From positions 55,706-119,705 of IMG/VR virus record IMGVR_UViG_3300008122_000001: a DNA stretch of 64,000 nt; one strand, 5' to 3'. The position numbers and the translations under genes were made by a program. The notes beneath the pieces are model-generated. The model ran no database searches. It saw nothing but the letters and a program-made list of their open reading frames with translations, and was not told the DNA's origin. Below, one piece after another: positions 1 through 64,000 of the stretch. Source of the DNA: a virus. Each line of letters opens with the position of its first letter. The first letter of the stretch is position 1.

Positions 1-65
1 TCTTCTTCTGTTGCTTGAGGTGGAATATACACATCTTTTTCTGCATGTTTATCTCTTATTTTCAT
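1..65 (-). CDS. Partial CDS, N-terminus only
   Basis: An ATG at 65-63 opens a frame that runs off the left edge. The first 20 residues are hydrophilic (MKIRDKHAEKDVYIPPQ). It starts one base after the stop of the preceding minus-strand gene, so it is probably translationally coupled to the tube-like cluster. Too little is visible to assign a function. Confidence 0.5.
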   Translation of the reverse strand, partial: MKIRDKHAEKDVYIPPQATEE

Positions 66-66
66 A

Positions 67-642
67 TTAGAGTTCTCTTAAATTTTTAGCCATAAATGTT
101 AATCTATCAACTAGGACGCTTTCTTCAGTAGAGTATACATTAGTGCTTGAACTGTTAAATTTTAACCCTTCTAAAACAACTGATTCAGTTACACCTGTTT
201 TATTAGAATTAGTATTATTAAATTCTATAATAAGTTCAAATTCATGAAATATTTCACTAATAGATATTGAAGTCATATCCGTTATTATTTCATTTTGTAA
301 TTGACCATATCTCAGCACTTCTTCTTTAGAAGCTGTGTTATCTCTTACTTTAATATACAAGTCTGCTTTTTCATCATTTAAATCTGCTTTACTTAATAAA
401 TAACTAATACCTGTCTTTAAATATTTTATAGATTTATGAGCTAAATCTAAGTTACCTTGAACTAAAGAATTACCTCTTGTAAAAAAAGCTGGATCACCAT
501 TTCCTAATATATATACTGGAGCAGTAGATATAGAATGGTTATAACCTATTCCCATAGCTTTATCAATATGTACTCTTTTATCTGTTAATGGATAGTAAAG
601 ATATACGTTTACATCTGAACCAGTATAATAATTATCATACAT
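67..642 (-). CDS. Tail-tube-like virion protein (paralog 3 of 3)
   Basis: About 191 aa. I chose the ATG at 642 (MYDNYYTGSD) because it has an AGGAG site just upstream; a longer frame to 714 would run into the preceding gene. The C-terminus (VVLEGLKFNSSS, then VDRLTFMAKNL) matches in pattern the ends of the next two upstream genes (GVQFNSDQGG..LERQVTFLARR and IINNGQTYSIEDL..FQAKAV). The three therefore look like tandem paralogs. Their position just after the sheath gene suggests tail tube or tube-cap subunits. This is inference from context and internal similarity. Confidence 0.6.
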   Translation of the reverse strand: MYDNYYTGSDVNVYLYYPLTDKRVHIDKAMGIGYNHSISTAPVYILGNGDPAFFTRGNSLVQGNLDLAHKSIKYLKTGISYLLSKADLNDEKADLYIKVRDNTASKEEVLRYGQLQNEIITDMTSISISEIFHEFELIIEFNNTNSNKTGVTESVVLEGLKFNSSSTNVYSTEESVLVDRLTFMAKNLREL

Positions 643-652
643 TATAAAACTC

Positions 653-1345
653 CTAAAGTAAAGATGATATAGATTTAAATGCAGTATTACTAGAGAACCC
701 TCTAGAGTAATCACTAGGGTCAGACGCTGTTCTTACAGCTTTAGCTTGAAAACTAAAAGTACTTTCTGTTATTAAATCTTCTATCGAATATGTTTGTCCA
801 TTATTAATAATCATAGCACCTATGATCATTTCTTGTTTCATAAAAGGAGCATTACTAGTATAATTTTTTAATTCTTCTGATACAGAAACCATGTAAATAT
901 TAAAATAAGATAAATCGTCTTTCATGAATGCTAATTGATCTTTTAAAGGAACACCAGTAGACATCTTACCATCTAGGTTATCTAGTCTATCTTGGATTTG
1001 TTCTTGATTTAATAAATAACAATTAGTTTGAAATTCAGATAATCTATCAGTCATAAATACTGATCTTATCATTGTACCAGCAACAGTTTTAACACCTAAC
1101 CCATAACCATCTACACTGTTTTGACCTAAAGTTACAACTGGAACTTTAACTCTAAATACAGAATAAGATAAAGTCATAACATCGTCTAACTCAATTACCG
1201 CAGATCTCCCATCTTCACTGTAGTTAGGAAATTCTATTAATACTTTAACAATAGTCCCAGGTATAGTTTTATATGTTTGTTCCAATTCATATGTTGTATC
1301 AGGTCTTGCAGTTGATTTTAAAGTTTCTAAAGTTGTTGTTGCCAT
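653..1345 (-). CDS. Tail-tube-like virion protein (paralog 2 of 3)
   Basis: 230 aa, starting after a good AAGGA site. It shares the C-terminal beta pattern of its two neighbours (MIIGAMIINNGQTYSIEDLI followed by a strand and a short tail) but has an extra Ser-rich C-terminal extension of about 20 residues. It probably belongs to the tail tube or its end. It is separated from the gene upstream by an intrinsic terminator-like hairpin. Confidence 0.55.
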   Translation of the reverse strand: MATTTLETLKSTARPDTTYELEQTYKTIPGTIVKVLIEFPNYSEDGRSAVIELDDVMTLSYSVFRVKVPVVTLGQNSVDGYGLGVKTVAGTMIRSVFMTDRLSEFQTNCYLLNQEQIQDRLDNLDGKMSTGVPLKDQLAFMKDDLSYFNIYMVSVSEELKNYTSNAPFMKQEMIIGAMIINNGQTYSIEDLITESTFSFQAKAVRTASDPSDYSRGFSSNTAFKSISSLL

Positions 1346-1365
1346 AATAATCCTTTTTATAAAAC

Positions 1366-1396
1366 AAAAAAAGGAGAAGCCTAAAAAGACTCCTCC
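1366..1396 (-). terminator. Intrinsic terminator between tube-like genes
   Basis: Read on the minus strand, GGAGGAG pairs with CTTCTCC (7 bp, one G-U) around a 10-nt loop and is followed by seven T. It lies between the stop of the 1408-2121 gene and the start of the 653-1345 gene. It would reduce transcription after the abundant tube and sheath genes. Confidence 0.7.
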
Positions 1397-1407
1397 TAGA
1401 TTTTCAA

Positions 1408-2121
1408 TTAAATTGAAATACCAGTTGTGTTGGTATTAGATGTTGTAACACTCGTACCACCCTCAAGATCAGTTAACTGAGTCCAAGGAGAAATACGTCT
1501 AGCTAAGAATGTAACTTGACGTTCTAAGATAAGATCATCAACACTTGAACCACCTTGATCACTATTGAATTGAACACCGTGAACGACCATACGAGATGCG
1601 TCACCAGTAGATTCAGAAACACCAACCAATGTAATATCAAATGGAGGTATTTGGTCAATTAACATTGGAGCAACTTCTTGTCCAAAGTTAGATTTAGCAA
1701 ATACAGAATAACCCATGTTATCAACACTACTTGCAGAGATCGTACCATCAACACGAACTGTACCACCTGCTCTATTCGCATTGCTACGAGTAGAAGAGTT
1801 AGATAACTTATCACGTTGATTTAAAGTACCATAGTTAGCTAATTCATGATTAGTTAAGAATACTTTATGATCTTTAGCCATAGCTTCTAATAGACGATCT
1901 TTTTCAAATATTGCAAATACACATGCACCAGTAGTAGCACGTTTCCCTTTAGCTACTGATACAGGATCTACATGACCCATAACGTGAACGTTAGCCGTAT
2001 CACGTTGAGTCGCATATTTAATCATATGAAGATCACCAAATTTTTCGTTACCAAATACTGCTTGTATTTCTACACCAGATTTAGAGGTATAGAAACCTGA
2101 TTCACTTGTAGTAACTGCCAT
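1408..2121 (-). CDS. Probable tail tube protein (paralog 1 of 3)
   Basis: 237 aa with an AAGGAG site. It is the most regular of the three tandem paralogs, ending in GVQFNSDQGGSSVDDLILE, then VTFLARRISPW and a Thr-rich tail. Position directly downstream of the tail sheath gene, where contractile phages usually encode the tube, and the terminator directly after it both suit a highly expressed tube subunit. The family was not identified by a search. Confidence 0.6.
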   Translation of the reverse strand: MAVTTSESGFYTSKSGVEIQAVFGNEKFGDLHMIKYATQRDTANVHVMGHVDPVSVAKGKRATTGACVFAIFEKDRLLEAMAKDHKVFLTNHELANYGTLNQRDKLSNSSTRSNANRAGGTVRVDGTISASSVDNMGYSVFAKSNFGQEVAPMLIDQIPPFDITLVGVSESTGDASRMVVHGVQFNSDQGGSSVDDLILERQVTFLARRISPWTQLTDLEGGTSVTTSNTNTTGISI

Positions 2122-2135
2122 TTATAAACTCCTTA

Positions 2136-4151
2136 TTATAGACTAATCAAAGCATTTTCAGATAAAGCAAGAGTCATTGAAATAGATCTTAATTCATCTT
2201 TAGCTTGTAATGTTAATGGTAATGACAACTCATTCGCTGTTCTACCTATTAAGTTGAAGTTATAACCATTGATATAACCTAATGCAACCGCAGCTTTTAA
2301 TTCTACGTCAATAGCGTTATATAAAGCAGCCATTAGAGTTGAACTAATACCACGACCAATATACGGATCAGTGATTACTTTCAATCTACCAACTACATAA
2401 GTAACAGCAATAGCAGTAGAGATATAATCATAATCTGAAGTAGATTGAGTCGCAAGATCACCTGAATAAACAGTTAATCCTTTAGTTTTTTCTTCTAATG
2501 CTACATAGCCAAGTTCACTTAACTCTTGTATTTTAGATTGTTTTAATCTAAACAATGCAGTAACGTTTGGTAATACTTGGTTAGTAGTACTATCACCTAC
2601 AGTAATAGTATTAACAAGACCTGCATATACACCAGCAGCTGAACGAACATTTACCTGATTACCAGTTAAACTTTCAGCACTAATATATACTGGCATTACG
2701 TTGATACTTAAGAACTTACCAAGATCAATTAAAACATCCCCTGTATCATACTTAGGAGCACCATCTGGATAACCTGTATCAGTTGCATAGAAACCAGCAG
2801 AACGAGTAGTTGTACCAGCCATGAATCTGTTACCTAACAATCCAGTACCATTTTCTATAATATTACCATATATATCTTTAGTAGGGGCTTTACCTAACCA
2901 ACGATTAATAGCAATAGTATAGTTAGCCGCAGGAGGTCTAACACCAATGTTTGCATTAATGAATGTAGAAGCACTAGATTGACTATATGCCCACATACCT
3001 AAACGGTGTGCAAAATCTACTTCATTATACTGTTCTTTTACAAGAGGTTGACCTAAATCATCTAAAGCAGCCAAATCAGGGTCAGTAGTTGTTAAAGTTT
3101 CATCAGTAGCTAATTGATATATGTATTTATGATCAGACCATTTGTAAGTAAAACCAGTTTCAGTTTCAGTTCTTTGAACATAAGTTAAACGATCAGAAGA
3201 GTCATCAGAACCATCTGCTATGTTTCTTACATTAAATAAGTCTGGAAGTAATACACTAAATATATCTACGTTTTCAAGATTAACAAATGCAGTATCAAAC
3301 AACTCATAAAGTTTATTCAATGTTACATTCATACTATCTTTAGCAGCAGTATAAGTAATTTCTTCTGCTGTTAACTCAATTGGAGTTAATTTAGTTAAAG
3401 TTGCTACTTCGATAATGTCATCTTCATCTGCACCAACAGTCAAAGTAAGACCAGTATATGCACCAGCAGTACCAACAAGAGTATAAGCTGAAGAAGGTAT
3501 AACTGTAGTAACAGAACCAACAGTCTTAGTAACTGTACCTACACTTGTAACAGTAGCATTAAATGTAAATTCAGTCTGAGAAGCTGTAGCAGTAAATGTT
3601 TCACTTCCTTTCTTATTTACATTATTAATTACTTCTGCAAAAGCAACAGGTTCAGAAAGTGTTCCGATTTGATATTGGAAAGTATCAGCATCAAAGCCTT
3701 CAACGTTCACTATACCTAAGTCAACAGTCTTACCAGGAGCGTTAGAATAAACAACTTTAGTACCTTGAGTGATTACTAATGTTGATTTTTCTGTATTAGT
3801 TTGTCTTGGACCTGCATATACTTTTAGATCAACACCAGCTCCAACTTTACTTGAAACGGTTTCTAATAGAGTATAAGCACCAAAGATATTGTTTATAATA
3901 GCACCACTACCACCGATACGGTACAACATTACATCTGTAGCACCACCAGCATATGCGTGTCTCATCCCTTGGATGATAGGTGAATTAGCACCGTAAATTA
4001 CTTTAGCTTTTTGAGTATCTGTAACTAAAAATAATTCATCACTTGGTCCATCATAAGCTCTATCAATTACTAATACAACACCGTCAGGAATATTTGTTTT
4101 AGGATTTAGTTTTCCATCTAAAATTTCAGTAGATAAACCTACATTCGCCAT
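2136..4151 (-). CDS. Tail sheath protein
   Basis: 671 aa, the usual size for a myovirus sheath subunit. The N-terminal part (IPDGVVLVIDRAYDGP, then VIYGANSPIIQGMRHAYAGG and DVMLYRIGG) and the C-terminal third (LSELGYVALEEKTKGLTVYSGD, then TDPYIGRGISSTLMAALYNA and AVALGYINGYNF) follow the conserved sheath core. The sheath forms the outer contractile tube. Residues roughly 185-255 hold an inserted beta domain that starts ETFTATASQTEFTF, a pattern common in phage fibre and surface proteins, so this sheath carries an additional outward-facing domain. AAGGAA site before the ATG. Confidence 0.92.
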   Translation of the reverse strand: MANVGLSTEILDGKLNPKTNIPDGVVLVIDRAYDGPSDELFLVTDTQKAKVIYGANSPIIQGMRHAYAGGATDVMLYRIGGSGAIINNIFGAYTLLETVSSKVGAGVDLKVYAGPRQTNTEKSTLVITQGTKVVYSNAPGKTVDLGIVNVEGFDADTFQYQIGTLSEPVAFAEVINNVNKKGSETFTATASQTEFTFNATVTSVGTVTKTVGSVTTVIPSSAYTLVGTAGAYTGLTLTVGADEDDIIEVATLTKLTPIELTAEEITYTAAKDSMNVTLNKLYELFDTAFVNLENVDIFSVLLPDLFNVRNIADGSDDSSDRLTYVQRTETETGFTYKWSDHKYIYQLATDETLTTTDPDLAALDDLGQPLVKEQYNEVDFAHRLGMWAYSQSSASTFINANIGVRPPAANYTIAINRWLGKAPTKDIYGNIIENGTGLLGNRFMAGTTTRSAGFYATDTGYPDGAPKYDTGDVLIDLGKFLSINVMPVYISAESLTGNQVNVRSAAGVYAGLVNTITVGDSTTNQVLPNVTALFRLKQSKIQELSELGYVALEEKTKGLTVYSGDLATQSTSDYDYISTAIAVTYVVGRLKVITDPYIGRGISSTLMAALYNAIDVELKAAVALGYINGYNFNLIGRTANELSLPLTLQAKDELRSISMTLALSENALISL

Positions 4152-4174
4152 TTTATTTCCTTAGTTAATAAATT

Positions 4175-4849
4175 TTATTTTTTGTGTGTTTCTGTAAATC
4201 TTATAGATTTTAATTGTTCTAGTTCTTTGACAAAATATTCTAAAGTAACTACAGAGAACTGCATTTCCCTAGAAAATATCCTATCTTTCTCATCATATCT
4301 ATCTGTAAACTGAATACTGTTCATACCAATAAATATAACTTCAAATACGTGTTTCTTTAAATAACTAGAATACTTAAAGAACAAAGACTCCAATATTCTA
4401 GTCATATTGTTTAATGTTCTAGTCTTATTAGAAAACACCGTTAATGATATTGTATTAGTAAATGCACAAGAATACATTTCTTCAGAATTACCAGTAATTA
4501 AGTTATATTTTTCTTTTTCAAACTTAGGTTTAACTAAAGTAGTACTACCTGCTATCACTTTACTATTAGCAATTAAAGGTACTCTTCTAACAATATCATA
4601 AGTAATTATATTAGATTCATCATATGTTTCATCAGGGTAAGCTGCTATAAATCTAAATTTAGATTTATCATTATTTAAAGCATTAGTTAGTAAATCTAAC
4701 GAGTCGAATAAGTCATAAAGTACTTCGAAAAATTTATAAATACTTACACCAAAATTAGCATCCATTTCTTCAATGTTCTTATAAGGATTACTAAGTATTT
4801 CTTCTATTTCACTTCTTTCTTCTTTTATCTTATTAAATACACTTGTCAT
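4175..4849 (-). CDS. Probable tail completion or terminator protein
   Basis: 224 aa, not recognised by a motif. It lies between the sheath gene and a zinc-ribbon neck-type gene, where contractile phages encode tail terminator or sheath-stabiliser proteins. The N-terminal third is helical and acidic; the remainder is mixed alpha/beta. The tail-completion role is inference from position. It starts 2 nt after the stop of the upstream gene. Confidence 0.45.
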   Translation of the reverse strand: MTSVFNKIKEERSEIEEILSNPYKNIEEMDANFGVSIYKFFEVLYDLFDSLDLLTNALNNDKSKFRFIAAYPDETYDESNIITYDIVRRVPLIANSKVIAGSTTLVKPKFEKEKYNLITGNSEEMYSCAFTNTISLTVFSNKTRTLNNMTRILESLFFKYSSYLKKHVFEVIFIGMNSIQFTDRYDEKDRIFSREMQFSVVTLEYFVKELEQLKSIRFTETHKK

Positions 4850-4851
4850 AC

Positions 4852-5361
4852 TTAACCACCTAGTAAAGCAACATTAAAATCTGCTTTATTTTGACTAGCT
4901 TTAAAATATCTAGAGTATGTACATTTACATACTTCATTAATATTTAATGGTATCGCTATCTTACCGTCAATGTTTAAATCTGGTATTAGTATTCTATCTT
5001 CTAATCCTATAGATACCTTATTATCAGTAAATAATAAATATCTAGAAACATCAGTAGTACCAGCCGTAGTTTTCATCCATAAGTTACCAAAATCTCTAGT
5101 AACACCTTGTTTATATAAATAACCTGAAAATAATAATTCATCAAAAATATATCCTAAACCTTTACAGTAAGGACATTCTTGTTGCCCTTCTACATAAGGG
5201 CTATCTTCTCTATTACAAGAAGTGCATCTAACTTTTCTGTTATCAGATGTTCTCCTAAATTTTCTCCACACATAAGGGGAGTTAATAGGAGAACAATCTG
5301 TATCTGTAAACAGTAAGTCATATACTTCTTCAGCAATATTTAACTCTGGCGTTTGAAACAT
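4852..5361 (-). CDS. Zinc-ribbon virion/neck protein
   Basis: 169 aa. A clear four-cysteine motif, CTSC at about residue 46 and CPYCKGLGY about 20 residues later, should bind zinc. The rest is predicted beta-rich. It starts on the stop codon of the gene upstream. Its position in the head-to-tail gene block suggests a neck or head-completion role, but this is not shown directly. Confidence 0.5.
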   Translation of the reverse strand: MFQTPELNIAEEVYDLLFTDTDCSPINSPYVWRKFRRTSDNRKVRCTSCNREDSPYVEGQQECPYCKGLGYIFDELLFSGYLYKQGVTRDFGNLWMKTTAGTTDVSRYLLFTDNKVSIGLEDRILIPDLNIDGKIAIPLNINEVCKCTYSRYFKASQNKADFNVALLGG

Positions 5362-6080
5362 TAATCATTTTTCCTTTCAGGGTCATCACTAATTCTATAA
5401 TAGTCATTTAAAGGCATCCCCGAATATCTACTATAGTGATCTAAATTAAATGAACCAGCTTTATATGCATTACCATCTCTATAATATTTCTTACTTCCAT
5501 ATCCATCTACTATCTTTTCAGGTAACTCACTGTGCCACCATAATCTATTAGAGTTTATAGTTTTAGGATTATATCTACCCTTAACAAAAGAACGAGGTAA
5601 TATAGAACTACTTATAAGATCTTCTATGATATCTTTCATTTCTGAAATACAATCACCAGAATCTCTAATTAATTGTAGTAATACAGTACTATCGCCTTTC
5701 TTAGATGTAGATACTGAGAAATCACCTAAAGATTTAGATCTTGAAATAGAAGATGCTAAGTCTTTATTTATTTGTTTAGCCATTTCGTTAGTAACTATAC
5801 AAATAACAAAATCTCTACGTAATAAGAATAAATCTTCTGAAGATATAACCGATAAACCTTCTAGAGGTTTAGTTAATCTATATACAGTAAGAGATGCATT
5901 AAAAAGTAATTTTCTAATCCAAGGAAAATCCTTATCTTCTAAATTAGAGAAAGGTGTAATAACATCTGATTCTAGTGCGTAAAGAGGGGTTAACATTAAA
6001 TGAGAAGAAATATTTAAAAAAGTTTCTTCATTTGTTTCTTGGTTAATTAAAGGTAACTTTAATTTAAAATCAATATTCAT
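5361..6080 (-). CDS. Unrecognised virion-region protein
   Basis: 239 aa, mixed alpha/beta with a Ser-rich central stretch (DLASSISRSKSLGDFSVSTSK) and a basic, Tyr-rich C-terminus (HYSRYSGMPLNDYYRISDD). It overlaps its upstream neighbour by 11 nt. Placed between capsid and tail genes, it may be a head-tail connector component; no family was recognised. Confidence 0.4.
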   Translation of the reverse strand: MNIDFKLKLPLINQETNEETFLNISSHLMLTPLYALESDVITPFSNLEDKDFPWIRKLLFNASLTVYRLTKPLEGLSVISSEDLFLLRRDFVICIVTNEMAKQINKDLASSISRSKSLGDFSVSTSKKGDSTVLLQLIRDSGDCISEMKDIIEDLISSSILPRSFVKGRYNPKTINSNRLWWHSELPEKIVDGYGSKKYYRDGNAYKAGSFNLDHYSRYSGMPLNDYYRISDDPERKND

Positions 6081-6474
6081 CTAAATACTCCAAGATTATA
6101 TTAACACTCTTACTTGCTTTATGTTTGTTATCAGATGTATCTACTTTTAACCATACAGTTATAAAAGATAAACTAGGTAATATAAAATTACTTAATTCTA
6201 ACATACTTAAATAAGTAACAGTTTGATTTGAGTCATACTCAACCAAAGTGTTTAATAATATACCTTGTTCATTTGATACTATACCTAACAGTACATCATC
6301 AACACCTAAAGTACTAATATTCTGTAATATTTTATTTTCTGTTGTTTCATTTTTAATATATAAACAACAATATCTTAAATCTTCATTCATATCAAAAATA
6401 GTAGAATTAGACGTAGTATCTATACTACCACCTTTACCATTATTAATAGATTTATATATACTAATTTCAGACAT
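6070..6474 (-). CDS. Small beta-rich virion-region protein
   Basis: 134 aa, acidic and beta-rich. The C-terminal half (LPSLSFITVWLKVDTSDNK, then INIILEYLDEY) resembles in pattern the ends of two small proteins at 16121-16943, so all three may share a beta-sandwich fold. Function unknown; probably a minor virion protein by location. Confidence 0.4.
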   Translation of the reverse strand: MSEISIYKSINNGKGGSIDTTSNSTIFDMNEDLRYCCLYIKNETTENKILQNISTLGVDDVLLGIVSNEQGILLNTLVEYDSNQTVTYLSMLELSNFILPSLSFITVWLKVDTSDNKHKASKSVNIILEYLDEY

Positions 6475-6479
6475 AATAT

Positions 6480-7514
6480 TTACTCCAAATTATCTAAGTT
6501 AAATATTACTGTATCTGTTTGAGTACTATCTTTAGAGTAAGTAAGCTCAAATATAACTTCATTCTCAAATTCATCTATATATATAGTACATACATATTTT
6601 AAAGATGAATCATAAAGTTTCAAAGATTCTAATATATAGTTATTAAAGGCTAATGTAAGACTATACTTAAAGGTTGCTGTTTTATTAATAGAATAACCTT
6701 CAGGTAGTTTAATTGAAAATACATTGTAATTAAGATACTTAGGGTATGCTTTTTCTATTACAGTAGGTTTATTAGTATTTATTGTATTATAAAAATTTAA
6801 TATATCTAAGTTTGAAATAGTAGTAGAGGTTTCTTCTTTAGGGATAGGTTTGATAGAACTAGAGTTAACAGTATAAATATAAGTCTGTAATTCTTCATCT
6901 ATAGTTGCAGAAGGATCTATATCTATTAAAAATTCTTCACCTTTTACATATATAGTATCTTCTAAACTTATTTCTAAATTATTTAATATGACTTTATTTT
7001 GAGATCTAACATCTAAAGTAACAAGCCTTCCGTCTAAGGATACACGAACAATATTTTTATTATTACTAATGTATGACGTATCTTCTATTTTTAAAATATA
7101 TTGTGATTTTACAGTAAAATTATCTTTTAAATTTACAGTAATATCTGATTGAGATTTAGAATTACTTTTAGTTATATTTAAAAACTTAGAACCTAGTCTG
7201 TTACTTATATACAAACAATAGGTAGAATCTAGATTTAAAAGTTTCTTAGGAGTACATGATATAGTAAAACCAACATCACTTGTCTCTACTTTAAAATTCA
7301 TTTCTGTTCTATCAAAAGTTTCTTTTAAGTAGCCTAAATTATAACTATATGGTTCAGATAAACTTATTAATTGATTTTCTGATTGTAGTCTAAATAAAAT
7401 AATATTATCTGCAAAGACTGCTTCCTCTAATAATTCAGTAGAGGAGAGCTTAATACTTTGAGAAATAGGGAAAGAATTTAATTCAGTGGTCGTATTTAAT
7501 ATTGTAATCGCCAT
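6480..7514 (-). CDS. Beta-rich virion-region protein
   Basis: 344 aa, rich in Ser, Thr, Asn and alternating hydrophobic residues, with no visible catalytic motif or membrane segment. This is what a beta-sandwich structural or decoration protein looks like. It lies a few genes downstream of the major capsid gene. Specific role unknown. Confidence 0.4.
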   Translation of the reverse strand: MAITILNTTTELNSFPISQSIKLSSTELLEEAVFADNIILFRLQSENQLISLSEPYSYNLGYLKETFDRTEMNFKVETSDVGFTISCTPKKLLNLDSTYCLYISNRLGSKFLNITKSNSKSQSDITVNLKDNFTVKSQYILKIEDTSYISNNKNIVRVSLDGRLVTLDVRSQNKVILNNLEISLEDTIYVKGEEFLIDIDPSATIDEELQTYIYTVNSSSIKPIPKEETSTTISNLDILNFYNTINTNKPTVIEKAYPKYLNYNVFSIKLPEGYSINKTATFKYSLTLAFNNYILESLKLYDSSLKYVCTIYIDEFENEVIFELTYSKDSTQTDTVIFNLDNLE

Positions 7515-7532
7515 ACTTCTTTCCTTTCTCTC

Positions 7533-7967
7533 TTATTTTTTAACTGTTGTAGTACGTTTACGAGCAGTAGTTTTAGGAACTTCTTTTACTTCTTCCTCAA
7601 CTTTAACTTCGTCTTTTACTTCAACAACTTCCTGAACTTCAGGCTCAGGTTGAATTTCAACAACTGGTTGTTTTATTTCTTCAATAACTTCTTCGATTTT
7701 TTCTTTTATTTCAGCAATTGAAGCTTCTTTAGGTTCTTCTTTTTTCTTAGTAGTAAAAGTTTCAGCTTTAGCGTATAACTCTGCTTCACCTTCTATAGCT
7801 TTAATAACACCTGTTTTAGCCGCTCTAGTAAGACCAATAACTTCTTGTTTACTTAGTTTATCTAAGTCTACAGTTAAAGGATTGTCAGAACTATTTAGTA
7901 TACTTAAAGCAACTGAACCACAGAAATAATAACTTAATCGACTTGTTATAATTAATTTAATATTCAT
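7533..7967 (-). CDS. Small protein with charged low-complexity tail
   Basis: 144 aa. The first ~65 residues look folded (LDKLSKQEVIGLTRAAKTGVI). Residues ~75-130 are a Glu/Lys/Val repeat-like linker and the end is basic (TTARKRTTTVKK). It follows the major capsid gene, so a head-completion or capsid-binding role is possible. An AGGAT site precedes the ATG at 7967. Confidence 0.4.
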   Translation of the reverse strand: MNIKLIITSRLSYYFCGSVALSILNSSDNPLTVDLDKLSKQEVIGLTRAAKTGVIKAIEGEAELYAKAETFTTKKKEEPKEASIAEIKEKIEEVIEEIKQPVVEIQPEPEVQEVVEVKDEVKVEEEVKEVPKTTARKRTTTVKK

Positions 7968-8001
7968 TTTATATCCTATATGAGTTTTTAATTATTAGAG
8001 A

Positions 8002-8021
8002 AGAGGGCTGTTACACCCTCT
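8002..8021 (-). terminator. GC-rich hairpin after the capsid gene
   Basis: AGAGGG and CCCTCT form a 6-bp stem around an 8-nt loop immediately beyond the capsid gene stop. No long T-run follows on the minus strand, so it may be an inefficient terminator or an mRNA 3'-end stabiliser. Confidence 0.45.
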
Positions 8022-8044
8022 CCTTTACATCTTAAATCCTTATA

Positions 8045-9253
8045 TTAAGGAGCTAAGTCGTTAATAACAATCTGAGGATCGTTAAAGATTTCGTTAGGAA
8101 CAAGTGGAATATTCTTAGCTACAGCAATACCACGACCTTCATCGATTACGTCTACAGAATACGCTTCTTTAATACGTACTACAGAGATTTCACGAGAATA
8201 CTCTTCCCATGCATCAACAGTAAGAGGTACTTGCTCATTCAATATAGCCGATGCTGAAGTATCAATAAGGATCAAACTAGTTGTCTTAGTGATGTTATTA
8301 AACGGGACCATATGAGAAGCTATAATAGTAATACCATTCAATGGATGGAATGAAGGTAAAGTAGGAGTAGCATTACTCAATAAATTAACGTCGGTGTCAT
8401 CTAAAGTTTGTGAATTACCATTCGCTTTACGTTGTTGTTTTCTCCAAGTATCAACAGTACCGTTCTTATAAGCATTGTGACCTGGTAAACTAGAGTTCAA
8501 GAATGCTTCAGGATTACCATTAATGAAACCAACATGACGTAAAATTGGATCTTTTTGGAAGATAGGTAAAGCTAATGGGTGAATAAGCAATACATTAGGT
8601 GAGTAACCATTAGTCTGCATTAAAGACACCATATCTACATAATCTTCATAAGTTAAAGAACCATTCTTATTACCATAACGGTCACGACCTGTACCACGAC
8701 CTTTAACCGAAGTTACAGGATCTGTACCAGTACCACCATTCATAGGATCGTCATTATCAAAAATAACTGCACCTGCATCTTCGAAAGTTTGGAAGATGTG
8801 TTTTTCTTTAGCACGTTGCAATGCTAAACCAGCTTGCATGATATGCGCTCGGATAATATCCCAACGAGAATATTTAATATCTTCACTTGTAATTTTAACT
8901 ACAAGACCACGTTGTAAGAATTGCGCTCTTACAGTAGCTGATTTACCAGCAGCGATTGTGAATTCTGGATATTCACCAGATTCCGCACGTTCTACGTTAG
9001 GTATATTACCAGCTCCAATCCATTTGAAAGAAGTAGATTCACCAAGAATCTCATCATGACGAATGGTTTGAATTAAACGTTGTCCAACTAATTGTAATTG
9101 GATTAAATCCTGTAATACTTCAGTATAAATCTGACCAAGCATTTGTGGAGTATCAGGTGTAGCTAACGCATCTTGAATAGAGAAGCGTACACCATTTTCA
9201 TCGTAACCATTATTAGTTACAATTGTATATAGATCTGGTTTTGTTAATGCCAT
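8045..9253 (-). CDS. Major capsid protein (HK97-fold type)
   Basis: 402 aa, a normal length. It has an N-terminal arm, the segment LIQTIRHDEILGESTSFKWI typical of the E-loop/N-arm region, a central segment with an asymptomatic Gly-rich loop (MNGGTGTDPV) and a C-terminal domain reading VNVLLIHPLALP-like (here NVLLIHPLALPIF). The placement portal, scaffold/protease, accessory protein, capsid is standard. No protease-site prediction was possible. Strong AAGGAA site upstream. Confidence 0.85.
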   Translation of the reverse strand: MALTKPDLYTIVTNNGYDENGVRFSIQDALATPDTPQMLGQIYTEVLQDLIQLQLVGQRLIQTIRHDEILGESTSFKWIGAGNIPNVERAESGEYPEFTIAAGKSATVRAQFLQRGLVVKITSEDIKYSRWDIIRAHIMQAGLALQRAKEKHIFQTFEDAGAVIFDNDDPMNGGTGTDPVTSVKGRGTGRDRYGNKNGSLTYEDYVDMVSLMQTNGYSPNVLLIHPLALPIFQKDPILRHVGFINGNPEAFLNSSLPGHNAYKNGTVDTWRKQQRKANGNSQTLDDTDVNLLSNATPTLPSFHPLNGITIIASHMVPFNNITKTTSLILIDTSASAILNEQVPLTVDAWEEYSREISVVRIKEAYSVDVIDEGRGIAVAKNIPLVPNEIFNDPQIVINDLAP

Positions 9254-9290
9254 TAGTATTTTTTCCTTTTTTATTTTAATTTATTATGTA

Positions 9291-10247
9291 TTAACGTGTT
9301 TGAACACCAAACTCTACAACAGCGTAACCATTAGAGTAAGTGATGTATGTACCCATACCTTCATTTTGTGAACTAGGTAATTGATTTAAAAGATCAGCAG
9401 TAGCAGCGTTAGGCGCAACAACTTTATCTAACCAGTTATGATTACCAACTACAGTTTGAGTATCAGGGTCTTTGTATACACGTAAACCAGTTACTTGACC
9501 GATAATTGCTTCTGGGTTAGAAGTACCATAACCATACAAATCAGAACAAGGAACAAAGTTAGATTCACGGTCATAAGTAATAAATGTACCAAAAGTAATT
9601 TGAGATAACGTCGCAACAACAGCAGCGATACCAGCTAAAGGAGCACTACGAATAGTAGCTACATCTTTAACAACAGGGTATTGCATATGATAGTCAGATA
9701 AGAATGCAATTACTGGTTGAACATTATGGTTAATATTACTAATAGTTGCAGGATTAAGATTATCACCACCAGCATGACGGAAGATATCATATTGACCTAC
9801 ACCAACATAGTAAGAAACAAAATGTTTTTGAACTGCACCATCAAACCAAGATTTAACAACTGGTTCGTTAGCAACTACAAGTTCACCTTTAACATTACGT
9901 ACACCTTTAGAGACATCATAAGCACTGTAACGTACTAATGCTTGAGCATCTGCTGTAGCAACATCAGTAGCCAATGCAGTAGCATAAGCTTCTGCTTCAA
10001 AACGAAGACCAGCTGGAACTATTTGACCTTTAGAGTCAAGAGCTAATACTTTACCACTTGAAATAACTACGTCAACTAAACGTAATACGTTTTCACGTAA
10101 AAGAGGTAAATAAGGTGCTACAATAAAACGACCAGCAGGTGATACACCGTCAGATAACGTATTCGTAGGGACAATTGTTTGTTGTGGGATTGAAAAACCA
10201 GAAGCTTGTGGACGGTTTAGACCATAATCATTATAAGCTTTAGCCAT
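9291..10247 (-). CDS. Virion structural protein upstream of capsid
   Basis: 318 aa, Ala/Val-rich with low charge, like an abundant structural protein. It lies between the scaffold/protease-like gene and the major capsid gene. Pieces such as GRFIVAPYLPLLRENVLRLVDVV and a Gly/Tyr-rich C-terminus suggest a compact beta-containing fold. A head decoration or second shell protein is the best guess from position. Confidence 0.5.
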   Translation of the reverse strand: MAKAYNDYGLNRPQASGFSIPQQTIVPTNTLSDGVSPAGRFIVAPYLPLLRENVLRLVDVVISSGKVLALDSKGQIVPAGLRFEAEAYATALATDVATADAQALVRYSAYDVSKGVRNVKGELVVANEPVVKSWFDGAVQKHFVSYYVGVGQYDIFRHAGGDNLNPATISNINHNVQPVIAFLSDYHMQYPVVKDVATIRSAPLAGIAAVVATLSQITFGTFITYDRESNFVPCSDLYGYGTSNPEAIIGQVTGLRVYKDPDTQTVVGNHNWLDKVVAPNAATADLLNQLPSSQNEGMGTYITYSNGYAVVEFGVQTR

Positions 10248-10263
10248 TATTTATTACTCCAAT

Positions 10264-12000
10264 TTAAATTTTATTTTGTGCTTTAAGAGCACTATGTAAT
10301 TTCTTCGCTACTTTTGAACCTTGGTCAAAAACAGTCTTTTTATACAATGCAGAAAATTCAGTTCTACTAAGTTTTCCTTTTACTCCATCAATTACTGTTT
10401 CTATATATTTATCAGCATCAGTTACTTCTAATACTGGTTCTACAGGATCATTCATTTCTGAAGCTGCTTGTGTAGGATCTACTTTAGCTGTAGGTTCTTT
10501 TAAGCTATCTTCTACTTTAAGTGGAGCTTCTTCTTTAGTTACAACAGGAGTAGCACTAAAAGTTAGATTTGCATGATCTTCTAAAGTCATTTTTAATTCT
10601 TGAACAGTTCTATCTTTAAGTTTTAAGAAATACTCAGATTTAGTATCTACTTTTGTAATTAATGCAATTTGATTCAATAAAGATTGTTTAAGTTCATCTG
10701 TAACTAGTTTATTTAAAGTGCCAGCACTTGTCAAATCTTCTTTAAAAGCTGCTATACGATCTTCATAAATCTTATTAGTTTTTACTTTTTCTTGCTGACT
10801 AACATAGTCTTTAAGTTGCATTAAGATATTTTGGAAAGAGCTGTCAAATACCGCTGTTAAACTATCAACAACTTCTAATACGAGTTTATTAGAGTCAGTA
10901 ATAGTTAAAGGAGCTTCAGTAGTAGGCTGTTCTGCCGTTTGTTCTACTGGTTCAGTTGTAGGTTCTAAAGTTACAGAGCTAACTTCTACATTTGCTAGTA
11001 TATTTTTAATTTCTTCTTCTGTTTTATCAGCAAAGATGTCAGCATAAGTAGTACCAAAAATTTCAATAAGAGAATTTTTATCTTCTGAATCTTCTAATTG
11101 AGATAGTAACGCATTTGTTACGTAAGTAGTTAATGGTGTATTATAAGGTAAATACTTATCTGCCGATAGCAAAAATTGACTATTTAAAGCATTTTCAATA
11201 TCAGTTTTATACTGATTTAAAAATTCAGAAAGATTCAATTCAGCAAGTACAGATTCAATGTTACCTAATTTCTCTTTTAAAGCGTCAAGAGATAGTTTCA
11301 TTAATTGTCCTTCTTCTATTAGTTCTATATTCCCCAACACTTGAGAATCAGTTATTATTAAACTGTTTGTTTCCCAATTAGCTGGAATTGTTTCAAAACT
11401 GATATGATCTACTTCAAAATTATCAGTAATAACACCGAAACATAATTCATTGTTTCCGTATCGTTGACCTAATTTATGACCACATTCTGCAATATGTTTA
11501 ACACATATACTACAGTATGCATCTAAAGCATCACCAGCTACTGATACTGTTCCTACACCGTTATCTTGTAACTCATGTATTTTATTAATATCATGTAACT
11601 TAGCTTTAGAGACTAGCACACCAAAACCAGTTTTATTTTGCTCATATTCTTTAGTTTTAATATATTTTTTTACATTAGAAACTAAATCTTTTTTATTTTT
11701 AGAATTAATAATATCATTGTAATAGCTAGAGGAAGTATTTGTTTCTATATACTTAGAATCATAAATATAACCTAGCGTTTTACTATAATGTTTTTTCTGT
11801 AATGGTTTATAAAATTTATTTAAAGATTCAGCACCATATGCCAATGCTTTAGGTAAATAAAATAAATAATTTCCATTCATAACACCAGCATGAGCTGCTT
11901 CTATTTTAATAGAAACGTTAGTGTTATTTTTTAAAGCATCTTCTACACTAAATGTAGAATTACTTATTTTTATATTTTCTTCAGATATTAGTTGCATCAT
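10264..12000 (-). CDS. Prohead protease/scaffold-like protein
   Basis: 578 aa. The N-terminal ~220 residues resemble phage prohead-core proteins: IEAAHAGVMNGNYLFYLP, a Cys/His segment (AYCSICVKHIAECGHKLG) and a following EVDHISFETIPANW. The rest is Glu/Lys/Leu-rich helical sequence like an internal scaffold. It would shape and mature the procapsid, and its position between portal and capsid fits. Whether the front domain is an active protease is unproven; I saw no unambiguous catalytic triad. Two adjacent ATGs (12000, 11997) are possible starts. A sigma70-like promoter lies just upstream. Confidence 0.6.
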   Translation of the reverse strand: MMQLISEENIKISNSTFSVEDALKNNTNVSIKIEAAHAGVMNGNYLFYLPKALAYGAESLNKFYKPLQKKHYSKTLGYIYDSKYIETNTSSSYYNDIINSKNKKDLVSNVKKYIKTKEYEQNKTGFGVLVSKAKLHDINKIHELQDNGVGTVSVAGDALDAYCSICVKHIAECGHKLGQRYGNNELCFGVITDNFEVDHISFETIPANWETNSLIITDSQVLGNIELIEEGQLMKLSLDALKEKLGNIESVLAELNLSEFLNQYKTDIENALNSQFLLSADKYLPYNTPLTTYVTNALLSQLEDSEDKNSLIEIFGTTYADIFADKTEEEIKNILANVEVSSVTLEPTTEPVEQTAEQPTTEAPLTITDSNKLVLEVVDSLTAVFDSSFQNILMQLKDYVSQQEKVKTNKIYEDRIAAFKEDLTSAGTLNKLVTDELKQSLLNQIALITKVDTKSEYFLKLKDRTVQELKMTLEDHANLTFSATPVVTKEEAPLKVEDSLKEPTAKVDPTQAASEMNDPVEPVLEVTDADKYIETVIDGVKGKLSRTEFSALYKKTVFDQGSKVAKKLHSALKAQNKI

Positions 12001-12020
12001 CCTTCCTTAATATTTTTTGG

Positions 12021-12049
12021 ATTCTAAAACATATAAAAAACCTTGTCAA
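12021..12049 (-). promoter_or_regulatory. Sigma70-type promoter for scaffold/capsid genes
   Basis: Minus strand: TTGACA (12049-12044), exactly 17 nt, then TAGAAT (12026-12021). The start would be around 12014, giving a short leader for the 12000 start. The -35 box overlaps the last codons of the portal gene. It would allow host RNA polymerase to raise scaffold and capsid transcription. Confidence 0.65.
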
Positions 12050-13662
12050 GTATTTTTTGTAATTAATTCAAATAATGTTTCTTCTACATAATTATTAACT
12101 AATTCCATACCTGATGTCAATAGTATGTTTTCTAAATTATTAAATACTTTTTCTAAATAATTGAGATTATTATCTACAATATCTTCAGGATAATATTGTT
12201 TTAAATTCTCTATAAAGTCATTAAAATCTTGTCTATAATAAGAGGTTATAGATTTATAATGAGTTATATTTAAACTATCAGCTACACTATGTTGGTTTTT
12301 AGGAGCAATAATATTATTACTAATACTAGATTGCACACTATTATTATTTTCTTTCCCTAGTAGTACACCTGGTCCTTTGTCTTCTAATTCAAATTCCATT
12401 TTCTGTAAAGCAGCTTCCTGACTTATTAACCCTGATTGATATAATAAAAGATAATGAGATTCAATTTTGATTCTTTTATCTAAATCAGGTTCTAAGAAAT
12501 TAATAGTTACTCTTTCTTCTGTAGGTATCCATTGTTCTCCTTTATAAAAAGGAGCTTCTAATAATAATTCATTAAAGATATAATTAGTTATGAAATTCTC
12601 AATAGTTTTTTGATAAGATCTAATATCCTCTCTCATAGAGTTAGATACTAGTTCTCCAGAAGTTCCTGAAATACCATGACCATTACCAAGGTCAGTTTCT
12701 GATATTGCTAACCCAGTAAGAACTCTTTGTTTAAAATAAGTAAGATAACTTTCTAATCTTAACGCTTGAGATTCTGCACCTAGATACTTAACATCAACAC
12801 GGTGGGGGACAGATGCACCTCCTTGTGTATCTATTTTATCAATTAGATCAGCATATACATCAATTTCACTAGATCCATCTCCTAATACTCTAGCTGGAGA
12901 TTTATCTGTACCAACTTGTACTAACATAAATGGATTAGCATGTCTATGTATAAGAGCTTCTGTATCTTGTTCGATACTTCTTAATAAGAAGATATCATCT
13001 TTAACTGCTTCTAAAGGAGGAGTACCAATAGTAATACCTACTCTTTTATTTTCAAACATGTGAAAAATATCGTCAGGTCTAAATTGTCTACTATATTTTT
13101 CAGTAATTCTATGTCTGTATTTTACTATTTGACCTGTCTTGACATTAGACGCAGTATCAATAGTAGGAGCAGCTAATACAAATAAACCTGCTATAGGCTT
13201 AATTTCCGCACCAGTATCTTTTTCTCTAATTAAGCCAGAAGAATATTCATCTTTTCTATATTTAAGTATAAAACAGTTATTAAAATTAACCATGTTTTCA
13301 ACTACTTCTACTAAGAAATCTCTAAAAGATTGAGAAGTAACACACTCAAATTCATCTAAACGTCTTTTAATATATGCTAAGTTTCTTTCATTTTTAGAAA
13401 GTAGTTGATACCCATTCTTTAATATTAGTTGGCGCTTCTTTCTAAAAGATGCTTGAACTAAAGCTTCAGTATCAATTATTCTAGCAGACTCAGATAAGTC
13501 ATACTCCATATCGTTGTATTCTTCTGGAGCGAAACCAGCTAACCTGTGCATTATGTATCTGTAGTTAGGTGTTTTATATTTCTTAAAATTAAGAGCCGAA
13601 CCAGCATCCTCAATACTAAAACGAGTAGAATTATTTATATTTGTTTCCAGTAAAACTGTCAT
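12046..13662 (-). CDS. Portal protein
   Basis: 538 aa, the usual length for a phage portal. Recognisable portal-like stretches include QASFRKKRQLILKNGYQL, FNNCFILKYRK, QFRPDDIFHMFENKR, GTPPLEAVKDDIFLLRSIEQ and LGNGHGISGTSGELVSNSMR. The portal forms the dodecameric DNA gate at one capsid vertex and docks the terminase. The gene sits between TerL-proximal genes and the scaffold gene, as expected. Confidence 0.88.
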   Translation of the reverse strand: MTVLLETNINNSTRFSIEDAGSALNFKKYKTPNYRYIMHRLAGFAPEEYNDMEYDLSESARIIDTEALVQASFRKKRQLILKNGYQLLSKNERNLAYIKRRLDEFECVTSQSFRDFLVEVVENMVNFNNCFILKYRKDEYSSGLIREKDTGAEIKPIAGLFVLAAPTIDTASNVKTGQIVKYRHRITEKYSRQFRPDDIFHMFENKRVGITIGTPPLEAVKDDIFLLRSIEQDTEALIHRHANPFMLVQVGTDKSPARVLGDGSSEIDVYADLIDKIDTQGGASVPHRVDVKYLGAESQALRLESYLTYFKQRVLTGLAISETDLGNGHGISGTSGELVSNSMREDIRSYQKTIENFITNYIFNELLLEAPFYKGEQWIPTEERVTINFLEPDLDKRIKIESHYLLLYQSGLISQEAALQKMEFELEDKGPGVLLGKENNNSVQSSISNNIIAPKNQHSVADSLNITHYKSITSYYRQDFNDFIENLKQYYPEDIVDNNLNYLEKVFNNLENILLTSGMELVNNYVEETLFELITKNT

Positions 13663-13673
13663 CTATTCACCTT

Positions 13674-15311
13674 TTATTTCTTAATGTCATTTAATATACT
13701 TAGTACATCATCTATTGACTTACAAGCTAATTTTGACTGTGTTTTATTATTCCTAATTGTTTCTTCTAATAAAGGAGAAAGACCTTTTAATCCTATAGGA
13801 TTAACTACATTGTTAATAACTTCTTCTGTAGTCTCTTCTTCAGGAGGTGTAGGTTTAGTATAAATCAAGTCAACTATATTATTAATTGTGTCAGTTTGTT
13901 CTACACTAGGTTTTTTAAAGGTATATGTAGTACTAGGAGCATCAATACTTGTTCTATCTTGTTCTTCTTGTAATTGTTTTTTAGCTACTTCTATGATTCT
14001 TGGTAGTGTATGAGATGATACAAAATCATCTATAGAACAGTCAAGTAAATCTAATTTAGGTAAAGTTGTAGCTAAAGGCTTATCATATATTATAACTTCT
14101 AAAGCAGAGTCTGAGCTGTCTATAATTTCAACTATTGATTGATTATTATCTGAAATAATATCTTTAATTAATAAGTCTGAAATATCTTCTTCAGATAGAT
14201 TATTAATAGCTGAAGGTGTTTTACAAGCTTGTTCTCTTAAATCTTTTTTAACTAAAGATAATACAAGAGAACTTAACATATTAATAACTTGAATTAAATT
14301 ATTAATCATTTTAATAGAGTCTTCTACATCCATACCACTACGTTTACTTTCACACTCAAAGTAAGTTTGAAAACCTAACAAAGATTGTATGTAATTATTT
14401 AACTCATCTAATGAAAGATCTATTACATTATTGATTAAAGTAAATCCTTCATTAATTTGAGACTCAGCATTATTTAATTCATTATCAATAGTATTAATAT
14501 TTACTGTATTAGTATTTATAGTATCATTTAATTTGTTTAACATATCTGATCTTAAAAGATTAGTATTAAGATCATTACCGTCTTGATCCGAAAAACCTAA
14601 AGCAATTCTTTCTTGTTCTGAAAGTTTTTTAGCAATATTTTGTTGAGTAGGAATAGCTAAAGCTATCTCTTGTAAAGTATTTACTAAACAAGAAATATTA
14701 GTACTTCCTATGTTAACTGTTATCTTTAAAGATTGTGTTATTTTACTTAATAATGTTGATAGTACACCTTTTATAAAAGCACTTACAGAAATATTAGATA
14801 ATTTCTTTAATGTCATAATAGAGACAAAAGCTGTTAACAATAATGTTATTAATCTGATTATATCAGGTACACAAGAACTTTGTAAAGCAAATGCAGGCTG
14901 ACACAGATCTATCTTATCTACTCTAAATATTGATTTAAATAAATCTGTTTGAGCTTTTAGTGTAGCCATTACAGCATTAAGATCCATATCAAAATCAAGA
15001 TCTGGTATTTTTAAATCACATTGAAAACACTTGTCTTTTAAATCTGAGATAATATCGTTAATAGTATCTAGTATATCTTCGCCACTATCAGTATTTTCTT
15101 CTTTATCTAGTAAATCATTAGTATCACTTACATTATTTACAAGGTCTTCTAAATCTTTAATAGTATTATCTATCTCTTGATGAAGACCAATACTTAACAT
15201 TAATAAACAATTATTATCTTCCATAGTTTTAGAAAATGCATTAGATATTAATTGTGCATTATATAGAACATCATTAACATCAACACTATTAGAGGTATAT
15301 TTAAATTCCAT
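13674..15311 (-). CDS. Large helical virion-region protein with hydrophobic core
   Basis: 545 aa. Long acidic helical stretches flank a hydrophobic segment near residues 150-190 (DIIRLITLLLTAFVSIMTL, then FIKGVLSTLLSKI) that could be one or two membrane passes or a buried core. The C-terminal ~80 residues are Pro/Thr/Glu-rich. No family recognised. It is located between terminase and portal genes; it may be a virion or ejected protein. Confidence 0.4.
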   Translation of the reverse strand: MEFKYTSNSVDVNDVLYNAQLISNAFSKTMEDNNCLLMLSIGLHQEIDNTIKDLEDLVNNVSDTNDLLDKEENTDSGEDILDTINDIISDLKDKCFQCDLKIPDLDFDMDLNAVMATLKAQTDLFKSIFRVDKIDLCQPAFALQSSCVPDIIRLITLLLTAFVSIMTLKKLSNISVSAFIKGVLSTLLSKITQSLKITVNIGSTNISCLVNTLQEIALAIPTQQNIAKKLSEQERIALGFSDQDGNDLNTNLLRSDMLNKLNDTINTNTVNINTIDNELNNAESQINEGFTLINNVIDLSLDELNNYIQSLLGFQTYFECESKRSGMDVEDSIKMINNLIQVINMLSSLVLSLVKKDLREQACKTPSAINNLSEEDISDLLIKDIISDNNQSIVEIIDSSDSALEVIIYDKPLATTLPKLDLLDCSIDDFVSSHTLPRIIEVAKKQLQEEQDRTSIDAPSTTYTFKKPSVEQTDTINNIVDLIYTKPTPPEEETTEEVINNVVNPIGLKGLSPLLEETIRNNKTQSKLACKSIDDVLSILNDIKK

Positions 15312-15312
15312 A

Positions 15313-15831
15313 TTAACTACCTACTCCAGCCTTTAAAGAATCTTGTAAAACAGGAGCTAATCTAGGTATAAGAGTTAAAGGTATTTCTTTCATTCTTCTA
15401 ATAGTAGGAACTATAGAACCTTCAGAAGCTTTACTTACTGTTATTCTATTCCCTGAGTAGTTAGGTTCAGTTAAAGTAGTATTAACATATATTGGATAAT
15501 TAATAGCAGACCACTTTATAGCTTTACTTTGAACAGGTGTTAAAGTAGTAAGAGGAATAGGTACTGCAAGACTATGACCAGTTACTGAATGTCCGTGAGC
15601 AGGTATCTTATGAGTATGTGTAGAAATTAACTGCATTTGTTTAGTTAATCTTTGATCTACAGATCTCATCCAATTTGTTAAATCAGTTATATAATTTCTA
15701 ATATCAGGATGAGAAGTAAAATCTTCTGCTGCATATTGATAAATCTGCATATAACTTTCAGCGACTTGCTTCTTAGCATAATCATTTTGAGTTTGATTTG
15801 TAAAAGCATTAGCGTTTAAATTTACAGCCAT
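15313..15831 (-). CDS. His-rich minor virion-type protein
   Basis: 172 aa. The centre has a histidine cluster (STHTHKIPAHGHSVTGH) of the kind that binds metal in phage tip and fibre proteins. It starts on the stop of the preceding gene. A baseplate or tail-tip role is possible, not shown. Confidence 0.4.
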   Translation of the reverse strand: MAVNLNANAFTNQTQNDYAKKQVAESYMQIYQYAAEDFTSHPDIRNYITDLTNWMRSVDQRLTKQMQLISTHTHKIPAHGHSVTGHSLAVPIPLTTLTPVQSKAIKWSAINYPIYVNTTLTEPNYSGNRITVSKASEGSIVPTIRRMKEIPLTLIPRLAPVLQDSLKAGVGS

Positions 15832-16124
15832 TATAATACCTCTTTAGCTTTTTCTTTCCCTAATGTTCTTATTAGATTTAAGGTAGCACAATACATATCA
15901 TACGTAATAGAAGAATTACCAGTTTTTGATATATATGTTGGACCAAATATTAATAATATAGCATTAATTAATTCAGGATTGTTATTTTTATCTATATGTA
16001 TTCTTATTTTTGATAACTTAGATCTAAGTTCATCACTTACTTCATATGCATCATTTAATGTCTCTAAAACTTCTTTTTGAGTTACACCATTACTTTCTTT
16101 TAAATTAAGGTTGGTTTGTATCAT
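15831..16124 (-). CDS. Small unrecognised protein
   Basis: 97 aa, mostly helical (VLETLNDAYEVSDELRSKLSKI at the front). It overlaps its neighbours by 1-4 nt within the TerL-portal operon. Function unknown. Confidence 0.4.
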   Translation of the reverse strand: MIQTNLNLKESNGVTQKEVLETLNDAYEVSDELRSKLSKIRIHIDKNNNPELINAILLIFGPTYISKTGNSSITYDMYCATLNLIRTLGKEKAKEVL

Positions 16125-16531
16125 ACTTCTATAACCTTGTCAAGTATTTCTATTTTAATGTTTAAATCAGCACTTAATCCATTATTGTTTTTAGATGTTA
16201 ATAGTATATCTAAAGGTATAGCATTATCAAATAGAGGAAGATTATTAACATTAATAAATACACTATCTTGATTCAATACAAAATCTTCTTTATCTTTATT
16301 AACTGATATTTTACAATCAAACCCTAAAGCATTTAAACCAGTAGTAGAAACATTAAAATAAAAGGTTTTATTATGAAAGTCATTAGAGTACAAATAAAAC
16401 CTTCTACTTTTAGATTCAAAAGGAGTTATTGCTAACTCCTGTGTAGTAACTTCACTTAATTTATTGTTAACATCCATATAACAAAAAACATACTGTTTAT
16501 ATTCACTATTAAAATTAGTATTAAGTAGCAT
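16121..16531 (-). CDS. Small beta-sandwich-like protein (paralog A)
   Basis: 136 aa. It shares an order of motifs with the next gene upstream: a KSRRFYLYSNDF/TKYKRLYLIGDL strand, then IPLDILLTSKN/IPLDILVISTN and a final NIKIEILDK/NLEIRITVGE strand. The pair is probably a tandem duplication. They may be small virion surface or connector proteins. Confidence 0.45.
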   Translation of the reverse strand: MLLNTNFNSEYKQYVFCYMDVNNKLSEVTTQELAITPFESKSRRFYLYSNDFHNKTFYFNVSTTGLNALGFDCKISVNKDKEDFVLNQDSVFINVNNLPLFDNAIPLDILLTSKNNNGLSADLNIKIEILDKVIEV

Positions 16532-16943
16532 CGGGTTCTCCTACAGTTATTCTTATCTCTAAGTTTACTGTTTCATAAGTAGTATTAGTAGATATTACTA
16601 AAATATCTAATGGTATACTATTTAAATGAGTATTAGTTAAAGTACAATATACTCTATTAGTACTGTCACTGAAGTCGCTTATATTATTAAAAGAATCTAG
16701 CAAATTAAGTTTTACTTCATAATCTGATACTTCTCCAAAAGAATTTACAAAAGCTTCTACTTTTATAATATCTCTATAGATTAAGTCACCTATTAAGTAT
16801 AACCTTTTATACTTTGTAGAATAAGGAGACAAAGAGAAGTATAAACTATCTTCATTAACTTCTTTAAGTACTTCATCTTCTTCATCATAATAAGCTAAAG
16901 CTATTGAATTTATATTCTCATTTGTATTTATTATTTCACTCAA
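16521..16943 (-). CDS. Small beta-sandwich-like protein (paralog B)
   Basis: 140 aa, the tandem partner of the 16121-16531 gene with the same three C-terminal beta signatures. It overlaps the terminase gene by 4 nt (ATGA type), so it is coupled to it. Function unknown. Confidence 0.45.
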   Translation of the reverse strand: MSEIINTNENINSIALAYYDEEDEVLKEVNEDSLYFSLSPYSTKYKRLYLIGDLIYRDIIKVEAFVNSFGEVSDYEVKLNLLDSFNNISDFSDSTNRVYCTLTNTHLNSIPLDILVISTNTTYETVNLEIRITVGEPDAT

Positions 16944-18793
16944 AATCTACCCCTATCTCTTCTATTGAAACCACCAGATCTACTACTACTTAAGTTTTCA
17001 GTCCTTTTATTATTTTGACTTTTTCTACCAAAACTAATACCAAATAACATATTTGTGACTTCGTCAAAATCTGATTCTTCTTTGTTTTCATCATTTTTAT
17101 CTACAAACTTTATAAGAGCTTGAGTAGATTCACTTATAAAAATACTTGAGTAGGTTTTTTTCATTCCAAATAATGCAATCATTATAGCATCAAGATCATG
17201 ATCACCCACTTTAGCTGATAAGTATCCATAAGTTATTTTACCTTTATTTCTACTTTTTTCTACATAGTTTTTAAACTGTTTAATAATATCATGATCTTCT
17301 TTAGGATGTAAAGCTATTAAATCTTTTTCTAATACTTCAACAGCATTCATTACAGCCATTTGTTTAGTAGGGTGTTTAACAATCTCTCCAGTTACGGGAT
17401 CTTGTACTTCTGTACTACTACCATAATCAATAGCTAACATATCTAATAATTTAAGATCTGGATGACCTTTAGGTATAGTTCCTACTTGAGCTAATGCAAA
17501 CTGTTTAATATTTGCTATTTGAGTAGTACCGAATCCTTTATCCACAAAGATGTGTTCACAATTATACTTTCTATTTAATCTGATAATCTTATCTTGAGCA
17601 GCATGTTGAGTTTTACCTTCAATAGCTACTATCTCTTTATCAATTATATAGAATTGAGGTTCTATTTTATCATAAGCTAATACAATAATTCTAGTACCTA
17701 CTTTATCATGGTTCCAGTCAACACCAATAGTAACTATATATCTAGATCTGTCCGCTATTACATCTAAAGCAGTTACAAATTTTATTTTATTTTGTGCTCT
17801 ATTTAAGAACATAGATTGGAATACTTGGTCGTTAGCTACACCAATAATAGCCATAACTTCTTGTACATAACCAATACCGTCACCCATTTCATGTCTTAAA
17901 GATGCATCCATCTTATCATCGTAGTGAGGAATAACATAAGAAGGGTAATGAAAGCATTTGTTCATAGGATCTTGTTCTGCCCTATTTAAGTTTCTTTCCC
18001 CTTTAGGTGTACCTGATCTCCAAACTTTAACATCAGGTACAGACATTTTAATAGCCATGACAGATACAATAGCAGCTTCAGGAATATCGTCTACTTCGTC
18101 TAATACAATTCTGTTTGCTGTTTGACCACGAACAGAGTCAGCGTTAGTCGCAGCAGTAAATCCCATTAAAACTGAACCGTTATGGAAATTAATTTCCCAA
18201 ACTGGAGTTTGTTTAGAAGATTTAACAGGATTATCTGGTAATCTAGAACAAAGATCTAAGAAAGTTTTTATTACTTCACCAGTTTGTACTGCATAAGGTG
18301 AAACAACTAGTACTCTATATTTATCATTAACAAGCATTTCATGAACCATCATAAGAGCCATCATATATGTTTTACCGCTACGACGACCTACACGAATTAC
18401 CTTAGATTGAGCAGAACAAGCAGATATAATTTTTTGATACCAACGATCTTCAAGTTGTTTCTTTTTACCAATATCTAAAAAAGTATCCATATATACATAA
18501 GGATCATATAAAGCATCTAATTCTGCTTTTTCTTCTTCAGTTAATGTTTCCACAATTTGATCAAATAGCTGTTTACCTAACTTATTCTCTGCTCTGTTTA
18601 TTCCAGTACAAGGTATTACTTGTTGTCCATGTTTTTTAATTTGTTCATTTATACAGAGTTCACACATCTTATTCGGATCTTTATTGTATTCGTTATCTCT
18701 TAAATAATCTTTCCAATATGTTTCCGAAAGTTTCATTACCTGACTTTCTTCTTCAGATTCTTCTATTTGAACTATCTCTAATTTTTCTGTCAT
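16940..18793 (-). CDS. terL: Terminase large subunit
   Basis: 617 aa, the DNA-packaging motor ATPase and headful nuclease. Walker A is visible as RVGRRSGKTY near residue 140, and Walker B as RIVLDEVDD near 230. The nuclease half shows the three acidic sites of the RNase H-like fold: TIGVDWNHDKVG, HIFVDKGFG and DHDLDAIMIAL. An N-terminal Cys segment (CELC, then IPC) may bind a metal. The C-terminus is basic and Arg/Gly/Ser-rich. A separate small terminase gene was not identified. Confidence 0.92.
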   Translation of the reverse strand: MTEKLEIVQIEESEEESQVMKLSETYWKDYLRDNEYNKDPNKMCELCINEQIKKHGQQVIPCTGINRAENKLGKQLFDQIVETLTEEEKAELDALYDPYVYMDTFLDIGKKKQLEDRWYQKIISACSAQSKVIRVGRRSGKTYMMALMMVHEMLVNDKYRVLVVSPYAVQTGEVIKTFLDLCSRLPDNPVKSSKQTPVWEINFHNGSVLMGFTAATNADSVRGQTANRIVLDEVDDIPEAAIVSVMAIKMSVPDVKVWRSGTPKGERNLNRAEQDPMNKCFHYPSYVIPHYDDKMDASLRHEMGDGIGYVQEVMAIIGVANDQVFQSMFLNRAQNKIKFVTALDVIADRSRYIVTIGVDWNHDKVGTRIIVLAYDKIEPQFYIIDKEIVAIEGKTQHAAQDKIIRLNRKYNCEHIFVDKGFGTTQIANIKQFALAQVGTIPKGHPDLKLLDMLAIDYGSSTEVQDPVTGEIVKHPTKQMAVMNAVEVLEKDLIALHPKEDHDIIKQFKNYVEKSRNKGKITYGYLSAKVGDHDLDAIMIALFGMKKTYSSIFISESTQALIKFVDKNDENKEESDFDEVTNMLFGISFGRKSQNNKRTENLSSSRSGGFNRRDRGRF

Positions 18794-18806
18794 TTATATT
18801 TATCCT

Positions 18807-20726
18807 TTATATTGCTCCTGTAAGAACAGAAGCTTCATTTCCTAAAAGTAATCCTCTATCATTTAACCCAGATTTAGCTAATTTTTGTAAAGAAGCTTGT
18901 CTTGCAGTTAAGGATTGTCTTGTATCAACTTGAGTTACACTAGCTTCTTTAGTTGCAGCCTTCTTAGCAAACCCTCTAATCTTGGATTCATTAGAAGTGA
19001 TATCTCTAATACCTCCAATTAAAGCAACGCCTGCTCCATAACCTAAAGCCATACCAGTTACACCACCAATACCTAATCCAGCTATTCTGGCTAAACTATT
19101 AGCTTTGGTAATACCACCACCAAGAGCAGCACCTACTCTCCAACCTGCTAAAGATGTACCCATAGAAAAAATATCTTCAAATATTTGACCAGCATCGTCT
19201 TTATTGTAGATACCTAAACCTAATTGTAAAGCACCTAATCCAGGAACCATAGCACCAGAGAGTTTACCAAAACCTCTAGCTTGTGCTGCTTGCATTCTTT
19301 GAGCTTTATTCATAATACCGAAAGATTCTCCTATAGCTTGCATAGCACTAGCTCCACCAACTCCTAAAGGATTCATAAAACTAGCTGTTCTAGATAAGTG
19401 TTCAATTCTAGAAGCTTTAACAGAGTTCATAAAACCAAGTCCATAACCACTTGTACCAAAAGAGGGAGTAAAATCTTTAGTTTGATAAGGAGATCCAAAA
19501 TTAACAGATCTGTTAGTTACATGATAACTATCAAACATACCTGTATTTTCAGCTATAGCACTGTTTACATCTGATAGTTCCCTTTTAGGGAAAGCAATAC
19601 CTGATCTTTCAACACTTCCTCTAGGGTTACTATTAGAGTTACCAGTTTTTGAAAAGACTTGATCATATAATTGTACTCTTCTTTCATGTAAATCACCAAA
19701 AGATTCTGCAACAGATTTTGGCATTGGTAAAGCGTCTAAATTAATTCTAGATGCACCAAAATTACCATCTATTCTTCTTATTCTTTCTGTTAATTCTTCT
19801 TGCATAGAAGTTAAAGCACTTACTTCTTCTTTATCTAGTGGATTAAAAAATCTCTTTACATTATTCTGAGCATCACTTAGTCTTTTTTCTACTTCTTTTA
19901 ATTGTAAAGAATCTCTCTCTTTAATACTACCTAGTAAATCATTACCATACAGAGCGTTTCTTTCTGGTGGTCCTTGAATTAATGCTTTACCATCCTTACC
20001 TTTTAAATTATGCTTAACATAATTTAAATTATCTCCCATGTCAAATGGATTAACATTAGCACCATATTCTCTAACAGATTTTGCTGTTTCGTCAATGTGC
20101 ATCTGCTTCCAATCTCTTAGATTTTTAGCACCGACTCTTTCTCTATGTCCTCTAGTACTCTCATTATATAAATTTTTAAAGCTTCTTTTAAAATAACCAT
20201 CAGACCCTTTTATTTTAAGATCTCTATCATTAGTGTCTATCTTATTAGAAAGATAATCTATATTAATATTGTCTTTAGAAATAGGGTTATATCCAGTTAC
20301 TTCTGAATTACCTATAATATTACCCATTCTACCTAACATTGTTTGTTTAGTTTGTACACCCATTGCAGAAGCAGTTAATGTATCTCTAAAAGTATTAGGT
20401 AAATCAGAACTTAATTTTCTTAAAAAACCATCATAGGCGTTTTTTAAAGGATTATATACTTTATTATTAAGTTTGTCTTTAATGGTTTCATCTTTTGGAT
20501 TAAATGTAGTTTTAAATGGTGCTTTCTTAGACTTATAAGGAGAATATTTATAACCTTTTAATGATCTATTATTTAAATCTGAAGAAGCTATCTTATCTTT
20601 TACAACTGATTTTTTATATTCTTTCCTATCAGTATATCCACTGTTTTTAAAATCTTCTTCAAAGTTTATTCTTTTTAAAGATGGTGCATATTCTGTTAAA
20701 AAACTACTATCTATATTTTCAAACAT
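18807..20726 (-). CDS. Large virion-type protein with glycine-zipper C-terminus
   Basis: 639 aa. The first ~350 residues are charged and helical. The last ~170 are Gly/Ala-rich and hydrophobic (AALGGGITKANSLARIAGLG, then GMALGYGAGVALIGGI), as in membrane-active internal or ejection proteins. It lies next to terL and the exonuclease-domain gene. Virion location is inferred from the context. Confidence 0.45.
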   Translation of the reverse strand: MFENIDSSFLTEYAPSLKRINFEEDFKNSGYTDRKEYKKSVVKDKIASSDLNNRSLKGYKYSPYKSKKAPFKTTFNPKDETIKDKLNNKVYNPLKNAYDGFLRKLSSDLPNTFRDTLTASAMGVQTKQTMLGRMGNIIGNSEVTGYNPISKDNINIDYLSNKIDTNDRDLKIKGSDGYFKRSFKNLYNESTRGHRERVGAKNLRDWKQMHIDETAKSVREYGANVNPFDMGDNLNYVKHNLKGKDGKALIQGPPERNALYGNDLLGSIKERDSLQLKEVEKRLSDAQNNVKRFFNPLDKEEVSALTSMQEELTERIRRIDGNFGASRINLDALPMPKSVAESFGDLHERRVQLYDQVFSKTGNSNSNPRGSVERSGIAFPKRELSDVNSAIAENTGMFDSYHVTNRSVNFGSPYQTKDFTPSFGTSGYGLGFMNSVKASRIEHLSRTASFMNPLGVGGASAMQAIGESFGIMNKAQRMQAAQARGFGKLSGAMVPGLGALQLGLGIYNKDDAGQIFEDIFSMGTSLAGWRVGAALGGGITKANSLARIAGLGIGGVTGMALGYGAGVALIGGIRDITSNESKIRGFAKKAATKEASVTQVDTRQSLTARQASLQKLAKSGLNDRGLLLGNEASVLTGAI

Positions 20727-20733
20727 ATTTTCC

Positions 20734-23025
20734 TCACATCATATAGTGTTTATTTCGTTCTTTAAAGTCTACAAAAGCTGTACCAAGATATTGTTCATCA
20801 TAAAACTGTTCAGATACATTATTATATCGTTCATCTTGTGGGTGTGGTCTCTGAGTAAAAGCCATAGTAGCTAATCCTGCACCTATACCACCAAGTATTG
20901 TAGCTTTTGTTTTCATTTTCATTTCTTTACCAAATAGTTCTGTTTTCTTACTCCAAAAATTATCAGAGTTATTCATTGAACTACTTATTTCTTTATTAAT
21001 AATACTTTCAGTAGATGTGGTAGGTTCAGTTTTAAGATTAAAATAATCATTATCTACTTTAGTATGAATACCTTGAAAAGAAGCTCCATTATTAAAATCA
21101 TTAACAATATTATTAACATAGTTTTTTCTATCAAATCCACCTATATTGTCTGTATACCTATTATACCTATTTATAACATTATCTAAAGCTTTAGGTAGAT
21201 TATATTCTTTTTCTTTTTGACTGACAGAGATTTTATCTAATTTTTCTACTACACTTCCATTATTTACTTGTTGTCTTAAAGAGACTTCAGGGTTATACCA
21301 AGTTAAATTATCACCTATTTTAGTATAATTCTTTTCTTTAAAATCATTAATAACAGATCGTACAGTACTTACAAACCTTTTATTTATTTCTTCAGGTTGC
21401 TGCTCTTTAATGTTATTTAATACTTTTAATGTGTTCTCACTTAATTCAGCACCACTATTTAACTCAGAATTCATTTCCCACATCTTTTTAAATAGAGATA
21501 TAGTATCTTCCGAATCTTTCAATGCAGTATGCTTTTCACTTGTACCTAATATAGCTCTAGATAAAAAATCTACATTTAAACCAAGAGTTGCTGTTTGTTT
21601 TTCTATCAATCCTCTATTAGCAGCATTAGCTAAAAAAGCTTTAGATAAATCCTGTAGTTCTACAGCAACAGCTCCTACTCTATTTTTGTTATTAATAGAA
21701 GAAGTATATTCAGCAATAGCATTATTTACAGTGGATCTGTATTGTTGAAAACTATCTTCAGATAGATTATTTAAGTATTCTGTATGATACATCATATCCG
21801 CTTGTCTCATAAGTTTTTGTACTTTATGAGGTCTTTGAAATAATGTTTGTGTATTACCTTCTAAGTCTACAGATACTGTTTCCATTCTTTTTGCAATATC
21901 TTCATAAAAATCTTTAGAAATTAACCCTTGATCTAAAGATGATTTTAACATTTGATTTTCAAAATTCATATTCTGTAAGACTACTACATCACTTAAATTA
22001 ATCTTACCTAATGTATTATTTAAACTAGTTTTTAATGAAGATAATTCTCCTTTTTCATACATAGACATAAACTGATTAAAATTTCCATCTTCAAATGCTT
22101 TTTTAGAAAATCTCCCATTACTATGTTTTAAAGAAGATTCTAAATAAGGTCTAGACATATTAACAGATTGTTGTAATTTTCCTTCACTATTAGATGTAAA
22201 AAAGGGATTGGTATGTTCTTCAACACCACCAATCCCTTCTATTGCTAAACCAACTTGCCAAATTCTATCCCTTTTAGATAGTTGGTGGTTAGTTGTATTT
22301 AATCCTGTTGTTTCTGTATCAAAAGATTTTAATCTATTAGCTCCAAAAAAATTCTTAACTGAGTTTTCTTCTATTTCCTTATGTACTTCTTTGTGATTAC
22401 TTATAGCAGATGTTTTAGTATTAACACCAGACACTTTAGTTGTATCAACTGCTTGATGTGTTGTATTAGAAAGCGCATTAAGAATTTCAGTAGGGTATTG
22501 CTTCTTTAATGTTGAAATACTTGGATTAAATGGAGAAGATTTACCTACCATATCTAAAGGTGTATCTATCTCCATTGTTGTAGTTTTAGGAATCACAGAA
22601 GAAGGTTTTGGAGATACACTTTCAAAAGATTTAAAATTATCTTTAGGTATATAAGAATAACGATTAGCTACGTCATTCTTACCTGCTCTACCTTCTCTTT
22701 TTAGTTGTTTCCATAAGTTATAACCATCATCATATAACTCTTCTGATGGGTGAAATACTACACCATTTTTAGCTAACTCTTCTCCAAGAATTTTGTAAGC
22801 AGATATACCAGCACCTTTATGCACACTTCCACTAGCTTTTTCTACATCTTGAACCCATGCAGATTTTCCATCACTAGACCATTCTAATAAAAATTTATTA
22901 AAAGATACTTCTGAATTTAAGGTTTCATTTTTAACTTGAACTGTATAAGTTGAAGAAGGATTTCTTTCACTTAATAATTCATTAAGATTAGGTATACTAT
23001 ACTTATATTCTTCATTGGATCTCAT
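20734..23025 (-). CDS. Large protein with DnaQ-like exonuclease domain
   Basis: 763 aa. The middle carries DEDDh 3'-5' exonuclease signatures: Exo I as SFDTETTG (~235), Exo II as NMNFENQML (~352, with Glu in place of the usual Asp) and Exo III as KHTALKDSEDT (~500). The flanks are long and unlike polymerase proofreading subunits; there is a hydrophobic segment before the C-terminal motif RPHPQDERYN. It stands in the virion gene block beside a glycine-zipper protein, so it may be packaged and act on host or incoming DNA. Activity needs the Exo II Glu to work in place of Asp. Confidence 0.65.
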   Translation of the reverse strand: MRSNEEYKYSIPNLNELLSERNPSSTYTVQVKNETLNSEVSFNKFLLEWSSDGKSAWVQDVEKASGSVHKGAGISAYKILGEELAKNGVVFHPSEELYDDGYNLWKQLKREGRAGKNDVANRYSYIPKDNFKSFESVSPKPSSVIPKTTTMEIDTPLDMVGKSSPFNPSISTLKKQYPTEILNALSNTTHQAVDTTKVSGVNTKTSAISNHKEVHKEIEENSVKNFFGANRLKSFDTETTGLNTTNHQLSKRDRIWQVGLAIEGIGGVEEHTNPFFTSNSEGKLQQSVNMSRPYLESSLKHSNGRFSKKAFEDGNFNQFMSMYEKGELSSLKTSLNNTLGKINLSDVVVLQNMNFENQMLKSSLDQGLISKDFYEDIAKRMETVSVDLEGNTQTLFQRPHKVQKLMRQADMMYHTEYLNNLSEDSFQQYRSTVNNAIAEYTSSINNKNRVGAVAVELQDLSKAFLANAANRGLIEKQTATLGLNVDFLSRAILGTSEKHTALKDSEDTISLFKKMWEMNSELNSGAELSENTLKVLNNIKEQQPEEINKRFVSTVRSVINDFKEKNYTKIGDNLTWYNPEVSLRQQVNNGSVVEKLDKISVSQKEKEYNLPKALDNVINRYNRYTDNIGGFDRKNYVNNIVNDFNNGASFQGIHTKVDNDYFNLKTEPTTSTESIINKEISSSMNNSDNFWSKKTELFGKEMKMKTKATILGGIGAGLATMAFTQRPHPQDERYNNVSEQFYDEQYLGTAFVDFKERNKHYMM

Positions 23026-23034
23026 CTTAATTCC

Positions 23035-23551
23035 TTATGCTTTAATACTCTTTAAAAAATCTTGATATTCTTTGTCACTAGAGAATAAATCTTTTTCTGT
23101 AACAAACTTATATTGTATCTTAATATCTTTGTAATTTTCTTCTATATATAGTCTACAAGATCTTGCTTTAGATTGAACATCAAAATCTTTTAACATTGCT
23201 TTAGGTTTTATTTCCGTTATTTCTATACTACCATCCGCATAAAGTAACATAAAATCTGGTCTATATATTCTTCTCTTACCTGTAATATCATTATAATATA
23301 ATTCAAAAGGTTCATATATATAGTTTAATATTTTGTTATCTATCTCTATTAAGTTTAAGAAAGCTAGTTCATAAGAAGATTTATAAGGATAATTAGCTTT
23401 ATTTTTATTACTATAAAAATTGCCTTGAACATATTTAGATTTTCCGTGTTTTTACGTTTTTCTTATTAAAGTAAACATTAACTTTTTTAGATTTCTTTTT
23501 AAGATAACCTACAAGTTTCTTATCCTCTTGAGATCTTATATGTATAACCAT
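23035..23551 (-). pseudogene. T4 gp4-like head-completion nuclease, frameshifted
   Basis: The first frame starts at the ATG 23551-23549, which shares its A with the stop of the intein gene (TAATG). It codes 38 aa and stops at 23435. The rest continues in another frame to 23035. Joining them at the A5 run (T5 at 23449-23453 on the plus strand) by skipping one base gives 171 aa. The joined protein has the PD-(D/E)XK layout of T4 gp4: YPYKSSYELAFL, NYIYEPFELYYN, RRIYRPDFMLLY and ITEIKPKA. T4 gp4 seals filled heads. The break may be a homopolymer sequencing error, a true mutation or programmed +1 frameshifting. Confidence 0.75.
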
Positions 23552-24840
23552 TATCCAACATCCTTAACTTCGCCTTCGATTGTAGTACCTTGACTTAGTT
23601 TTATTAATTCTTCTAGTTTATTCTTTAATGCACTTATACTATTAGTTTTATTACTTTCTTCTATTGTTTTAATAAGTTTAGATTTAGCTTCTCTTGTAAC
23701 CATGAGTTCTTTTAATTCTTTAGAACGCATTCTATTAATCTTATCTATAGTATCCCAAGCAGCTGAAGTAGCTTTATTTGAAATAGCATTACCTTGTTCA
23801 TCATAAGAAGATATGAAATCAACAAGTAATGTTTGATCATGTTCAGATAAATAACGAGTAAGTCTCATTTCATATATATCAAAAGTACATAATCTACCTA
23901 TAGAATGTAAATCTGTTAAAGAGTTGTCATCTATGTTAAATTCAGCTTTATATTTTTCTAGCCAATAATCAAGTAAATGAGACTCAGTAGGACAAGGTTT
24001 TCCTACAATGTCTTTTACCCCTTCTTGAAAGAAGGAACAGTTATGTACTACAACATTATTAGCAAAGAAGTTAGAATTCTTTTTAACTGTTATATCATAT
24101 ACATCTTCTTGGTTTATTTCTTTAATAGATAGTATTTTATCTACAAATACATCACCAACAGATTCTAAATCATCGTCAATATCATCTAAATCAGATATTA
24201 ATATTCTATCATTTTTAGTTAGACCTTCATCTATACTTTTCCATGTAAATTTATTTAATTTACTATTAACAGTTAAAACTTCATGGTTACTAGTTAATTT
24301 AATTTTATTACCATACCAAGTAGTTAATAAGTACACTTTAGAATTACTTATTACTCTTTTATTAGTTACAGTATCTTTTTCTATTAATTTAGTTTCGAGA
24401 TTAAAAGAATAGATAATATCACCAATTTCTATATCTTTTATTTTTTTATCTTTTTTACCTAATACTATTGTATCACCTGTTACACAGGTTTTTGAAAATG
24501 CACATTGAGATCCTTTACAATTTAATGGTACTACAGATGCAACACCAGTTGTTAATCTAAGAAGTTCTCTTTTTACTTTCTTAGCTTGATCTTCAGTCAT
24601 TTGTATTTGTTCGTATTGATCATTTATATTACGCATTTTATCTAAATAAGATGTAGTTTTTGCCAACTCTTTAGTTGATACTTTAACTTCATTTAAAGAT
24701 AAAAATTTAGAAGGTAGATTAGTTTCTTGTTTTGTTTCTACTTCTACAACAGGAATAGCTTCTCTTTCTTTATTCTGAGCTTCCTGTATTTTTCTTTGCA
24801 TTTCCATCATGCGGTTAATAGATTCATTTTTATTAGTCAT
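23551..24840 (-). CDS. Cys-rich phage protein interrupted by a mini-intein
   Basis: 429 aa precursor from the ATG at 24840, which overlaps the end of the GH24-like gene. Residues 119-267 are an intein; splicing leaves about 280 aa. The extein holds a Cys cluster split by the intein, LNCKGSQCAFSKT before it and CSFFQEGVKDIVGKPCP after it, followed by a helical segment (LLDYWLEKYKAEFNIDD). This looks like a metal-binding protein of the packaging region. I do not recognise its function; a small-terminase-like role is only a guess from the position upstream of terL. Confidence 0.7.
   Translation of the reverse strand: MTNKNESINRMMEMQRKIQEAQNKEREAIPVVEVETKQETNLPSKFLSLNEVKVSTKELAKTTSYLDKMRNINDQYEQIQMTEDQAKKVKRELLRLTTGVASVVPLNCKGSQCAFSKTCVTGDTIVLGKKDKKIKDIEIGDIIYSFNLETKLIEKDTVTNKRVISNSKVYLLTTWYGNKIKLTSNHEVLTVNSKLNKFTWKSIDEGLTKNDRILISDLDDIDDDLESVGDVFVDKILSIKEINQEDVYDITVKKNSNFFANNVVVHNCSFFQEGVKDIVGKPCPTESHLLDYWLEKYKAEFNIDDNSLTDLHSIGRLCTFDIYEMRLTRYLSEHDQTLLVDFISSYDEQGNAISNKATSAAWDTIDKINRMRSKELKELMVTREAKSKLIKTIEESNKTNSISALKNKLEELIKLSQGTTIEGEVKDVG
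24040..24486 (-). mobile_element. Mini-intein (149 aa, no homing nuclease)
   Basis: It starts at Cys (block A, CVTGDTIVLG), has block B as LTSNHEVLT and ends in block F/G as VYDITVKKNSNFFANN, then VVVHN, followed by the +1 nucleophile Cys. There is no LAGLIDADG or HNH domain between blocks B and F, so it can splice but not home by itself. It sits directly in front of a Cys of a putative metal-binding cluster of the host protein. Confidence 0.92.
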
Positions 24841-25291
24841 CAATTTTCTCTTCTTTTATAGGTTTTATCCATAAGTTTTTCTCTTCCTTTCTTGTTTTAA
24901 TAAGTCTGTAGATTGGTTTTTTCATATACTTATTAAACTTACTAAAACAAAGAGAAGCTTCCACTACTTTGTTTTTATTAATTAATACAAACATTTCATC
25001 TGTAATAAAACGTTTGATGCCTATATCATAAATTAAAGAGACTAAAGAATCAAATTGATGTTGATTTAAGGTTGTAGTTAAATGTTTATTTAGTTGTTTA
25101 CTTATGTTATTTAAGTCTTTTTTTAAAAGTGCATTAGCTTCTTTTTTAGTTATAACGTCTAAATTAGATGTACCAATACCACACAAACGACTATATCCGA
25201 TATAGTAGTGATCATTCCAAAGTTTAGTTTTATCTAAATATAATACTCTTGTACTTTTAATTAATCTTAGACATCTATCGGAATAGTTCAT
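24833..25291 (-). CDS. GH24 lysozyme-like protein with lost catalytic residues
   Basis: 152 aa from the ATG at 25291, preceded by GAAGGG. The fold signature is kept: CLRLIKSTRVLYLD, YYIGYSRLCG and later HQFDSLVSLIYDIGIKRF, which match the lambdoid/T4 lysozyme pattern without gaps. In that alignment the three catalytic positions Glu, Asp and Thr are Arg15, Leu24 and Leu36. It should therefore not be an active muramidase. It may be a lysis regulator, a wall-binding protein or a decaying gene beside the intact muramidase. Confidence 0.65.
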   Translation of the reverse strand: MNYSDRCLRLIKSTRVLYLDKTKLWNDHYYIGYSRLCGIGTSNLDVITKKEANALLKKDLNNISKQLNKHLTTTLNQHQFDSLVSLIYDIGIKRFITDEMFVLINKNKVVEASLCFSKFNKYMKKPIYRLIKTRKEEKNLWIKPIKEEKIDD

Positions 25292-25298
25292 TCTTTCT

Positions 25299-25448
25299 TT
25301 ACCCTTCAAACTTATATTTATATTTTCCACATTTCTTACATACCATTTGAGAATGTAAGGAATTTTTACAAACACCTTTTGTAACATAGTCATGATTACA
25401 AAGTAAAATAGAAAGGATAGTTAATATGTCTTTAAATAGTAATTTCAT
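25299..25448 (-). CDS. Small hydrophobic protein with CxxC motif (49 aa)
   Basis: ATG at 25448-25446 overlaps the stop of the muramidase gene (ATGA) and has a strong AGGAG site. It has a hydrophobic N-terminus (LFKDILTILSILLC) and a C-terminal CKKCGKYKY zinc-knuckle-like end with two further Cys before it. It lies in the lysis cluster between two endolysin-type genes; the Cys after the hydrophobic stretch could be a lipoprotein site, as in an outer-membrane spanin, but this is weak. Confidence 0.6.
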   Translation of the reverse strand: MKLLFKDILTILSILLCNHDYVTKGVCKNSLHSQMVCKKCGKYKYKFEG

Positions 25449-26176
25449 TTTAACTCCTTTGCTATTTTAATGTGATATTGATTAGTTTCATAACTCGAAC
25501 CATTATATGCTTTACAGAAAGCTCTATTGGTTTCAGGGTTACTAGATAACTTTAAAAAGCTATTTTTTATTTTAGCTACATTTAATATAAAACCAACTAA
25601 TAGTTTATAGTGTACAGATTCATCTCTAGTAACTTCATACAACATATCTATAGGATTATTATACCCTAATTCTTTGTAGTATATTCCCATAACTTGAAAA
25701 GAAGAAATAGAAACAGAGCTAAAAGCACCGATAGGGTCAATACAAGCAGCGTGTGCTAGTTTTTCCCAAGAATCATTTATACTGTTTTTATTAAAATCTG
25801 TTGTGTAACCACCCCATTTTTGAGTAGCTAAAAAGTGATCTTTATAACCTGGTAGGTATATAGTTTTTCTTACAAACTTATAGAAGTAATGTCTTTCATA
25901 GAGTATCTTAGATGTTCCATCAGAAAACCAAGAATTACCACTAGTTTCAACTTTACCTATAGCTTTTATTCTTCTAGTATTAGTGTCCCCTAATTGAAAT
26001 GCATATTTATTTAGCTCTGTTTCTGTTACAGCCTTTGCTGTTTTACATTTAAAAACTTCATAAATAGCATTTCTAGTAGCAGGACCACCAAGCCCATCTT
26101 CAATTAATGGTTTCATACTTAAATTGTTTTCTTTAATTTTTGTATTTAACCATTTTTGTAATTCTTTTACATTCAT
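25445..26176 (-). CDS. N-acetylmuramidase endolysin
   Basis: 243 aa. An N-terminal peptidoglycan-binding-like domain (VKELQKWLNTKI, then IEDGLGGPATRNAIYEVF) is followed by an N-acetylmuramidase domain (DUF3380 type). The catalytic-region signature is KAIGKVETSGNSWFSDG with ILYERHYFYKF, and later SISSFQVMGIYYKELG and FCKAYNGSSY. It cleaves peptidoglycan at lysis and looks intact, so it is the likely working endolysin. Glu in KVETSG is the expected catalytic residue. Confidence 0.85.
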   Translation of the reverse strand: MNVKELQKWLNTKIKENNLSMKPLIEDGLGGPATRNAIYEVFKCKTAKAVTETELNKYAFQLGDTNTRRIKAIGKVETSGNSWFSDGTSKILYERHYFYKFVRKTIYLPGYKDHFLATQKWGGYTTDFNKNSINDSWEKLAHAACIDPIGAFSSVSISSFQVMGIYYKELGYNNPIDMLYEVTRDESVHYKLLVGFILNVAKIKNSFLKLSSNPETNRAFCKAYNGSSYETNQYHIKIAKELK

Positions 26177-26188
26177 ATTTGTCTCCTA

Positions 26189-27130
26189 TTAAGACGCTTC
26201 ACCTGAACCTGTATTCATAACAATAGTACCAGTTTCTACTGATAGACCATCTATATTTATAGTAACAGTGAATTCTGTTAAATCAGGCATTGACGAATTA
26301 ATACTTATATAATAAATATTATTTAAATTGTTTTTTCCATCAGAGTTAGAAACAGATACTGTTACACCTTCTACGTCACATTCAAATGTAATATCTTTTC
26401 CTGAATACGGTACATCAAATTGATAGTTAAATCCAGTATCATAAGAAGGGTTATTTAAGTGCATAGTAGACTCAAAAGTTGTCATTGATGTAGGTACTTT
26501 AGGAATATTAAATAACGTGTTATCGTCCATAGTCATCCCAACAGCATCTCCTTTATATGTTTCACCTTTAGGTAATACATAAATTTTAATTGGAGTATCT
26601 ACAGTTGTATTTAATTCTACAGGTATTTTCACGATATTGTTTTTATTAGTTAAAACAATATCGTCTGATTCTATTTTAGTAAATGTATTAGTAGCAACAT
26701 ACTCTATATAGGCATCTAAATGTAACTCACCTTTAGTATTTTCACCCGATATATATACATAACCAGTATCTCCATTATTAAAATAGTTAGATACGATTCC
26801 ATAACCTTCTTTATTTACTTTAGATAGTTGTACGTTTACTTGTAGAGGTGTATTTAAAACTAAACTAATATTAGTTAATTTCTCATCTATTTCATCTTTA
26901 GTGTAAGCATCACCTACAAAACTTCCACCATTTCTTTTGTTATATTCTGATTGTAGTTTCTCATTGTCAGTATTATTTAACACTATATATTTTTCTTTTA
27001 CTAAGGCATATATCGAATTAATTTCTTGAGTAGCTTCAGTTGTTTCATTAATATCTATAAAATTTCTTGGTTTTATAGAATTATTATAAGTAAAAATATA
27101 TGTATATGTAGTGTTATTTAATCTAATCAT
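26189..27130 (-). CDS. Fibre-type protein sharing the main fibre N-terminus
   Basis: 313 aa from the ATG at 27130, which overlaps the preceding stop (TAATG). The N-terminal ~75 residues follow the same layout as the fibre gene at 29783-30802: a TTYTYIF strand, a Lys-Pro, a helical spacer, a Gly-rich hinge and AYTKDEIDEKL. The rest is beta-rich, Ig-like in composition. It is probably an alternative or accessory tail or baseplate-attached fibre. Confidence 0.55.
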   Translation of the reverse strand: MIRLNNTTYTYIFTYNNSIKPRNFIDINETTEATQEINSIYALVKEKYIVLNNTDNEKLQSEYNKRNGGSFVGDAYTKDEIDEKLTNISLVLNTPLQVNVQLSKVNKEGYGIVSNYFNNGDTGYVYISGENTKGELHLDAYIEYVATNTFTKIESDDIVLTNKNNIVKIPVELNTTVDTPIKIYVLPKGETYKGDAVGMTMDDNTLFNIPKVPTSMTTFESTMHLNNPSYDTGFNYQFDVPYSGKDITFECDVEGVTVSVSNSDGKNNLNNIYYISINSSMPDLTEFTVTINIDGLSVETGTIVMNTGSGEAS

Positions 27131-27555
27131 TACCAACCCTTTTTAAATGCGCTAGTTTGAAAAGCGCCCATTTGATCTCCTTCAGTACTTTTAAAAGCAC
27201 TTCCAGTACTGTTCCATTCATTTTTAAATGAACCTTTAGCACCACTAGCAAAACCACTACTAACAGCACCTTTCGCATAAGTATCAGCAGCAAACTTTAA
27301 ACCTGCACCACCAACACCACCCAACATTGCTCCATGAAAAGCTCCACCTAGCATACTACCATCATAACTGAAAGCACCATTTACGCCACCATATAACGCC
27401 CCTGCACCAGCACCTGTCATCATAGAGCTTGAAAAACCACTAGAATTACCTAACTGTAATAAAGAGTTATGCACCCCTAATGAAATCTTTTGCCCAGAAC
27501 CAAGTCCTTCTACAAGACCCTTATCTATACCTTTAAATGCATTAAATCCTAACAT
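27130..27555 (-). CDS. Glycine-rich membrane-active-type protein
   Basis: 141 aa dominated by Gly/Ala zippers (TGAGAGALYGGVNGAF, then GGAFHGAMLGGVGGAGL). It could insert in a membrane or pack as an internal virion peptide. It overlaps both neighbours. Compare the Gly-rich protein at 28282-28608. Confidence 0.45.
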   Translation of the reverse strand: MLGFNAFKGIDKGLVEGLGSGQKISLGVHNSLLQLGNSSGFSSSMMTGAGAGALYGGVNGAFSYDGSMLGGAFHGAMLGGVGGAGLKFAADTYAKGAVSSGFASGAKGSFKNEWNSTGSAFKSTEGDQMGAFQTSAFKKGW

Positions 27556-27835
27556 AGTTTGTTACTCCATTAATATTTAAATAATTATTTTTAATCCATA
27601 CCAAAATCACATGCATAAATAATATTTTCCATATTATTTCTATAGTACTTATTTGGTATACTTGTAAAAGTGATGAATATAATAGACCAAACCAGATAAA
27701 ACCAGCTAGGCATGTTGGTATTACACATCTAGCTGTTTGTTTATTTAAAGTATTGTCTATCAAAATGTAAAAACAAGATAAAAATCCAAGAACGCTCACT
27801 AGTATATTAATACTATAAATAAACTCATATATCAT
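27542..27835 (-). CDS. Small membrane protein (three-pass, holin-like size)
   Basis: 97 aa with hydrophobic segments at about 5-26, 42-60 and 66-83 and a short charged C-terminus. With its position near the endolysin genes it is a candidate holin or antiholin. It overlaps the next gene by 4 nt. Confidence 0.45.
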   Translation of the reverse strand: MIYEFIYSINILVSVLGFLSCFYILIDNTLNKQTARCVIPTCLAGFIWFGLLYSSLLQVYQISTIEIIWKILFMHVILVWIKNNYLNINGVTNYVRI

Positions 27836-28257
27836 TTGTCTAACTCATCTTCTAATCCTAATTTGTCATCTATCTTGTTACCTACTTTTTTCCAAGTTTC
27901 CTTAGAAGAAGCCCAAGTAAGAAGGAACACTAAAATTGGTGCGCCTAAACATCCAAGAACAAAAGAAGGTAAAGCAAGCTTCATTGTAACTGTCTCTGGG
28001 AAATAAGCCATATACGTTAAACAAGAAAAGAAACCTAATCCTGTACCTATAACTATTTTCGCCAATATAGTATAAGATAATCTATCATCTACTTCAGTCT
28101 TAATAAATGTAGCAGCAAGACCTCCTAAAATACTACCTATAAATATAGACCAAAATCCCCAATTTATTATGCTATCTACTTTTTCTGTTAGAAATTCCCC
28201 AGCCAAGGCACTAACAGGTAATGTTATAAACATCATTATGCATAATCTTAAAAACAT
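27832..28257 (-). CDS. Membrane protein, holin-like candidate
   Basis: 141 aa. A signal-like N-terminus (LCIMMFITLPVSALA) is followed by three hydrophobic segments (WGFWSIFIGSILGGLAATF; AKIVIGTGLGFFSCLTYMAY; LPSFVLGCLGAPILVFLL) and a charged tail. It is likely in the inner membrane. A lysis role is inferred from the neighbouring endolysin genes. Confidence 0.5.
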   Translation of the reverse strand: MFLRLCIMMFITLPVSALAGEFLTEKVDSIINWGFWSIFIGSILGGLAATFIKTEVDDRLSYTILAKIVIGTGLGFFSCLTYMAYFPETVTMKLALPSFVLGCLGAPILVFLLTWASSKETWKKVGNKIDDKLGLEDELDK

Positions 28258-28281
28258 AATATATCTCTTATATTTGTTTAA

Positions 28282-28608
28282 TTATCCCCTTCCAGACATT
28301 GCTAATAGTTTTTTCTCCATAGCAGTAAGTTCTACTCCGTTTAATCCCTCATTAACAAAACTAGAAGTCCTTTGTAATTTCATTTGTTGTGCTTGGTATT
28401 TTATACCTGCTGAAGCTAAGGCAACCCCACCGCCTATAGACGCTCCAGTTAATACAAAATCCCAATTCAATCCCATAAAGGGATCATTAGATGAATTACC
28501 ATATATATTATTAGAATAATTTTGATTTAATGTTCCATAACCCAAACCACCTAATGCACCAACTATAGGGAATCCTATAAATTGTTGCTTCATATTTGCA
28601 TTTATCAC
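28282..28608 (-). CDS. Small Gly/Ala-rich protein
   Basis: 108 aa starting with GTG at 28608, directly behind an AGGAGG site and overlapping the upstream stop. Hydrophobic Gly-rich stretches (IGFPIVGALGGLGYG; VLTGASIGGGVALASAGI) are followed by a basic helical C-terminus. Probably membrane-associated or internal to the virion. Function unknown. Confidence 0.45.
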   Translation of the reverse strand: MINANMKQQFIGFPIVGALGGLGYGTLNQNYSNNIYGNSSNDPFMGLNWDFVLTGASIGGGVALASAGIKYQAQQMKLQRTSSFVNEGLNGVELTAMEKKLLAMSGRG

Positions 28609-28961
28609 CCTACCTCCTCATACAGAACTAATCCATATTTGGTTAAAGTTTTATTCCAATTATCTTCTAATGGAGAAAAGTTCTCATACATTTCAGAATC
28701 TACTACACCTTCTATTAACTTATTTAAACTATCTTCAAAAATATTTAAATCAATACCCATAGAACTCAGTAAATCATGATCTTTAAATTGTATATAAGCT
28801 TCTTTTGTCCACCAACTATGACAACCCCAATATATTTTATTAGAACTATCTTTTAATTTAATACTTAAGTTATCTGATCCTTTACCTAGTATCTCTGCTA
28901 AAGTATTTATATTACTTACATTACTATCTTCTATAATATGTACTACACTTAAATTCTGCAT
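28605..28961 (-). CDS. Unrecognised small acidic protein
   Basis: 118 aa from the ATG at 28961 (overlaps the upstream stop as TGATG). Acidic, with an aromatic centre (IYWGCHSWWTKEAYIQF). Located directly after the lectin-type tail protein, it could be a fibre chaperone or assembly factor; this is only a positional guess. Confidence 0.45.
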   Translation of the reverse strand: MQNLSVVHIIEDSNVSNINTLAEILGKGSDNLSIKLKDSSNKIYWGCHSWWTKEAYIQFKDHDLLSSMGIDLNIFEDSLNKLIEGVVDSEMYENFSPLEDNWNKTLTKYGLVLYEEVG

Positions 28962-29779
28962 CACCAAGCCCCTAAATCACTATTAAGTAAAGTTTGTATA
29001 CTATTTATTTCAGGAGTAGTTAATACTTTACCTATGAAAAAAGACTTATAAATAATAGCATTAGATAAGTAACCTATAGCAAATTTAGTAGGAGGAGTAT
29101 TATACGTAGAACCTATATAAGTAGGATTAGTAGCAATATTATTAGTAGTATTAATCCATGTATTTAATCTTATACTAGGTTTATTCTCAGTAATAAAAAC
29201 ATATTTTGTATTATCTAAATTACCAACAACCATACTGTTAGCTATACTTTTATAAACACTTCTACCTTTACTAAAAAAAGTATCATATTCACAAGTCAAC
29301 CTCATACCATTTACATTAGCACTGTCAGTTATATTTAACTCATTACTTAATAATAAATGCGCCCTAAAACTAGAAAGATTTTTTAAATCTACACTCTCAC
29401 CCATCACTACATTACTAGTAGTCAACGCAAAATTTTCAACCATTAAATAATCGTCAACACCATCAAAAGATAATCCATAAGAATTCTTTGATGAATTATA
29501 CAATAATTTAGGTTGCCTACTAACAGTACTCTGAACTAAATGATTACCATTACCAGACTTATCTAACACCATAGCTATAGTTTGATTAGGGGCAGAAACT
29601 GGTTTAGTCCCTTCTACATCCTGAAACAAAGTAGATAAATCATTAGGATCATAATACCCACCTTGTACTCCACCACTATATAACGCTGTTAACGCATCCG
29701 TACTAGGTGCTGGCTCAACCCTTAAAGCATTAAAAAATAAATTAGATACTAATTGATTCTGATAGTATACAGTATACAT
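28961..29779 (-). CDS. Lectin-fold tail protein (concanavalin-A-like)
   Basis: 272 aa. It carries the common phage-tail opening YDPNDLSTLFQD with EGTKPV, then VLDKSGNGNHL and YGLSFDGVDDYL, which marks LamG/concanavalin-like domains in tail and tip proteins. It probably binds surface glycans. It follows the fibre gene by 3 nt, so the two are likely co-made. Confidence 0.7.
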   Translation of the reverse strand: MYTVYYQNQLVSNLFFNALRVEPAPSTDALTALYSGGVQGGYYDPNDLSTLFQDVEGTKPVSAPNQTIAMVLDKSGNGNHLVQSTVSRQPKLLYNSSKNSYGLSFDGVDDYLMVENFALTTSNVVMGESVDLKNLSSFRAHLLLSNELNITDSANVNGMRLTCEYDTFFSKGRSVYKSIANSMVVGNLDNTKYVFITENKPSIRLNTWINTTNNIATNPTYIGSTYNTPPTKFAIGYLSNAIIYKSFFIGKVLTTPEINSIQTLLNSDLGAW

Positions 29780-29782
29780 GCC

Positions 29783-30802
29783 TTACCCCACAATAACATA
29801 CAAAGTATTAATTAATAACTTCTCTGAAGAAGATAATGCATCATACTCCGCTTGTGTCATCTTCCTTATTGTTATATTAGTTAATCCATCTAATTTTAAT
29901 TTATCCGTAGCAGACATTAACCCCGTAGTAGTTGTAGTCGCATCTATTAACCCTAAATTAATCTTAGCCTGAGTCGGATTATTAGCCCCAGTACCTCCAC
30001 TACCAAGTGGTAACGCATTACTTAAAGTCAGTGAACTGACAGTACCACCAGTCAAAGGTAACTTACTATTATCAACTACAGTTATATTCGCACTACCATC
30101 AAAATTAACCCCATTAATAGTTCTAACAGTAGCTAACTTAGTAGCACTAGCAGCCAAAGTAGCAGTAGCTGCATTCCCAGTAGTATTCTGATTACCTACA
30201 GTATTAACACCAGGTAAATTAATATTACTACTACCATCAAAACTCACACCACCTATAGTTCTAGCAGTAGTTAATTTATCCGCACTACCTGAAGTAAGAG
30301 AACTAGAAGAACTACCCGTAGTATTCTGATTCAATACTGGTATCCTAGCAACAGGAATAACACCACTATTTATATTAGAACCATTTATACCATTAACATT
30401 TAAAACAACATTATCCGATCCAGTAAATAATACACTATCACTTACTATAGAACCACCTAACTCAATAGTCCTACCAGGAGTTAATACACTAGAACTACTA
30501 GCAACACCATTAACACCCAACTTACTTAACAATAAATTATCAATCTCTTGCTTAGTATAAGAATCACCACCTCCACTACCTCCTCCAGTAGAAGGAGATA
30601 ACTCCTCAATCTTACTTACAACAAAATCATAATCACTACCACTTATACTCACCTTATAAGTATCAACCAAATTCTTTAAACTCTTATACTCAGACAATAC
30701 AAAATCATCTGTACTTAATACTCCAGTCTCTTTAGGTTTTAACACAAAATTCTTAAAGATAACATAAGAAAAAGTAGTAGACGTTACAGTTATATTAGTC
30801 AT
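29783..30802 (-). CDS. Tail fibre protein
   Basis: 339 aa. The N-terminal ~90 residues form a virion-binding type domain ending in a Gly/Ser hinge and SYTKQEIDNLL. The shaft has tandem fibre repeats around TARTIGGVSFDGSSNINLPG, GNQNTTGNAATATLAASATK and VRTINGVNFDGSANITV, then a TGLMSATDKLKLDGL motif near the end. It likely forms a trimeric receptor-binding fibre. The local sequence is richer in C than its neighbours. Confidence 0.85.
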   Translation of the reverse strand: MTNITVTSTTFSYVIFKNFVLKPKETGVLSTDDFVLSEYKSLKNLVDTYKVSISGSDYDFVVSKIEELSPSTGGGSGGGDSYTKQEIDNLLLSKLGVNGVASSSSVLTPGRTIELGGSIVSDSVLFTGSDNVVLNVNGINGSNINSGVIPVARIPVLNQNTTGSSSSSLTSGSADKLTTARTIGGVSFDGSSNINLPGVNTVGNQNTTGNAATATLAASATKLATVRTINGVNFDGSANITVVDNSKLPLTGGTVSSLTLSNALPLGSGGTGANNPTQAKINLGLIDATTTTTGLMSATDKLKLDGLTNITIRKMTQAEYDALSSSEKLLINTLYVIVG

Positions 30803-30820
30803 TTTCCATCCCTATCTAAC

Positions 30821-30853
30821 AAAAAAGGACCCCTAATATTCACTAGAGATCCT
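30821..30853 (-). terminator. Intrinsic terminator before the fibre gene
   Basis: Minus strand: AGGATCTCTA pairs with TAGGGGTCCT (two T-G pairs) around an 8-nt loop and is followed by six T. It lies between the holin-like gene and the fibre gene, so fibre expression needs read-through or its own start. Confidence 0.75.
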
Positions 30854-30867
30854 TCACCTAATTAATC

Positions 30868-31116
30868 CTACTCAATATCTTTCTTTTCCGTACTATCCTC
30901 TACTGGGAAAAACAAACCTATCTGAGGAATTATCCTCCCTAAATAAGTCAACACAGTTAATGCATAACCCCACCAAATATCATTATTAACATCTATTACA
31001 CCATTAGTATTTAAACTAGTAATCATAGAAATTAATAACGCAACAGTAGTAGCTAAAAAAGGAAGTAATACAGCGAAAGATTTATGAGCCTTTTGCCAAT
31101 TGTCTATTAACTTCAT
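30868..31116 (-). CDS. Holin-like two-pass membrane protein
   Basis: 82 aa with two hydrophobic segments (SFAVLLPFLATTVALLISMI and WWGYALTVLTYLGRII) separated by a short Asn/Asp loop, and a charged C-terminus. The opening LIDNWQKAHKSFAV is typical of small phage holins of this type. It is the first gene of the minus-strand half and is isolated by a terminator. Confidence 0.65.
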   Translation of the reverse strand: MKLIDNWQKAHKSFAVLLPFLATTVALLISMITSLNTNGVIDVNNDIWWGYALTVLTYLGRIIPQIGLFFPVEDSTEKKDIE

Positions 31117-31194
31117 TAATAAAATACTCCAAAAAAATTATACTCAAATTATTCACCTAATAACACCTCAAAAATAATGCTATTAGACAAAAAT

Positions 31195-31223
31195 CTTTTA
31201 ACATATTACCCCAATGTTGTCAA
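31195..31223 (-). promoter_or_regulatory. Possible sigma70 promoter for the minus-strand half
   Basis: Minus strand TTGACA (31223-31218), 17 nt, then TAAAAG (31200-31195). The -35 is perfect and the spacing ideal, the -10 is poor. It would fire toward the holin-like gene. Confidence 0.4.
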
Positions 31224-31231
31224 GAATTTTA

Positions 31232-31265
31232 TTGTTATATTTTTTACGAAGTACAAATATAACAA
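31232..31265. other. 11-bp hairpin in the divergent region
   Basis: TTGTTATATTT and AAATATAACAA are perfect inverted repeats around a 12-nt spacer. It could be a terminator-like structure or part of an origin. A C-rich stretch (two runs of six C) follows at about 31272-31310. Confidence 0.5.
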
Positions 31266-31334
31266 CATGCCACCCCCCTTCTTTTTAGCCCCCCACCCCC
31301 ACTTACTCATTTGAGAAATTGGTAAAAAAGATTA

Positions 31335-31440
31335 AATTTCCTCTCGAAAACTAGAATTTTTTTGAATTTCCTCTCGAAAACTAGAATTTTTTTGAATTTC
31401 CTCTCGAAAACTAGGATTTTTTTGAATTTTATTCGAGAGG
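31335..31440. repeat. Three 30-bp iterons plus inverted half copy
   Basis: Three head-to-tail copies of exactly 30 bp begin at 31335, 31365 and 31395. Each has the core CCTCTCGAAAACTAG followed by a T-run; the third differs by one base. At 31432-31440 TTCGAGAGG, the reverse complement of the core start, appears and is followed by ACTAGG. The array lies where transcription of the two genome halves diverges. Candidate replication origin or operator array. Confidence 0.8.
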
Positions 31441-31571
31441 ACTAGGTTTTGTATGAGCGTGGTGTGACAATATGACCCTGGGGTATGGAAGAACTAGCCC
31501 CTACACCCTCTCGTCTTAAAAATATTCTAGTTTATTACTTAATGGTGTACTAGACACTAGGAATTACTATC

Positions 31572-31823
31572 ATGTTAAATTTAATTAAATCTTTCGTTAT
31601 GACTTTTGTTTCTGTTATTTTCGCTATTATCTCTGCTATTCGTGGTCCTATTCTTGTAGGTCTTGTTATCGGTGCTACTATCATGACATTCGCACGTACA
31701 GCTAGTGCTGCTACTGCACAACCTACATTTGTATCATTATCATTCAGTGAGACATTTGCTGTTGTTACAATAGCTCTTGCTCTTATGGGTGCAATCATAC
31801 TATTCGTTAAAGAATCTAACTAA
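31572..31823 (+). CDS. Small membrane or exported protein
   Basis: 83 aa. A long hydrophobic N-terminus ends in a signal-peptidase-like ARTASA site near residue 46, followed by a short region and a second hydrophobic segment (TFAVVTIALALMGAIILFV) with a Lys end. It may be exported and anchored, as in small host-takeover or exclusion proteins. First plus-strand gene, with an AGGAA site. Confidence 0.5.
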   Translation: MLNLIKSFVMTFVSVIFAIISAIRGPILVGLVIGATIMTFARTASAATAQPTFVSLSFSETFAVVTIALALMGAIILFVKESN

Positions 31824-31838
31824 TAAGGTAACATTACA

Positions 31839-32207
31839 ATGACATCATTCAATAAAGGAATCTTCAATATGATTACTATCTTCAACACAACTGGTCGTTC
31901 TCTTCTTTCTCATACTAACTTAGTTATTCATAACTTCCCTTTCTTTAAGGAAGAATTAATTACTCTTAGTAATGACCAAGTTAAACATGTGTTCAAAGAA
32001 ACAACTGCTACTGTTATTGTAGTAAAAGACGTAGTTGTTGGTGCTCGTGCTCATGCTGATAACCCTAACGCTGACATCTATGTGTTAACTAAAGACACAC
32101 ATTGCGTAACACTATTAGTTAAAGGTGTTAATGGCATTAAAGAAACAACAACAGTAACAACAGAAGACTATGTAATGTGTTCTTCTGAAATGATCACTTG
32201 GAAATAA
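31839..32207 (+). CDS. Unrecognised small protein
   Basis: 122 aa, beta-rich with Val/Thr repeats (TATVIVVKDVVVGARAHA). Start at 31839 after AAGG; an in-frame ATG at 31869 also has a good site (AAAGGAA). Sits between the membrane protein and the polymerase-like gene. Function unknown. Confidence 0.45.
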   Translation: MTSFNKGIFNMITIFNTTGRSLLSHTNLVIHNFPFFKEELITLSNDQVKHVFKETTATVIVVKDVVVGARAHADNPNADIYVLTKDTHCVTLLVKGVNGIKETTTVTTEDYVMCSSEMITWK

Positions 32208-32218
32208 GGAATACTACC

Positions 32219-35200
32219 ATGACTACTCAATCAAACAACGCAACAACTACCGCTACTACTAACAAAGGAAATACTACCATGACTATTAACACTCAATTAA
32301 ACGCTATCGGTTCTTCTCTAGCCACTATGAACAAACAAGAGAAAGACCTTGTAGCTGACTTCTTATCTGGTTCTACTGGCTTATCTACTGCATTACAAGC
32401 AGGTCTTAGTGCTTCTTTTGAGGTAGCTAAAGATAAAGGTCGTAAAGAACAAGCTAAACGTGCTAGTAAAGCATTAAGCCTAATAGTTGCACACCACATG
32501 ATTAATACTGTAGGTGGTAAAGATACATGGTTAGGTGACATCATATTCATAGCTGCTGTCCGTTCTTCTTTCTGGTGGAAAAATAAACCTAAAGAAGCTA
32601 AAGAAGGTGTTACTTATGGATCTCTTATTCGTACATCTTTAGAGAAAGTAGTAGGGGATAATGAAGAAGTTAATGAACGTTTTAACTCAGCATTACGTTT
32701 CTTCAAGAACTATGAAATATCTAAAGAAGAAGATGGTACAGAATCTTTGGTATATGTAACTATTAACAAAGAAACTAAACGTCGTGAAGTAGAAGAAATC
32801 AAAGAAGTACCTAAATCTAAGATTCAAGTATCTCTAACTCCTACTGGTATTCGTTTATATGTTAAATATAAATCCGTTATTACACCAATTAAAGGTCAAG
32901 AGTTCTTATTTGGTCGTAGTGCTCAACAAACTTATGGCACAAACGTTATCAACGAACACTTAGAAGATGTCCTGAAATCGATTCGTATTCACAATGAATA
33001 TGAAGAATATGTAGATGAATTAACATCTGATCGTACTATTACTAAGTTCCGTGATTATGCTTACAAGTTTAATCGTGAAGATGCTCTTATTATGTTGTTA
33101 TTATTGAAAGAAAATAATATTGATATTAAAGAACTATTCAAAATTAAACGTGAAGGTTCTAATAAGATCTTAGTATTATCTCGTAAAGAGAAAAACAAAG
33201 GTGTTAAATCACTTAATCGTGTTACTGTACCTGCTTATACCTTCAGTGCTAAATATGGTAAATCAGGTGTTGTATCTACTAACGATGCTAAAATGGGTTT
33301 TGTAACACCATTAGTAACTATTCCTCGTATGATTGAGTTCACATCTCATGAAGGAAAGGATATTGTACTATTACGTGAAAATGCTAACAAAATGGCATCT
33401 CGTTTCGATAAGCTAAATAATGCTAAACCAATATGGACTCGTATGCAAAAAGTGTTCATACCATTTGATGCAACTCCTTACCCTCTATTAAACCAAGCTT
33501 TGTTTGCTGGTAACATGTTAACACCTGATTCTATATTATTATCTGATGGTGCTTGCCGTGTTGTATCTGATATGGATCAAGGTGGTATTAAAACTTCTTA
33601 CACTCCATTCAAAGGTATTGATGAAGACCTACGGAAAGGTGATGTATGTGTTATCGGTGTAAATGGATTTAAAGGTGGTTTATTAGCTGCTATTGGATTA
33701 AATAAGGGTGATACTAATTATGTACCTAACTTATCTCGTTTAGTTGATGCTAATACATTAGTTGGTGTTGAACAGATTCCTGAATCTATTGTAGAACAAA
33801 TTCAATATGAATCTACAACTATTATTAACTACCTTTACAATGAATTGAAAAACAATCTAACTTCTATGAAAATTGGTAACGATATAGTAGAAGGTGTTAT
33901 GGTAACTGTAGAGTTAAAAGTTACAAACCCGTACACATTAGATACTTTACAATTCAATGAAGAAGAAGATGATACAGTTCTAGAAGGTACTAAAGCTATC
34001 GAAGAAACTAAAGATCAAATTGAAAATGTAATGGAAGAGATGGAATCAGGTATTCGTCCTTCTAATGGTATTCGTGCATATGTAGCTGAACAAAAAGCTG
34101 CTTCTGCTGATCTATTCTCTGTATATGAGTGGATGAAAGAAGGTCTTACTAATAATACGCTTAAAAAGAAAGCATTAACTACTAAGATCATTTCTCAAGA
34201 GATTCAGTCTATTGCTCATTGGGAAGGTAAAGATGTAGCTAAAGCATTCTTAAATGAATTACTAGATGAACAAAAAGAGCATGGTTTTTCTGTTAATAAG
34301 GTATATGCATACCAATTACTAGGATTCTATGATCGTATTTCTTTAAATACGATTCATTATCAAGATATTATCAGTATTCTTTTAGATTCTAATAAAGGTA
34401 TTGTAGAAGGTTCTCCAGTATACTTTAAAGAAACTATTAAAGAGATTTTAGAACTTATCTCTGTACATTCTGATTATGGTTGGTTAACTGTAGAGTTTTC
34501 TAATGGTTCTGTAGAGATTCCTATGGGAGCAATCTTTGTTGGTGATACTTTAGAACAAATGGAAGATGAAAAGTCTTATGTTATTGCTAAAGGATTACTA
34601 GCTGATCTATTAGAAGTTATTAAAACTACAGTTAGTGAAGAAGGTGTACCATACTTAGATAGTAAACATCATTTAATTATGGAAACTTTTGTTCAAAAAC
34701 CTTTACTAGGTAAAAACTTTGGTTATCAATTCACTAAAGGATACTATGGTGTTGCATTACCATTGATAGGTAACTATGGTATAACAACGATAGCAATAAC
34801 GAATCGTGATCGTATGGAAAAGAGTGATGATACTTGGATTCCTATGACATTCTCTAAGTCTCCTCAGTACTTTAAAGGTATGACAGCTACTTATAATGTT
34901 ATGGACTATAATCTAGGTCATGCTTTAAACTTAGTTATGGAATGTGCTGTATTCATTAATCCTGAGATGTTTGTATCTGTAGGTAATGACTTTGATGGTG
35001 ATTTAGGTCGTCTATCTAAAGGTAAAACACTTCCTTATGTATCTCTTAACTATAATGAGTTTAATGGTAACTTCTTCAAAGGTATGTATGAAGGTGAGTT
35101 AAACAGTAATAAGTTTAAAGTTAAAAAAGCTCAACAATGTTCTTTAGAAGAATACCACAATGCAATCTATGCAGCGGTGACAGCAAAGAATAACGTTGGT

Positions 35201-35800
35201 TCTTATACAGCTAACTCTTACTTTTATGAAGCAATGACTCCTAACTTAATAGGTAAATCATTCTTTGGAACTAAAGGTACTGAGGTTGTTGTTACTGAAC
35301 AATTATCTTATCGTTTAAATGCAATTCTTAAAATGTTAATTCAATTGGAAGCAATGGATAACATGAAACAAGAAGGTGCTAGTACTTTCATTACTGAGAT
35401 GTTGTTTAACTACAAGCTTCGTAATTTAAAAGAGAACTTCATTGAATCTCATTTAGAGGCTATTGTTAAAAACTTAATGTCATTAGTAATTAAAGTAGAC
35501 ATTGATCTAGATAAAGAAGAAGTAGAAGAGATTGTTCAATTAGCATACTATACTGCTATTACTTTCTCTAAAGAATCTACTGTTGCTTTCAATATCTATG
35601 GTGCTAGTAACATTAATACTAAAGCTTTAGCTAATGTTATGACTCACATTAATACAGATGAAGAACTTAATACCATGTATAACTTTAAAGACTCTTATGA
35701 AGCGATACTTAATGGTGTTGATACTGAATCTATGTATTATGAGATGATATTAGAAACTGGTACAGCATTAGAAGCTTGTAACTTCAATGTTCGTGCTTAA
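32219..35800 (+). CDS. Putative single-chain RNA polymerase (DPBB, YonO/QDE-1-like)
   Basis: 1193 aa from the ATG at 32219. The strongest signal is GNDFDGDLGRL (D924-D926-D928), the metal-binding loop of RNA polymerase beta'-type double-psi beta barrels. Before it comes a beta-barrel-like run (ALNLVMECAVFINPEMFVSV). After it, VGSYTANSYFYEAM and LQLEAMDNMKQEG fall where the lG.isn and avD..K.G blocks stand in YonO/QDE-1-like enzymes. About 440 residues upstream, KGDVCVIGVNGFKGG (Lys485) resembles the first barrel's lysine region. It would transcribe phage DNA. No part of sigma or multi-subunit RNAP was seen. An in-frame ATG at 32279 has an identical leader. Family assignment is mine from pattern, not from a search. 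Confidence 0.65.
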   Translation: MTTQSNNATTTATTNKGNTTMTINTQLNAIGSSLATMNKQEKDLVADFLSGSTGLSTALQAGLSASFEVAKDKGRKEQAKRASKALSLIVAHHMINTVGGKDTWLGDIIFIAAVRSSFWWKNKPKEAKEGVTYGSLIRTSLEKVVGDNEEVNERFNSALRFFKNYEISKEEDGTESLVYVTINKETKRREVEEIKEVPKSKIQVSLTPTGIRLYVKYKSVITPIKGQEFLFGRSAQQTYGTNVINEHLEDVLKSIRIHNEYEEYVDELTSDRTITKFRDYAYKFNREDALIMLLLLKENNIDIKELFKIKREGSNKILVLSRKEKNKGVKSLNRVTVPAYTFSAKYGKSGVVSTNDAKMGFVTPLVTIPRMIEFTSHEGKDIVLLRENANKMASRFDKLNNAKPIWTRMQKVFIPFDATPYPLLNQALFAGNMLTPDSILLSDGACRVVSDMDQGGIKTSYTPFKGIDEDLRKGDVCVIGVNGFKGGLLAAIGLNKGDTNYVPNLSRLVDANTLVGVEQIPESIVEQIQYESTTIINYLYNELKNNLTSMKIGNDIVEGVMVTVELKVTNPYTLDTLQFNEEEDDTVLEGTKAIEETKDQIENVMEEMESGIRPSNGIRAYVAEQKAASADLFSVYEWMKEGLTNNTLKKKALTTKIISQEIQSIAHWEGKDVAKAFLNELLDEQKEHGFSVNKVYAYQLLGFYDRISLNTIHYQDIISILLDSNKGIVEGSPVYFKETIKEILELISVHSDYGWLTVEFSNGSVEIPMGAIFVGDTLEQMEDEKSYVIAKGLLADLLEVIKTTVSEEGVPYLDSKHHLIMETFVQKPLLGKNFGYQFTKGYYGVALPLIGNYGITTIAITNRDRMEKSDDTWIPMTFSKSPQYFKGMTATYNVMDYNLGHALNLVMECAVFINPEMFVSVGNDFDGDLGRLSKGKTLPYVSLNYNEFNGNFFKGMYEGELNSNKFKVKKAQQCSLEEYHNAIYAAVTAKNNVGSYTANSYFYEAMTPNLIGKSFFGTKGTEVVVTEQLSYRLNAILKMLIQLEAMDNMKQEGASTFITEMLFNYKLRNLKENFIESHLEAIVKNLMSLVIKVDIDLDKEEVEEIVQLAYYTAITFSKESTVAFNIYGASNINTKALANVMTHINTDEELNTMYNFKDSYEAILNGVDTESMYYEMILETGTALEACNFNVRA

Positions 35801-35813
35801 TGTTATCTCAATC

Positions 35814-35847
35814 AGACTATATTAATTCGTTAGTATAGTCTTTTTTT
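35814..35847 (+). terminator. Intrinsic terminator after the polymerase-like gene
   Basis: AGACTATA pairs with TATAGTCT, continued by TTA/TAG (one T-G), with a TTCG-containing loop and seven T (35841-35847). The 8 bp plus T-G plus two pairs is the same inner-hairpin design as in the intergenic family at 38-51 kb. Confidence 0.9.
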
Positions 35848-35873
35848 ACATCTATTAAAAAAGGAATACCATC

Positions 35874-36596
35874 ATGAATAAATATCAACTTGTTATATCT
35901 TTAATTGAAGATATTAATAACTTCTCTGCTACTTACTTAACAGATCATGAAGAAGCAAAAGAAGAATACTCTCGCTTTACTAATGCTATTGAAGAAGCTC
36001 ATCTACATGGATTATATAATGAAGCTATTAGTTATTATAATTTTAAATATCTAATAGATTTACATGGAGAAAATGCAAGCTTCTTTATAAGAAGTATTAA
36101 GGAGTATAAAGGAACTCCAGAGTTAGCTAAACGGTTAATACAAATGGCTAATGGCTCTGAATTATTAGATTCTATTTTAGCTAAACCATCATGGGGTAGA
36201 AAAGAGTTATTATCTCTTCCTTATGGTAAAGAGTTAGCTGAAGAAATGGTAAAAATAAATAAAACAAACCTTGGTACTAAAGATATCGTTTACTTGTTAT
36301 TCGGTATTAAGTCTAAGGAATATGGTTTCACATACTATAATGAGTTTGTAGATATGATGAAACAACAAAAAACAATGATCAACAAAGAAGTTGCTCAACA
36401 ATTACTTAAATCTTTTTGGGAGAATACAAGAGATGACTACAAAACAAGTTCAATACTTTTTAACACTATTAAGTCTATTATTATTAGTCTTAATACTTCT
36501 TTAACAAATAACAACAGTACACAACAATTACGGATTAAGTTTATGGAAGAGTTCTTACGGATAACATTAAATGACTCCGTAAGAAGCACTCCGTAA
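35874..36596 (+). CDS. Unrecognised protein (240 aa)
   Basis: Helical, mixed charge, with no membrane segment or catalytic motif that I recognise. It starts after AAAAAGGAATACC and the terminator, so it needs its own promoter or read-through. The last codons carry a CTCCGTAA duplication. Confidence 0.45.
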   Translation: MNKYQLVISLIEDINNFSATYLTDHEEAKEEYSRFTNAIEEAHLHGLYNEAISYYNFKYLIDLHGENASFFIRSIKEYKGTPELAKRLIQMANGSELLDSILAKPSWGRKELLSLPYGKELAEEMVKINKTNLGTKDIVYLLFGIKSKEYGFTYYNEFVDMMKQQKTMINKEVAQQLLKSFWENTRDDYKTSSILFNTIKSIIISLNTSLTNNNSTQQLRIKFMEEFLRITLNDSVRSTP

Positions 36597-36969
36597 AAAG
36601 CTTATTATGTGTGGAAGTCAATTCCCCGCTAAAGAGTATTTAGTCACGTAATTGATTTAAGTCAACTCCCGACCTCGACCTACTAATTACTTTCGTTGTT
36701 GATTGTATGTTGGTTGTGTCGTAGGTCTCTGAGTTGTCAACGTTTGTTCTAATGGAGAGTACAATGAAAGCTTCGACTCCGTTTCCAGGTCAAGTGATCT
36801 GATGTATCACGTACTATGAAAGTTGTTAATGAAATAGTTGTAGGTGTTCGTTCCTCACAAAATGCTTTGTGGATTTACCTTAAGCAACTTAAGGGTATAA
36901 CACGACAAGCATCAATATTGGTTACTGTTTAGAGTCCTGGTATTGAATGTAAACCGATGGAGAGTTGTT
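36597..36969 (+). other. Gene-free, relatively GC-rich region, possible structured RNA
   Basis: No gene with a ribosome site is evident. It contains GACCTAC/GTAGGTC inverted repeats (about 50 nt apart), a GTGAT/ATCAC hairpin near 36793 and a CAAAATGCTTTGTGGA motif near 36858 that recurs elsewhere. A 38-codon frame at 36816-36932 lacks a ribosome site. It could be a non-coding RNA or a promoter region for the downstream small genes. Confidence 0.45.
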
Positions 36970-37149
36970 ATGACTATTAATAAAGAATGGTATGATAAGG
37001 GTTATAAAGCTGGTTGTGAGTTTCTAGCTAAACAGTCTGATTCTGATATTATGTATTGGTTGACATTGTATGGTTGGGAAGGTGATGAGCCTGAATGCAT
37101 AGCTTTTGAAGAAGGCTTTGGTGCTGCATATGGTTGTGATGAGGATTGA
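36970..37149 (+). CDS. Small acidic protein (59 aa)
   Basis: Start at ATG 36970 after GATGGAGAG; the longer TTG frame at 36943 lacks such a site. Acidic with a Trp/Tyr/Gly-rich layout (EWYDKGYKAGCEFLAKQS). Function unknown. Overlaps the next gene by 4 nt. Confidence 0.5.
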   Translation: MTINKEWYDKGYKAGCEFLAKQSDSDIMYWLTLYGWEGDEPECIAFEEGFGAAYGCDED

Positions 37150-37484
37150 ATATGTATTATTTACAATATCTAAAAGATAAAGAGTTGTTTAAAGCAACTT
37201 TAAAAGGAGCTTATCTAAAAGTACATGATAATCCTTTAGATATCCAACTTTATAAAGCTGAAGCTAAACGTGTTTATGAAATAGGTGATCATTTATTTAC
37301 GGAATATAATAAATTAAAGCGTAAGTTTTGGTTGTTAGGAACTAAGCGTAAGGAAAATAAAGATAGAGTAGCAGAGTTAAAATCTTTGTTACAAGTCTTA
37401 GATTTCCATGCACGATGTCTTATGCTATTTCGTTATAATAATGAATGGAGAAATAATTATGACACTGATACAGATGAAGAATGA
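37146..37484 (+). CDS. Small basic helical protein (112 aa)
   Basis: Helical and Lys-rich (YNKLKRKFWLLGTKRKENK). Starts overlapping the preceding stop. No family recognised. Confidence 0.45.
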   Translation: MNMYYLQYLKDKELFKATLKGAYLKVHDNPLDIQLYKAEAKRVYEIGDHLFTEYNKLKRKFWLLGTKRKENKDRVAELKSLLQVLDFHARCLMLFRYNNEWRNNYDTDTDEE

Positions 37485-37686
37485 ATTAGATCTTATCTCA
37501 TTTGAGCGATCTATAGGTTATGGGTTTTCTGATTTATCAGTTGAAGGAGATCAGTATGAAGAAGGTTATTTACCAGATGAAGAAGACATTTGGTTATCAA
37601 AATACTATCATACTATTTCTTTATGGGAGTCATTAGATAGTAGTGATTTCTATTCTGATATTTGGGAAGATGGTTTACCATTCTAG
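37459..37686 (+). CDS. Small acidic protein (75 aa)
   Basis: I placed the start at the ATG 37459 because GGAG lies 8 nt upstream; this overlaps the previous gene by 26 nt. Very acidic (GYLPDEEDIWLSKYYH). Its charge would suit an inhibitor or DNA-mimic role, but nothing proves that. Confidence 0.45.
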   Translation: MTLIQMKNELDLISFERSIGYGFSDLSVEGDQYEEGYLPDEEDIWLSKYYHTISLWESLDSSDFYSDIWEDGLPF

Positions 37687-37695
37687 GGGTGAATT

Positions 37696-37803
37696 ATGTA
37701 TTATGTCCTGGATAATGGTATAGTAATAGGATCATATAAATATCTTAAAGATGCTGAAGAAGTATCTAAAGGTATATATGAAATATTTTATAGTTTAAGA
37801 TAA
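37696..37803 (+). CDS. Very small protein (35 aa)
   Basis: ATG 37696 follows GGGGTG; reads MYYVLDNGIVIGSYKY and then a helix with DAEEVSKGIYEIF. Tight packing between two genes and codon use like the neighbours support it. Confidence 0.5.
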   Translation: MYYVLDNGIVIGSYKYLKDAEEVSKGIYEIFYSLR

Positions 37804-37814
37804 GGGGGGTAATA

Positions 37815-38021
37815 ATGAAACCATCTATTATCAAAAAAGAGGATAAAGTCTTTCTAGCTGTTCCTCCTAGTATCATTATATTCTTATTTCGTCATAAGAA
37901 AATAGATAAAAAAGATATAGTAATACTTGAACATATCGAGTATCTAAATATGGAAAAGTTATCTGATCCTGATTTACAAGCACATTTACTTAGAAATCCT
38001 CTTATAACTAAAGTTGATTAA
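37815..38021 (+). CDS. Small protein (68 aa)
   Basis: Strong AAGGGGGG site before the ATG. Basic N-terminus, hydrophobic PPSIIIFLF. Its stop codon lies in the outer stem of the first intergenic structured element. Function unknown. Confidence 0.5.
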   Translation: MKPSIIKKEDKVFLAVPPSIIIFLFRHKKIDKKDIVILEHIEYLNMEKLSDPDLQAHLLRNPLITKVD

Positions 38022-38062
38022 TAATTTATACCATTATTTATATGATGGTATATGTAATTAAT
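38017..38062 (+). promoter_or_regulatory. Intergenic structured element 1
   Basis: Outer stem ATTAAT/ATTAAT; internal loop AATT opposite TGTA; inner stem TATACCAT/ATGGTATA; T38035-G38044 wobble, then AT/AT pairs and a short loop. Upstream stop codon inside the outer stem; next start 14 nt downstream. Confidence 0.8.
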
Positions 38063-38076
38063 TACAGGAGACACTA

Positions 38077-38472
38077 ATGTCTACATTAACAATTGAATTT
38101 CGAGATAATACAATAATTGCTTCTGAAGTTGTGTTTCTTGATGAGGAAATAGAACGTACAGTTGCTAATGCATTTCGTTTTGCATTAAAGGCTTATCTTT
38201 ATTATAAAGATTATCGTCTATTAGATTTCTCTGGGCATAGTGGTATTAATCATCAGACGGTATCTCGTCAACTTGGTGCTACTAAAAGTGTTACACAAGC
38301 TATAAACCATCAAATGGCATTAGATGTGTGTGCATACTATAGTGTTCAGTTTGAATATCTGTATGTAATAGCTGAACAGTTTGTAAAAAACCCTGAGTAT
38401 AACTCTATATCTTTTAAAGAAGATGGTACTGTTATATTTCTTAAGGCATTTAAATTACGCTTTGGAGATTAA
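38077..38472 (+). CDS. Possible HTH (repressor-like) protein
   Basis: 131 aa. Residues ~58-100 (GINHQTVSRQLGATKSVTQA, then MALDVCAYYSVQFEYLY) have the spacing of an XRE-type helix-turn-helix. If real it would bind DNA near its own operon. Moderate confidence only. Confidence 0.45.
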   Translation: MSTLTIEFRDNTIIASEVVFLDEEIERTVANAFRFALKAYLYYKDYRLLDFSGHSGINHQTVSRQLGATKSVTQAINHQMALDVCAYYSVQFEYLYVIAEQFVKNPEYNSISFKEDGTVIFLKAFKLRFGD

Positions 38473-38473
38473 T

Positions 38474-38761
38474 ATGGATAAGCAAGCTGCAATAGATTAT
38501 CTAAATACAGTATTACCTTTTGGTGATAATGGTGAAGATCATCAATGTGAGTTAGATGGTAACAATATTCCAAATATGAATAAGTTACTTGAAATACTCA
38601 AAGATGGTTTTGGTTATTTAGCAATTAGTGCTTATGATCCTAACCTAGGTGAAGGACTAATCTTTGTAAATATGTCTAGAACAGGTGACGAATATATTAC
38701 AGTAACTCCTTGTACGCTTAATTTTAAGCTTATGGAAGCTATATATTCAATTCTATCTTAG
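38474..38761 (+). CDS. Small acidic protein (95 aa)
   Basis: Start ATG 38474 with GGAG upstream, 1 nt after the preceding stop. Acidic, alpha/beta. No family recognised. Confidence 0.5.
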   Translation: MDKQAAIDYLNTVLPFGDNGEDHQCELDGNNIPNMNKLLEILKDGFGYLAISAYDPNLGEGLIFVNMSRTGDEYITVTPCTLNFKLMEAIYSILS

Positions 38762-38807
38762 ATTAACAATTTATACCTATTCAAGTTAGTAGGTATATGT
38801 GGTTAAT
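38762..38807 (+). promoter_or_regulatory. Intergenic structured element 2
   Basis: Outer stem ATTAAC/GTTAAT; loop AATT/TGTG; inner stem TATACCTA/TAGGTATA; T38780-G38789 wobble. Begins directly after the stop codon (TAG 38759-38761); next start 24 nt downstream. The two pairs above the wobble are weaker here than in the other copies. Confidence 0.8.
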
Positions 38808-38831
38808 TAGTTCAATAAAAGGAAAAGAAGT

Positions 38832-39833
38832 ATGTCTACTTCAATAACACTTCCACAAATAGCATTCACTGCTAATTATGAAGATGATATAAAAAATACT
38901 ATCTTCAATGCAATGGATTGTAAACTTCAGTCTAACCGTCGCTTTAACCATGAAACACGTTGGTTTAAAGATTTTCCTGAGTTTACTCTTAGTGCTAGTC
39001 CTTCTTGGTCTGATAAATCTAGAGTAGAAATCAGTCGTGATTTTGGTAAATATTTTGATATGAGTATTGAACGTATTAATGCGCTTTATAATCATATCAA
39101 AGGATTATTCCCTAATGGTACTTTCATGTGTCGTTATAATACAACATATGATATTACTATACATCAGATCTTTAGCTTAGGGTCTCATGTCTGGGCTAAT
39201 GCTGATCTTCAGTCTGTATTTTATTGTGAACCTCCTGTAATGCCTACAGAGTACAATGAATGGAAAGATTCTGTTACTAATCATGATTATACTTATATGA
39301 TGAGTGACTGTGCAGGAAGTCATCGTGCTGGACAAGCATCTGAAGAACGTATAAAAGAGCTTAAATCAAAGCTTGATCTTCGGATATGTACTCTTTGGTA
39401 TAATTATATTTTAGGTCGTATGCGTGTTCGTCCTCAAGATATGTCTTTTGGTGATCATTCTAAAGAGACTTGGAATACTCTTGAAGAAGCTTATAAAGAG
39501 TTTCGTATTATTCCTTCACATGCTCCGTATGTAGAACTTGGTACTACTCCAGTTAATACTCCTTGTCTTGGGTTCACTGCTCATGATAAGCGAAGTGGTT
39601 GGATGGAAGGTGATATGAAGTATGAAGGATATGTAAGTAATAATTACTTTGTATCTAAAGAAGAGTATGATAACTCTCAGATTCCAGTGATAGTGTTCCA
39701 TAATTATCCTGAAAAAGGTATATTGGTTTCAGAGAAATGTGAGACTAATAAGCATGATCTTTCTAAACTATTAGAACGTCATTCATGGCAGGATCACTAT
39801 TATACCTTAGAACCTGAAGGTAAATTAAAATAA
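38832..39833 (+). CDS. Unrecognised protein (333 aa)
   Basis: Soluble, aromatic-rich, with conserved-looking Trp/His/Cys residues (DCAGSHRAGQASEERIKEL; GDHSKETWNTLEEAYKEF). No catalytic motif identified. AAGGAAAAGAAG leader. Confidence 0.45.
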   Translation: MSTSITLPQIAFTANYEDDIKNTIFNAMDCKLQSNRRFNHETRWFKDFPEFTLSASPSWSDKSRVEISRDFGKYFDMSIERINALYNHIKGLFPNGTFMCRYNTTYDITIHQIFSLGSHVWANADLQSVFYCEPPVMPTEYNEWKDSVTNHDYTYMMSDCAGSHRAGQASEERIKELKSKLDLRICTLWYNYILGRMRVRPQDMSFGDHSKETWNTLEEAYKEFRIIPSHAPYVELGTTPVNTPCLGFTAHDKRSGWMEGDMKYEGYVSNNYFVSKEEYDNSQIPVIVFHNYPEKGILVSEKCETNKHDLSKLLERHSWQDHYYTLEPEGKLK

Positions 39834-39882
39834 TCAATTACATGCATTTGCTTTAATAGTAGATGTATGTGCTAGATTATTT
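39828..39882 (+). promoter_or_regulatory. Intergenic structured element 3
   Basis: Outer stem AAATAATC/GATTATTT; loop AATT/GCTA; inner stem ACATGCAT/ATGTATGT (one G-U); T39848-G39862 wobble. Stop codon TAA 39831-39833 inside the outer stem; next start 21 nt downstream. Confidence 0.8.
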
Positions 39883-39903
39883 ACTTATATAAGGATAACT
39901 ACT

Positions 39904-40284
39904 ATGTTAGTTCATCAATCTAATCGTTCTTGTAATTGTTGTGGTAATATGGTTGATCCCTCTATTATTGATATACCTATACAAGAAATCAAACTTGCTC
40001 CATTTGCAGTAAAATGTAAATGTGGTTACTTCTTTGAAGCTTATCACTATACAGTGTCATTTCGTAAATGGCGAGTAGCAAAAGGTGAATTAGGTTTTCG
40101 TTTAGATAATGCACAATCAGATTATCAACGAGAAAAAGAGTTTATTGAAACTCATTCTCCTATATCTGATTACATGCATATAGATCTAAAACGTAAAGAA
40201 GATTTAGTTCTTAAATTACATGCTGAATGGGATGAAATTTCTCTTAATCCTATTCCTGATCACTTATGGATAGATAAAGATTAA
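39904..40284 (+). CDS. Zinc-ribbon-like small protein
   Basis: 126 aa. CNCCGNM near residue 10 and CKCGYFFEA near residue 38 form a Cys-pair zinc site; the C-terminus is helical and charged. Could bind nucleic acid or a host protein. Confidence 0.5.
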   Translation: MLVHQSNRSCNCCGNMVDPSIIDIPIQEIKLAPFAVKCKCGYFFEAYHYTVSFRKWRVAKGELGFRLDNAQSDYQREKEFIETHSPISDYMHIDLKRKEDLVLKLHAEWDEISLNPIPDHLWIDKD

Positions 40285-40330
40285 CAATTTATAATACTTA
40301 TCTATATGGTAGGTATTATATGTGGTTAAT
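40280..40330 (+). promoter_or_regulatory. Intergenic structured element 4
   Basis: Outer stem ATTAAC/GTTAAT; loop AATT/TGTG; inner stem TATAATAC/GTATTATA; T40298-G40312 wobble and TTA/TAG top. Stop codon inside the outer stem; proposed next start 40346, 15 nt downstream. Confidence 0.85.
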
Positions 40331-40345
40331 TTAGAGTATAAACTT

Positions 40346-40600
40346 ATGAAAAAAGGTTTTAAACTTACAGATGGTAGTATATGGACTATCATTTCTTATG
40401 AGACTGTTGAAGGTTATGAAGATAAACTTGAATCTGAAATTCCATTAAGTGCTATTACTGTAGTTACTGGTGTTAAATGGGTTCAAAACCATACTCATAC
40501 CCATCCTTGTAATGCTTGTTTCTCTGATTGTAACTTTGAAGATTTCAATGTTAATGATCCTCGCATTATAGAATTAACTGACGATGTATTCTCATTATAA
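40346..40600 (+). CDS. Small His/Cys-containing protein (84 aa)
   Basis: A GTG at 40322 would lie in the structured element; the ATG at 40346 (MKKGFKLTDG) is 15 nt beyond it, as in the other copies, so I prefer it. Contains NHTHTHPCNACFSDC, a possible metal site. Confidence 0.5.
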   Translation: MKKGFKLTDGSIWTIISYETVEGYEDKLESEIPLSAITVVTGVKWVQNHTHTHPCNACFSDCNFEDFNVNDPRIIELTDDVFSL

Positions 40601-40610
40601 GGAATAAATA

Positions 40611-40808
40611 ATGAAATTAGATGGTTGGTCTGTTAATACACATAACCACTTCACAAAGAAAGGTTATACTGTAAGACCATATATAGATTCACCTACATTC
40701 TTTATTGAATTACCTAATGGTAAATATCATAAAAGAGATTGTAAAAGTCTACATGGTGCTCTTAAAGTTGTTGAACGTTTAATATTAAAAGAAGGAAAAG
40801 TTAAATAA
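40611..40808 (+). CDS. Small protein, GW..KKGYTV family (65 aa)
   Basis: KLDGWSVNTHNHFTKKGYTV and the C-terminal LHGALKVVERL match in layout the protein at 42026-42256 (LTGWTFEQL, KKDGYTINVKL, LEEALIAIG). Probable paralogs. AAGGAATAAATA leader; stop overlaps the next start. Confidence 0.5.
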   Translation: MKLDGWSVNTHNHFTKKGYTVRPYIDSPTFFIELPNGKYHKRDCKSLHGALKVVERLILKEGKVK

Positions 40809-41029
40809 TGGCTACTATTTATTTAATACAATGTTATCTTAAAAGTGATAATAGTTGGGTTGAAACATCCTCTGCTTGTACTTCTCGTAAAGATGCAGAA
40901 GAACGTTCTGATAACCTAAACAAAAACTTTGACCGACATTACCATCAAATAGAAACAATTACTCTTAATGGTGTAGTAAAGAGTCAAATGGAAAATAACT
41001 GTTATGTATTTGGAATAAACGAAAGTTAA
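40808..41029 (+). CDS. Small protein (73 aa)
   Basis: Starts on the last base of the preceding stop. ATIYLIQCYLKSDNSWVE then a basic helix (SRKDAEERSDNLNKNF). Distantly similar in layout to the 46-aa protein at 45310. Function unknown. Confidence 0.45.
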   Translation: MATIYLIQCYLKSDNSWVETSSACTSRKDAEERSDNLNKNFDRHYHQIETITLNGVVKSQMENNCYVFGINES

Positions 41030-41075
41030 TAAATTTATAAGACTTATACTAATAGGTCTTATATGTGTATTAACT
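41024..41075 (+). promoter_or_regulatory. Intergenic structured element 5
   Basis: Outer stem AGTTAATA/TATTAACT; loop AATT/TGTG; inner stem TATAAGAC/GTCTTATA; T41044-G41055 wobble with TTA/TAG top. Stop codon inside the outer stem; next start 33 nt downstream. Confidence 0.85.
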
Positions 41076-41108
41076 GTAACACTCACTTTAAAACAAGGAA
41101 ATATCCTC

Positions 41109-41960
41109 ATGTTAAAATTATCAATTCCTGCTTCAATTCTTACTGCTGTATCTACATCTATAGGTTCTTTATTAACTGGTGTTATAACAACAGAAAAGAA
41201 TAACTTAAAACTTAATGCCATTCTTAAAACACGTAATAAGAGCATGGCTAAAGCTTTTGGTGTTCCTGTAGAAGAATATGTAAAGAATAAAGAAGAAAAA
41301 CGAGCTAAATCTTTAGCTAATATTCTTTCTAAACTTACATTATCTGAAATTAAACCTATTACTACAAAAATAGGATCTGTTAGTGTAGTAGGTGAAACAG
41401 TAGAAATAGCAATTAATGATCAATATATTGTTGATTGTATTGAAGCTTCTACTCGTGTAGGTCTTCGTATGCTTAAACCTTTATCTGATATAGCTGTTAT
41501 TGTAGAAGAAGAAGGTACTAAAACTGAAGCCATGCTTAAAACATGGGAAGAAGATAAAGTAGATGTTCCTCCTACTGAGCCAAAAGATCCTGAACCAGAA
41601 ACAGAAGTTAAAATTGTAGATGCTCTTGACCTGCCTTCTGAAACAACAACTGAGCTACTAAAAGAAGAACAACCTAAAGATAATAATATTTTTAATGGTT
41701 GGTCTATTATCTCAAGTACATTTAGTTCTAAACCTTTCTTTACTGATGAAAAAAAAGAACAGTGGATTGATTTGTATTATCTTACTTGTACAAATAAAGA
41801 AGGTAATTCTCTTCAAGTAGGTCAGACAGTAAGTAAAGCAATTCTTTCATCTAAACTTAGTATTAAAGATACTGCTGTAGAACAAGAACTACCTGAATCT
41901 TTAGTAGTAGCTGTATATGAATATTATGGATTTAAATCTTTAGCTACTAAACCTGAATAA
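41109..41960 (+). CDS. Unrecognised protein with acidic linker (283 aa)
   Basis: A hydrophobic N-terminus (IPASILTAVSTSIGSLLTGV) could be a membrane anchor. A basic helical region follows, then a Pro/Glu linker near residues 155-175 and a C-terminal alpha/beta domain. Function unknown. Confidence 0.45.
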   Translation: MLKLSIPASILTAVSTSIGSLLTGVITTEKNNLKLNAILKTRNKSMAKAFGVPVEEYVKNKEEKRAKSLANILSKLTLSEIKPITTKIGSVSVVGETVEIAINDQYIVDCIEASTRVGLRMLKPLSDIAVIVEEEGTKTEAMLKTWEEDKVDVPPTEPKDPEPETEVKIVDALDLPSETTTELLKEEQPKDNNIFNGWSIISSTFSSKPFFTDEKKEQWIDLYYLTCTNKEGNSLQVGQTVSKAILSSKLSIKDTAVEQELPESLVVAVYEYYGFKSLATKPE

Positions 41961-42010
41961 TTAACAATTACATATACTTCTTTAATAGAGGTATATGTGC
42001 TGGTTAATTA
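41958..42010 (+). promoter_or_regulatory. Intergenic structured element 6
   Basis: Outer stem TAATTAAC/GTTAATTA; loop AATT/GCTG; inner stem ACATATAC/GTATATGT; T41978-G41990 wobble with TTC/GAG top. Stop codon at the foot of the outer stem; next start 15 nt downstream. Confidence 0.85.
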
Positions 42011-42025
42011 AGTAGAGTAAATAAT

Positions 42026-42256
42026 ATGTTATTTGGATCTAACAAATCTTATAACTTAACAGGTTGGACATTTGAACAACTTAATCCTTATTCTTCTTTA
42101 TATAAAAAAGATGGATATACTATCAATGTAAAACTTGTTGATTCACCTGATGTAGGTATCTGTAATGTTGTAGATATTTACAAAGATGATCAATTTCTTA
42201 CTTCTAAAAATAATTTAGAAGAAGCATTAATAGCAATAGGAGAAAATCCACTATGA
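42026..42256 (+). CDS. Small protein, paralog of 40611-40808
   Basis: 76 aa. LTGWTFEQLNPYSSLYKKDG and a C-terminal NLEEALIAIG helix match the layout of the gene at 40611. Overlaps the next gene by 4 nt. Function unknown. Confidence 0.5.
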   Translation: MLFGSNKSYNLTGWTFEQLNPYSSLYKKDGYTINVKLVDSPDVGICNVVDIYKDDQFLTSKNNLEEALIAIGENPL

Positions 42257-42678
42257 AATATGTTATTGCTTTAGCTTTACCTGGTGGTCTACTTGTAGAG
42301 CTTCGTGGTCATCATAATTCTTATGAAGAAACCCTTCAATACTTACATAAACATTATAAATCATTTAAAGATTCAGATGTTTATATTATTCACTATGATG
42401 GTGATCATGCTGATTATGGTTCTCCTTATAAGTTTAATATGAGTACTTATTACTCATGTGAAGATGGTGTTTACTATGAAGAACATTATGATGAAATCGA
42501 TGCTGGTTTAGGTGTAAAAGAAATTGGTTCATCACTTCTAGTTAATAATGATCTACTTCCTCAAGCTTTAAAAGATAATGGTGAATTAGTAGAGAAAGCT
42601 ATTGAAGATTGGATTAATTCCCATCTTACTAATCCTAAAGTAAACCCTGCAACTATTAAGCCTAACTGGTTAATATAG
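42253..42678 (+). CDS. Acidic protein (141 aa)
   Basis: Opens with a strand (YVIALALPGGLLVELRG) and is rich in His/Tyr/Asp (VYIIHYDGDHADYG; CEDGVYYEEHYDEIDAG). Could bind a metal; no family recognised. Confidence 0.45.
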   Translation: MKYVIALALPGGLLVELRGHHNSYEETLQYLHKHYKSFKDSDVYIIHYDGDHADYGSPYKFNMSTYYSCEDGVYYEEHYDEIDAGLGVKEIGSSLLVNNDLLPQALKDNGELVEKAIEDWINSHLTNPKVNPATIKPNWLI

Positions 42679-42727
42679 TTAAACAATTACATACATTTCT
42701 AATTGAGATGTATGTGTTGGTTTAATT
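42677..42727 (+). promoter_or_regulatory. Intergenic structured element 7
   Basis: Outer stem AGTTAAAC/GTTTAATT (one G-U); loop AATT/GTTG; inner stem ACATACAT/ATGTATGT; T42697-G42707 wobble with TTC/GAG top. Stop codon overlaps the outer stem; next start 16 nt downstream. Confidence 0.85.
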
Positions 42728-42743
42728 GTAAAAGGTATGTATT

Positions 42744-43073
42744 ATGTCTTTAGAATATCATATATTAATAGGTAATAATCATAGTGTAGATCTTTGTCTT
42801 CATGGTCAATCTGTACTCTTTAATACAGATACTAATGAATATAAATTTCAAATAAATAATGAAGAACCTTTCTATACTGAATCTGTAGAAGAAATGCGTA
42901 AAAACAATTATATTGAAGTTATTCATACTCTAGATGAACACTACTATTATGAAAAATGTGAACAAATTTATAACTTTGAAGAATCATACAACTTCTGTTA
43001 TCTAAATCCTCAATATAGTTATTTTGTACGCAACATTTGTAATATTAGAGCACATAAAGATTTAAATTTTTAA
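42744..43073 (+). CDS. Unrecognised small protein (109 aa)
   Basis: Acidic, Tyr/Asn/Glu-rich, alpha/beta. No motif recognised. Follows structured element 7. Confidence 0.4.
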   Translation: MSLEYHILIGNNHSVDLCLHGQSVLFNTDTNEYKFQINNEEPFYTESVEEMRKNNYIEVIHTLDEHYYYEKCEQIYNFEESYNFCYLNPQYSYFVRNICNIRAHKDLNF

Positions 43074-43083
43074 GGAGACTGTA

Positions 43084-43470
43084 ATGTCTAAAGAACAGTA
43101 TAAATATGAATGGCAATTAATATCTCTCATGACAGATAATTATGGTATCTCTTTAGATGAGTTTACTAAATTAGTACATGAACAATTTGAAGCTGTACCT
43201 TATCATGATATTACTAGTACACATGAACGTATTAGTGCTAAGAAATTATATCATATCATAGAAACTGATAACTTTAATGGAGATTATCCAAATGAACATT
43301 TTGTTAGTTTCATTGATCATGAAGGTAAGTCTCGTCCTTTAGTCTTTGATAAAAAAGAAGATGCTCAAGTAATTGCTAAAGCATTTAATCAAATCAAATA
43401 CGGTGGAGCTAATCGTTACTTCATGGAAGTAGATAAAGCTCGTAAATTATTTGGTCCATTTGAACCTTAA
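43084..43470 (+). CDS. Small protein with EDAQVIAKAFNQIK motif (128 aa)
   Basis: The C-terminal half (RPLVFDKKEDAQVIAKAFNQ) has the same pattern as the end of the protein at 58299-58616 (YRFVEREEAYVIAKAQNQIK). That pattern occurs in a widespread phage family of unknown function. AAGGAG site. Confidence 0.5.
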   Translation: MSKEQYKYEWQLISLMTDNYGISLDEFTKLVHEQFEAVPYHDITSTHERISAKKLYHIIETDNFNGDYPNEHFVSFIDHEGKSRPLVFDKKEDAQVIAKAFNQIKYGGANRYFMEVDKARKLFGPFEP

Positions 43471-43484
43471 TTAGGAATATAACT

Positions 43485-43799
43485 ATGAAAAATCAAGATG
43501 TAGTAACACTAGATATAACTCGTGAACAACAAGCAGAAAGCTTTGCAAGAGGAGGAGTTAAAGCTATGGGTGTTTGTATAGCTCTTAGTTCAAATGAACA
43601 TCCTCTTGTACGTTTAGGTGGTCTTACATTATCTGTATTTCCTAAAAGTTCAAAAGCTTTAGTACCATTAGCTATATCTTTAGGTGGTTGGATACTTGCT
43701 AAAGATAAGAAAAAAGCATTCATTCAACGTGCTTTCTGCTTTGGTAGTACTATAACAGTAGCAGGTCTTATTAGTTATGAACCATCAAAAAAAATATAA
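43485..43799 (+). CDS. Small membrane-type protein (104 aa)
   Basis: Hydrophobic segments near 25-45, 55-70 (ALVPLAISLGGWILA) and 80-95 (AFCFGSTITVAGLI). Likely inner-membrane. Overlaps the next gene by 23 nt. Confidence 0.5.
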   Translation: MKNQDVVTLDITREQQAESFARGGVKAMGVCIALSSNEHPLVRLGGLTLSVFPKSSKALVPLAISLGGWILAKDKKKAFIQRAFCFGSTITVAGLISYEPSKKI

Positions 43800-44022
43800 A
43801 TTAGAAGTAACTGTACATCAGTTTACTGAAAATGGTCGTAGTATACAGACTAAATATATTTCAAATTTAAATCAAAAAAGTATTCCTGAAATTCATAAAG
43901 AAGGTAATTATCTTCACATTGGTTTTCCTAATCATGATACTGAAGATTACTTTAAAGATTTTATTAAATTTGAAATAAAACAAACTAACTACAAACTTCA
44001 TATGACTCACTGGGAAATGTAA
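43777..44022 (+). CDS. Unrecognised small protein (81 aa)
   Basis: Starts inside the end of the preceding membrane-protein gene. Beta-rich (KYKLEVTVHQFTENGRS) with a charged centre. Function unknown. Confidence 0.4.
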   Translation: MNHQKKYKLEVTVHQFTENGRSIQTKYISNLNQKSIPEIHKEGNYLHIGFPNHDTEDYFKDFIKFEIKQTNYKLHMTHWEM

Positions 44023-44023
44023 A

Positions 44024-44230
44024 ATGGCAAATAAATCTGCTACTCCGTTAATACGTCTTGAATCTCAGCATACAATCAATGGTATTGCAGTTGGTACTAG
44101 TATTGAAAGTGCTGAACGTATTAAAAATGCTTCTTTTGCTTTACATGCATTAATTGAAACTCATGATCTTAGTGAACATGAAGCTGGATTAATGTTAAAA
44201 GTTGTATTTCCTCAATTAAAAGGTATTTAA
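44024..44230 (+). CDS. Unrecognised small protein (68 aa)
   Basis: Starts 2 nt after the preceding stop; helical C-terminal half (AERIKNASFALHALIETHDL). Function unknown. Confidence 0.45.
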   Translation: MANKSATPLIRLESQHTINGIAVGTSIESAERIKNASFALHALIETHDLSEHEAGLMLKVVFPQLKGI

Positions 44231-44479
44231 ATGAAAGAGTACTTATTACTAGGTATATTATCATTACCTAATACTGGAACTGTTATTCAAAAGGTTAGTC
44301 ATAAATTAGATAACCGTGAAGAATATAATACTCAAGATTTCAATTTGAAAGAATGGGAACAATATGTTCTTGATTTCATGGAAATCACAAGTATTGATAA
44401 TGAAGATTTAGTATTAACTATTATTATTGTTAATCTTAAAAATACTTCAGACTTCAAAACTTATACAAAAAGTAAATAG
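44231..44479 (+). CDS. Unrecognised small protein (82 aa)
   Basis: Its ATG follows the preceding stop without a gap. Acidic, alpha/beta, with EYLLLGILSLPNTGTVIQK at the front. Its stop codon forms the foot of structured element 8. Confidence 0.45.
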   Translation: MKEYLLLGILSLPNTGTVIQKVSHKLDNREEYNTQDFNLKEWEQYVLDFMEITSIDNEDLVLTIIIVNLKNTSDFKTYTKSK

Positions 44480-44533
44480 ATAATAAATTACATATACTTA
44501 TTTTAATTATAGGTATATGTTGTGTATTATTTA
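44477..44533 (+). promoter_or_regulatory. Intergenic structured element 8
   Basis: Outer stem TAGATAATA/TATTATTTA (one G-U); loop AATT/TGTG; inner stem ACATATAC/GTATATGT; T44498-G44512 wobble with TTA/TAG top. Stop codon is the first three bases; next start 20 nt downstream. Confidence 0.85.
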
Positions 44534-44553
44534 AAGCCACAAGGAATACTATT

Positions 44554-45288
44554 ATGTCTTATATTTATAATGATTCAATACTTATACCTCAAAAAACATA
44601 TAAGGTACAAGAAGTATTAAAAGCTGGTAAAGAAGCTAAACGATTTAAAAATTGTAGTGCATTTCTTACTCAAATCATTAATGATCAAGCAAGTGTACGT
44701 ATTACTAATAACATGCATTCAGTTCCTGTTCGTTGTTTAATCAATGTAAAAGGATATACTGCTAAACCTGTACGTGCTGAAAATGCTCATGGTTTTGCTG
44801 TAGTTATGCAAAATAGTATTGGTATTCCAGTAGGTCGTGCTTATATTGGTCCTACTCGTGTAACATCAGATAGAGCTTACTTTGATATCAATGGTTCAGA
44901 AATTTCTATTCCTTTAAACCTTACTTGTTGCTTAGTTAAAATTGAAGAAAAAGTAACAAAAGAAGCTAAGAAAGTAGAAAAAGAAACTGGTATTCCTCAT
45001 AAACTTGTTGATTTATTAGATGATAAATCAGCTCGTAAAGAACCAGAAGAACCTTTACCAATATTTGTTAAGAAATTATTTCCTAATCTTATTGTAGAAG
45101 AAGTAAGAGAAAGAATTCGAAATGAACATCGTCCTGTATATGATATGGATGGTAATGATCACAACACAATTGCAGAAGCTGAAAGAGCCAATGTATTAAT
45201 TAAACAACGTATTCTAACACAACATGTAAAAATCATGGTAGATATGGAATATGATCGTCAAGAAGCTGAAGCCCTTAAAAAGGGCTAA
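44554..45288 (+). CDS. Unrecognised protein (244 aa)
   Basis: N-terminal half beta-rich and basic; C-terminal half charged and helical. DMDGNDHNTIAEAERANVLI near residue 205. The end of the gene and the following bases form two GC-rich hairpins. Confidence 0.45.
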   Translation: MSYIYNDSILIPQKTYKVQEVLKAGKEAKRFKNCSAFLTQIINDQASVRITNNMHSVPVRCLINVKGYTAKPVRAENAHGFAVVMQNSIGIPVGRAYIGPTRVTSDRAYFDINGSEISIPLNLTCCLVKIEEKVTKEAKKVEKETGIPHKLVDLLDDKSARKEPEEPLPIFVKKLFPNLIVEEVRERIRNEHRPVYDMDGNDHNTIAEAERANVLIKQRILTQHVKIMVDMEYDRQEAEALKKG

Positions 45289-45299
45289 GCCTTCGGCTT
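45271..45299 (+). terminator. Two adjacent GC-rich hairpins, one with a UUCG loop
   Basis: GCCCTT/AAGGGC with loop AAA, then AAGC-CTTCGG-CTT, a canonical cUUCGg tetraloop. There is no T-run, so it may stabilise or process mRNA ends. Followed by the CAAATGGTTTATG motif seen in similar form elsewhere. Confidence 0.55.
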
Positions 45300-45309
45300 C
45301 AAATGGTTT

Positions 45310-45450
45310 ATGAATATGAATTCTTATCAAGTAACATTCTATGATCTAACAACCTGGATCACGGAGGGTAGTAGTTCTCTCCATGCTAGGAGATTAGCAA
45401 GAGAATATTACCCAACAAGATTCGTAACACATGTAATTCAAATTAAATAG
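45310..45450 (+). CDS. Very small protein (46 aa)
   Basis: MNMNSYQVTFYDLTTWITEG then a basic helix (LHARRLAREYYPTRF) and VTHVIQIK. The amino-acid pattern looks like a real mini-protein similar in layout to the one at 40808. There is no strong ribosome site, unlike most neighbours. Confidence 0.5.
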   Translation: MNMNSYQVTFYDLTTWITEGSSSLHARRLAREYYPTRFVTHVIQIK

Positions 45451-45461
45451 GAGTATACCTC

Positions 45462-45860
45462 ATGCAAGGTATTAATCAAGTTGTTCTAATGGGCACATTA
45501 GGTAATAAACCAGAACTTAAAACTTTCCCTAACGGTGGTAAATCAACACGTATTTCTTTAGCCACTTCTATGTCTTGGATTGATTCAGACTCTGGTGAAC
45601 GTAAAGAAAAAACACAATGGCACTCTGTAGTACTGCGTAATCGTCAAGCTGAAATTGCAGTACAATACTTAGATAAAGGTGATCGTGTTGGTGTTGTTGG
45701 TCGTTTAGAAACACGGAGTTATGTAAAAGATAATATTACTTTTTATGTAACTGAAGTTATTAGTACTAATTTACAAATGATCAGTACTAAAAATAAATCA
45801 CCTAACATTCCTGCTGAAGTATCTATTCCACCTGATATGGATGATGACTTACCATTCTGA
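45462..45860 (+). CDS. ssb: Single-stranded DNA-binding protein
   Basis: 132 aa bacterial-type SSB. The OB fold is clear: GINQVVLMGTLGNKPELK, STRISLATS, TQWHSVVLRNRQAEIAVQYL and RVGVVGRLETRSY. The end (MDDDLPF) is the acidic tip that recruits partner proteins. It binds ssDNA during replication and recombination. AGGAG site. Confidence 0.95.
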   Translation: MQGINQVVLMGTLGNKPELKTFPNGGKSTRISLATSMSWIDSDSGERKEKTQWHSVVLRNRQAEIAVQYLDKGDRVGVVGRLETRSYVKDNITFYVTEVISTNLQMISTKNKSPNIPAEVSIPPDMDDDLPF

Positions 45861-45862
45861 TC

Positions 45863-45924
45863 TAGATAATAGATTTATAATACTTATTATAGAAATATAG
45901 TAGGTATTATATGTATATTATTTA
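45863..45924 (+). promoter_or_regulatory. Intergenic structured element 9
   Basis: Outer stem TAGATAATA/TATTATTTA (one G-U); loop GATT/TGTA, where A-G of the usual AATT/TGTG is reversed to G-A; inner stem TATAATAC/GTATTATA; T45884-G45903 wobble with TTA/TAG top. Begins 2 nt after the ssb stop; next start 16 nt downstream. Confidence 0.85.
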
Positions 45925-45940
45925 ACATAGGAGTAATAAA

Positions 45941-46213
45941 ATGAATAATATAGAATTTAATACTCGTTTGATTAATATCTTAAAAATGAGAAATAAACTA
46001 AAACGTAGTGAATTGGTAGATTTATTAAGACAGTTTTGGAAACATAACAAACAACAGTTACAAACAATTTATCATTATCATTGTTATCAATTAGTTGTTA
46101 AAGTTCTTAATCATTTTGATAATATTATCTTACAAAGCAACAATCGTTACTACTATGTTTATAAAAATGTATTAGTAGATTTTGTAGAAAAAAGTACTCA
46201 AAACCCTATATAG
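45941..46213 (+). CDS. Small basic protein (90 aa)
   Basis: Basic and helical (LKMRNKLKRSELVDLLRQFW) with His/Gln/Tyr-rich middle. Might bind nucleic acid. Located just after ssb. Function unknown. Confidence 0.45.
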   Translation: MNNIEFNTRLINILKMRNKLKRSELVDLLRQFWKHNKQQLQTIYHYHCYQLVVKVLNHFDNIILQSNNRYYYVYKNVLVDFVEKSTQNPI

Positions 46214-46457
46214 GTATTGATTAATTTCAAAATGTAATGTTAATTATGTAGAGATATATATAAATATAAGTATACATTTATAAACTTAAATGTACATTAC
46301 ATATTAACTATCTATTTGTTATATAATGGTGACTCCGTGCCACAAGAACTGAAACTAGTTACGTTACTATTCCTCACTATTGTCTCTATAGTGTCTCTTT
46401 CGACTTACTGTAATACTTTATACCAATAAGCCTAATAATGGCTACAAGGAGCTTACA
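46214..46457 (+). other. Gene-free leader region with nested palindromes
   Basis: ATGTAATGT (46232-46240) pairs with ACATTACAT (46294-46302) and encloses TACATTTA/TAAATGTA (46273-46280/46287-46294). Then comes GTGACTCCGTGCC and a pyrimidine-rich stretch up to an AAGGAG site. It holds no gene that I can support and may be a promoter and leader region. Confidence 0.45.
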
Positions 46458-46559
46458 ATGCATTCTACAACCAATCTAGTACCAGCTGTAGTACACAATT
46501 TAAATGAAGTTTATTTATTTATGTACGGTCAATTACAAACTTCAGATTTCCTTTCTTAA
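46458..46559 (+). CDS. Very small protein (33 aa)
   Basis: ATG 46458 follows AAGGAGCTTACA, a strong ribosome site. Sequence begins MHSTTNLVPAVVHNLNEV. Its stop lies 3 nt before structured element 10, the same spacing as known genes, which supports translation. Confidence 0.55.
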   Translation: MHSTTNLVPAVVHNLNEVYLFMYGQLQTSDFLS

Positions 46560-46562
46560 TCT

Positions 46563-46610
46563 GTTATTCAATTTATATCACTTCTTATGAGGTGATATAT
46601 GTAGACTAAC
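46563..46610 (+). promoter_or_regulatory. Intergenic structured element 10
   Basis: Outer stem GTTATTC/GACTAAC with one T/C mismatch; loop AATT/TGTA; inner stem TATATCAC/GTGATATA; T46582-G46591 wobble with TTC/GAG top. Next start 16 nt downstream. Confidence 0.8.
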
Positions 46611-46626
46611 ACTTAGGTATACTATC

Positions 46627-47028
46627 ATGTATCGCTTATATAAAACTTACATCAATTCAGATGGCTCTTATTTCGATATGGAAGCCGTTTACTTTAATTG
46701 CATACAAGAGCACAGTAAACTTCTTAATCGCTCTCTAAAGACCTGTGAAGCTCATGATGGTGTACTTTGTAAAGTAGCTTACACCCTTGAACCTTTATAT
46801 CTTTCTGAAGCTTATCAACGATCAGCAGTGTATCATATTAGTAATGCTAATAATATTAATACTCTTACTGAGTTTAAAACATGCCTTAAAGAATATTTTC
46901 CTGAATATATCAAATATATTTCTAACGAAAATATTATTAAAGAATTAAAACATATGGCTTCTTTTGTACTAAGTGGTGAAAGAATCTATCCTGATATTAA
47001 ACGTATCATTGAAGTAAAAGGTAAATAA
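46627..47028 (+). CDS. Unrecognised protein (133 aa)
   Basis: Helical, Tyr/Cys-containing (EAVYFNCIQEHSKLLNRSLK). No family recognised. Confidence 0.45.
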   Translation: MYRLYKTYINSDGSYFDMEAVYFNCIQEHSKLLNRSLKTCEAHDGVLCKVAYTLEPLYLSEAYQRSAVYHISNANNINTLTEFKTCLKEYFPEYIKYISNENIIKELKHMASFVLSGERIYPDIKRIIEVKGK

Positions 47029-47030
47029 TT

Positions 47031-47123
47031 ATGTATGAGATCTATTTATACTTAGTTGGATTACACCCTTCTATGTTTCTTCCTAAAAACTTAATTAAAT
47101 TAATAAAGGTAGAACCACAATGA
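47031..47123 (+). CDS. Possible very small protein (30 aa)
   Basis: MYEIYLYLVGLHPSMFLPKN, then a basic end. Its stop overlaps the next start as ATGA, which suggests coupling. No clear ribosome site. Confidence 0.35.
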   Translation: MYEIYLYLVGLHPSMFLPKNLIKLIKVEPQ

Positions 47124-47491
47124 CTCAAGAAAAGAATAAGTTTAATCAACTTATGAATACTCATCTTGATGCTCTTTATGCATTAAATCAATATCAAGAA
47201 CAATGTGTAAATGTAAGTTTAAATGGTTCTGTAGATTGTATGGAACTCCGTGCATTACACAATGTAATTGCTCAACATTTTCCTGAATTAATTTCCTCTC
47301 GTCGCATCAGCGATGGGGGAAGTAATAAAATGACATTAATTGCTAAAGTAGAAGAAATTAAACCTGCTTTAGAATTAATCCTTTCTGAATATCCTCGTAT
47401 CTCTTCTAGTATTGTTGGTATCTCACTACAAAAAATGATTAATGAATTAGAACCACAATTAAACTTTAAATTATTCCCTAACTATCGTTAA
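47120..47491 (+). CDS. Unrecognised protein (123 aa)
   Basis: Helical with Leu/His/Asn content (DALYALNQYQEQCVNV; MELRALHNVIAQHFPELI). No motif recognised. Confidence 0.45.
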   Translation: MTQEKNKFNQLMNTHLDALYALNQYQEQCVNVSLNGSVDCMELRALHNVIAQHFPELISSRRISDGGSNKMTLIAKVEEIKPALELILSEYPRISSSIVGISLQKMINELEPQLNFKLFPNYR

Positions 47492-47503
47492 AAGGATTGT
47501 ACT

Positions 47504-48073
47504 ATGACTACTCAACAACCTACTGCATATTCTTTATTTCTTACAGCTTGGGAAAATGCTCCTAAGATTCCTTTCAAAATGGAATGGAAAAATGGTACTG
47601 GTTATCTAGATCATGCAACTAATGATGATGAATTAGATATTCCTTATAATGAATTCCGTGCAACTATTGATGATTATGGACGTTATGTATTACTTAAAGG
47701 TTTAGGTCTTAAATGTAATATTGTAGTCTTTGAACGTCATGTTCATGGTATGAGTGAAATCTTAGTAAATAATCAACCATCTCGTCGTCATACTAAAAAA
47801 GTTGATTTAACTAACTGGGTAGACATTAAAGATGGTTCTCTTGATTTACGTAATATGGAAATCTTCCTGAATTTACGTGATAATTTATTAATCATTAATG
47901 ATGCTGGTATTGAATACATTAATAAAAATGTAGACTCTGCTTTAGTATCTACTGGTGATTTTGAAATCTTAATCAATGATTGCTATACAGGTGTTAAACA
48001 ACAAGACCTTCAAGCTTTTGGTATTGATATCAACACACTATATGTCTATGGTTATATTCAGGATTTAGTATAA
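47504..48073 (+). CDS. Unrecognised protein (189 aa)
   Basis: Alpha/beta soluble protein; N-terminal KIPFKMEWKNGTGYLDHATN, later RRHTKKVDLTNWVDIKDGSL. Starts after AAAGGA; its stop overlaps the next start. Function unknown. Confidence 0.45.
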   Translation: MTTQQPTAYSLFLTAWENAPKIPFKMEWKNGTGYLDHATNDDELDIPYNEFRATIDDYGRYVLLKGLGLKCNIVVFERHVHGMSEILVNNQPSRRHTKKVDLTNWVDIKDGSLDLRNMEIFLNLRDNLLIINDAGIEYINKNVDSALVSTGDFEILINDCYTGVKQQDLQAFGIDINTLYVYGYIQDLV

Positions 48074-48330
48074 TGGAAAACCCTATTACTGTACTATTAT
48101 TCTTTCTTGGATTAGAACAAGGTGATCAAAACTTTGATTCTAAACTAGTATATAAATTAGGTATGCCTATTCCTAATGCTAAATTATACTTAGATATTGC
48201 TAATTGGGATAAGAATTGGTGTCAAACTTTAAGTGAGCGTTTATGCTTTCCTAAAGACTATTGGTATAATTTATTATGTCAATATAATGCATCTAAAGTA
48301 GATAACATTATCGAAACAGAATTTAAATAA
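48073..48330 (+). CDS. Unrecognised small protein (85 aa)
   Basis: Starts on the last base of the preceding stop. Trp/Tyr-rich (IANWDKNWCQTLSERLCF). Its stop lies in structured element 11. Confidence 0.45.
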   Translation: MENPITVLLFFLGLEQGDQNFDSKLVYKLGMPIPNAKLYLDIANWDKNWCQTLSERLCFPKDYWYNLLCQYNASKVDNIIETEFK

Positions 48331-48375
48331 TAAATTTATAGGACTTACTTAGGTAGGTTCTATATGTGTATTATT
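48326..48375 (+). promoter_or_regulatory. Intergenic structured element 11
   Basis: Outer stem AATAATA/TATTATT; loop AATT/TGTG; inner stem TATAGGAC/GTTCTATA (one G-U); T48345-G48356 wobble with TTA/TAG top. Stop codon inside the outer stem; next start (48392) 16 nt downstream. Confidence 0.85.
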
Positions 48376-48391
48376 ACAAAGAGATATTAAT

Positions 48392-48565
48392 ATGTGGGAA
48401 AAGATTAAACCTAACTTTTCAAATGTAAAAGAAGGTAAAGAATACAAAACTTGTATTAATGATGAACAAGGGTTACGTAATATTGCAACACTAAGAAAAC
48501 AAGGTAACTTGTGGTTTTCTGGTAACAGTTACGTTTACTATACTCCTACTCACATTTGGGTATAA
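48392..48565 (+). CDS. Small protein (57 aa)
   Basis: MWEKIKPNFSNVKEGKEYK opens it and YVYYTPTHIWV ends it. It begins 16 nt after structured element 11 with a weak GAGATAT leader. Probably a real small beta protein, function unknown. Confidence 0.55.
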   Translation: MWEKIKPNFSNVKEGKEYKTCINDEQGLRNIATLRKQGNLWFSGNSYVYYTPTHIWV

Positions 48566-48566
48566 T

Positions 48567-48740
48567 ATGAAAATAGTTATTGTACATCCTTCACTTATTT
48601 CTATATTTAAACAATGCTCTGTTGCTTCATCATTAGATAATTGTAGTAATAAAGAATATCAAAAGTTTACTAATCATGGTCGTAAATTACCTAATCATAG
48701 TAAACATAAAGCTAATATTAAAAAAGGAAACTTTCCTTAA
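48567..48740 (+). CDS. Small basic protein (57 aa)
   Basis: MKIVIVHPSLISIFKQCS then a Lys/His/Asn-rich basic tail. Starts 1 nt after the preceding stop; its own stop lies in structured element 12. Confidence 0.5.
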   Translation: MKIVIVHPSLISIFKQCSVASSLDNCSNKEYQKFTNHGRKLPNHSKHKANIKKGNFP

Positions 48741-48790
48741 TTAATAAATTTATAGGAATTATTATTAGTTCCTATATGTGTATTAATTAA
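48737..48790 (+). promoter_or_regulatory. Intergenic structured element 12
   Basis: Outer stem TTAATTAATA/TATTAATTAA (10 bp); loop AATT/TGTG; inner stem TATAGGAA/TTCCTATA; T48759-G48768 wobble with TTA/TAG top. Stop codon inside the outer stem; HNH gene starts 13 nt downstream. Confidence 0.85.
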
Positions 48791-48803
48791 TATCGAGGTT
48801 ATT

Positions 48804-49550
48804 ATGTTTCTTGTACCTATTCCTAGAGCTATAGCTAAAGAACGTGGATTAAAACATTACGATTCAACATCATTTTGTAAATTTGGAAATATCAGTAAAC
48901 GCCTTGTAAGTAATTTTAACTGTCTTTGTAATTCTTGCAAAAAAGAAAAGTATAATAAAGTAAAGGATTATAAAAAAACTCCCAAAGCTAAAGAACTTAG
49001 AAAAATAACTAATCAAAATTATTACAAAGAGAATAAAGAAATTATTCTTAGTAATAATAAAATATGGAGAGATGGAGTTGGATCTGAGATTAAAAAGTTA
49101 GCTGATAAAAGATGGGCTACAGAAAATAGAGACAAAGTTAATTTATCTCAAAGAAAACATTACCGTAATAATCTTCAAAAACAACGAGCTAGAAGAAGAC
49201 TTTGGAACATGAAGAATCGCCCTAAAAAAGCTATGTATACTTTTGAAAGACGACTTCTTACTTCATATGCATATCTTAAAAGTGAGTTAACTGACTTTGT
49301 ATTTGAACAATCACAAGAATTAGCCCAACAACGTGAAACACTTTTAGGTATTAAAATTCATGTTGATCATATGATACCTCTTAAAGCTAAAAATACTTGT
49401 GGATTACATGTTTGGAATAATTTTCAATGCTTACCTAGTGTGATGAATAGTAGTAAAGGTAATAAACTTATCTATACCAATCCTCATGAATGGTTATATG
49501 ATATTCCTAAATTCTTTAAAGTAGTATATCAACAGGAGATTGCTGCATGA
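48804..49550 (+). CDS. HNH endonuclease (free-standing)
   Basis: 248 aa. N-terminal CLCNSCKK zinc-like pair, a long basic helical middle for DNA contact, and a C-terminal HNH motif: HVDHMIPLKAKNTCGLHVWN, then NFQCLPSVMNSSKGN. It may be a homing-type nuclease that spreads itself, or a nuclease used on host DNA. Stop overlaps the next start (ATGA). Confidence 0.8.
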   Translation: MFLVPIPRAIAKERGLKHYDSTSFCKFGNISKRLVSNFNCLCNSCKKEKYNKVKDYKKTPKAKELRKITNQNYYKENKEIILSNNKIWRDGVGSEIKKLADKRWATENRDKVNLSQRKHYRNNLQKQRARRRLWNMKNRPKKAMYTFERRLLTSYAYLKSELTDFVFEQSQELAQQRETLLGIKIHVDHMIPLKAKNTCGLHVWNNFQCLPSVMNSSKGNKLIYTNPHEWLYDIPKFFKVVYQQEIAA

Positions 49551-49762
49551 AAATGATTAAGTTATTAGTACTATTAGATGGTACTATGGTTAAAGTTTCA
49601 TCTAAAATGGAAGTTGGTACTCTTATGAATACTCATAAAGGTGTCGATCAAATTTGTGGTGCTATTTATTCTGTATCATATGATATTTATAAAAAACGTC
49701 ATAATAAAGTTCTTAAAAAACTTTTTGTTGATAGTATTTATAACCCACAAATTAAATTTTAA
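49547..49762 (+). CDS. Unrecognised small protein (71 aa)
   Basis: Coupled by ATGA to the HNH gene. Beta start (MIKLLVLLDGTMVKV) and basic C-terminus. Function unknown. Confidence 0.45.
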   Translation: MKMIKLLVLLDGTMVKVSSKMEVGTLMNTHKGVDQICGAIYSVSYDIYKKRHNKVLKKLFVDSIYNPQIKF

Positions 49763-49814
49763 TAAATCAATAGGATTAAGTACTCCACATATTTGATCCT
49801 ATTCATTTGTTAAA
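49758..49814 (+). promoter_or_regulatory. Intergenic structured element 13 (divergent loop)
   Basis: Outer stem TTTAATA/TGTTAAA (one T-G); internal loop AATC/CATT instead of the usual sequence; inner stem AATAGGAT/ATCCTATT; T49777-G49795 wobble with TAA/TTG top. Stop codon inside the outer stem; next start 26 nt downstream. Confidence 0.65.
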
Positions 49815-49840
49815 CTTTGTTAAACTGAGAGACTGTTATT

Positions 49841-50317
49841 GTGTCTAAATTAATCTTAACCGTTGGGATCTCGAATTGTGGTAAATCAGCTTGGACTGAA
49901 CAATTTATCAAAGAACATCCTAATACTGTTGAATTAAATCGTGATTATGTACGCTTTAATATTATTAATCCTAAAGCAAACGATTGGTCTGATTATTCTA
50001 TTAGTGAAACTAAAGAGAATCGTGTCAGTTGTATTCTTATGGAAAAATATAAAGAAGCTATTGAACAAGGTAAAGATGTAATTATCTCTGATACTAATTT
50101 ATCTTACTTTGGTCGTATTAAATGGTTAGAGATTGCAAGACAAAATGGACAAAAAGTTGAATTTGTAGTATTTCATAATAAATTTATTGATACATTTTAT
50201 GGAAACAGTTCTAACTTTATGTCCTTACCTGATTTTGTACTTACTAGTCAATACAAACGTTTTACTCAATTCCTAGATGAAGTTCCTGTTCCTGGAGTTA
50301 AGTATACCTTTATCTAG
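49841..50317 (+). CDS. Polynucleotide 5'-kinase-like P-loop protein
   Basis: 158 aa. Walker A as TVGISNCGKSAWTEQFI, then VELNRDYVRFNI and DVIISDTNLSYFGRIKWLEI. These match the kinase domain of T4 polynucleotide kinase (GCPGSGKS, NRDDYR, VIISDTNL) in order and spacing. It would transfer phosphate to 5'-OH ends of nucleic acid, as in tRNA or DNA repair. The phosphatase domain is absent. GTG start. Confidence 0.85.
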   Translation: MSKLILTVGISNCGKSAWTEQFIKEHPNTVELNRDYVRFNIINPKANDWSDYSISETKENRVSCILMEKYKEAIEQGKDVIISDTNLSYFGRIKWLEIARQNGQKVEFVVFHNKFIDTFYGNSSNFMSLPDFVLTSQYKRFTQFLDEVPVPGVKYTFI

Positions 50318-50329
50318 AGGATAATTAAT

Positions 50330-50539
50330 ATGAATGTATTAAATTTAATATGCTACATTAATATACAAATAACGAAATGTCATAATCATGATATCAATCT
50401 TGATCGGTTTAAACCTATTCTTAAAGATATTAAGATAAAAGATTTAATTAATTTATTAGAACATGAGGGATACTTTGGATCTTTTCGTGTAACTAATAAA
50501 TCTCTTTATTATATCCATAAAGGAACAGTAAATGTTTAA
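50330..50539 (+). CDS. Unrecognised small protein (69 aa)
   Basis: Mixed hydrophobic and basic; LNLICYINIQITKCHNHD then FKPILKDIKIKDLINLLE. Starts after GAGGAT; overlaps the next gene by 8 nt. Confidence 0.45.
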   Translation: MNVLNLICYINIQITKCHNHDINLDRFKPILKDIKIKDLINLLEHEGYFGSFRVTNKSLYYIHKGTVNV

Positions 50540-50720
50540 ACAAATATTTGAAACAATCTTCCCATTACATATGCTTATAGCTTTAGTAACATGTTTCTAT
50601 ATTAATATGTATATATTTAAATCAGAGCATATAGTACAAAGTGTTGTAGGTTCTTTTATTATTTATTTAATATTAACTTTCATTATGTTATATATTTATT
50701 TTAAATATATAAAAAGTTAA
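50532..50720 (+). CDS. Small membrane protein (62 aa)
   Basis: Two hydrophobic segments (FPLHMLIALVTCFYINMYIF and VGSFIIYLILTFIMLYIYF) with a Lys end. Likely in the inner membrane. Its stop lies in structured element 14. Confidence 0.55.
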   Translation: MFKQIFETIFPLHMLIALVTCFYINMYIFKSEHIVQSVVGSFIIYLILTFIMLYIYFKYIKS

Positions 50721-50766
50721 TAAATTTATATCATTCTTAAATTAGGATGATATATGTATATTAACT
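50715..50766 (+). promoter_or_regulatory. Intergenic structured element 14
   Basis: Outer stem AGTTAATA/TATTAACT; loop AATT/TGTA; inner stem TATATCAT/ATGATATA; T50735-G50746 wobble with TCT/AGG top. Stop codon inside the outer stem; next start (GTG 50782) 15 nt downstream. Confidence 0.85.
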
Positions 50767-50781
50767 AAAAGGAATATTATT

Positions 50782-50982
50782 GTGACTAATGCAATAATCT
50801 TAAATAGTATTAAAGCAATGCAACATGAAAAAGCTAAGAAAGAAACTAAAGAGATTATTAGTAAAATCTTATGCAATCGTACAACCATCACTATTAAAGA
50901 ACTACGTAATGTATTAGGTGAACAATTCATTAATAGTTGTATTTTTGAATTAAGACTACAACTGGATATATTACATGGTTAG
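50782..50982 (+). CDS. Unrecognised small helical protein (66 aa)
   Basis: GTG start after AAAAGGAA. Basic helix (MQHEKAKKETKEIISKI) with TITIKELRNVLGEQFI, a winged-helix-like turn. Function unknown. Confidence 0.45.
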   Translation: MTNAIILNSIKAMQHEKAKKETKEIISKILCNRTTITIKELRNVLGEQFINSCIFELRLQLDILHG

Positions 50983-50991
50983 GAGGTTAAT

Positions 50992-51354
50992 ATGCTTTTC
51001 CCTCAATTCTCATTATATATGTCTAAATCTTCTTACAATTACATAGACATCAATAATATACTATTCATTACAGTCAATCTTAAAGAGACTTGGAATATGA
51101 GTAGTATTAAAATAGCTACTCGTAATACTTGGTTAACTTTTAGAGATAAACTAAGTGAAGATCAAAAGATTATTTTGAGAGAAGCTATTAAAGAACTCCG
51201 TACTAAATTTTACTTAGAGTTGATGTGCAAGGATACAACGTGGCTTTCTACTTCAATAGTCTCCAACCTCCTCTCCTCTATCTCCTCTTCTATTTTAACC
51301 TTCCATAAGCGTCAATCTACACTAAGACACTTTATGAATTCTCTTTCTTCCTAA
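50992..51354 (+). CDS. Unrecognised protein (120 aa)
   Basis: Strong TAGGAGG site. Alpha/beta front, then helical middle and a Ser-rich end (SIVSNLLSSISSSILTF) with C-richer base use than its neighbours. Confidence 0.45.
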   Translation: MLFPQFSLYMSKSSYNYIDINNILFITVNLKETWNMSSIKIATRNTWLTFRDKLSEDQKIILREAIKELRTKFYLELMCKDTTWLSTSIVSNLLSSISSSILTFHKRQSTLRHFMNSLSS

Positions 51355-51435
51355 TTCCACTACCGAAGCTCGTTCCTCGCCAAATGCTTTTAGGAATTTC
51401 TTCTATCAATTTATCAGTCTACAAGGACTTTACAA

Positions 51436-51705
51436 ATGTCTACTAATAAATCAATACCAGTTAACTTTCAAGCTTTGGTTTCAATAGAACCAATAGATGA
51501 ACGATCTACTAAATGTTTATTTCAAAACATTTTTAATGGTAAACAATTTACTATGACATTAGCTATTACTAAATCTCAAATTGAATCTTGGTATCATGGT
51601 AAACCTATCCAATATGCTATGAGCAATTTGTCTAAAGACGTACAAGAGATTTTTAAAACTGGATGTACTGATAAAGAATTTGGTAAGTTATTAGATTCAC
51701 TTTAA
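51436..51705 (+). CDS. Unrecognised small protein (89 aa)
   Basis: NKSIPVNFQALVSIEPIDER then a helix (MTLAITKSQIESWYHG). Preceded by ACAAGGAC. A CAAATGCTTTTAGGA motif lies in its leader near 51383. Function unknown. Confidence 0.45.
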   Translation: MSTNKSIPVNFQALVSIEPIDERSTKCLFQNIFNGKQFTMTLAITKSQIESWYHGKPIQYAMSNLSKDVQEIFKTGCTDKEFGKLLDSL

Positions 51706-51745
51706 AGGATAAGATATACATAGTAGTGTATCTTTATATATTATT

Positions 51746-52012
51746 ATGAACATCTTAATTATAGGTTTAAGAAAAAAAGATATAGAAAGAATAAAGAATA
51801 AATTTAAAAACTTTAATCTTTCTTTTATCTTAAGTGAAAATATTACTAGTAAATCATTTAATAATATTGAAAAATTTAAACATATTATTAGTATGACTAA
51901 GTTCTCTTCTCACTTAACTGAATACAAATGTAATCAACATCCTGGTTACATCAGACTATTACCTACTCAAGGTATTAGTACTATCAACTCCACATTGGAC
52001 TCTTTAATATGA
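51746..52012 (+). CDS. Unrecognised small basic protein (88 aa)
   Basis: MNILIIGLRKKDIERIKNKF at the front looks like a Rossmann-type strand-helix. It has no ribosome site; a hairpin (AAGATATAC/GTGTATCTT, 51711-51734) precedes it. Confidence 0.4.
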   Translation: MNILIIGLRKKDIERIKNKFKNFNLSFILSENITSKSFNNIEKFKHIISMTKFSSHLTEYKCNQHPGYIRLLPTQGISTINSTLDSLI

Positions 52013-52194
52013 ATAAAGATTACAATACTTTTAATTCTATATTAGATAATGCAGATCGTATTACTAATTATGATAGACATGTAGAAGATAAATGTTGGAC
52101 ACCTGAATGGTACTATTCATTAAATAGTCAATGGTATTCAATGATCTTTATCTTTTTCTTCTCTATCTTCCTATATCAAATATTTAAAGGATAA
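52009..52194 (+). CDS. Small membrane-anchored protein (61 aa)
   Basis: Coupled by ATGA. Polar N-terminal 40 residues, then one C-terminal membrane segment (MIFIFFFSIFLYQIF). A C-tail-anchored protein. Confidence 0.5.
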   Translation: MNKDYNTFNSILDNADRITNYDRHVEDKCWTPEWYYSLNSQWYSMIFIFFFSIFLYQIFKG

Positions 52195-52199
52195 CTATT

Positions 52200-52937
52200 A
52201 TGTCTAAGCACAATACTCCACAAATCCCTAGTCAAAAAGAAGCTCCTAAACAAGTTCCATATTTAGTTGCTAACCAAGGTATTCTTCAAAACATTGATTC
52301 AATACTTAATCAAATGAAACAACCAATGTACCAAAACTCTGAAGCACAAGCTAAATTTCGTTCAGACTTAAAAGTACAGTTAAAACAAGCTTTAGAATTA
52401 ACACAAAAGATGTTATTACTAAATCGTCAAGGTATGCCTAATGGCGTAAAAGCTGATGTAATTGGTTGGACTACTGCTGAAACAGATTATGATAATCCTC
52501 AGACAGTAGAAATCTTTCCTCATGCTGTATTAGTAAATAAGCTTCTAAAAGAACTTCTTAAAGAACAAGAAGAAGTTGCTATTGCAGAGGGTGTAGCTGT
52601 ATCTGAATCTCAAATCATTAATGCTCAAAATGATGCATTAGATGATAATAAAAGTCATATTAATTTAGAGTGTATTAAAGATCCTGAAACGGGTATTGCT
52701 TCTAAAGTAGAAATCTGTAAACAAACTGGTGATACTCAATTGTATCGTCAAGATGAAGAAACAGGTATGTGGCATAAAGTAGGTAATGTATTAAAAGGCT
52801 ATTGGAAAAATGTAAAAGATTTCTGTAAAAACATTTGGGGTTGGATTATGAAACAATATAATCGAGCTAAGAATTGGATTTGCAATATCTTTAAATCTCC
52901 AGAAGAATCTCAAATTATCTACAAACAAGCTGCTTAA
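52200..52937 (+). CDS. Unrecognised protein (245 aa)
   Basis: Long Gln/Lys-rich helical front, acidic middle, and a Trp/Lys-rich C-terminus (GYWKNVKDFCKNIWGWIMKQ) that looks amphipathic and could bind membrane. Function unknown. Confidence 0.45.
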   Translation: MSKHNTPQIPSQKEAPKQVPYLVANQGILQNIDSILNQMKQPMYQNSEAQAKFRSDLKVQLKQALELTQKMLLLNRQGMPNGVKADVIGWTTAETDYDNPQTVEIFPHAVLVNKLLKELLKEQEEVAIAEGVAVSESQIINAQNDALDDNKSHINLECIKDPETGIASKVEICKQTGDTQLYRQDEETGMWHKVGNVLKGYWKNVKDFCKNIWGWIMKQYNRAKNWICNIFKSPEESQIIYKQAA

Positions 52938-52940
52938 TCT

Positions 52941-53144
52941 ATGACTATTAAAAAGTTTAAACAAGTAATTGTAATTAATGGTGACAATTTAAATGTTCAT
53001 TATGAATTCAATAACGAAAAGACATTAGCTTATACTATTACTGGTATCTATCTAGATAATGGTAGACAAATTATGAATAACTATATTGGATCTAGTTATC
53101 ATACTTTAAAAGCAATGATCTTTGATGTACCAAACGGATACTAA
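52941..53144 (+). CDS. Unrecognised small protein (67 aa)
   Basis: Beta-rich; begins 3 nt after the preceding stop without a clear ribosome site. Its stop overlaps a hairpin (53136-53165) with the same inner-stem design as the structured family. Confidence 0.45.
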   Translation: MTIKKFKQVIVINGDNLNVHYEFNNEKTLAYTITGIYLDNGRQIMNNYIGSSYHTLKAMIFDVPNGY

Positions 53145-53165
53145 TATAATAGTGTATTAGTATTC
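53136..53165 (+). promoter_or_regulatory. Partial structured-element hairpin
   Basis: TACTAATA/TATTAGTA, then a T53147-G53154 wobble and a small loop. The stop codon is in the 5' arm. The outer stem and AATT loop are not clear, so this is a degenerate or reduced member. Confidence 0.5.
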
Positions 53166-53199
53166 TTCTTTAGTGTAATAATATATAAGGAAACTTATC

Positions 53200-53616
53200 A
53201 TGTCTACAACTACTCAAAATGTACAACAACCTGTAGCTCCTGTATACAACCCACAACAAACTCCTTTAGCTCATGCTCAAGAAGCTGTAACAGGTCTACA
53301 ATCATATGTAACAGCCCCTGTAGCTAATACTATGAACTATCCTAAACTTGCTGGTACAGTACTAGCTTCTTATGTAGCATTAGAAGTAATTAATCATGTA
53401 GTATTAGGTAGCTATGTAATGCCTTGGGTAGTATCTACTCTTGGTTTAGGTGCTACTGCTGCTGGTGCAATCTTCTATGGTGTCCTTGGTCTATCTGCTT
53501 TAGGTTTATCTTGGTTAGCTTATAAATTCTTCTTTAAGAAAACAGAAGTTAAACAAGTAAATCCTAATGTTACTTATGTACCTGTAGATCAACCTTCAGT
53601 ACAAACATCATCTTAA
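53200..53616 (+). CDS. Two-pass membrane protein (138 aa)
   Basis: Polar Gln/Pro-rich N-terminus, hydrophobic segments near 50-70 and 80-108 (WVVSTLGLGATAAGAIFYGV, then LGLSALGLSWLAYKFFF), polar C-terminus. Likely inner-membrane. Strong AAGGAAAC leader. Confidence 0.55.
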   Translation: MSTTTQNVQQPVAPVYNPQQTPLAHAQEAVTGLQSYVTAPVANTMNYPKLAGTVLASYVALEVINHVVLGSYVMPWVVSTLGLGATAAGAIFYGVLGLSALGLSWLAYKFFFKKTEVKQVNPNVTYVPVDQPSVQTSS

Positions 53617-53622
53617 TAAAAA

Positions 53623-53671
53623 GACAGTTCAATAGAGTATATTGTAAATACATATAATATACTCTTCTGTC
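53623..53671 (+). other. Intergenic hairpin with bulge
   Basis: GACAG/CTGTC outer and AGAGTATATT/AATATACTCT inner stems, joined by an asymmetric bulge (6 nt versus 1). It lies between two genes, without a T-run. Analogous to, but not matching, the 38-51 kb family. Confidence 0.55.
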
Positions 53672-53690
53672 CTATATAGGAGTATATAGT

Positions 53691-53915
53691 ATGTTACTAC
53701 ATGCCCAAACAAAAGATAAATGTAATATCCATTTAGATTTAAATGACATTCGTAGTATCGAATCTAAACAAGGTAATTATATTCGTATTCACTATCGTGA
53801 TGGTAATACTGTATCTTTAGCTTACAATAACACTTCATTTGATTTTAAAGTAGATTATATTGTAGATATACAAGAAATCAACCGAATTATCACTGAATTA
53901 GATAACCCAAAATAA
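53691..53915 (+). CDS. Unrecognised small protein (74 aa)
   Basis: Beta layout (IRSIESKQGNYIRIHYRDGN) reminiscent of LytTR-like DNA-binding strands, but too short to assign. Starts after AGGAG. Confidence 0.45.
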   Translation: MLLHAQTKDKCNIHLDLNDIRSIESKQGNYIRIHYRDGNTVSLAYNNTSFDFKVDYIVDIQEINRIITELDNPK

Positions 53916-53924
53916 GGTAATATT

Positions 53925-54146
53925 ATGTGGTCTTGGAAAAATAAACCTCAAAATACTTTACAATCTCTTTTAAATGATCGTGAAGAACTTTTATTAGAAC
54001 AAATGGAAATTAAACATCAACTAAATCTTGTAGATGAAAAAATTGAATACTTTAATTCCCAAAACAAAGGTGAAGCTTCTTCTACATCTAGTGGTACTAG
54101 TAGTGTTGTTTCTGAGCCAACGAACAACGTGGCAATTGCTCATTAA
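53925..54146 (+). CDS. Small coiled-coil protein (73 aa)
   Basis: A central heptad-like helix (LLNDREELLLEQMEIKHQLN) followed by a Ser/Thr-rich tail. Function unknown. Confidence 0.45.
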   Translation: MWSWKNKPQNTLQSLLNDREELLLEQMEIKHQLNLVDEKIEYFNSQNKGEASSTSSGTSSVVSEPTNNVAIAH

Positions 54147-54160
54147 GAATAGTTGTTACT

Positions 54161-54197
54161 GATAGATACTATGTCACTTCGTTCCATAGTATCTATC
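54161..54197 (+). terminator. Perfect 13-bp hairpin, possible terminator
   Basis: GATAGATACTATG and CATAGTATCTATC flank an 11-nt loop. The bases after it are T-rich but not a clean T-run. Ends the 38-54 kb series of genes before a poorly coded region. Confidence 0.6.
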
Positions 54198-54307
54198 TAT
54201 TCATTTCTTCCTCTTATCCCACACCGAACAACCTTCGGTTGCAAATGCTTTATGGAGTTAAAGCTTTAAACTCTAGATTGCTACTTCCTTTACTTTTAGG
54301 TCTTAAA

Positions 54308-54415
54308 ATGTCCCCTAAGTTTTATGAAATTATTCATAGTCTATTATATTATATTGGTTTACCAACTATAGTAATATTAATATACATTACTACCTATCAT
54401 TCCTTTATTAGATAA
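54308..54415 (+). CDS. Possible small membrane protein (35 aa; 56 aa from 54245)
   Basis: From ATG 54308: MSPKFYEIIHSLLYYIGLP followed by TIVILIYITTYHSF, one strong membrane segment. An in-frame ATG at 54245 extends it. There is no strong ribosome site for either. Confidence 0.4.
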   Translation: MSPKFYEIIHSLLYYIGLPTIVILIYITTYHSFIR

Positions 54416-54828
54416 TTAATATCTATTTAAGAATGGTAAAGACTAGTTAGTCTAGTCCCCCGAATTAGTTCTTTTTAAGATATATAAAGACTAGTTCAAC
54501 TAATTAGTTCAACGTAGTCATACTAATTCGAGATACCTCAGAAAAAAGACAACTTTTTCATGGGGTAGATATTACTTTTAGTCTACTAATTAACTTTTAT
54601 CTTATCCTTATTTATACCTATTAATTACTAAGTCTTTGATTTATAAAGATTAAGTAATAATTAGAGATAATTTAAAGGTAAGAGTAATGTTTTTTACGGG
54701 GTAGATATTACTCTGAGTGGTTCTTTACAAATTCTTTGTTAACTTCGTCCATAATATTTTTATATAGATATTATAGAGAAGCTAATAAAAGCTTCATGTT
54801 TCATTATTAACAAACAAGGTAATCTATT
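54416..54828 (+). repeat. Gene-free region with direct and inverted repeats
   Basis: TAAAGACTAGTT occurs at 54437 and 54485; AATTAGTTC at 54463 and 54512, making an imperfect ~48-bp tandem repeat. CGAATTAGT (54461) is inverted as ACTAATTCG (54522). GGGGTAGATATTACT occurs at 54562 and 54698. No gene is seen. A control region or second origin is possible. Confidence 0.6.
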
Positions 54829-56157
54829 ATGAACACTGAACTTCAACAACATATTGAGAAAATGTTAGCTATTCCAGTAGCTAATGTAGCAGTAGTAAAT
54901 GAACAATCTATTAATAAAGGTGTAGTATCTTTATTTGTAGCTGCTAATGCTTCTCGTTCTATCCTTTATCGTTACGCTACTATTAGTAGTAATGGTAATA
55001 TTAACTTCCATGCAATGTCTCCTTTTACTTTTATTGACGATAATCAATCAGCTCAATATCGTAAAAAAACAATTTATGCTTCTGTTAATCTTGATTCTCA
55101 ACAAGATAAAACAGATAAAAAAGTCCATTATAATAATAACTTAGGTAACTTCTTATTATTATTAAAACCTAATATTGTAAGTGGTGGTAAGCCTTATGCT
55201 AACCCATACAATAAATTAGATCTTCATTCTCCTATCATTAAGCAAGGTTTAATCCCTGCTAATATTGATAATGCACAATTAGATATTATTAACCAACCTG
55301 CTACTGAATTACAAGCAGTAGTTAATAGTATTAAGTTCGATGAAGATATTGAACCTAAAGAAAAATCTAATCTTTATATTCAAGCTTATAACGAATATAA
55401 AGCTAAAGTAGAACAATTATTCGCTGATGGTTTACTAGATTATTCTTTTATTCTTGTAAATCCTAAGCCTAACTCTGTATCTATTTCTATGGGGTTAGAA
55501 GAATCAATGAAAGCTACTTCTAATCCTTGGTTAAACATTAATACTGTTTTAGGTTTAGATATTCCTCTTTCTAAACTTCCAGTTATTAATAATTACACAG
55601 CTACAGTTCAAATTGTAGATGCTGATGATTTAAGTTTAATGTTTAGTGATAATAATAATATGTACGGTAAACGTACTATTTGGACTAATCAAGAAACTGG
55701 TAAATCTCGTGAAGCTTTATCTAAAGTAGCGATCATTAAAGATTACAATTCTGATACTCCAATCTTAATTGAAATCACTGATTCTATTAATATGTCTAAT
55801 AATCCTGATGCTCGTGGGCGTGTTCAGGCATTTGAAGATTTATTAGATAAAGGTATTAATACTTTTACTGTTTCTGGTTCATTATCGCCTGTTGTTCGAC
55901 TTAAAGAAAGTAATGGTGGGCGTAATGGTGTTGTGTTTCTTGAATTGATTATTGATACTTATTCTGTATATCAATCTAATAACACTCGATCTACTCTTGA
56001 ATCTGATGCGTTTGCTTCATTATCTTTTGATGCTGATGGTTTAACTGTTGAATTAGAAGAGGGATCTGTAGAAGTTCTTCCTAGTGATAGTAATACTGAT
56101 ACTTTAGATGTTACTTCTACTTTTAGTCCTAAGAAGAAAGGTGGCGATTTAATCTAA
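54829..56157 (+). CDS. Unrecognised large protein (442 aa)
   Basis: Soluble, beta-containing, with an acidic C-terminus (LEEGSVEVLPSDSNTDTLDV) and a basic tip (SPKKKGGDLI). Preceded by a long regulatory-looking gap and followed by a terminator-like hairpin, so it is probably expressed as its own unit at a high level. An ssDNA-binding or virion role is possible but not shown. Confidence 0.5.
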   Translation: MNTELQQHIEKMLAIPVANVAVVNEQSINKGVVSLFVAANASRSILYRYATISSNGNINFHAMSPFTFIDDNQSAQYRKKTIYASVNLDSQQDKTDKKVHYNNNLGNFLLLLKPNIVSGGKPYANPYNKLDLHSPIIKQGLIPANIDNAQLDIINQPATELQAVVNSIKFDEDIEPKEKSNLYIQAYNEYKAKVEQLFADGLLDYSFILVNPKPNSVSISMGLEESMKATSNPWLNINTVLGLDIPLSKLPVINNYTATVQIVDADDLSLMFSDNNNMYGKRTIWTNQETGKSREALSKVAIIKDYNSDTPILIEITDSINMSNNPDARGRVQAFEDLLDKGINTFTVSGSLSPVVRLKESNGGRNGVVFLELIIDTYSVYQSNNTRSTLESDAFASLSFDADGLTVELEEGSVEVLPSDSNTDTLDVTSTFSPKKKGGDLI

Positions 56158-56163
56158 TGATTA

Positions 56164-56193
56164 TATAGTAATTCTTGTAAAAGGGTTACTATA
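56164..56193 (+). promoter_or_regulatory. Hairpin of structured-family design
   Basis: TATAGTAA/TTACTATA 8-bp stem, T56172-G56185 wobble, small loop. It lies just after the stop of the 442-aa gene. The outer stem is unclear. Confidence 0.5.
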
Positions 56194-56205
56194 ATATAAG
56201 TATGT

Positions 56206-56261
56206 AACTGATCATTATTTGTACAATATATAAAATTATAATGTATGAATTTTGATCAGTT
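56206..56261 (+). terminator. Terminator-like hairpin
   Basis: AACTGATCA (56206) and TGATCAGTT (56253) form a 9-bp stem with T-run after it (five T). The loop is long (38 nt) but AT-rich and can fold. Confidence 0.6.
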
Positions 56262-56370
56262 TTTAGTTTCTATTTTTTAGGTAAATATATAAGTTAGAAC
56301 TTTCCTAAGAAATTTTATATAAGTATTTAATTAACAAATAGAAATTTTTATTCTGTAAGGAGGATAAAAA

Positions 56371-56751
56371 ATGAGTACATTCACTCTTGTAGTATGTAGT
56401 TTTTTAACTACTGCTGAGATCTTTTTTATATTGTATAGTTTAAATCCCCATTGGCTTAAAGTTGCTTTAGGTTATAGTTGGGTATTAGATCTTACATTAG
56501 GTGTTGGTATTAGTTTGATAATGTTAAGTACTGGATCTGTTAGTGGATTAATTATGTCTGCTATTAGTGGTGCTGTATTATCTTTCTCATTAATTGCTAT
56601 GAAGAAACTCATTGGTTATCGTAAGTTTGAGAATGGTACTTGGTATCAATATGCTCCTAGTTTAACTAAAGATAATATTATTAAATTTAAAGATAAAGTT
56701 GTATTAAAAACTAAATCTTTAATTAACAGTTCTAAATTAAAAGTAGCTTAA
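56371..56751 (+). CDS. Membrane protein (126 aa)
   Basis: Hydrophobic segments near 4-24, 32-52 and 55-75 and a basic C-terminus. AAGGAGGA site. First of a cluster of small membrane proteins up to 57841. Confidence 0.55.
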   Translation: MSTFTLVVCSFLTTAEIFFILYSLNPHWLKVALGYSWVLDLTLGVGISLIMLSTGSVSGLIMSAISGAVLSFSLIAMKKLIGYRKFENGTWYQYAPSLTKDNIIKFKDKVVLKTKSLINSSKLKVA

Positions 56752-56784
56752 TATAGTTGCTTTTAATTAATGTGAGTAAAGATT

Positions 56785-56979
56785 ATGCAAATTTGGTATA
56801 CAATTAAGCATATAACTTTATTTGGTATTAAATATATTAAGTATGTATATTACGGTATTAAACAACGTATTAGTGCATTATTTAATTTACAATTAAGTTT
56901 GTTTGGATTCTTTAAATCCTTATTTAAAGTACCATTTGAAAGTTATCGCTTTACTAAAATGGAAATGGAATATGGATAA
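56785..56979 (+). CDS. Small amphipathic/basic protein (64 aa)
   Basis: Aromatic and basic (FGIKYIKYVYYGIKQRISAL), likely membrane-peripheral. Overlaps the next gene by 8 nt. Confidence 0.45.
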   Translation: MQIWYTIKHITLFGIKYIKYVYYGIKQRISALFNLQLSLFGFFKSLFKVPFESYRFTKMEMEYG

Positions 56980-57220
56980 AGTAGATTTAAAAGGACATAT
57001 TATTTTAGTTAATAATGAACAAGAATTAACTAAAGTTTTATTAATAGCACAATCTTATTATCCAAGTTCTAAATTAAATCTACATTCTAAATCTGATCAT
57101 ACTGTAGTTGTTATTAGTTTTTATGGTAATGTTTACTCTTTATCTAGAAGTTCATTAGAATATGTTAGAACATATGGCTATAAAGAAATCTTATTTAAAG
57201 ATTTTATTTTAAATTATTGA
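56972..57220 (+). CDS. Small EL.K..LI-family protein (82 aa)
   Basis: Start at ATG 56972 (MDKVDLKGH), inside the end of the previous gene. NEQELTKVLLIAQSYYPSSK and a final EILFKDFILNY match the small paralogous family at 57928, 58619, 59455 and 61305. Function unknown. Confidence 0.5.
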   Translation: MDKVDLKGHIILVNNEQELTKVLLIAQSYYPSSKLNLHSKSDHTVVVISFYGNVYSLSRSSLEYVRTYGYKEILFKDFILNY

Positions 57221-57223
57221 GGT

Positions 57224-57433
57224 ATGTATATGGATACATTAATAGATATTAAAAAAGAATTACCAAGTTTAGATACAATTGAATCTAATAAATATATTTA
57301 TGGATTCATATTTTTACTTGGAATGGCTACTCAAGCTATTATTGGTTTTAAAGGTATCGTATTATTAGTTGGTTGTTATTTTATTATGAAATATTTTAGC
57401 AACAAGAAAGAAGTAGGTAAGGAAAAAACTTGA
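57224..57433 (+). CDS. Small membrane protein (69 aa)
   Basis: Two hydrophobic stretches (YGFIFLLGMATQAII; GIVLLVGCYFIM) and a Lys-rich end. Start 57224 or 57230 (GAGG upstream). Confidence 0.5.
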   Translation: MYMDTLIDIKKELPSLDTIESNKYIYGFIFLLGMATQAIIGFKGIVLLVGCYFIMKYFSNKKEVGKEKT

Positions 57434-57615
57434 TGTCTCAAATTCATGCAATTCCACGTGCATTAAATAACTTAGTAACACTTAATATTATTATGGTGTC
57501 TACTGTTGGTTTATGTGCTGCTGTAGGTTTATATCTTCTTGCTGGTCCTGTAGCAATTGTTGTTACATCAGTATTCGCTGCTATTATCTCTTGGTTTATG
57601 TTTAAGAAAAAGTAA
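57433..57615 (+). CDS. Small membrane protein (60 aa)
   Basis: ATG shares a base with the preceding stop (TGATG). Two membrane segments (NIIMVSTVGLCAAVGLYLL; AIVVTSVFAAIISWFMF) and KKK end. Confidence 0.5.
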   Translation: MSQIHAIPRALNNLVTLNIIMVSTVGLCAAVGLYLLAGPVAIVVTSVFAAIISWFMFKKK

Positions 57616-57616
57616 T

Positions 57617-57841
57617 ATGGATACCTTAGTAGAAGTAAGCGATTCATTATTCGCTGTTGTTAGTTCATTTTGGACTTTATTAGTTACCTCTTATGGTACT
57701 GTTGGTGCATTAATTATTTGTGGTGTATTAGTAGTAGGTATCTACTGCATTAGTAAATTCTGTTTAAAATGGATTGTTAATAAGTTTAAAAATCTATTTA
57801 AGAAAAAAAGTGAGGTTAGTCTATCATCAAGAACATACTAG
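57617..57841 (+). CDS. Small membrane protein with polybasic end (74 aa)
   Basis: Start ATG 57617, 1 nt after the preceding stop. Two hydrophobic segments (LFAVVSSFWTLLVTSYGTVG; ALIICGVLVVGIYCI) and KNLFKKKSEV. Together with its two neighbours it forms a membrane-protein trio. Confidence 0.5.
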   Translation: MDTLVEVSDSLFAVVSSFWTLLVTSYGTVGALIICGVLVVGIYCISKFCLKWIVNKFKNLFKKKSEVSLSSRTY

Positions 57842-57860
57842 TATATTTTAATATATTTAT

Positions 57861-57909
57861 TTTATAAAACTATAGGTGTTATTATTTATAGCATCTATAT
57901 TTTTATAAA
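57861..57909 (+). promoter_or_regulatory. Structured-family hairpin variant
   Basis: Outer stem TTTATAAAA/TTTTATAAA, a C/T mismatch, inner stem TATAGGTG/CATCTATA (one G-U), then T57879-G57891 wobble and TTA/TAG top. The 4x4 loop is replaced by paired bases. It lies 20 nt after a stop and 19 nt before the next start. Confidence 0.65.
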
Positions 57910-57927
57910 TTACAAACAGAGCATTGT

Positions 57928-58242
57928 ATGGAATTAATACCACCTTTTAAAATTTTATGTACATCCAAAGAATTGTTGGAAAAAGTATTATTAATATTAT
58001 TAAGTCATAATAATACTTGGAGATCAGGTCATACTACTCTCAAACCTGGAGATCAATCATTTAATTTTGATCCTAATATTTATGTATTTATATATCTTCA
58101 TAAAAATAATAAATTTTCTTATGATGAATTAACAGCACATATATATAATCAAAGATATTTTAATACAAATAATTCTCCATCTTATTCTGATTATCCTATA
58201 ATGACTTTATCTGAATTAGAATCGTTGGATAAAAAGTTTTAA
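57928..58242 (+). CDS. Small EL.K..LI-family protein (104 aa)
   Basis: CTSKELLEKVLLILLSHNNT at the front and PIMTLSELESLDKKF at the end, matching the layout of the family at 56972, 58619, 59455 and 61305. Function unknown. Confidence 0.5.
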   Translation: MELIPPFKILCTSKELLEKVLLILLSHNNTWRSGHTTLKPGDQSFNFDPNIYVFIYLHKNNKFSYDELTAHIYNQRYFNTNNSPSYSDYPIMTLSELESLDKKF

Positions 58243-58298
58243 AGCTAACTTTTGATTTTTTATTCACCCAAAGAATAGTTATTTTAAGGAATAATATA

Positions 58299-58616
58299 AT
58301 GGTATATCCAGTAAATCCTGATGGTAATTTACCTGAATTAATAGTATGTGCAGCTAATAAAGATCCAAATAATAACGTAGTATATCCTTGTGTTAGACAT
58401 GGATGTGAAATTTTTTGGGGATTGATTGATGATAAATACAATGATTCTAATTATTGTACTACTCACTTTATAGAAGGATTCATAACTAATAAATATAGAT
58501 TTGTTGAAAGAGAAGAAGCATATGTTATTGCTAAAGCTCAAAATCAAATTAAACGGTTATGTCCTACAGGTAGTACTAATCCAAATCCTGAATTGTTTTC
58601 AGAAATGTTGTATTAA
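58299..58616 (+). CDS. Conserved phage protein, RH..-GF..REEA family (105 aa)
   Basis: PELIVCAANKDPNNNVVYPC with VRHGCEIFWGLI, then HFIEGFITNKYRFVEREEAY, VIAKAQNQIK and a final ELFSEMLY. This order marks a family common in large phages, of unknown function. AAGGAATA leader. Confidence 0.7.
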   Translation: MVYPVNPDGNLPELIVCAANKDPNNNVVYPCVRHGCEIFWGLIDDKYNDSNYCTTHFIEGFITNKYRFVEREEAYVIAKAQNQIKRLCPTGSTNPNPELFSEMLY

Positions 58617-58618
58617 TT

Positions 58619-58894
58619 ATGAAATTACCTCCTAATTTAGCTATTGAAGTACATAATAAGGAAGAACTATTTAAAGCTGTTTTAATATGTGGTTCTTATA
58701 AGTTATATTGGTATAAAATAGAGAAAATATTCCCATTAAAAGAAAGTATATTTACTGATAAAAGATATTTATGCTTTAGTACTTTATTTTTAGAAGAGTG
58801 TAATAAAGAAGTAGGATATAAACTAGTTCTTAAACGTTCTCCAAATAATCGACAAGTAATATCCCTTGAAGATTTTATTTCTCAATATGGATAA
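58619..58894 (+). CDS. Small EL.K..LI-family protein (91 aa)
   Basis: VHNKEELFKAVLICGSYKLY and VISLEDFISQYG give the family layout. Starts 2 nt after the preceding stop. Function unknown. Confidence 0.5.
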   Translation: MKLPPNLAIEVHNKEELFKAVLICGSYKLYWYKIEKIFPLKESIFTDKRYLCFSTLFLEECNKEVGYKLVLKRSPNNRQVISLEDFISQYG

Positions 58895-58897
58895 AAT

Positions 58898-59149
58898 ATG
58901 TCATTTAAACAAAATCGTAATAAATTAAAAATTATTCAATGGAAACATAAAAATATTATACCTAAACAAGGTTGTTTAACATTAATTTGGTGGAAAAAAG
59001 GTAATAGTGTTGATGGTTTTTATATTAAAGCAGAATTATATGGTTTAGATGGTTTTATTTTAAATAATGTATTTCTTGAAGATAATCTTCAAACTATTAT
59101 TAATCAAATTAAATTTCAATATAATTTGGATAAATTATATGTTAAATAA
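58898..59149 (+). CDS. Unrecognised small basic protein (83 aa)
   Basis: Basic, aromatic beta layout (LKIIQWKHKNIIPKQGCLTL). Its stop is 1 nt before the next start. Function unknown. Confidence 0.4.
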   Translation: MSFKQNRNKLKIIQWKHKNIIPKQGCLTLIWWKKGNSVDGFYIKAELYGLDGFILNNVFLEDNLQTIINQIKFQYNLDKLYVK

Positions 59150-59150
59150 A

Positions 59151-59450
59151 ATGAGCAATATTCAATTGTCAATTTATAAGGCAACTGAATCATCAGGTAA
59201 TCAACAATTCTTTTGTCGTGCTAATCGGTTAGATGAAAAAAATTTGCAACCCAAAGACAAGTTGGCTACATTGTTAGAATTAGCTTGTTTTCAAACTAAA
59301 CATTTAGATATTAATACTTGTATGTCTAGAGCTTGGTTTACTATTTCATATTCAAGTCGTTTCTTCGGTATTCCAATGGATGAAGTTAAATTAATTAATT
59401 TTACTAAGGAAGAAGAAGAATATATTAAAAAACAATTAGCTCTGAGATAA
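59151..59450 (+). CDS. Unrecognised protein (99 aa)
   Basis: I chose ATG 59151 (MSNIQLSIYKATESS). Contains Cys/Lys/Arg residues and RAWFTISYSSRFFGIPMDEV, then an acidic helical end. Function unknown. Confidence 0.45.
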   Translation: MSNIQLSIYKATESSGNQQFFCRANRLDEKNLQPKDKLATLLELACFQTKHLDINTCMSRAWFTISYSSRFFGIPMDEVKLINFTKEEEEYIKKQLALR

Positions 59451-59454
59451 CATT

Positions 59455-59712
59455 ATGAAAAAATTAAATTCAATATATGTTAAAATAACATCATATGATC
59501 AACTTTTAAAAGCTAAATTAATCCTTGATTTATATAAAGTAGGTAATCATCCATCTTTAGGTATAGAACTAAAAGAATCATTATATAAATTTGAAGATGA
59601 TTATTATATGTTTTTAAATATGAATGGTAATTTAGGAATTATTCCTAAATATCATGATCCTTTTAATTCTTTTACAGAAATTACTTTTAATCAATTAATT
59701 ACAGAGTATTAA
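59455..59712 (+). CDS. Small EL.K..LI-family protein (85 aa)
   Basis: ITSYDQLLKAKLILDLYKVG and FTEITFNQLITEY show the family layout. Starts 4 nt after the preceding stop. Confidence 0.5.
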   Translation: MKKLNSIYVKITSYDQLLKAKLILDLYKVGNHPSLGIELKESLYKFEDDYYMFLNMNGNLGIIPKYHDPFNSFTEITFNQLITEY

Positions 59713-59714
59713 TT

Positions 59715-60296
59715 ATGGCTATATCTAATATATCTTTACCTAATTTATTTAATTGTTTTACGCAATTAGGTCATATTATTTATGAAATAAATTTAGATAT
59801 ATATACTTTTGTAGATCTTAAATCAAATACTCTTGCAACATTTGATTTTCGACATAATTTATGTACAATCTATAATGAACCTGGTTTTTTATATCATTTT
59901 AAAAAAGATGATTTTAATCATGCTTTAGAAAAATATAAGAAACATATTTATAAAATTGAAGAATTAAGTGATACTAGTAATTCACTGGAACCTGGTACTC
60001 GTTTTGAAGAAAAAGGACATACTCATCCTAATAATTATCAAATTCCTGCATTAGAAAATTTGACTAATTGGGTATTATTAGAATGTGGTGATGCTGTTCG
60101 TTATTATATTCATTGTGATAATGATCTATATGGATCTCGTGCTGCTTATGTTTCTAAATCAGCTCGTGTACGTGTTAAAGACAATCAATGGAAAACTGTT
60201 GGTGGTCGTTCATCAGACTATGGATTATCTTTAGATAATTTATTAGCTTGTGATGAAGAATTAATTAAATTAGGATATTTTAAAAAAGAATCTTAA
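59715..60296 (+). CDS. Unrecognised protein (193 aa)
   Basis: N-terminal beta part and a C-terminal segment (WVLLECGDAVRYYIHCDNDL; VRVKDNQWKTVGGRSSDY). Starts 2 nt after the preceding stop. Function unknown. Confidence 0.45.
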   Translation: MAISNISLPNLFNCFTQLGHIIYEINLDIYTFVDLKSNTLATFDFRHNLCTIYNEPGFLYHFKKDDFNHALEKYKKHIYKIEELSDTSNSLEPGTRFEEKGHTHPNNYQIPALENLTNWVLLECGDAVRYYIHCDNDLYGSRAAYVSKSARVRVKDNQWKTVGGRSSDYGLSLDNLLACDEELIKLGYFKKES

Positions 60297-60299
60297 TTG

Positions 60300-60417
60300 T
60301 TATTTACTATTTATTTAATATAGATAGTAAATAAAGGTGTATATAAGTTATTGTTCTAATTTGATAACGGTGTTGCCAAACTTCCTTAATCACTTTTAAC
60401 TGTATACATCTTTATTT
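60300..60417 (+). promoter_or_regulatory. Leader with mutually exclusive stems
   Basis: Stem 1: TTATTTACTAT (60300) with ATAGTAAATAA (60324), 11 bp, with the T-G plus TA/TA top of the structured family. Stem 2: AAATAAAGGTGTATA (60329) with TATACATCTTTATTT (60403), 15 bp with one G-U. Both use bases 60329-60334. Between them are GTTAT/ATAAC (60347/60364) and other small stems. An attenuator- or riboswitch-like leader for the 60437 gene. Confidence 0.55.
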
Positions 60418-60436
60418 ATTATTTAAGGTTAATTTT

Positions 60437-60943
60437 ATGAGAACTAAATTAAAAGAAATTGGCATAATAGAATTTAATTCTTCATATGAAATTGACAATG
60501 TTATTCAATATATTTTTTCATGTTTATTGAAAAATAAAAATATTGATTGTAATACTTTATCAATTCAATCCAATATTCATGAAAGAGTTATCAACAGATT
60601 AAAATATAATTCTTTTGATAGACAAACAAAAAGTAATATTGAATATATTTATAAAATATTAACAATATTAAACTACTCATTAAGCACTTTCTTCACTTTA
60701 GTTGAAGAATTTATATCTAAAAAAGCAATAGTTGTTATTTTTAAACAAAATGAAACTTTATGCTTATCTATTACAGAATGGGAAATATATTGTTCTCAAT
60801 TACCTTGTTGTAAAGAATTATTATTAGTTAGAGCTAAAATAGCTAAACACTTTTCAATACAACACAGATTATTTAAAGAACAAACTATTGAACTTAGTAT
60901 GTATCCATCTTCTCTTATTGTAGAATCAAAGAAATTATTATGA
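60437..60943 (+). CDS. Unrecognised, possible HTH protein (168 aa)
   Basis: Residues ~35-75 (CNTLSIQSNIHERVINRLKY; TKSNIEYIYKILTIL) have the spacing of an XRE-like helix-turn-helix. The rest is alpha/beta. Preceded by a structured leader, which would suit a regulator. Moderate confidence. Confidence 0.45.
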   Translation: MRTKLKEIGIIEFNSSYEIDNVIQYIFSCLLKNKNIDCNTLSIQSNIHERVINRLKYNSFDRQTKSNIEYIYKILTILNYSLSTFFTLVEEFISKKAIVVIFKQNETLCLSITEWEIYCSQLPCCKELLLVRAKIAKHFSIQHRLFKEQTIELSMYPSSLIVESKKLL

Positions 60944-61302
60944 TATATCCTATAAAATTGTTTATTAATGGTAATCAAAAATTATCTTTTAACATTAGTA
61001 GTGAAAATGTTCCATACAAAATCTTAGAAAATTTAAATACTAGATTAGCTTCTGCTTTTAAATCTAAAATTAATTATTTATCTAAATTTTCTAATAACAT
61101 GCCTTTCATTAAACAAGAAATTATTTATCTTAGTTTAATGAATAAAAATCAAAACAATTTAATTATATGTTATTTGTTATCTCATTATTTAAATAATGGT
61201 AAAAAAGCATTTGATGTTCATTTAACTTGTAATGATTTTAAAATTAAATTAGATATTGATATCACAGATTTTTTAAGTAAAAATTTATCTAAGGTTTGTT
61301 AA
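60940..61302 (+). CDS. Unrecognised protein (120 aa)
   Basis: Coupled by ATGA overlap. Basic, Asn/Lys-rich; LFINGNQKLSFNISSENVPY at the front. Function unknown. Confidence 0.4.
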   Translation: MIYPIKLFINGNQKLSFNISSENVPYKILENLNTRLASAFKSKINYLSKFSNNMPFIKQEIIYLSLMNKNQNNLIICYLLSHYLNNGKKAFDVHLTCNDFKIKLDIDITDFLSKNLSKVC

Positions 61303-61304
61303 TA

Positions 61305-61556
61305 ATGGTATCAGAAAAAATTAAACAAAAATTGAATGAAACTATATTTGTTCCTGATACTGAAGAAGAGTATCAAAAAATTTGGTTAATTTTGAGTACC
61401 ATTTATACACGATATACTGTAAATATTAATCATTTTAAACAATACCGTGCGATTTATGTTGAAGACAATAAATTTCATGGTACTTCTAGACCTGATTATC
61501 ATTATGGTAATAAAAAAATATTAACTTTAAATGATTTATTGGAACTAAAATTATGA
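61305..61556 (+). CDS. Small EL.K..LI-family protein (83 aa)
   Basis: Start ATG 61305 after AAGG. FVPDTEEEYQKIWLILSTIY and ILTLNDLLELKL show the family layout. Overlaps the next gene by 4 nt. Confidence 0.5.
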   Translation: MVSEKIKQKLNETIFVPDTEEEYQKIWLILSTIYTRYTVNINHFKQYRAIYVEDNKFHGTSRPDYHYGNKKILTLNDLLELKL

Positions 61557-61906
61557 TGTCTTATATTTATCCTCCTATCGATGAACATGGAAAACCAGTA
61601 AAAAGATCTAAACATAAATACCCTTATTCTTATGATGGTTTTATGTTATTTCGTTTACTTCCTAATACAGAAGCTACTAATACTTTATATTGTGATCGTT
61701 TACGTTCTCAATATAGCAATTGGAATGAATTATTAAAGAAACATTTCAATAATATTTCTGATTATTTTTATGATCGTTCTCCTAAAAAGATTCAAGATTT
61801 TTTAAGAGAACTTTTAAACAAACCAAATCTATTATTAGTATTTGGTATGGAATATTGTAATCTTAGTAATGGTTATCCTGTTCATAGATTTGAGGTTAAA
61901 ATTTAA
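61553..61906 (+). CDS. Unrecognised protein (117 aa)
   Basis: Tyr/Arg/Lys-rich (IYPPIDEHGKPVKRSKHKYP). ATGATG start; stop overlaps the HNH start. Function unknown. Confidence 0.4.
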   Translation: MMSYIYPPIDEHGKPVKRSKHKYPYSYDGFMLFRLLPNTEATNTLYCDRLRSQYSNWNELLKKHFNNISDYFYDRSPKKIQDFLRELLNKPNLLLVFGMEYCNLSNGYPVHRFEVKI

Positions 61907-62454
61907 TGCACACTGTTTCTTCAAGAAAGATTAATACTTTAGTTAAAAATAATTTAAAAGTTGTTCATAATACTAAAAAGTATTATTTAAATTTTCAAGC
62001 AGCTGAAAAATTAATTAATCTTGTAAGTCAACATACTAGTTCAAGTAAATTAATTTTAACTTCAAAAACTCCTTTAAGAAATTATAAAATTAAACTCTCT
62101 CAAACTGTTAAAACTATTGTTAAAGATGATTTTACATGTGTTATTTGTAAGAAAAAAGCAATTAAAGCTATTCTTATTCCAAATACTAAATGTAAAAGTA
62201 TTACAATAAATTTTTATACTAAAGGTAATGTACTTTTAACTAAAGATCATATTGTTCCTAAAGCAAATGACGGAAGAAATATTCAGTTAAATTATCAATG
62301 TATGTGTGAATTATGTAATACAGAAAAAGGATCATTAGATAATTTTCAATTTTTAATTAAAAAAGGTGTTTTAAATTGGGATGAAACTTTTAAACTTAAT
62401 TGGTTTGAAAGATTTGTTTTTTCTTTTATTGGTAAAAGGATAAAAAATGCTTAA
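61906..62454 (+). CDS. HNH endonuclease with zinc Cys pairs
   Basis: 182 aa. Basic N-terminus, then FTCVICKKKA, LLTKDHIVPKANDGRN and MCELCNTEKGSL. The two CxxC pairs with the DHIVP motif form a standard HNH zinc-finger nuclease core, expected to cut DNA. Could be a homing or host-DNA nuclease. Confidence 0.8.
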   Translation: MHTVSSRKINTLVKNNLKVVHNTKKYYLNFQAAEKLINLVSQHTSSSKLILTSKTPLRNYKIKLSQTVKTIVKDDFTCVICKKKAIKAILIPNTKCKSITINFYTKGNVLLTKDHIVPKANDGRNIQLNYQCMCELCNTEKGSLDNFQFLIKKGVLNWDETFKLNWFERFVFSFIGKRIKNA

Positions 62455-62788
62455 ATATGTTGGTTTAAGTCCAGGTGTATATAATTTATATGGATCTAAG
62501 AAAATATTTAAATGGGAATATTCTAAACCTTATATAGGAAGTATTAAAGTTAATGAAGATGGCTCTTATATGACAACTTCTGCAACTACTTACCATTATT
62601 CTTTATCTTCTTTTCCTTCTTTACATTTTTATTTACATGATAATGGTGAATTTAATCTTGATCGTTATTTTATGAAATATATATCATTTCGATTTTTCAT
62701 TTTATACGAAAAAGATAAAATTATTTCTGCTATAAATCTTTTAAAACAACATTTAAAAGATGTTAAATATATTGTTAAATATAGTTAG
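62447..62788 (+). CDS. Unrecognised protein (113 aa)
   Basis: Tyr/Ser-rich; YVGLSPGVYNLYGSKKIF at the front. Overlaps the HNH gene by 8 nt. Function unknown. Confidence 0.4.
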   Translation: MLKYVGLSPGVYNLYGSKKIFKWEYSKPYIGSIKVNEDGSYMTTSATTYHYSLSSFPSLHFYLHDNGEFNLDRYFMKYISFRFFILYEKDKIISAINLLKQHLKDVKYIVKYS

Positions 62789-62797
62789 AGTTAAAAT

Positions 62798-63334
62798 ATG
62801 AAAATATCTCTTGAAAAATTTTTTCCTGATAATCCTAAATGGAATGAACCTTATATTACATATTTAGGTTCTATTGTTAAAAATGGAAATGAATATGATT
62901 TAGGTATTTGGAAATCACCTAAATCTACAGATATGTCTTGGTTCTTTGTTCAAAGTAATGAATGTGGTGATTATCAATCAGGTACTATATTTATAAATAA
63001 TAAAGTAGATCTTCATATATTTAAAAGTAAATATAATAAAGATAGTACTCTACCTGTAATTGAAACTATTATTGAAGCTTCTCGTCAAAAACATTTCAAA
63101 GGTACAGTTCTACATAACTTTAATTTTAATGCTGAATATATTTTAGATTGTGATATTATTAATTTCTTATTAGATCCTTATAAAGTTAAAGGAATTAATT
63201 TTAGAATTAATAAAAATTTCTCTCTGATTAAAGGTGCAATTATTATTAAAAATCCAAAAACAAAATGGGGTAATATATTTTATCATAAAGGTAAAATTAT
63301 AGATCCATTTAATATTCAATTAATTGAAGTTTAA
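62798..63334 (+). CDS. Unrecognised protein (178 aa)
   Basis: Alpha/beta with a basic C-terminus. Gly/Trp residues in the first half (YDLGIWKSPKSTDMSWFFVQ). No motif recognised. Confidence 0.4.
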   Translation: MKISLEKFFPDNPKWNEPYITYLGSIVKNGNEYDLGIWKSPKSTDMSWFFVQSNECGDYQSGTIFINNKVDLHIFKSKYNKDSTLPVIETIIEASRQKHFKGTVLHNFNFNAEYILDCDIINFLLDPYKVKGINFRINKNFSLIKGAIIIKNPKTKWGNIFYHKGKIIDPFNIQLIEV

Positions 63335-63336
63335 TT

Positions 63337-63585
63337 ATGATATGTACTAAAGTTCTTAGAAGAATCACTGATAAATGGCTTATAGATATTGACTATGTAA
63401 CTTCTGGCAGTGATTCTGAGTTTAAAAATTATTACGCTGTTTATATACGATACAATTATAAAAACTTTATTTGGACAGATATTGAATGTAGTCGTAATCA
63501 ATTATTACATGAAATTTATAAATTAAAACGTAAAATGATTATTGAAACAAAATTAAAACCTTATCGTATGGGACATAGTAGATGA
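63337..63585 (+). CDS. Unrecognised small protein (82 aa)
   Basis: Beta front and a basic helical end (LKRKMIIETKLKPYRMGHSR). Starts 2 nt after the preceding stop; overlaps the next gene by 4 nt. Function unknown. Confidence 0.4.
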   Translation: MICTKVLRRITDKWLIDIDYVTSGSDSEFKNYYAVYIRYNYKNFIWTDIECSRNQLLHEIYKLKRKMIIETKLKPYRMGHSR

Positions 63586-63962
63586 ATACTAAAAACAGTT
63601 CTGAATTAGTTATGAATTATAAATATAATTCTGATGAAAAAGAAATTAATCTTGAAGATATTCTTGATATTAAACTTAATATTATCAAGGGTGATTTTAA
63701 TAAACATATTTTAATGACAGAAAATGGTCAATCAGAAATACGTTCTTTTGGTGGACATCTCAAAGTAGAGTCTATTAAAAAACGTTGTATTAAAGCTCTA
63801 CTTAGAGTTGGTTCAACAGATATTAATATTTTATCGTCTACTCATTTTACTGATGATGGGCGTTTCTTTAATATCTTTTCACGTGAAATCTATGTAGACG
63901 GTAAGTGGCAATCTTACTGGTTAAAAGATATCAACACAGATTTAAAAACTTTTATTATTTAA
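63582..63962 (+). CDS. Unrecognised protein (126 aa)
   Basis: Alpha/beta, Lys/Asp-rich, ending in REIYVDGKWQSYWLKDI. Function unknown. Confidence 0.4.
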   Translation: MNTKNSSELVMNYKYNSDEKEINLEDILDIKLNIIKGDFNKHILMTENGQSEIRSFGGHLKVESIKKRCIKALLRVGSTDINILSSTHFTDDGRFFNIFSREIYVDGKWQSYWLKDINTDLKTFII

Positions 63963-63976
63963 CAAAGGAAACAAAT

Positions 63977-64000
63977 ATGAATATTTTATACACTATTATG
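63977..64000 (+). CDS. Partial CDS at right edge
   Basis: ATG 63977 after AAAGGAAACAA opens MNILYTIM and runs off the window. Confidence 0.5.

What the first reader, a model, noticed from the sequence alone, without database searches (positions are those of the whole stretch)
38017..50766. Family of 14 covarying intergenic structured elements
Seen: 14 elements (at 38017, 38762, 39828, 40280, 41024, 41958, 42677, 44477, 45863, 46563, 48326, 48737, 49758, 50715) share one architecture: a 6-10 bp outer stem, a 4x4 internal loop, an 8-bp inner stem, a wobble, two more pairs and a short loop. Primary sequence of the stems differs widely (for example GTCTTATA, GTATATGT, ATGGTATA) yet each is matched by its partner strand. 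That is compensatory change, so structure is selected. Known parallel: T7 has RNase III sites with internal loops between genes. Inference: these are phage mRNA processing, stabilising or control signals. I know of no described family with this design.
Basis: partly seen in the sequence, partly recalled or inferred. Interest (0 to 1): 0.92.

Follow-up and report, generated by a model that had tools for sequence, protein, structure and literature searches.

The report
RNase III-type phage mRNA hairpins
Thirteen short RNA hairpins of one strict design sit between early genes of this large phage, and recur in related giant phages and at the start of prophage early operons; they look like built-in cutting sites for the host enzyme RNase III, as in phage T7, but form a separate, undescribed family.

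Summary
The finding is real. 13 of the 14 hairpins fit one strict design (0.01 expected in shuffled sequence). The one at 49758 does not, and two more lie outside the window. Stems covary throughout (98.6% of cells paired, 16 of 19 pairs changed on both sides). The "4x4 loop" is a conserved purine·purine mismatch, a pair, a U·G/C-G pair and a U·U mismatch. It is followed by exactly 8 pairs and a near-invariant U·G. All 15 lie on the transcribed strand, overlap or abut the upstream stop codon and usually end about 15 nt before the next start. A covariance model found the family in two diverged giant phages and a prophage. Pattern scans added Moraxella prophages, where the hairpin sits in the left early leader. 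Best explanation (0.55): RNase III processing signals like T7's. The U·G and next pair match the published RNase III distal box (UU/AG, or UC/GG as in T7 R0.3/R1). The proximal-box register then fits best where predicted, and the cut falls in the internal loop. No phage RNase III was found, so the host enzyme is the candidate. Rivals: a put-like antiterminator, or a stabiliser/translational signal. No experiment was done. Not in Rfam.

The parts
38015..38064 (+). element 1; predicted cut after 38054
38760..38809 (+). element 2; predicted cut after 38799
39828..39882 (+). element 3 (ACAT subtype); predicted cut after 39872
40278..40332 (+). element 4; predicted cut after 40322
41024..41075 (+). 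element 5; predicted cut after 41065
41958..42010 (+). element 6 (ACAT subtype); predicted cut after 42000
42677..42727 (+). element 7 (ACAT subtype); predicted cut after 42717
44478..44532 (+). element 8 (ACAT subtype); predicted cut after 44522
45864..45923 (+). element 9 (G·A instead of A·G mismatch), directly after the ssb gene; predicted cut after 45913
46562..46611 (+). element 10 (one mismatch in outer stem); predicted cut after 46601
48325..48376 (+). element 11; predicted cut after 48366
48739..48788 (+). element 12; predicted cut after 48778
50715..50766 (+). element 13; predicted cut after 50756
49758..49814 (+). claimed 14th element: a long stop-overlapping hairpin, NOT a member (no motif, not found by the model)

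Best explanation
Each element is transcribed as part of a polycistronic early mRNA and folds into an imperfect hairpin of about 22 pairs, two turns of A-form helix. Host RNase III binds it, reading the U·G plus U-A (or C-G) pairs near the tip as its distal box and the first four inner pairs as its proximal box. It cuts in the mismatched internal loop, mainly on the 3' strand between the bases of pairs 11 and 10. The upstream message keeps a protective 3' hairpin. The downstream gene gets a short leader, commonly about 25 nt, with a free Shine-Dalgarno sequence. In prophages the same signal trims the leader of the left early operon. Shown: the structure, its covariation, its placement, its presence in diverged phages, the box match and register, and no detectable RNase III or dsRBD gene in four carrier contigs. 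Inferred: binding by RNase III, cutting, and the effect on mRNA stability and translation.
For: (1) Covariation and strict size: 39 aligned elements keep 95.8% pairing against 63% shuffled, with 8 inner pairs in every one. (2) A published description puts the E. coli RNase III distal box UU/AG at 10-11 and the proximal box CWUW/WAWG at 2-5 from the cleavage centre (PMC5141509). Here pairs 21-22 are UU/AG in 20 of 39 and UC/GG in 11 of 39. T7 R1.1 has UU/AG and T7 R0.3 and R1 have UC/GG at the matching place. In the register set by that box, CWUW scores best of 12 tested registers exactly where predicted (2.85 of 4), and the cleavage centre falls between pairs 11 and 12, inside the internal loop. 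(3) RNase III sites in B. subtilis and E. coli are reported to be enriched for U-G wobbles in the distal box (PMC11780869). (4) Placement: 15 of 15 copies in this phage are co-directional and start within 6 nt of the upstream stop codon; 8 of 15 end 15 nt before the next start codon, range 12-33. T7 R1.1 is likewise an intergenic early-region site with a 4/5 internal loop (PMC6121014). (5) No RNase III or dsRBD gene was found in four carrier contigs, with positive controls working.
Against: No cleavage data. The conserved mismatches are stricter than RNase III is known to need: position 9/40 is A·G, A·A or G·A and never G·G, which suggests a more specific reader. E. coli RNase III sites in general match the consensus poorly (PMC5371410), so a box match is suggestive only. 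The proximal box is A/U-rich in A/U-rich genomes, so its fit is weak support. The nearest isolate, ME3, lacks the elements.
Confidence: 0.55

Rival explanations
1. A put-like antitermination RNA: the nascent hairpin binds RNA polymerase (alone or with Nus factors) and lets it read through terminators in early operons.
For: In Moraxella-type prophages the element lies just downstream of the left early promoter next to the CI-like repressor, where HK022 putL lies (PMC9378689). The first gene differs between prophages, so the role is operon-wide. Several leaders carry a boxA-like TTTAACAA before it. In G037 a terminator-like hairpin follows it. The strict mismatches suit a specific reader.
Against: HK022 put RNA is two stem-loops of about 70 nt; the model does not match HK022. 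No copy was found in the right early operons of G037 or the Mcat loci examined, whereas put has left and right sites. Thirteen copies in 13 kb is more than a long-acting antiterminator needs. No strict intrinsic terminators were found in the window. It does not explain the tight placement before start codons.
Confidence: 0.17
2. A stabilising or insulating hairpin, or a translational signal bound by another host factor next to the ribosome site, with no cutting.
For: The element fills the gap between the upstream stop codon and the next Shine-Dalgarno and in Mcat phages ends just upstream of AGGAG. The covarying G·A/A·G mismatch suggests a specific binding surface.
Against: A plain stabilising hairpin would not need fixed mismatches, a fixed 8-bp spacing and a U·G. 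First genes differ, so it is not gene-specific control. It does not predict the distal-box match.
Confidence: 0.2
3. A DNA-level element: a palindromic operator, a promoter, or a small mobile repeat.
For: Many dispersed copies with an inverted-repeat form.
Against: Arms vary freely while pairing is kept; U·G is near-invariant though it is a mismatch in a DNA palindrome; all copies are co-directional with transcription; promoter-like sites in the region are at chance level.
Confidence: 0.03

Closest known systems
T7 early-region RNase III processing signals (R0.3, R0.5, R1, R1.1, R1.3)
   Same: Hairpins between early genes, two stems around a small internal loop, U·G/U-A or U·G/C-G distal box near the tip, short spacing to the next start codon.
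   Different: T7 has an asymmetric 4/5 loop and its own stem sequence (AAGG/CCUU); here the loop is near-symmetric with fixed mismatches and stems vary. The covariance model gives no T7 hit, so there is no evidence of common descent.
HK022 put antiterminator RNAs
   Same: Same place as putL: promoter-proximal in the left early leader of temperate phages.
   Different: Two stem-loops, about 70 nt, left and right copies; no model match.
Lambda N-leader RNase III site (from memory, a lead only)
   Same: Hairpin in the left early leader shortly before the first start codon.
   Different: Not compared by sequence here; in lambda it is tied to gene N, while here the first genes differ.
T4-like PeSL promoter/stem-loop motifs (from memory; not found in the paper library)
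   Same: Repeated intergenic stem-loops in variable early regions of myoviruses.
   Different: PeSLs combine an early promoter with a terminator-like stem-loop; no T-run or promoter excess here.

Membership tests
RNase III processing signal (T7-type, functional class) | Imperfect duplex of about two turns with internal loop or bulge | tested here: met
   8+4+8+2 pairs
RNase III processing signal (T7-type, functional class) | Distal box UU/AG (or T7 variant UC/GG) 10-11 from cleavage centre | tested here: met
   31 of 39 elements; box from PMC5141509; T7 comparison
RNase III processing signal (T7-type, functional class) | Proximal box CWUW/WAWG at 2-5 | tested here: inconclusive
   best of 12 registers but 2.85 of 4 on average in A/U-rich sequence
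RNase III processing signal (T7-type, functional class) | Cut by RNase III, rnc-dependent ends in vivo | not testable with these tools
   needs cleavage assay or infection RNA-seq
T7 R-site sequence family (by descent) | Recognisable homology to T7 sites | tested here: not met
   no R2 hit in T7 at E<=10
HK022 put RNA | Two stem-loops, about 70 nt, sequence-related to putL/putR | tested here: not met
   single hairpin; no R2 hit in HK022
HK022 put RNA | Promoter-proximal in both left and right early operons | tested here: inconclusive
   left leader yes; none found in the right operons examined
HK022 put RNA | Antitermination through RNAP beta' zinc-binding domain | not testable with these tools
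   needs transcription assay
Any Rfam family | Match at gathering score | tested here: not met
   (window); only a weak sub-threshold Trp_leader hit elsewhere in L247
Intrinsic terminator | G+C-rich stem followed by a U run | tested here: not met
   strict scan of the window finds none; the loose scan flags two elements at chance level

The most novel reading that the evidence does not exclude
The elements are a new class of cis-acting RNA read by a specific host factor other than RNase III, for example a nut/put-like antitermination signal acting on Moraxellaceae RNA polymerase, used once in prophage early leaders and multiplied to over a dozen copies in giant phages.
Probability: 0.25. Interest if true: 0.85.

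Novelty: new variant of a known kind. Interest (0 to 1): 0.66.

Why it matters
It is a compact, highly covarying RNA family not in Rfam that marks early transcripts in two very different kinds of phage, giant myoviruses and small prophages, with no protein match found between the two carriers compared. That points to a host-encoded reader and to a common rule for early phage mRNAs. It gives a precise cut prediction for every copy, so in vitro RNase III digestion could test it quickly, and it would extend the T7 paradigm of RNase III-processed early mRNA to giant phages and Moraxella prophages.

Tried and rejected
Exact pattern scan AATTTATA..TATATGTG in IMG/VR: mostly chance hits. ME3, 30 terminase-related contigs, Moorella and Bacillus phage relatives: no elements. 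A sample of 369 gammaproteobacterial genomes: none, but weak filters and no positive control. Genome-contig scan: 15 hits, none with fully complementary arms. HK022 put as homologue: rejected by structure and model. Intrinsic terminators and promoters in the array: chance level. Phage-encoded RNase III or dsRBD protein: none. Shared phage protein between prophage G037 and the giant phage: none found. G003 hits 188584 and 214815 and G036 hit 103525 are perfect or off-register hairpins and were left out of the alignments. The G036 21457 hit has the wrong strand and loop and was judged chance. The element at 49758 was rejected as a member.

Full report
WHAT IS THERE. The window lies in a 183,705-bp IMG/VR phage contig. 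Its structural genes resemble those of Acinetobacter phage ME3 (terminase 54% identity; most structural proteins). A strict structural scan finds 13 hairpins on the + strand of the window, none on the - strand, and 0.01 per shuffled window. These are 13 of the 14 claimed elements; 49758 lacks the motif. A covariance model (R1) built from 15 copies finds in this genome only those 15, two of them outside the window.

ANATOMY. Outer stem of 8 pairs (some longer); then A·G, A·A or G·A; A-U (G-C in some prophages); U·G or C-G; U·U; then exactly 8 pairs; then U·G; usually at least one more pair; then a loop of variable size. In the ACAT subtype the last two internal-loop positions are usually swapped (mismatch, then U·G). 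In 15 copies 98.6% of cells pair, 16 of 19 pairs have changes on both sides, and shuffled or slid controls fall far below. In 39 copies from all carriers, 20 counted stem pairs reach 95.8% against 63% shuffled. The U of the wobble is invariant and its partner is G in 36 and A in 3. The 9/40 mismatch is A·G 27, A·A 7, G·A 5, G·G 0 (Fisher p=0.0014, copies not independent). Fixed mismatches inside freely varying stems argue for reading as RNA and against a DNA palindrome or arm-copying by quasi-palindrome repair.

PLACEMENT. In this phage all 15 copies are co-directional with the genes. The upstream stop codon lies between 6 nt before and 4 nt after the element start in all 15. The next start codon follows the element end by 12-33 nt, 15 nt in 8 of 15. 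The genes beside the elements mostly have no detected homologues in the other giant phages.

RELATIVES. G003 (229.7 kb; terminase 38% identical) and G036 (242.6 kb; terminase about 50% identical) carry about seven and six copies respectively, again co-directional and mostly next to stop codons. In G000, G003 and G036 the main array follows a related gene of about 1,150-1,210 codons. ME3 has none. A 35-kb prophage-like contig, G037, carries one copy (49 bits with R1). It lies downstream of a promoter beside a CI-like repressor and upstream of a Sak4 recombination operon, the layout of a lambda-type left early operon. Relaxed scans then found the hairpin in the same leader of Moraxella catarrhalis phages Mcat18, Mcat23 and Mcat32 and in IMG/VR relatives L248 and L250. 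Background for that relaxed scan is about one per 300 kb per strand. A last pattern scan added ten more contigs, four of them reached independently by model R2. One 37-kb phage contig, L265, has two intergenic copies over stop codons, like the giant phages. L248 and G037 share a nearly identical leader in which the element sequence is replaced while the layout is kept. The first gene differs between prophages, so the signal serves the transcript rather than one gene. No protein match was found between G037 and G000, which favours a host-encoded reader. Hosts are inferred, not known: Acinetobacter-like for the giant phages and Moraxella-like for the prophages.

HOW IT MOST LIKELY WORKS. The published description of E. 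coli RNase III substrates puts a distal box UU/AG at 10-11 and a proximal box CWUW/WAWG at 2-5 from the cleavage centre (PMC5141509), and U-G wobbles are enriched in the distal box (PMC11780869). Here pairs 21-22 are UU/AG in 20 of 39 and UC/GG in 11 of 39. T7 R1.1 (UU/AG) and T7 R0.3 and R1 (UC/GG) have the same two forms at the corresponding place, found by folding T7. Fixing that register, the CWUW score on the 3' strand is highest of 12 registers exactly at pairs 16-13. The cleavage centre falls between pairs 11 and 12, inside the internal loop. By analogy with the T7 cut (UUUAU|GAU; T7 cut coordinates from memory), the 3'-strand cut is predicted between the bases of pairs 11 and 10, commonly leaving a leader of about 25 nt before the start codon. 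This also explains why the element usually sits immediately upstream of start codons in both kinds of phage. No RNase III or dsRBD gene was found in G000, G003, G036 or G037, with the search positive in control genomes, so the host enzyme is the candidate. Everything about binding, cutting and consequences is inferred.

RIVALS. The prophage position equals that of HK022 putL (PMC9378689), and some leaders have a boxA-like TTTAACAA, so a put- or nut-like antiterminator is possible. Against it: one hairpin rather than two, no model match to HK022, no right-operon copy found, many copies per array, and no strict terminators in the window. A stabiliser or translational signal without cutting is also possible but does not predict the box register. 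A DNA-level role is unlikely.

NOVELTY. Rfam has no gathering-level match to the window, and the 2015 Mcat prophage paper text has no mention of a leader, hairpin, stem-loop or terminator (PMC4619438). As a kind of thing it works like T7's RNase III sites; as a family it is new, with no detected homology to T7's.

Noticed in passing
window 49758-49814: Long hairpin overlapping a stop codon with a single C·C mismatch, not in the family; may be an independent processing or stabilising hairpin.
   Followed up: partly
L131:12206-13426 (contig 131706-132926): Adenylosuccinate synthetase-like gene (Pfam 7e-38); phage homologues can be PurZ of 2-aminoadenine genomes, not tested.
   Followed up: no
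L133:8704-10038 (contig 167804-169138): Protein with a weak TROVE (Ro60-type) domain match just above the Pfam cut-off.
   Followed up: no
L140:9152-11434 and L136:1001-3178: Terminase large subunits of ME3 and G003 contain an insertion at the GRR/GKT motif that resembles an intein; the window's terminase lacks it.
   Followed up: no
window 31335-31429: Tandem array of 3.2 copies of a 30-bp unit, 98% identical, between the divergent structural and early gene blocks.
   Followed up: no
L244 about 5325-5380 and other Mcat-type leaders: A second stem-loop (ATCTGAC...GTCAGAT) precedes the element; in Mcat17 (L243) only this one remains, as if the two had recombined at a shared GTGTCAGATTAA.
   Followed up: partly
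L250, L244, L245, L263 leaders: boxA-like TTTAACAA between the promoter and the element, a possible Nus-factor site.
   Followed up: no
G003:214815 (-) and G036:103525 (-): Perfectly paired hairpins of similar tip sequence lacking the internal loop, also upstream of genes.
   Followed up: no
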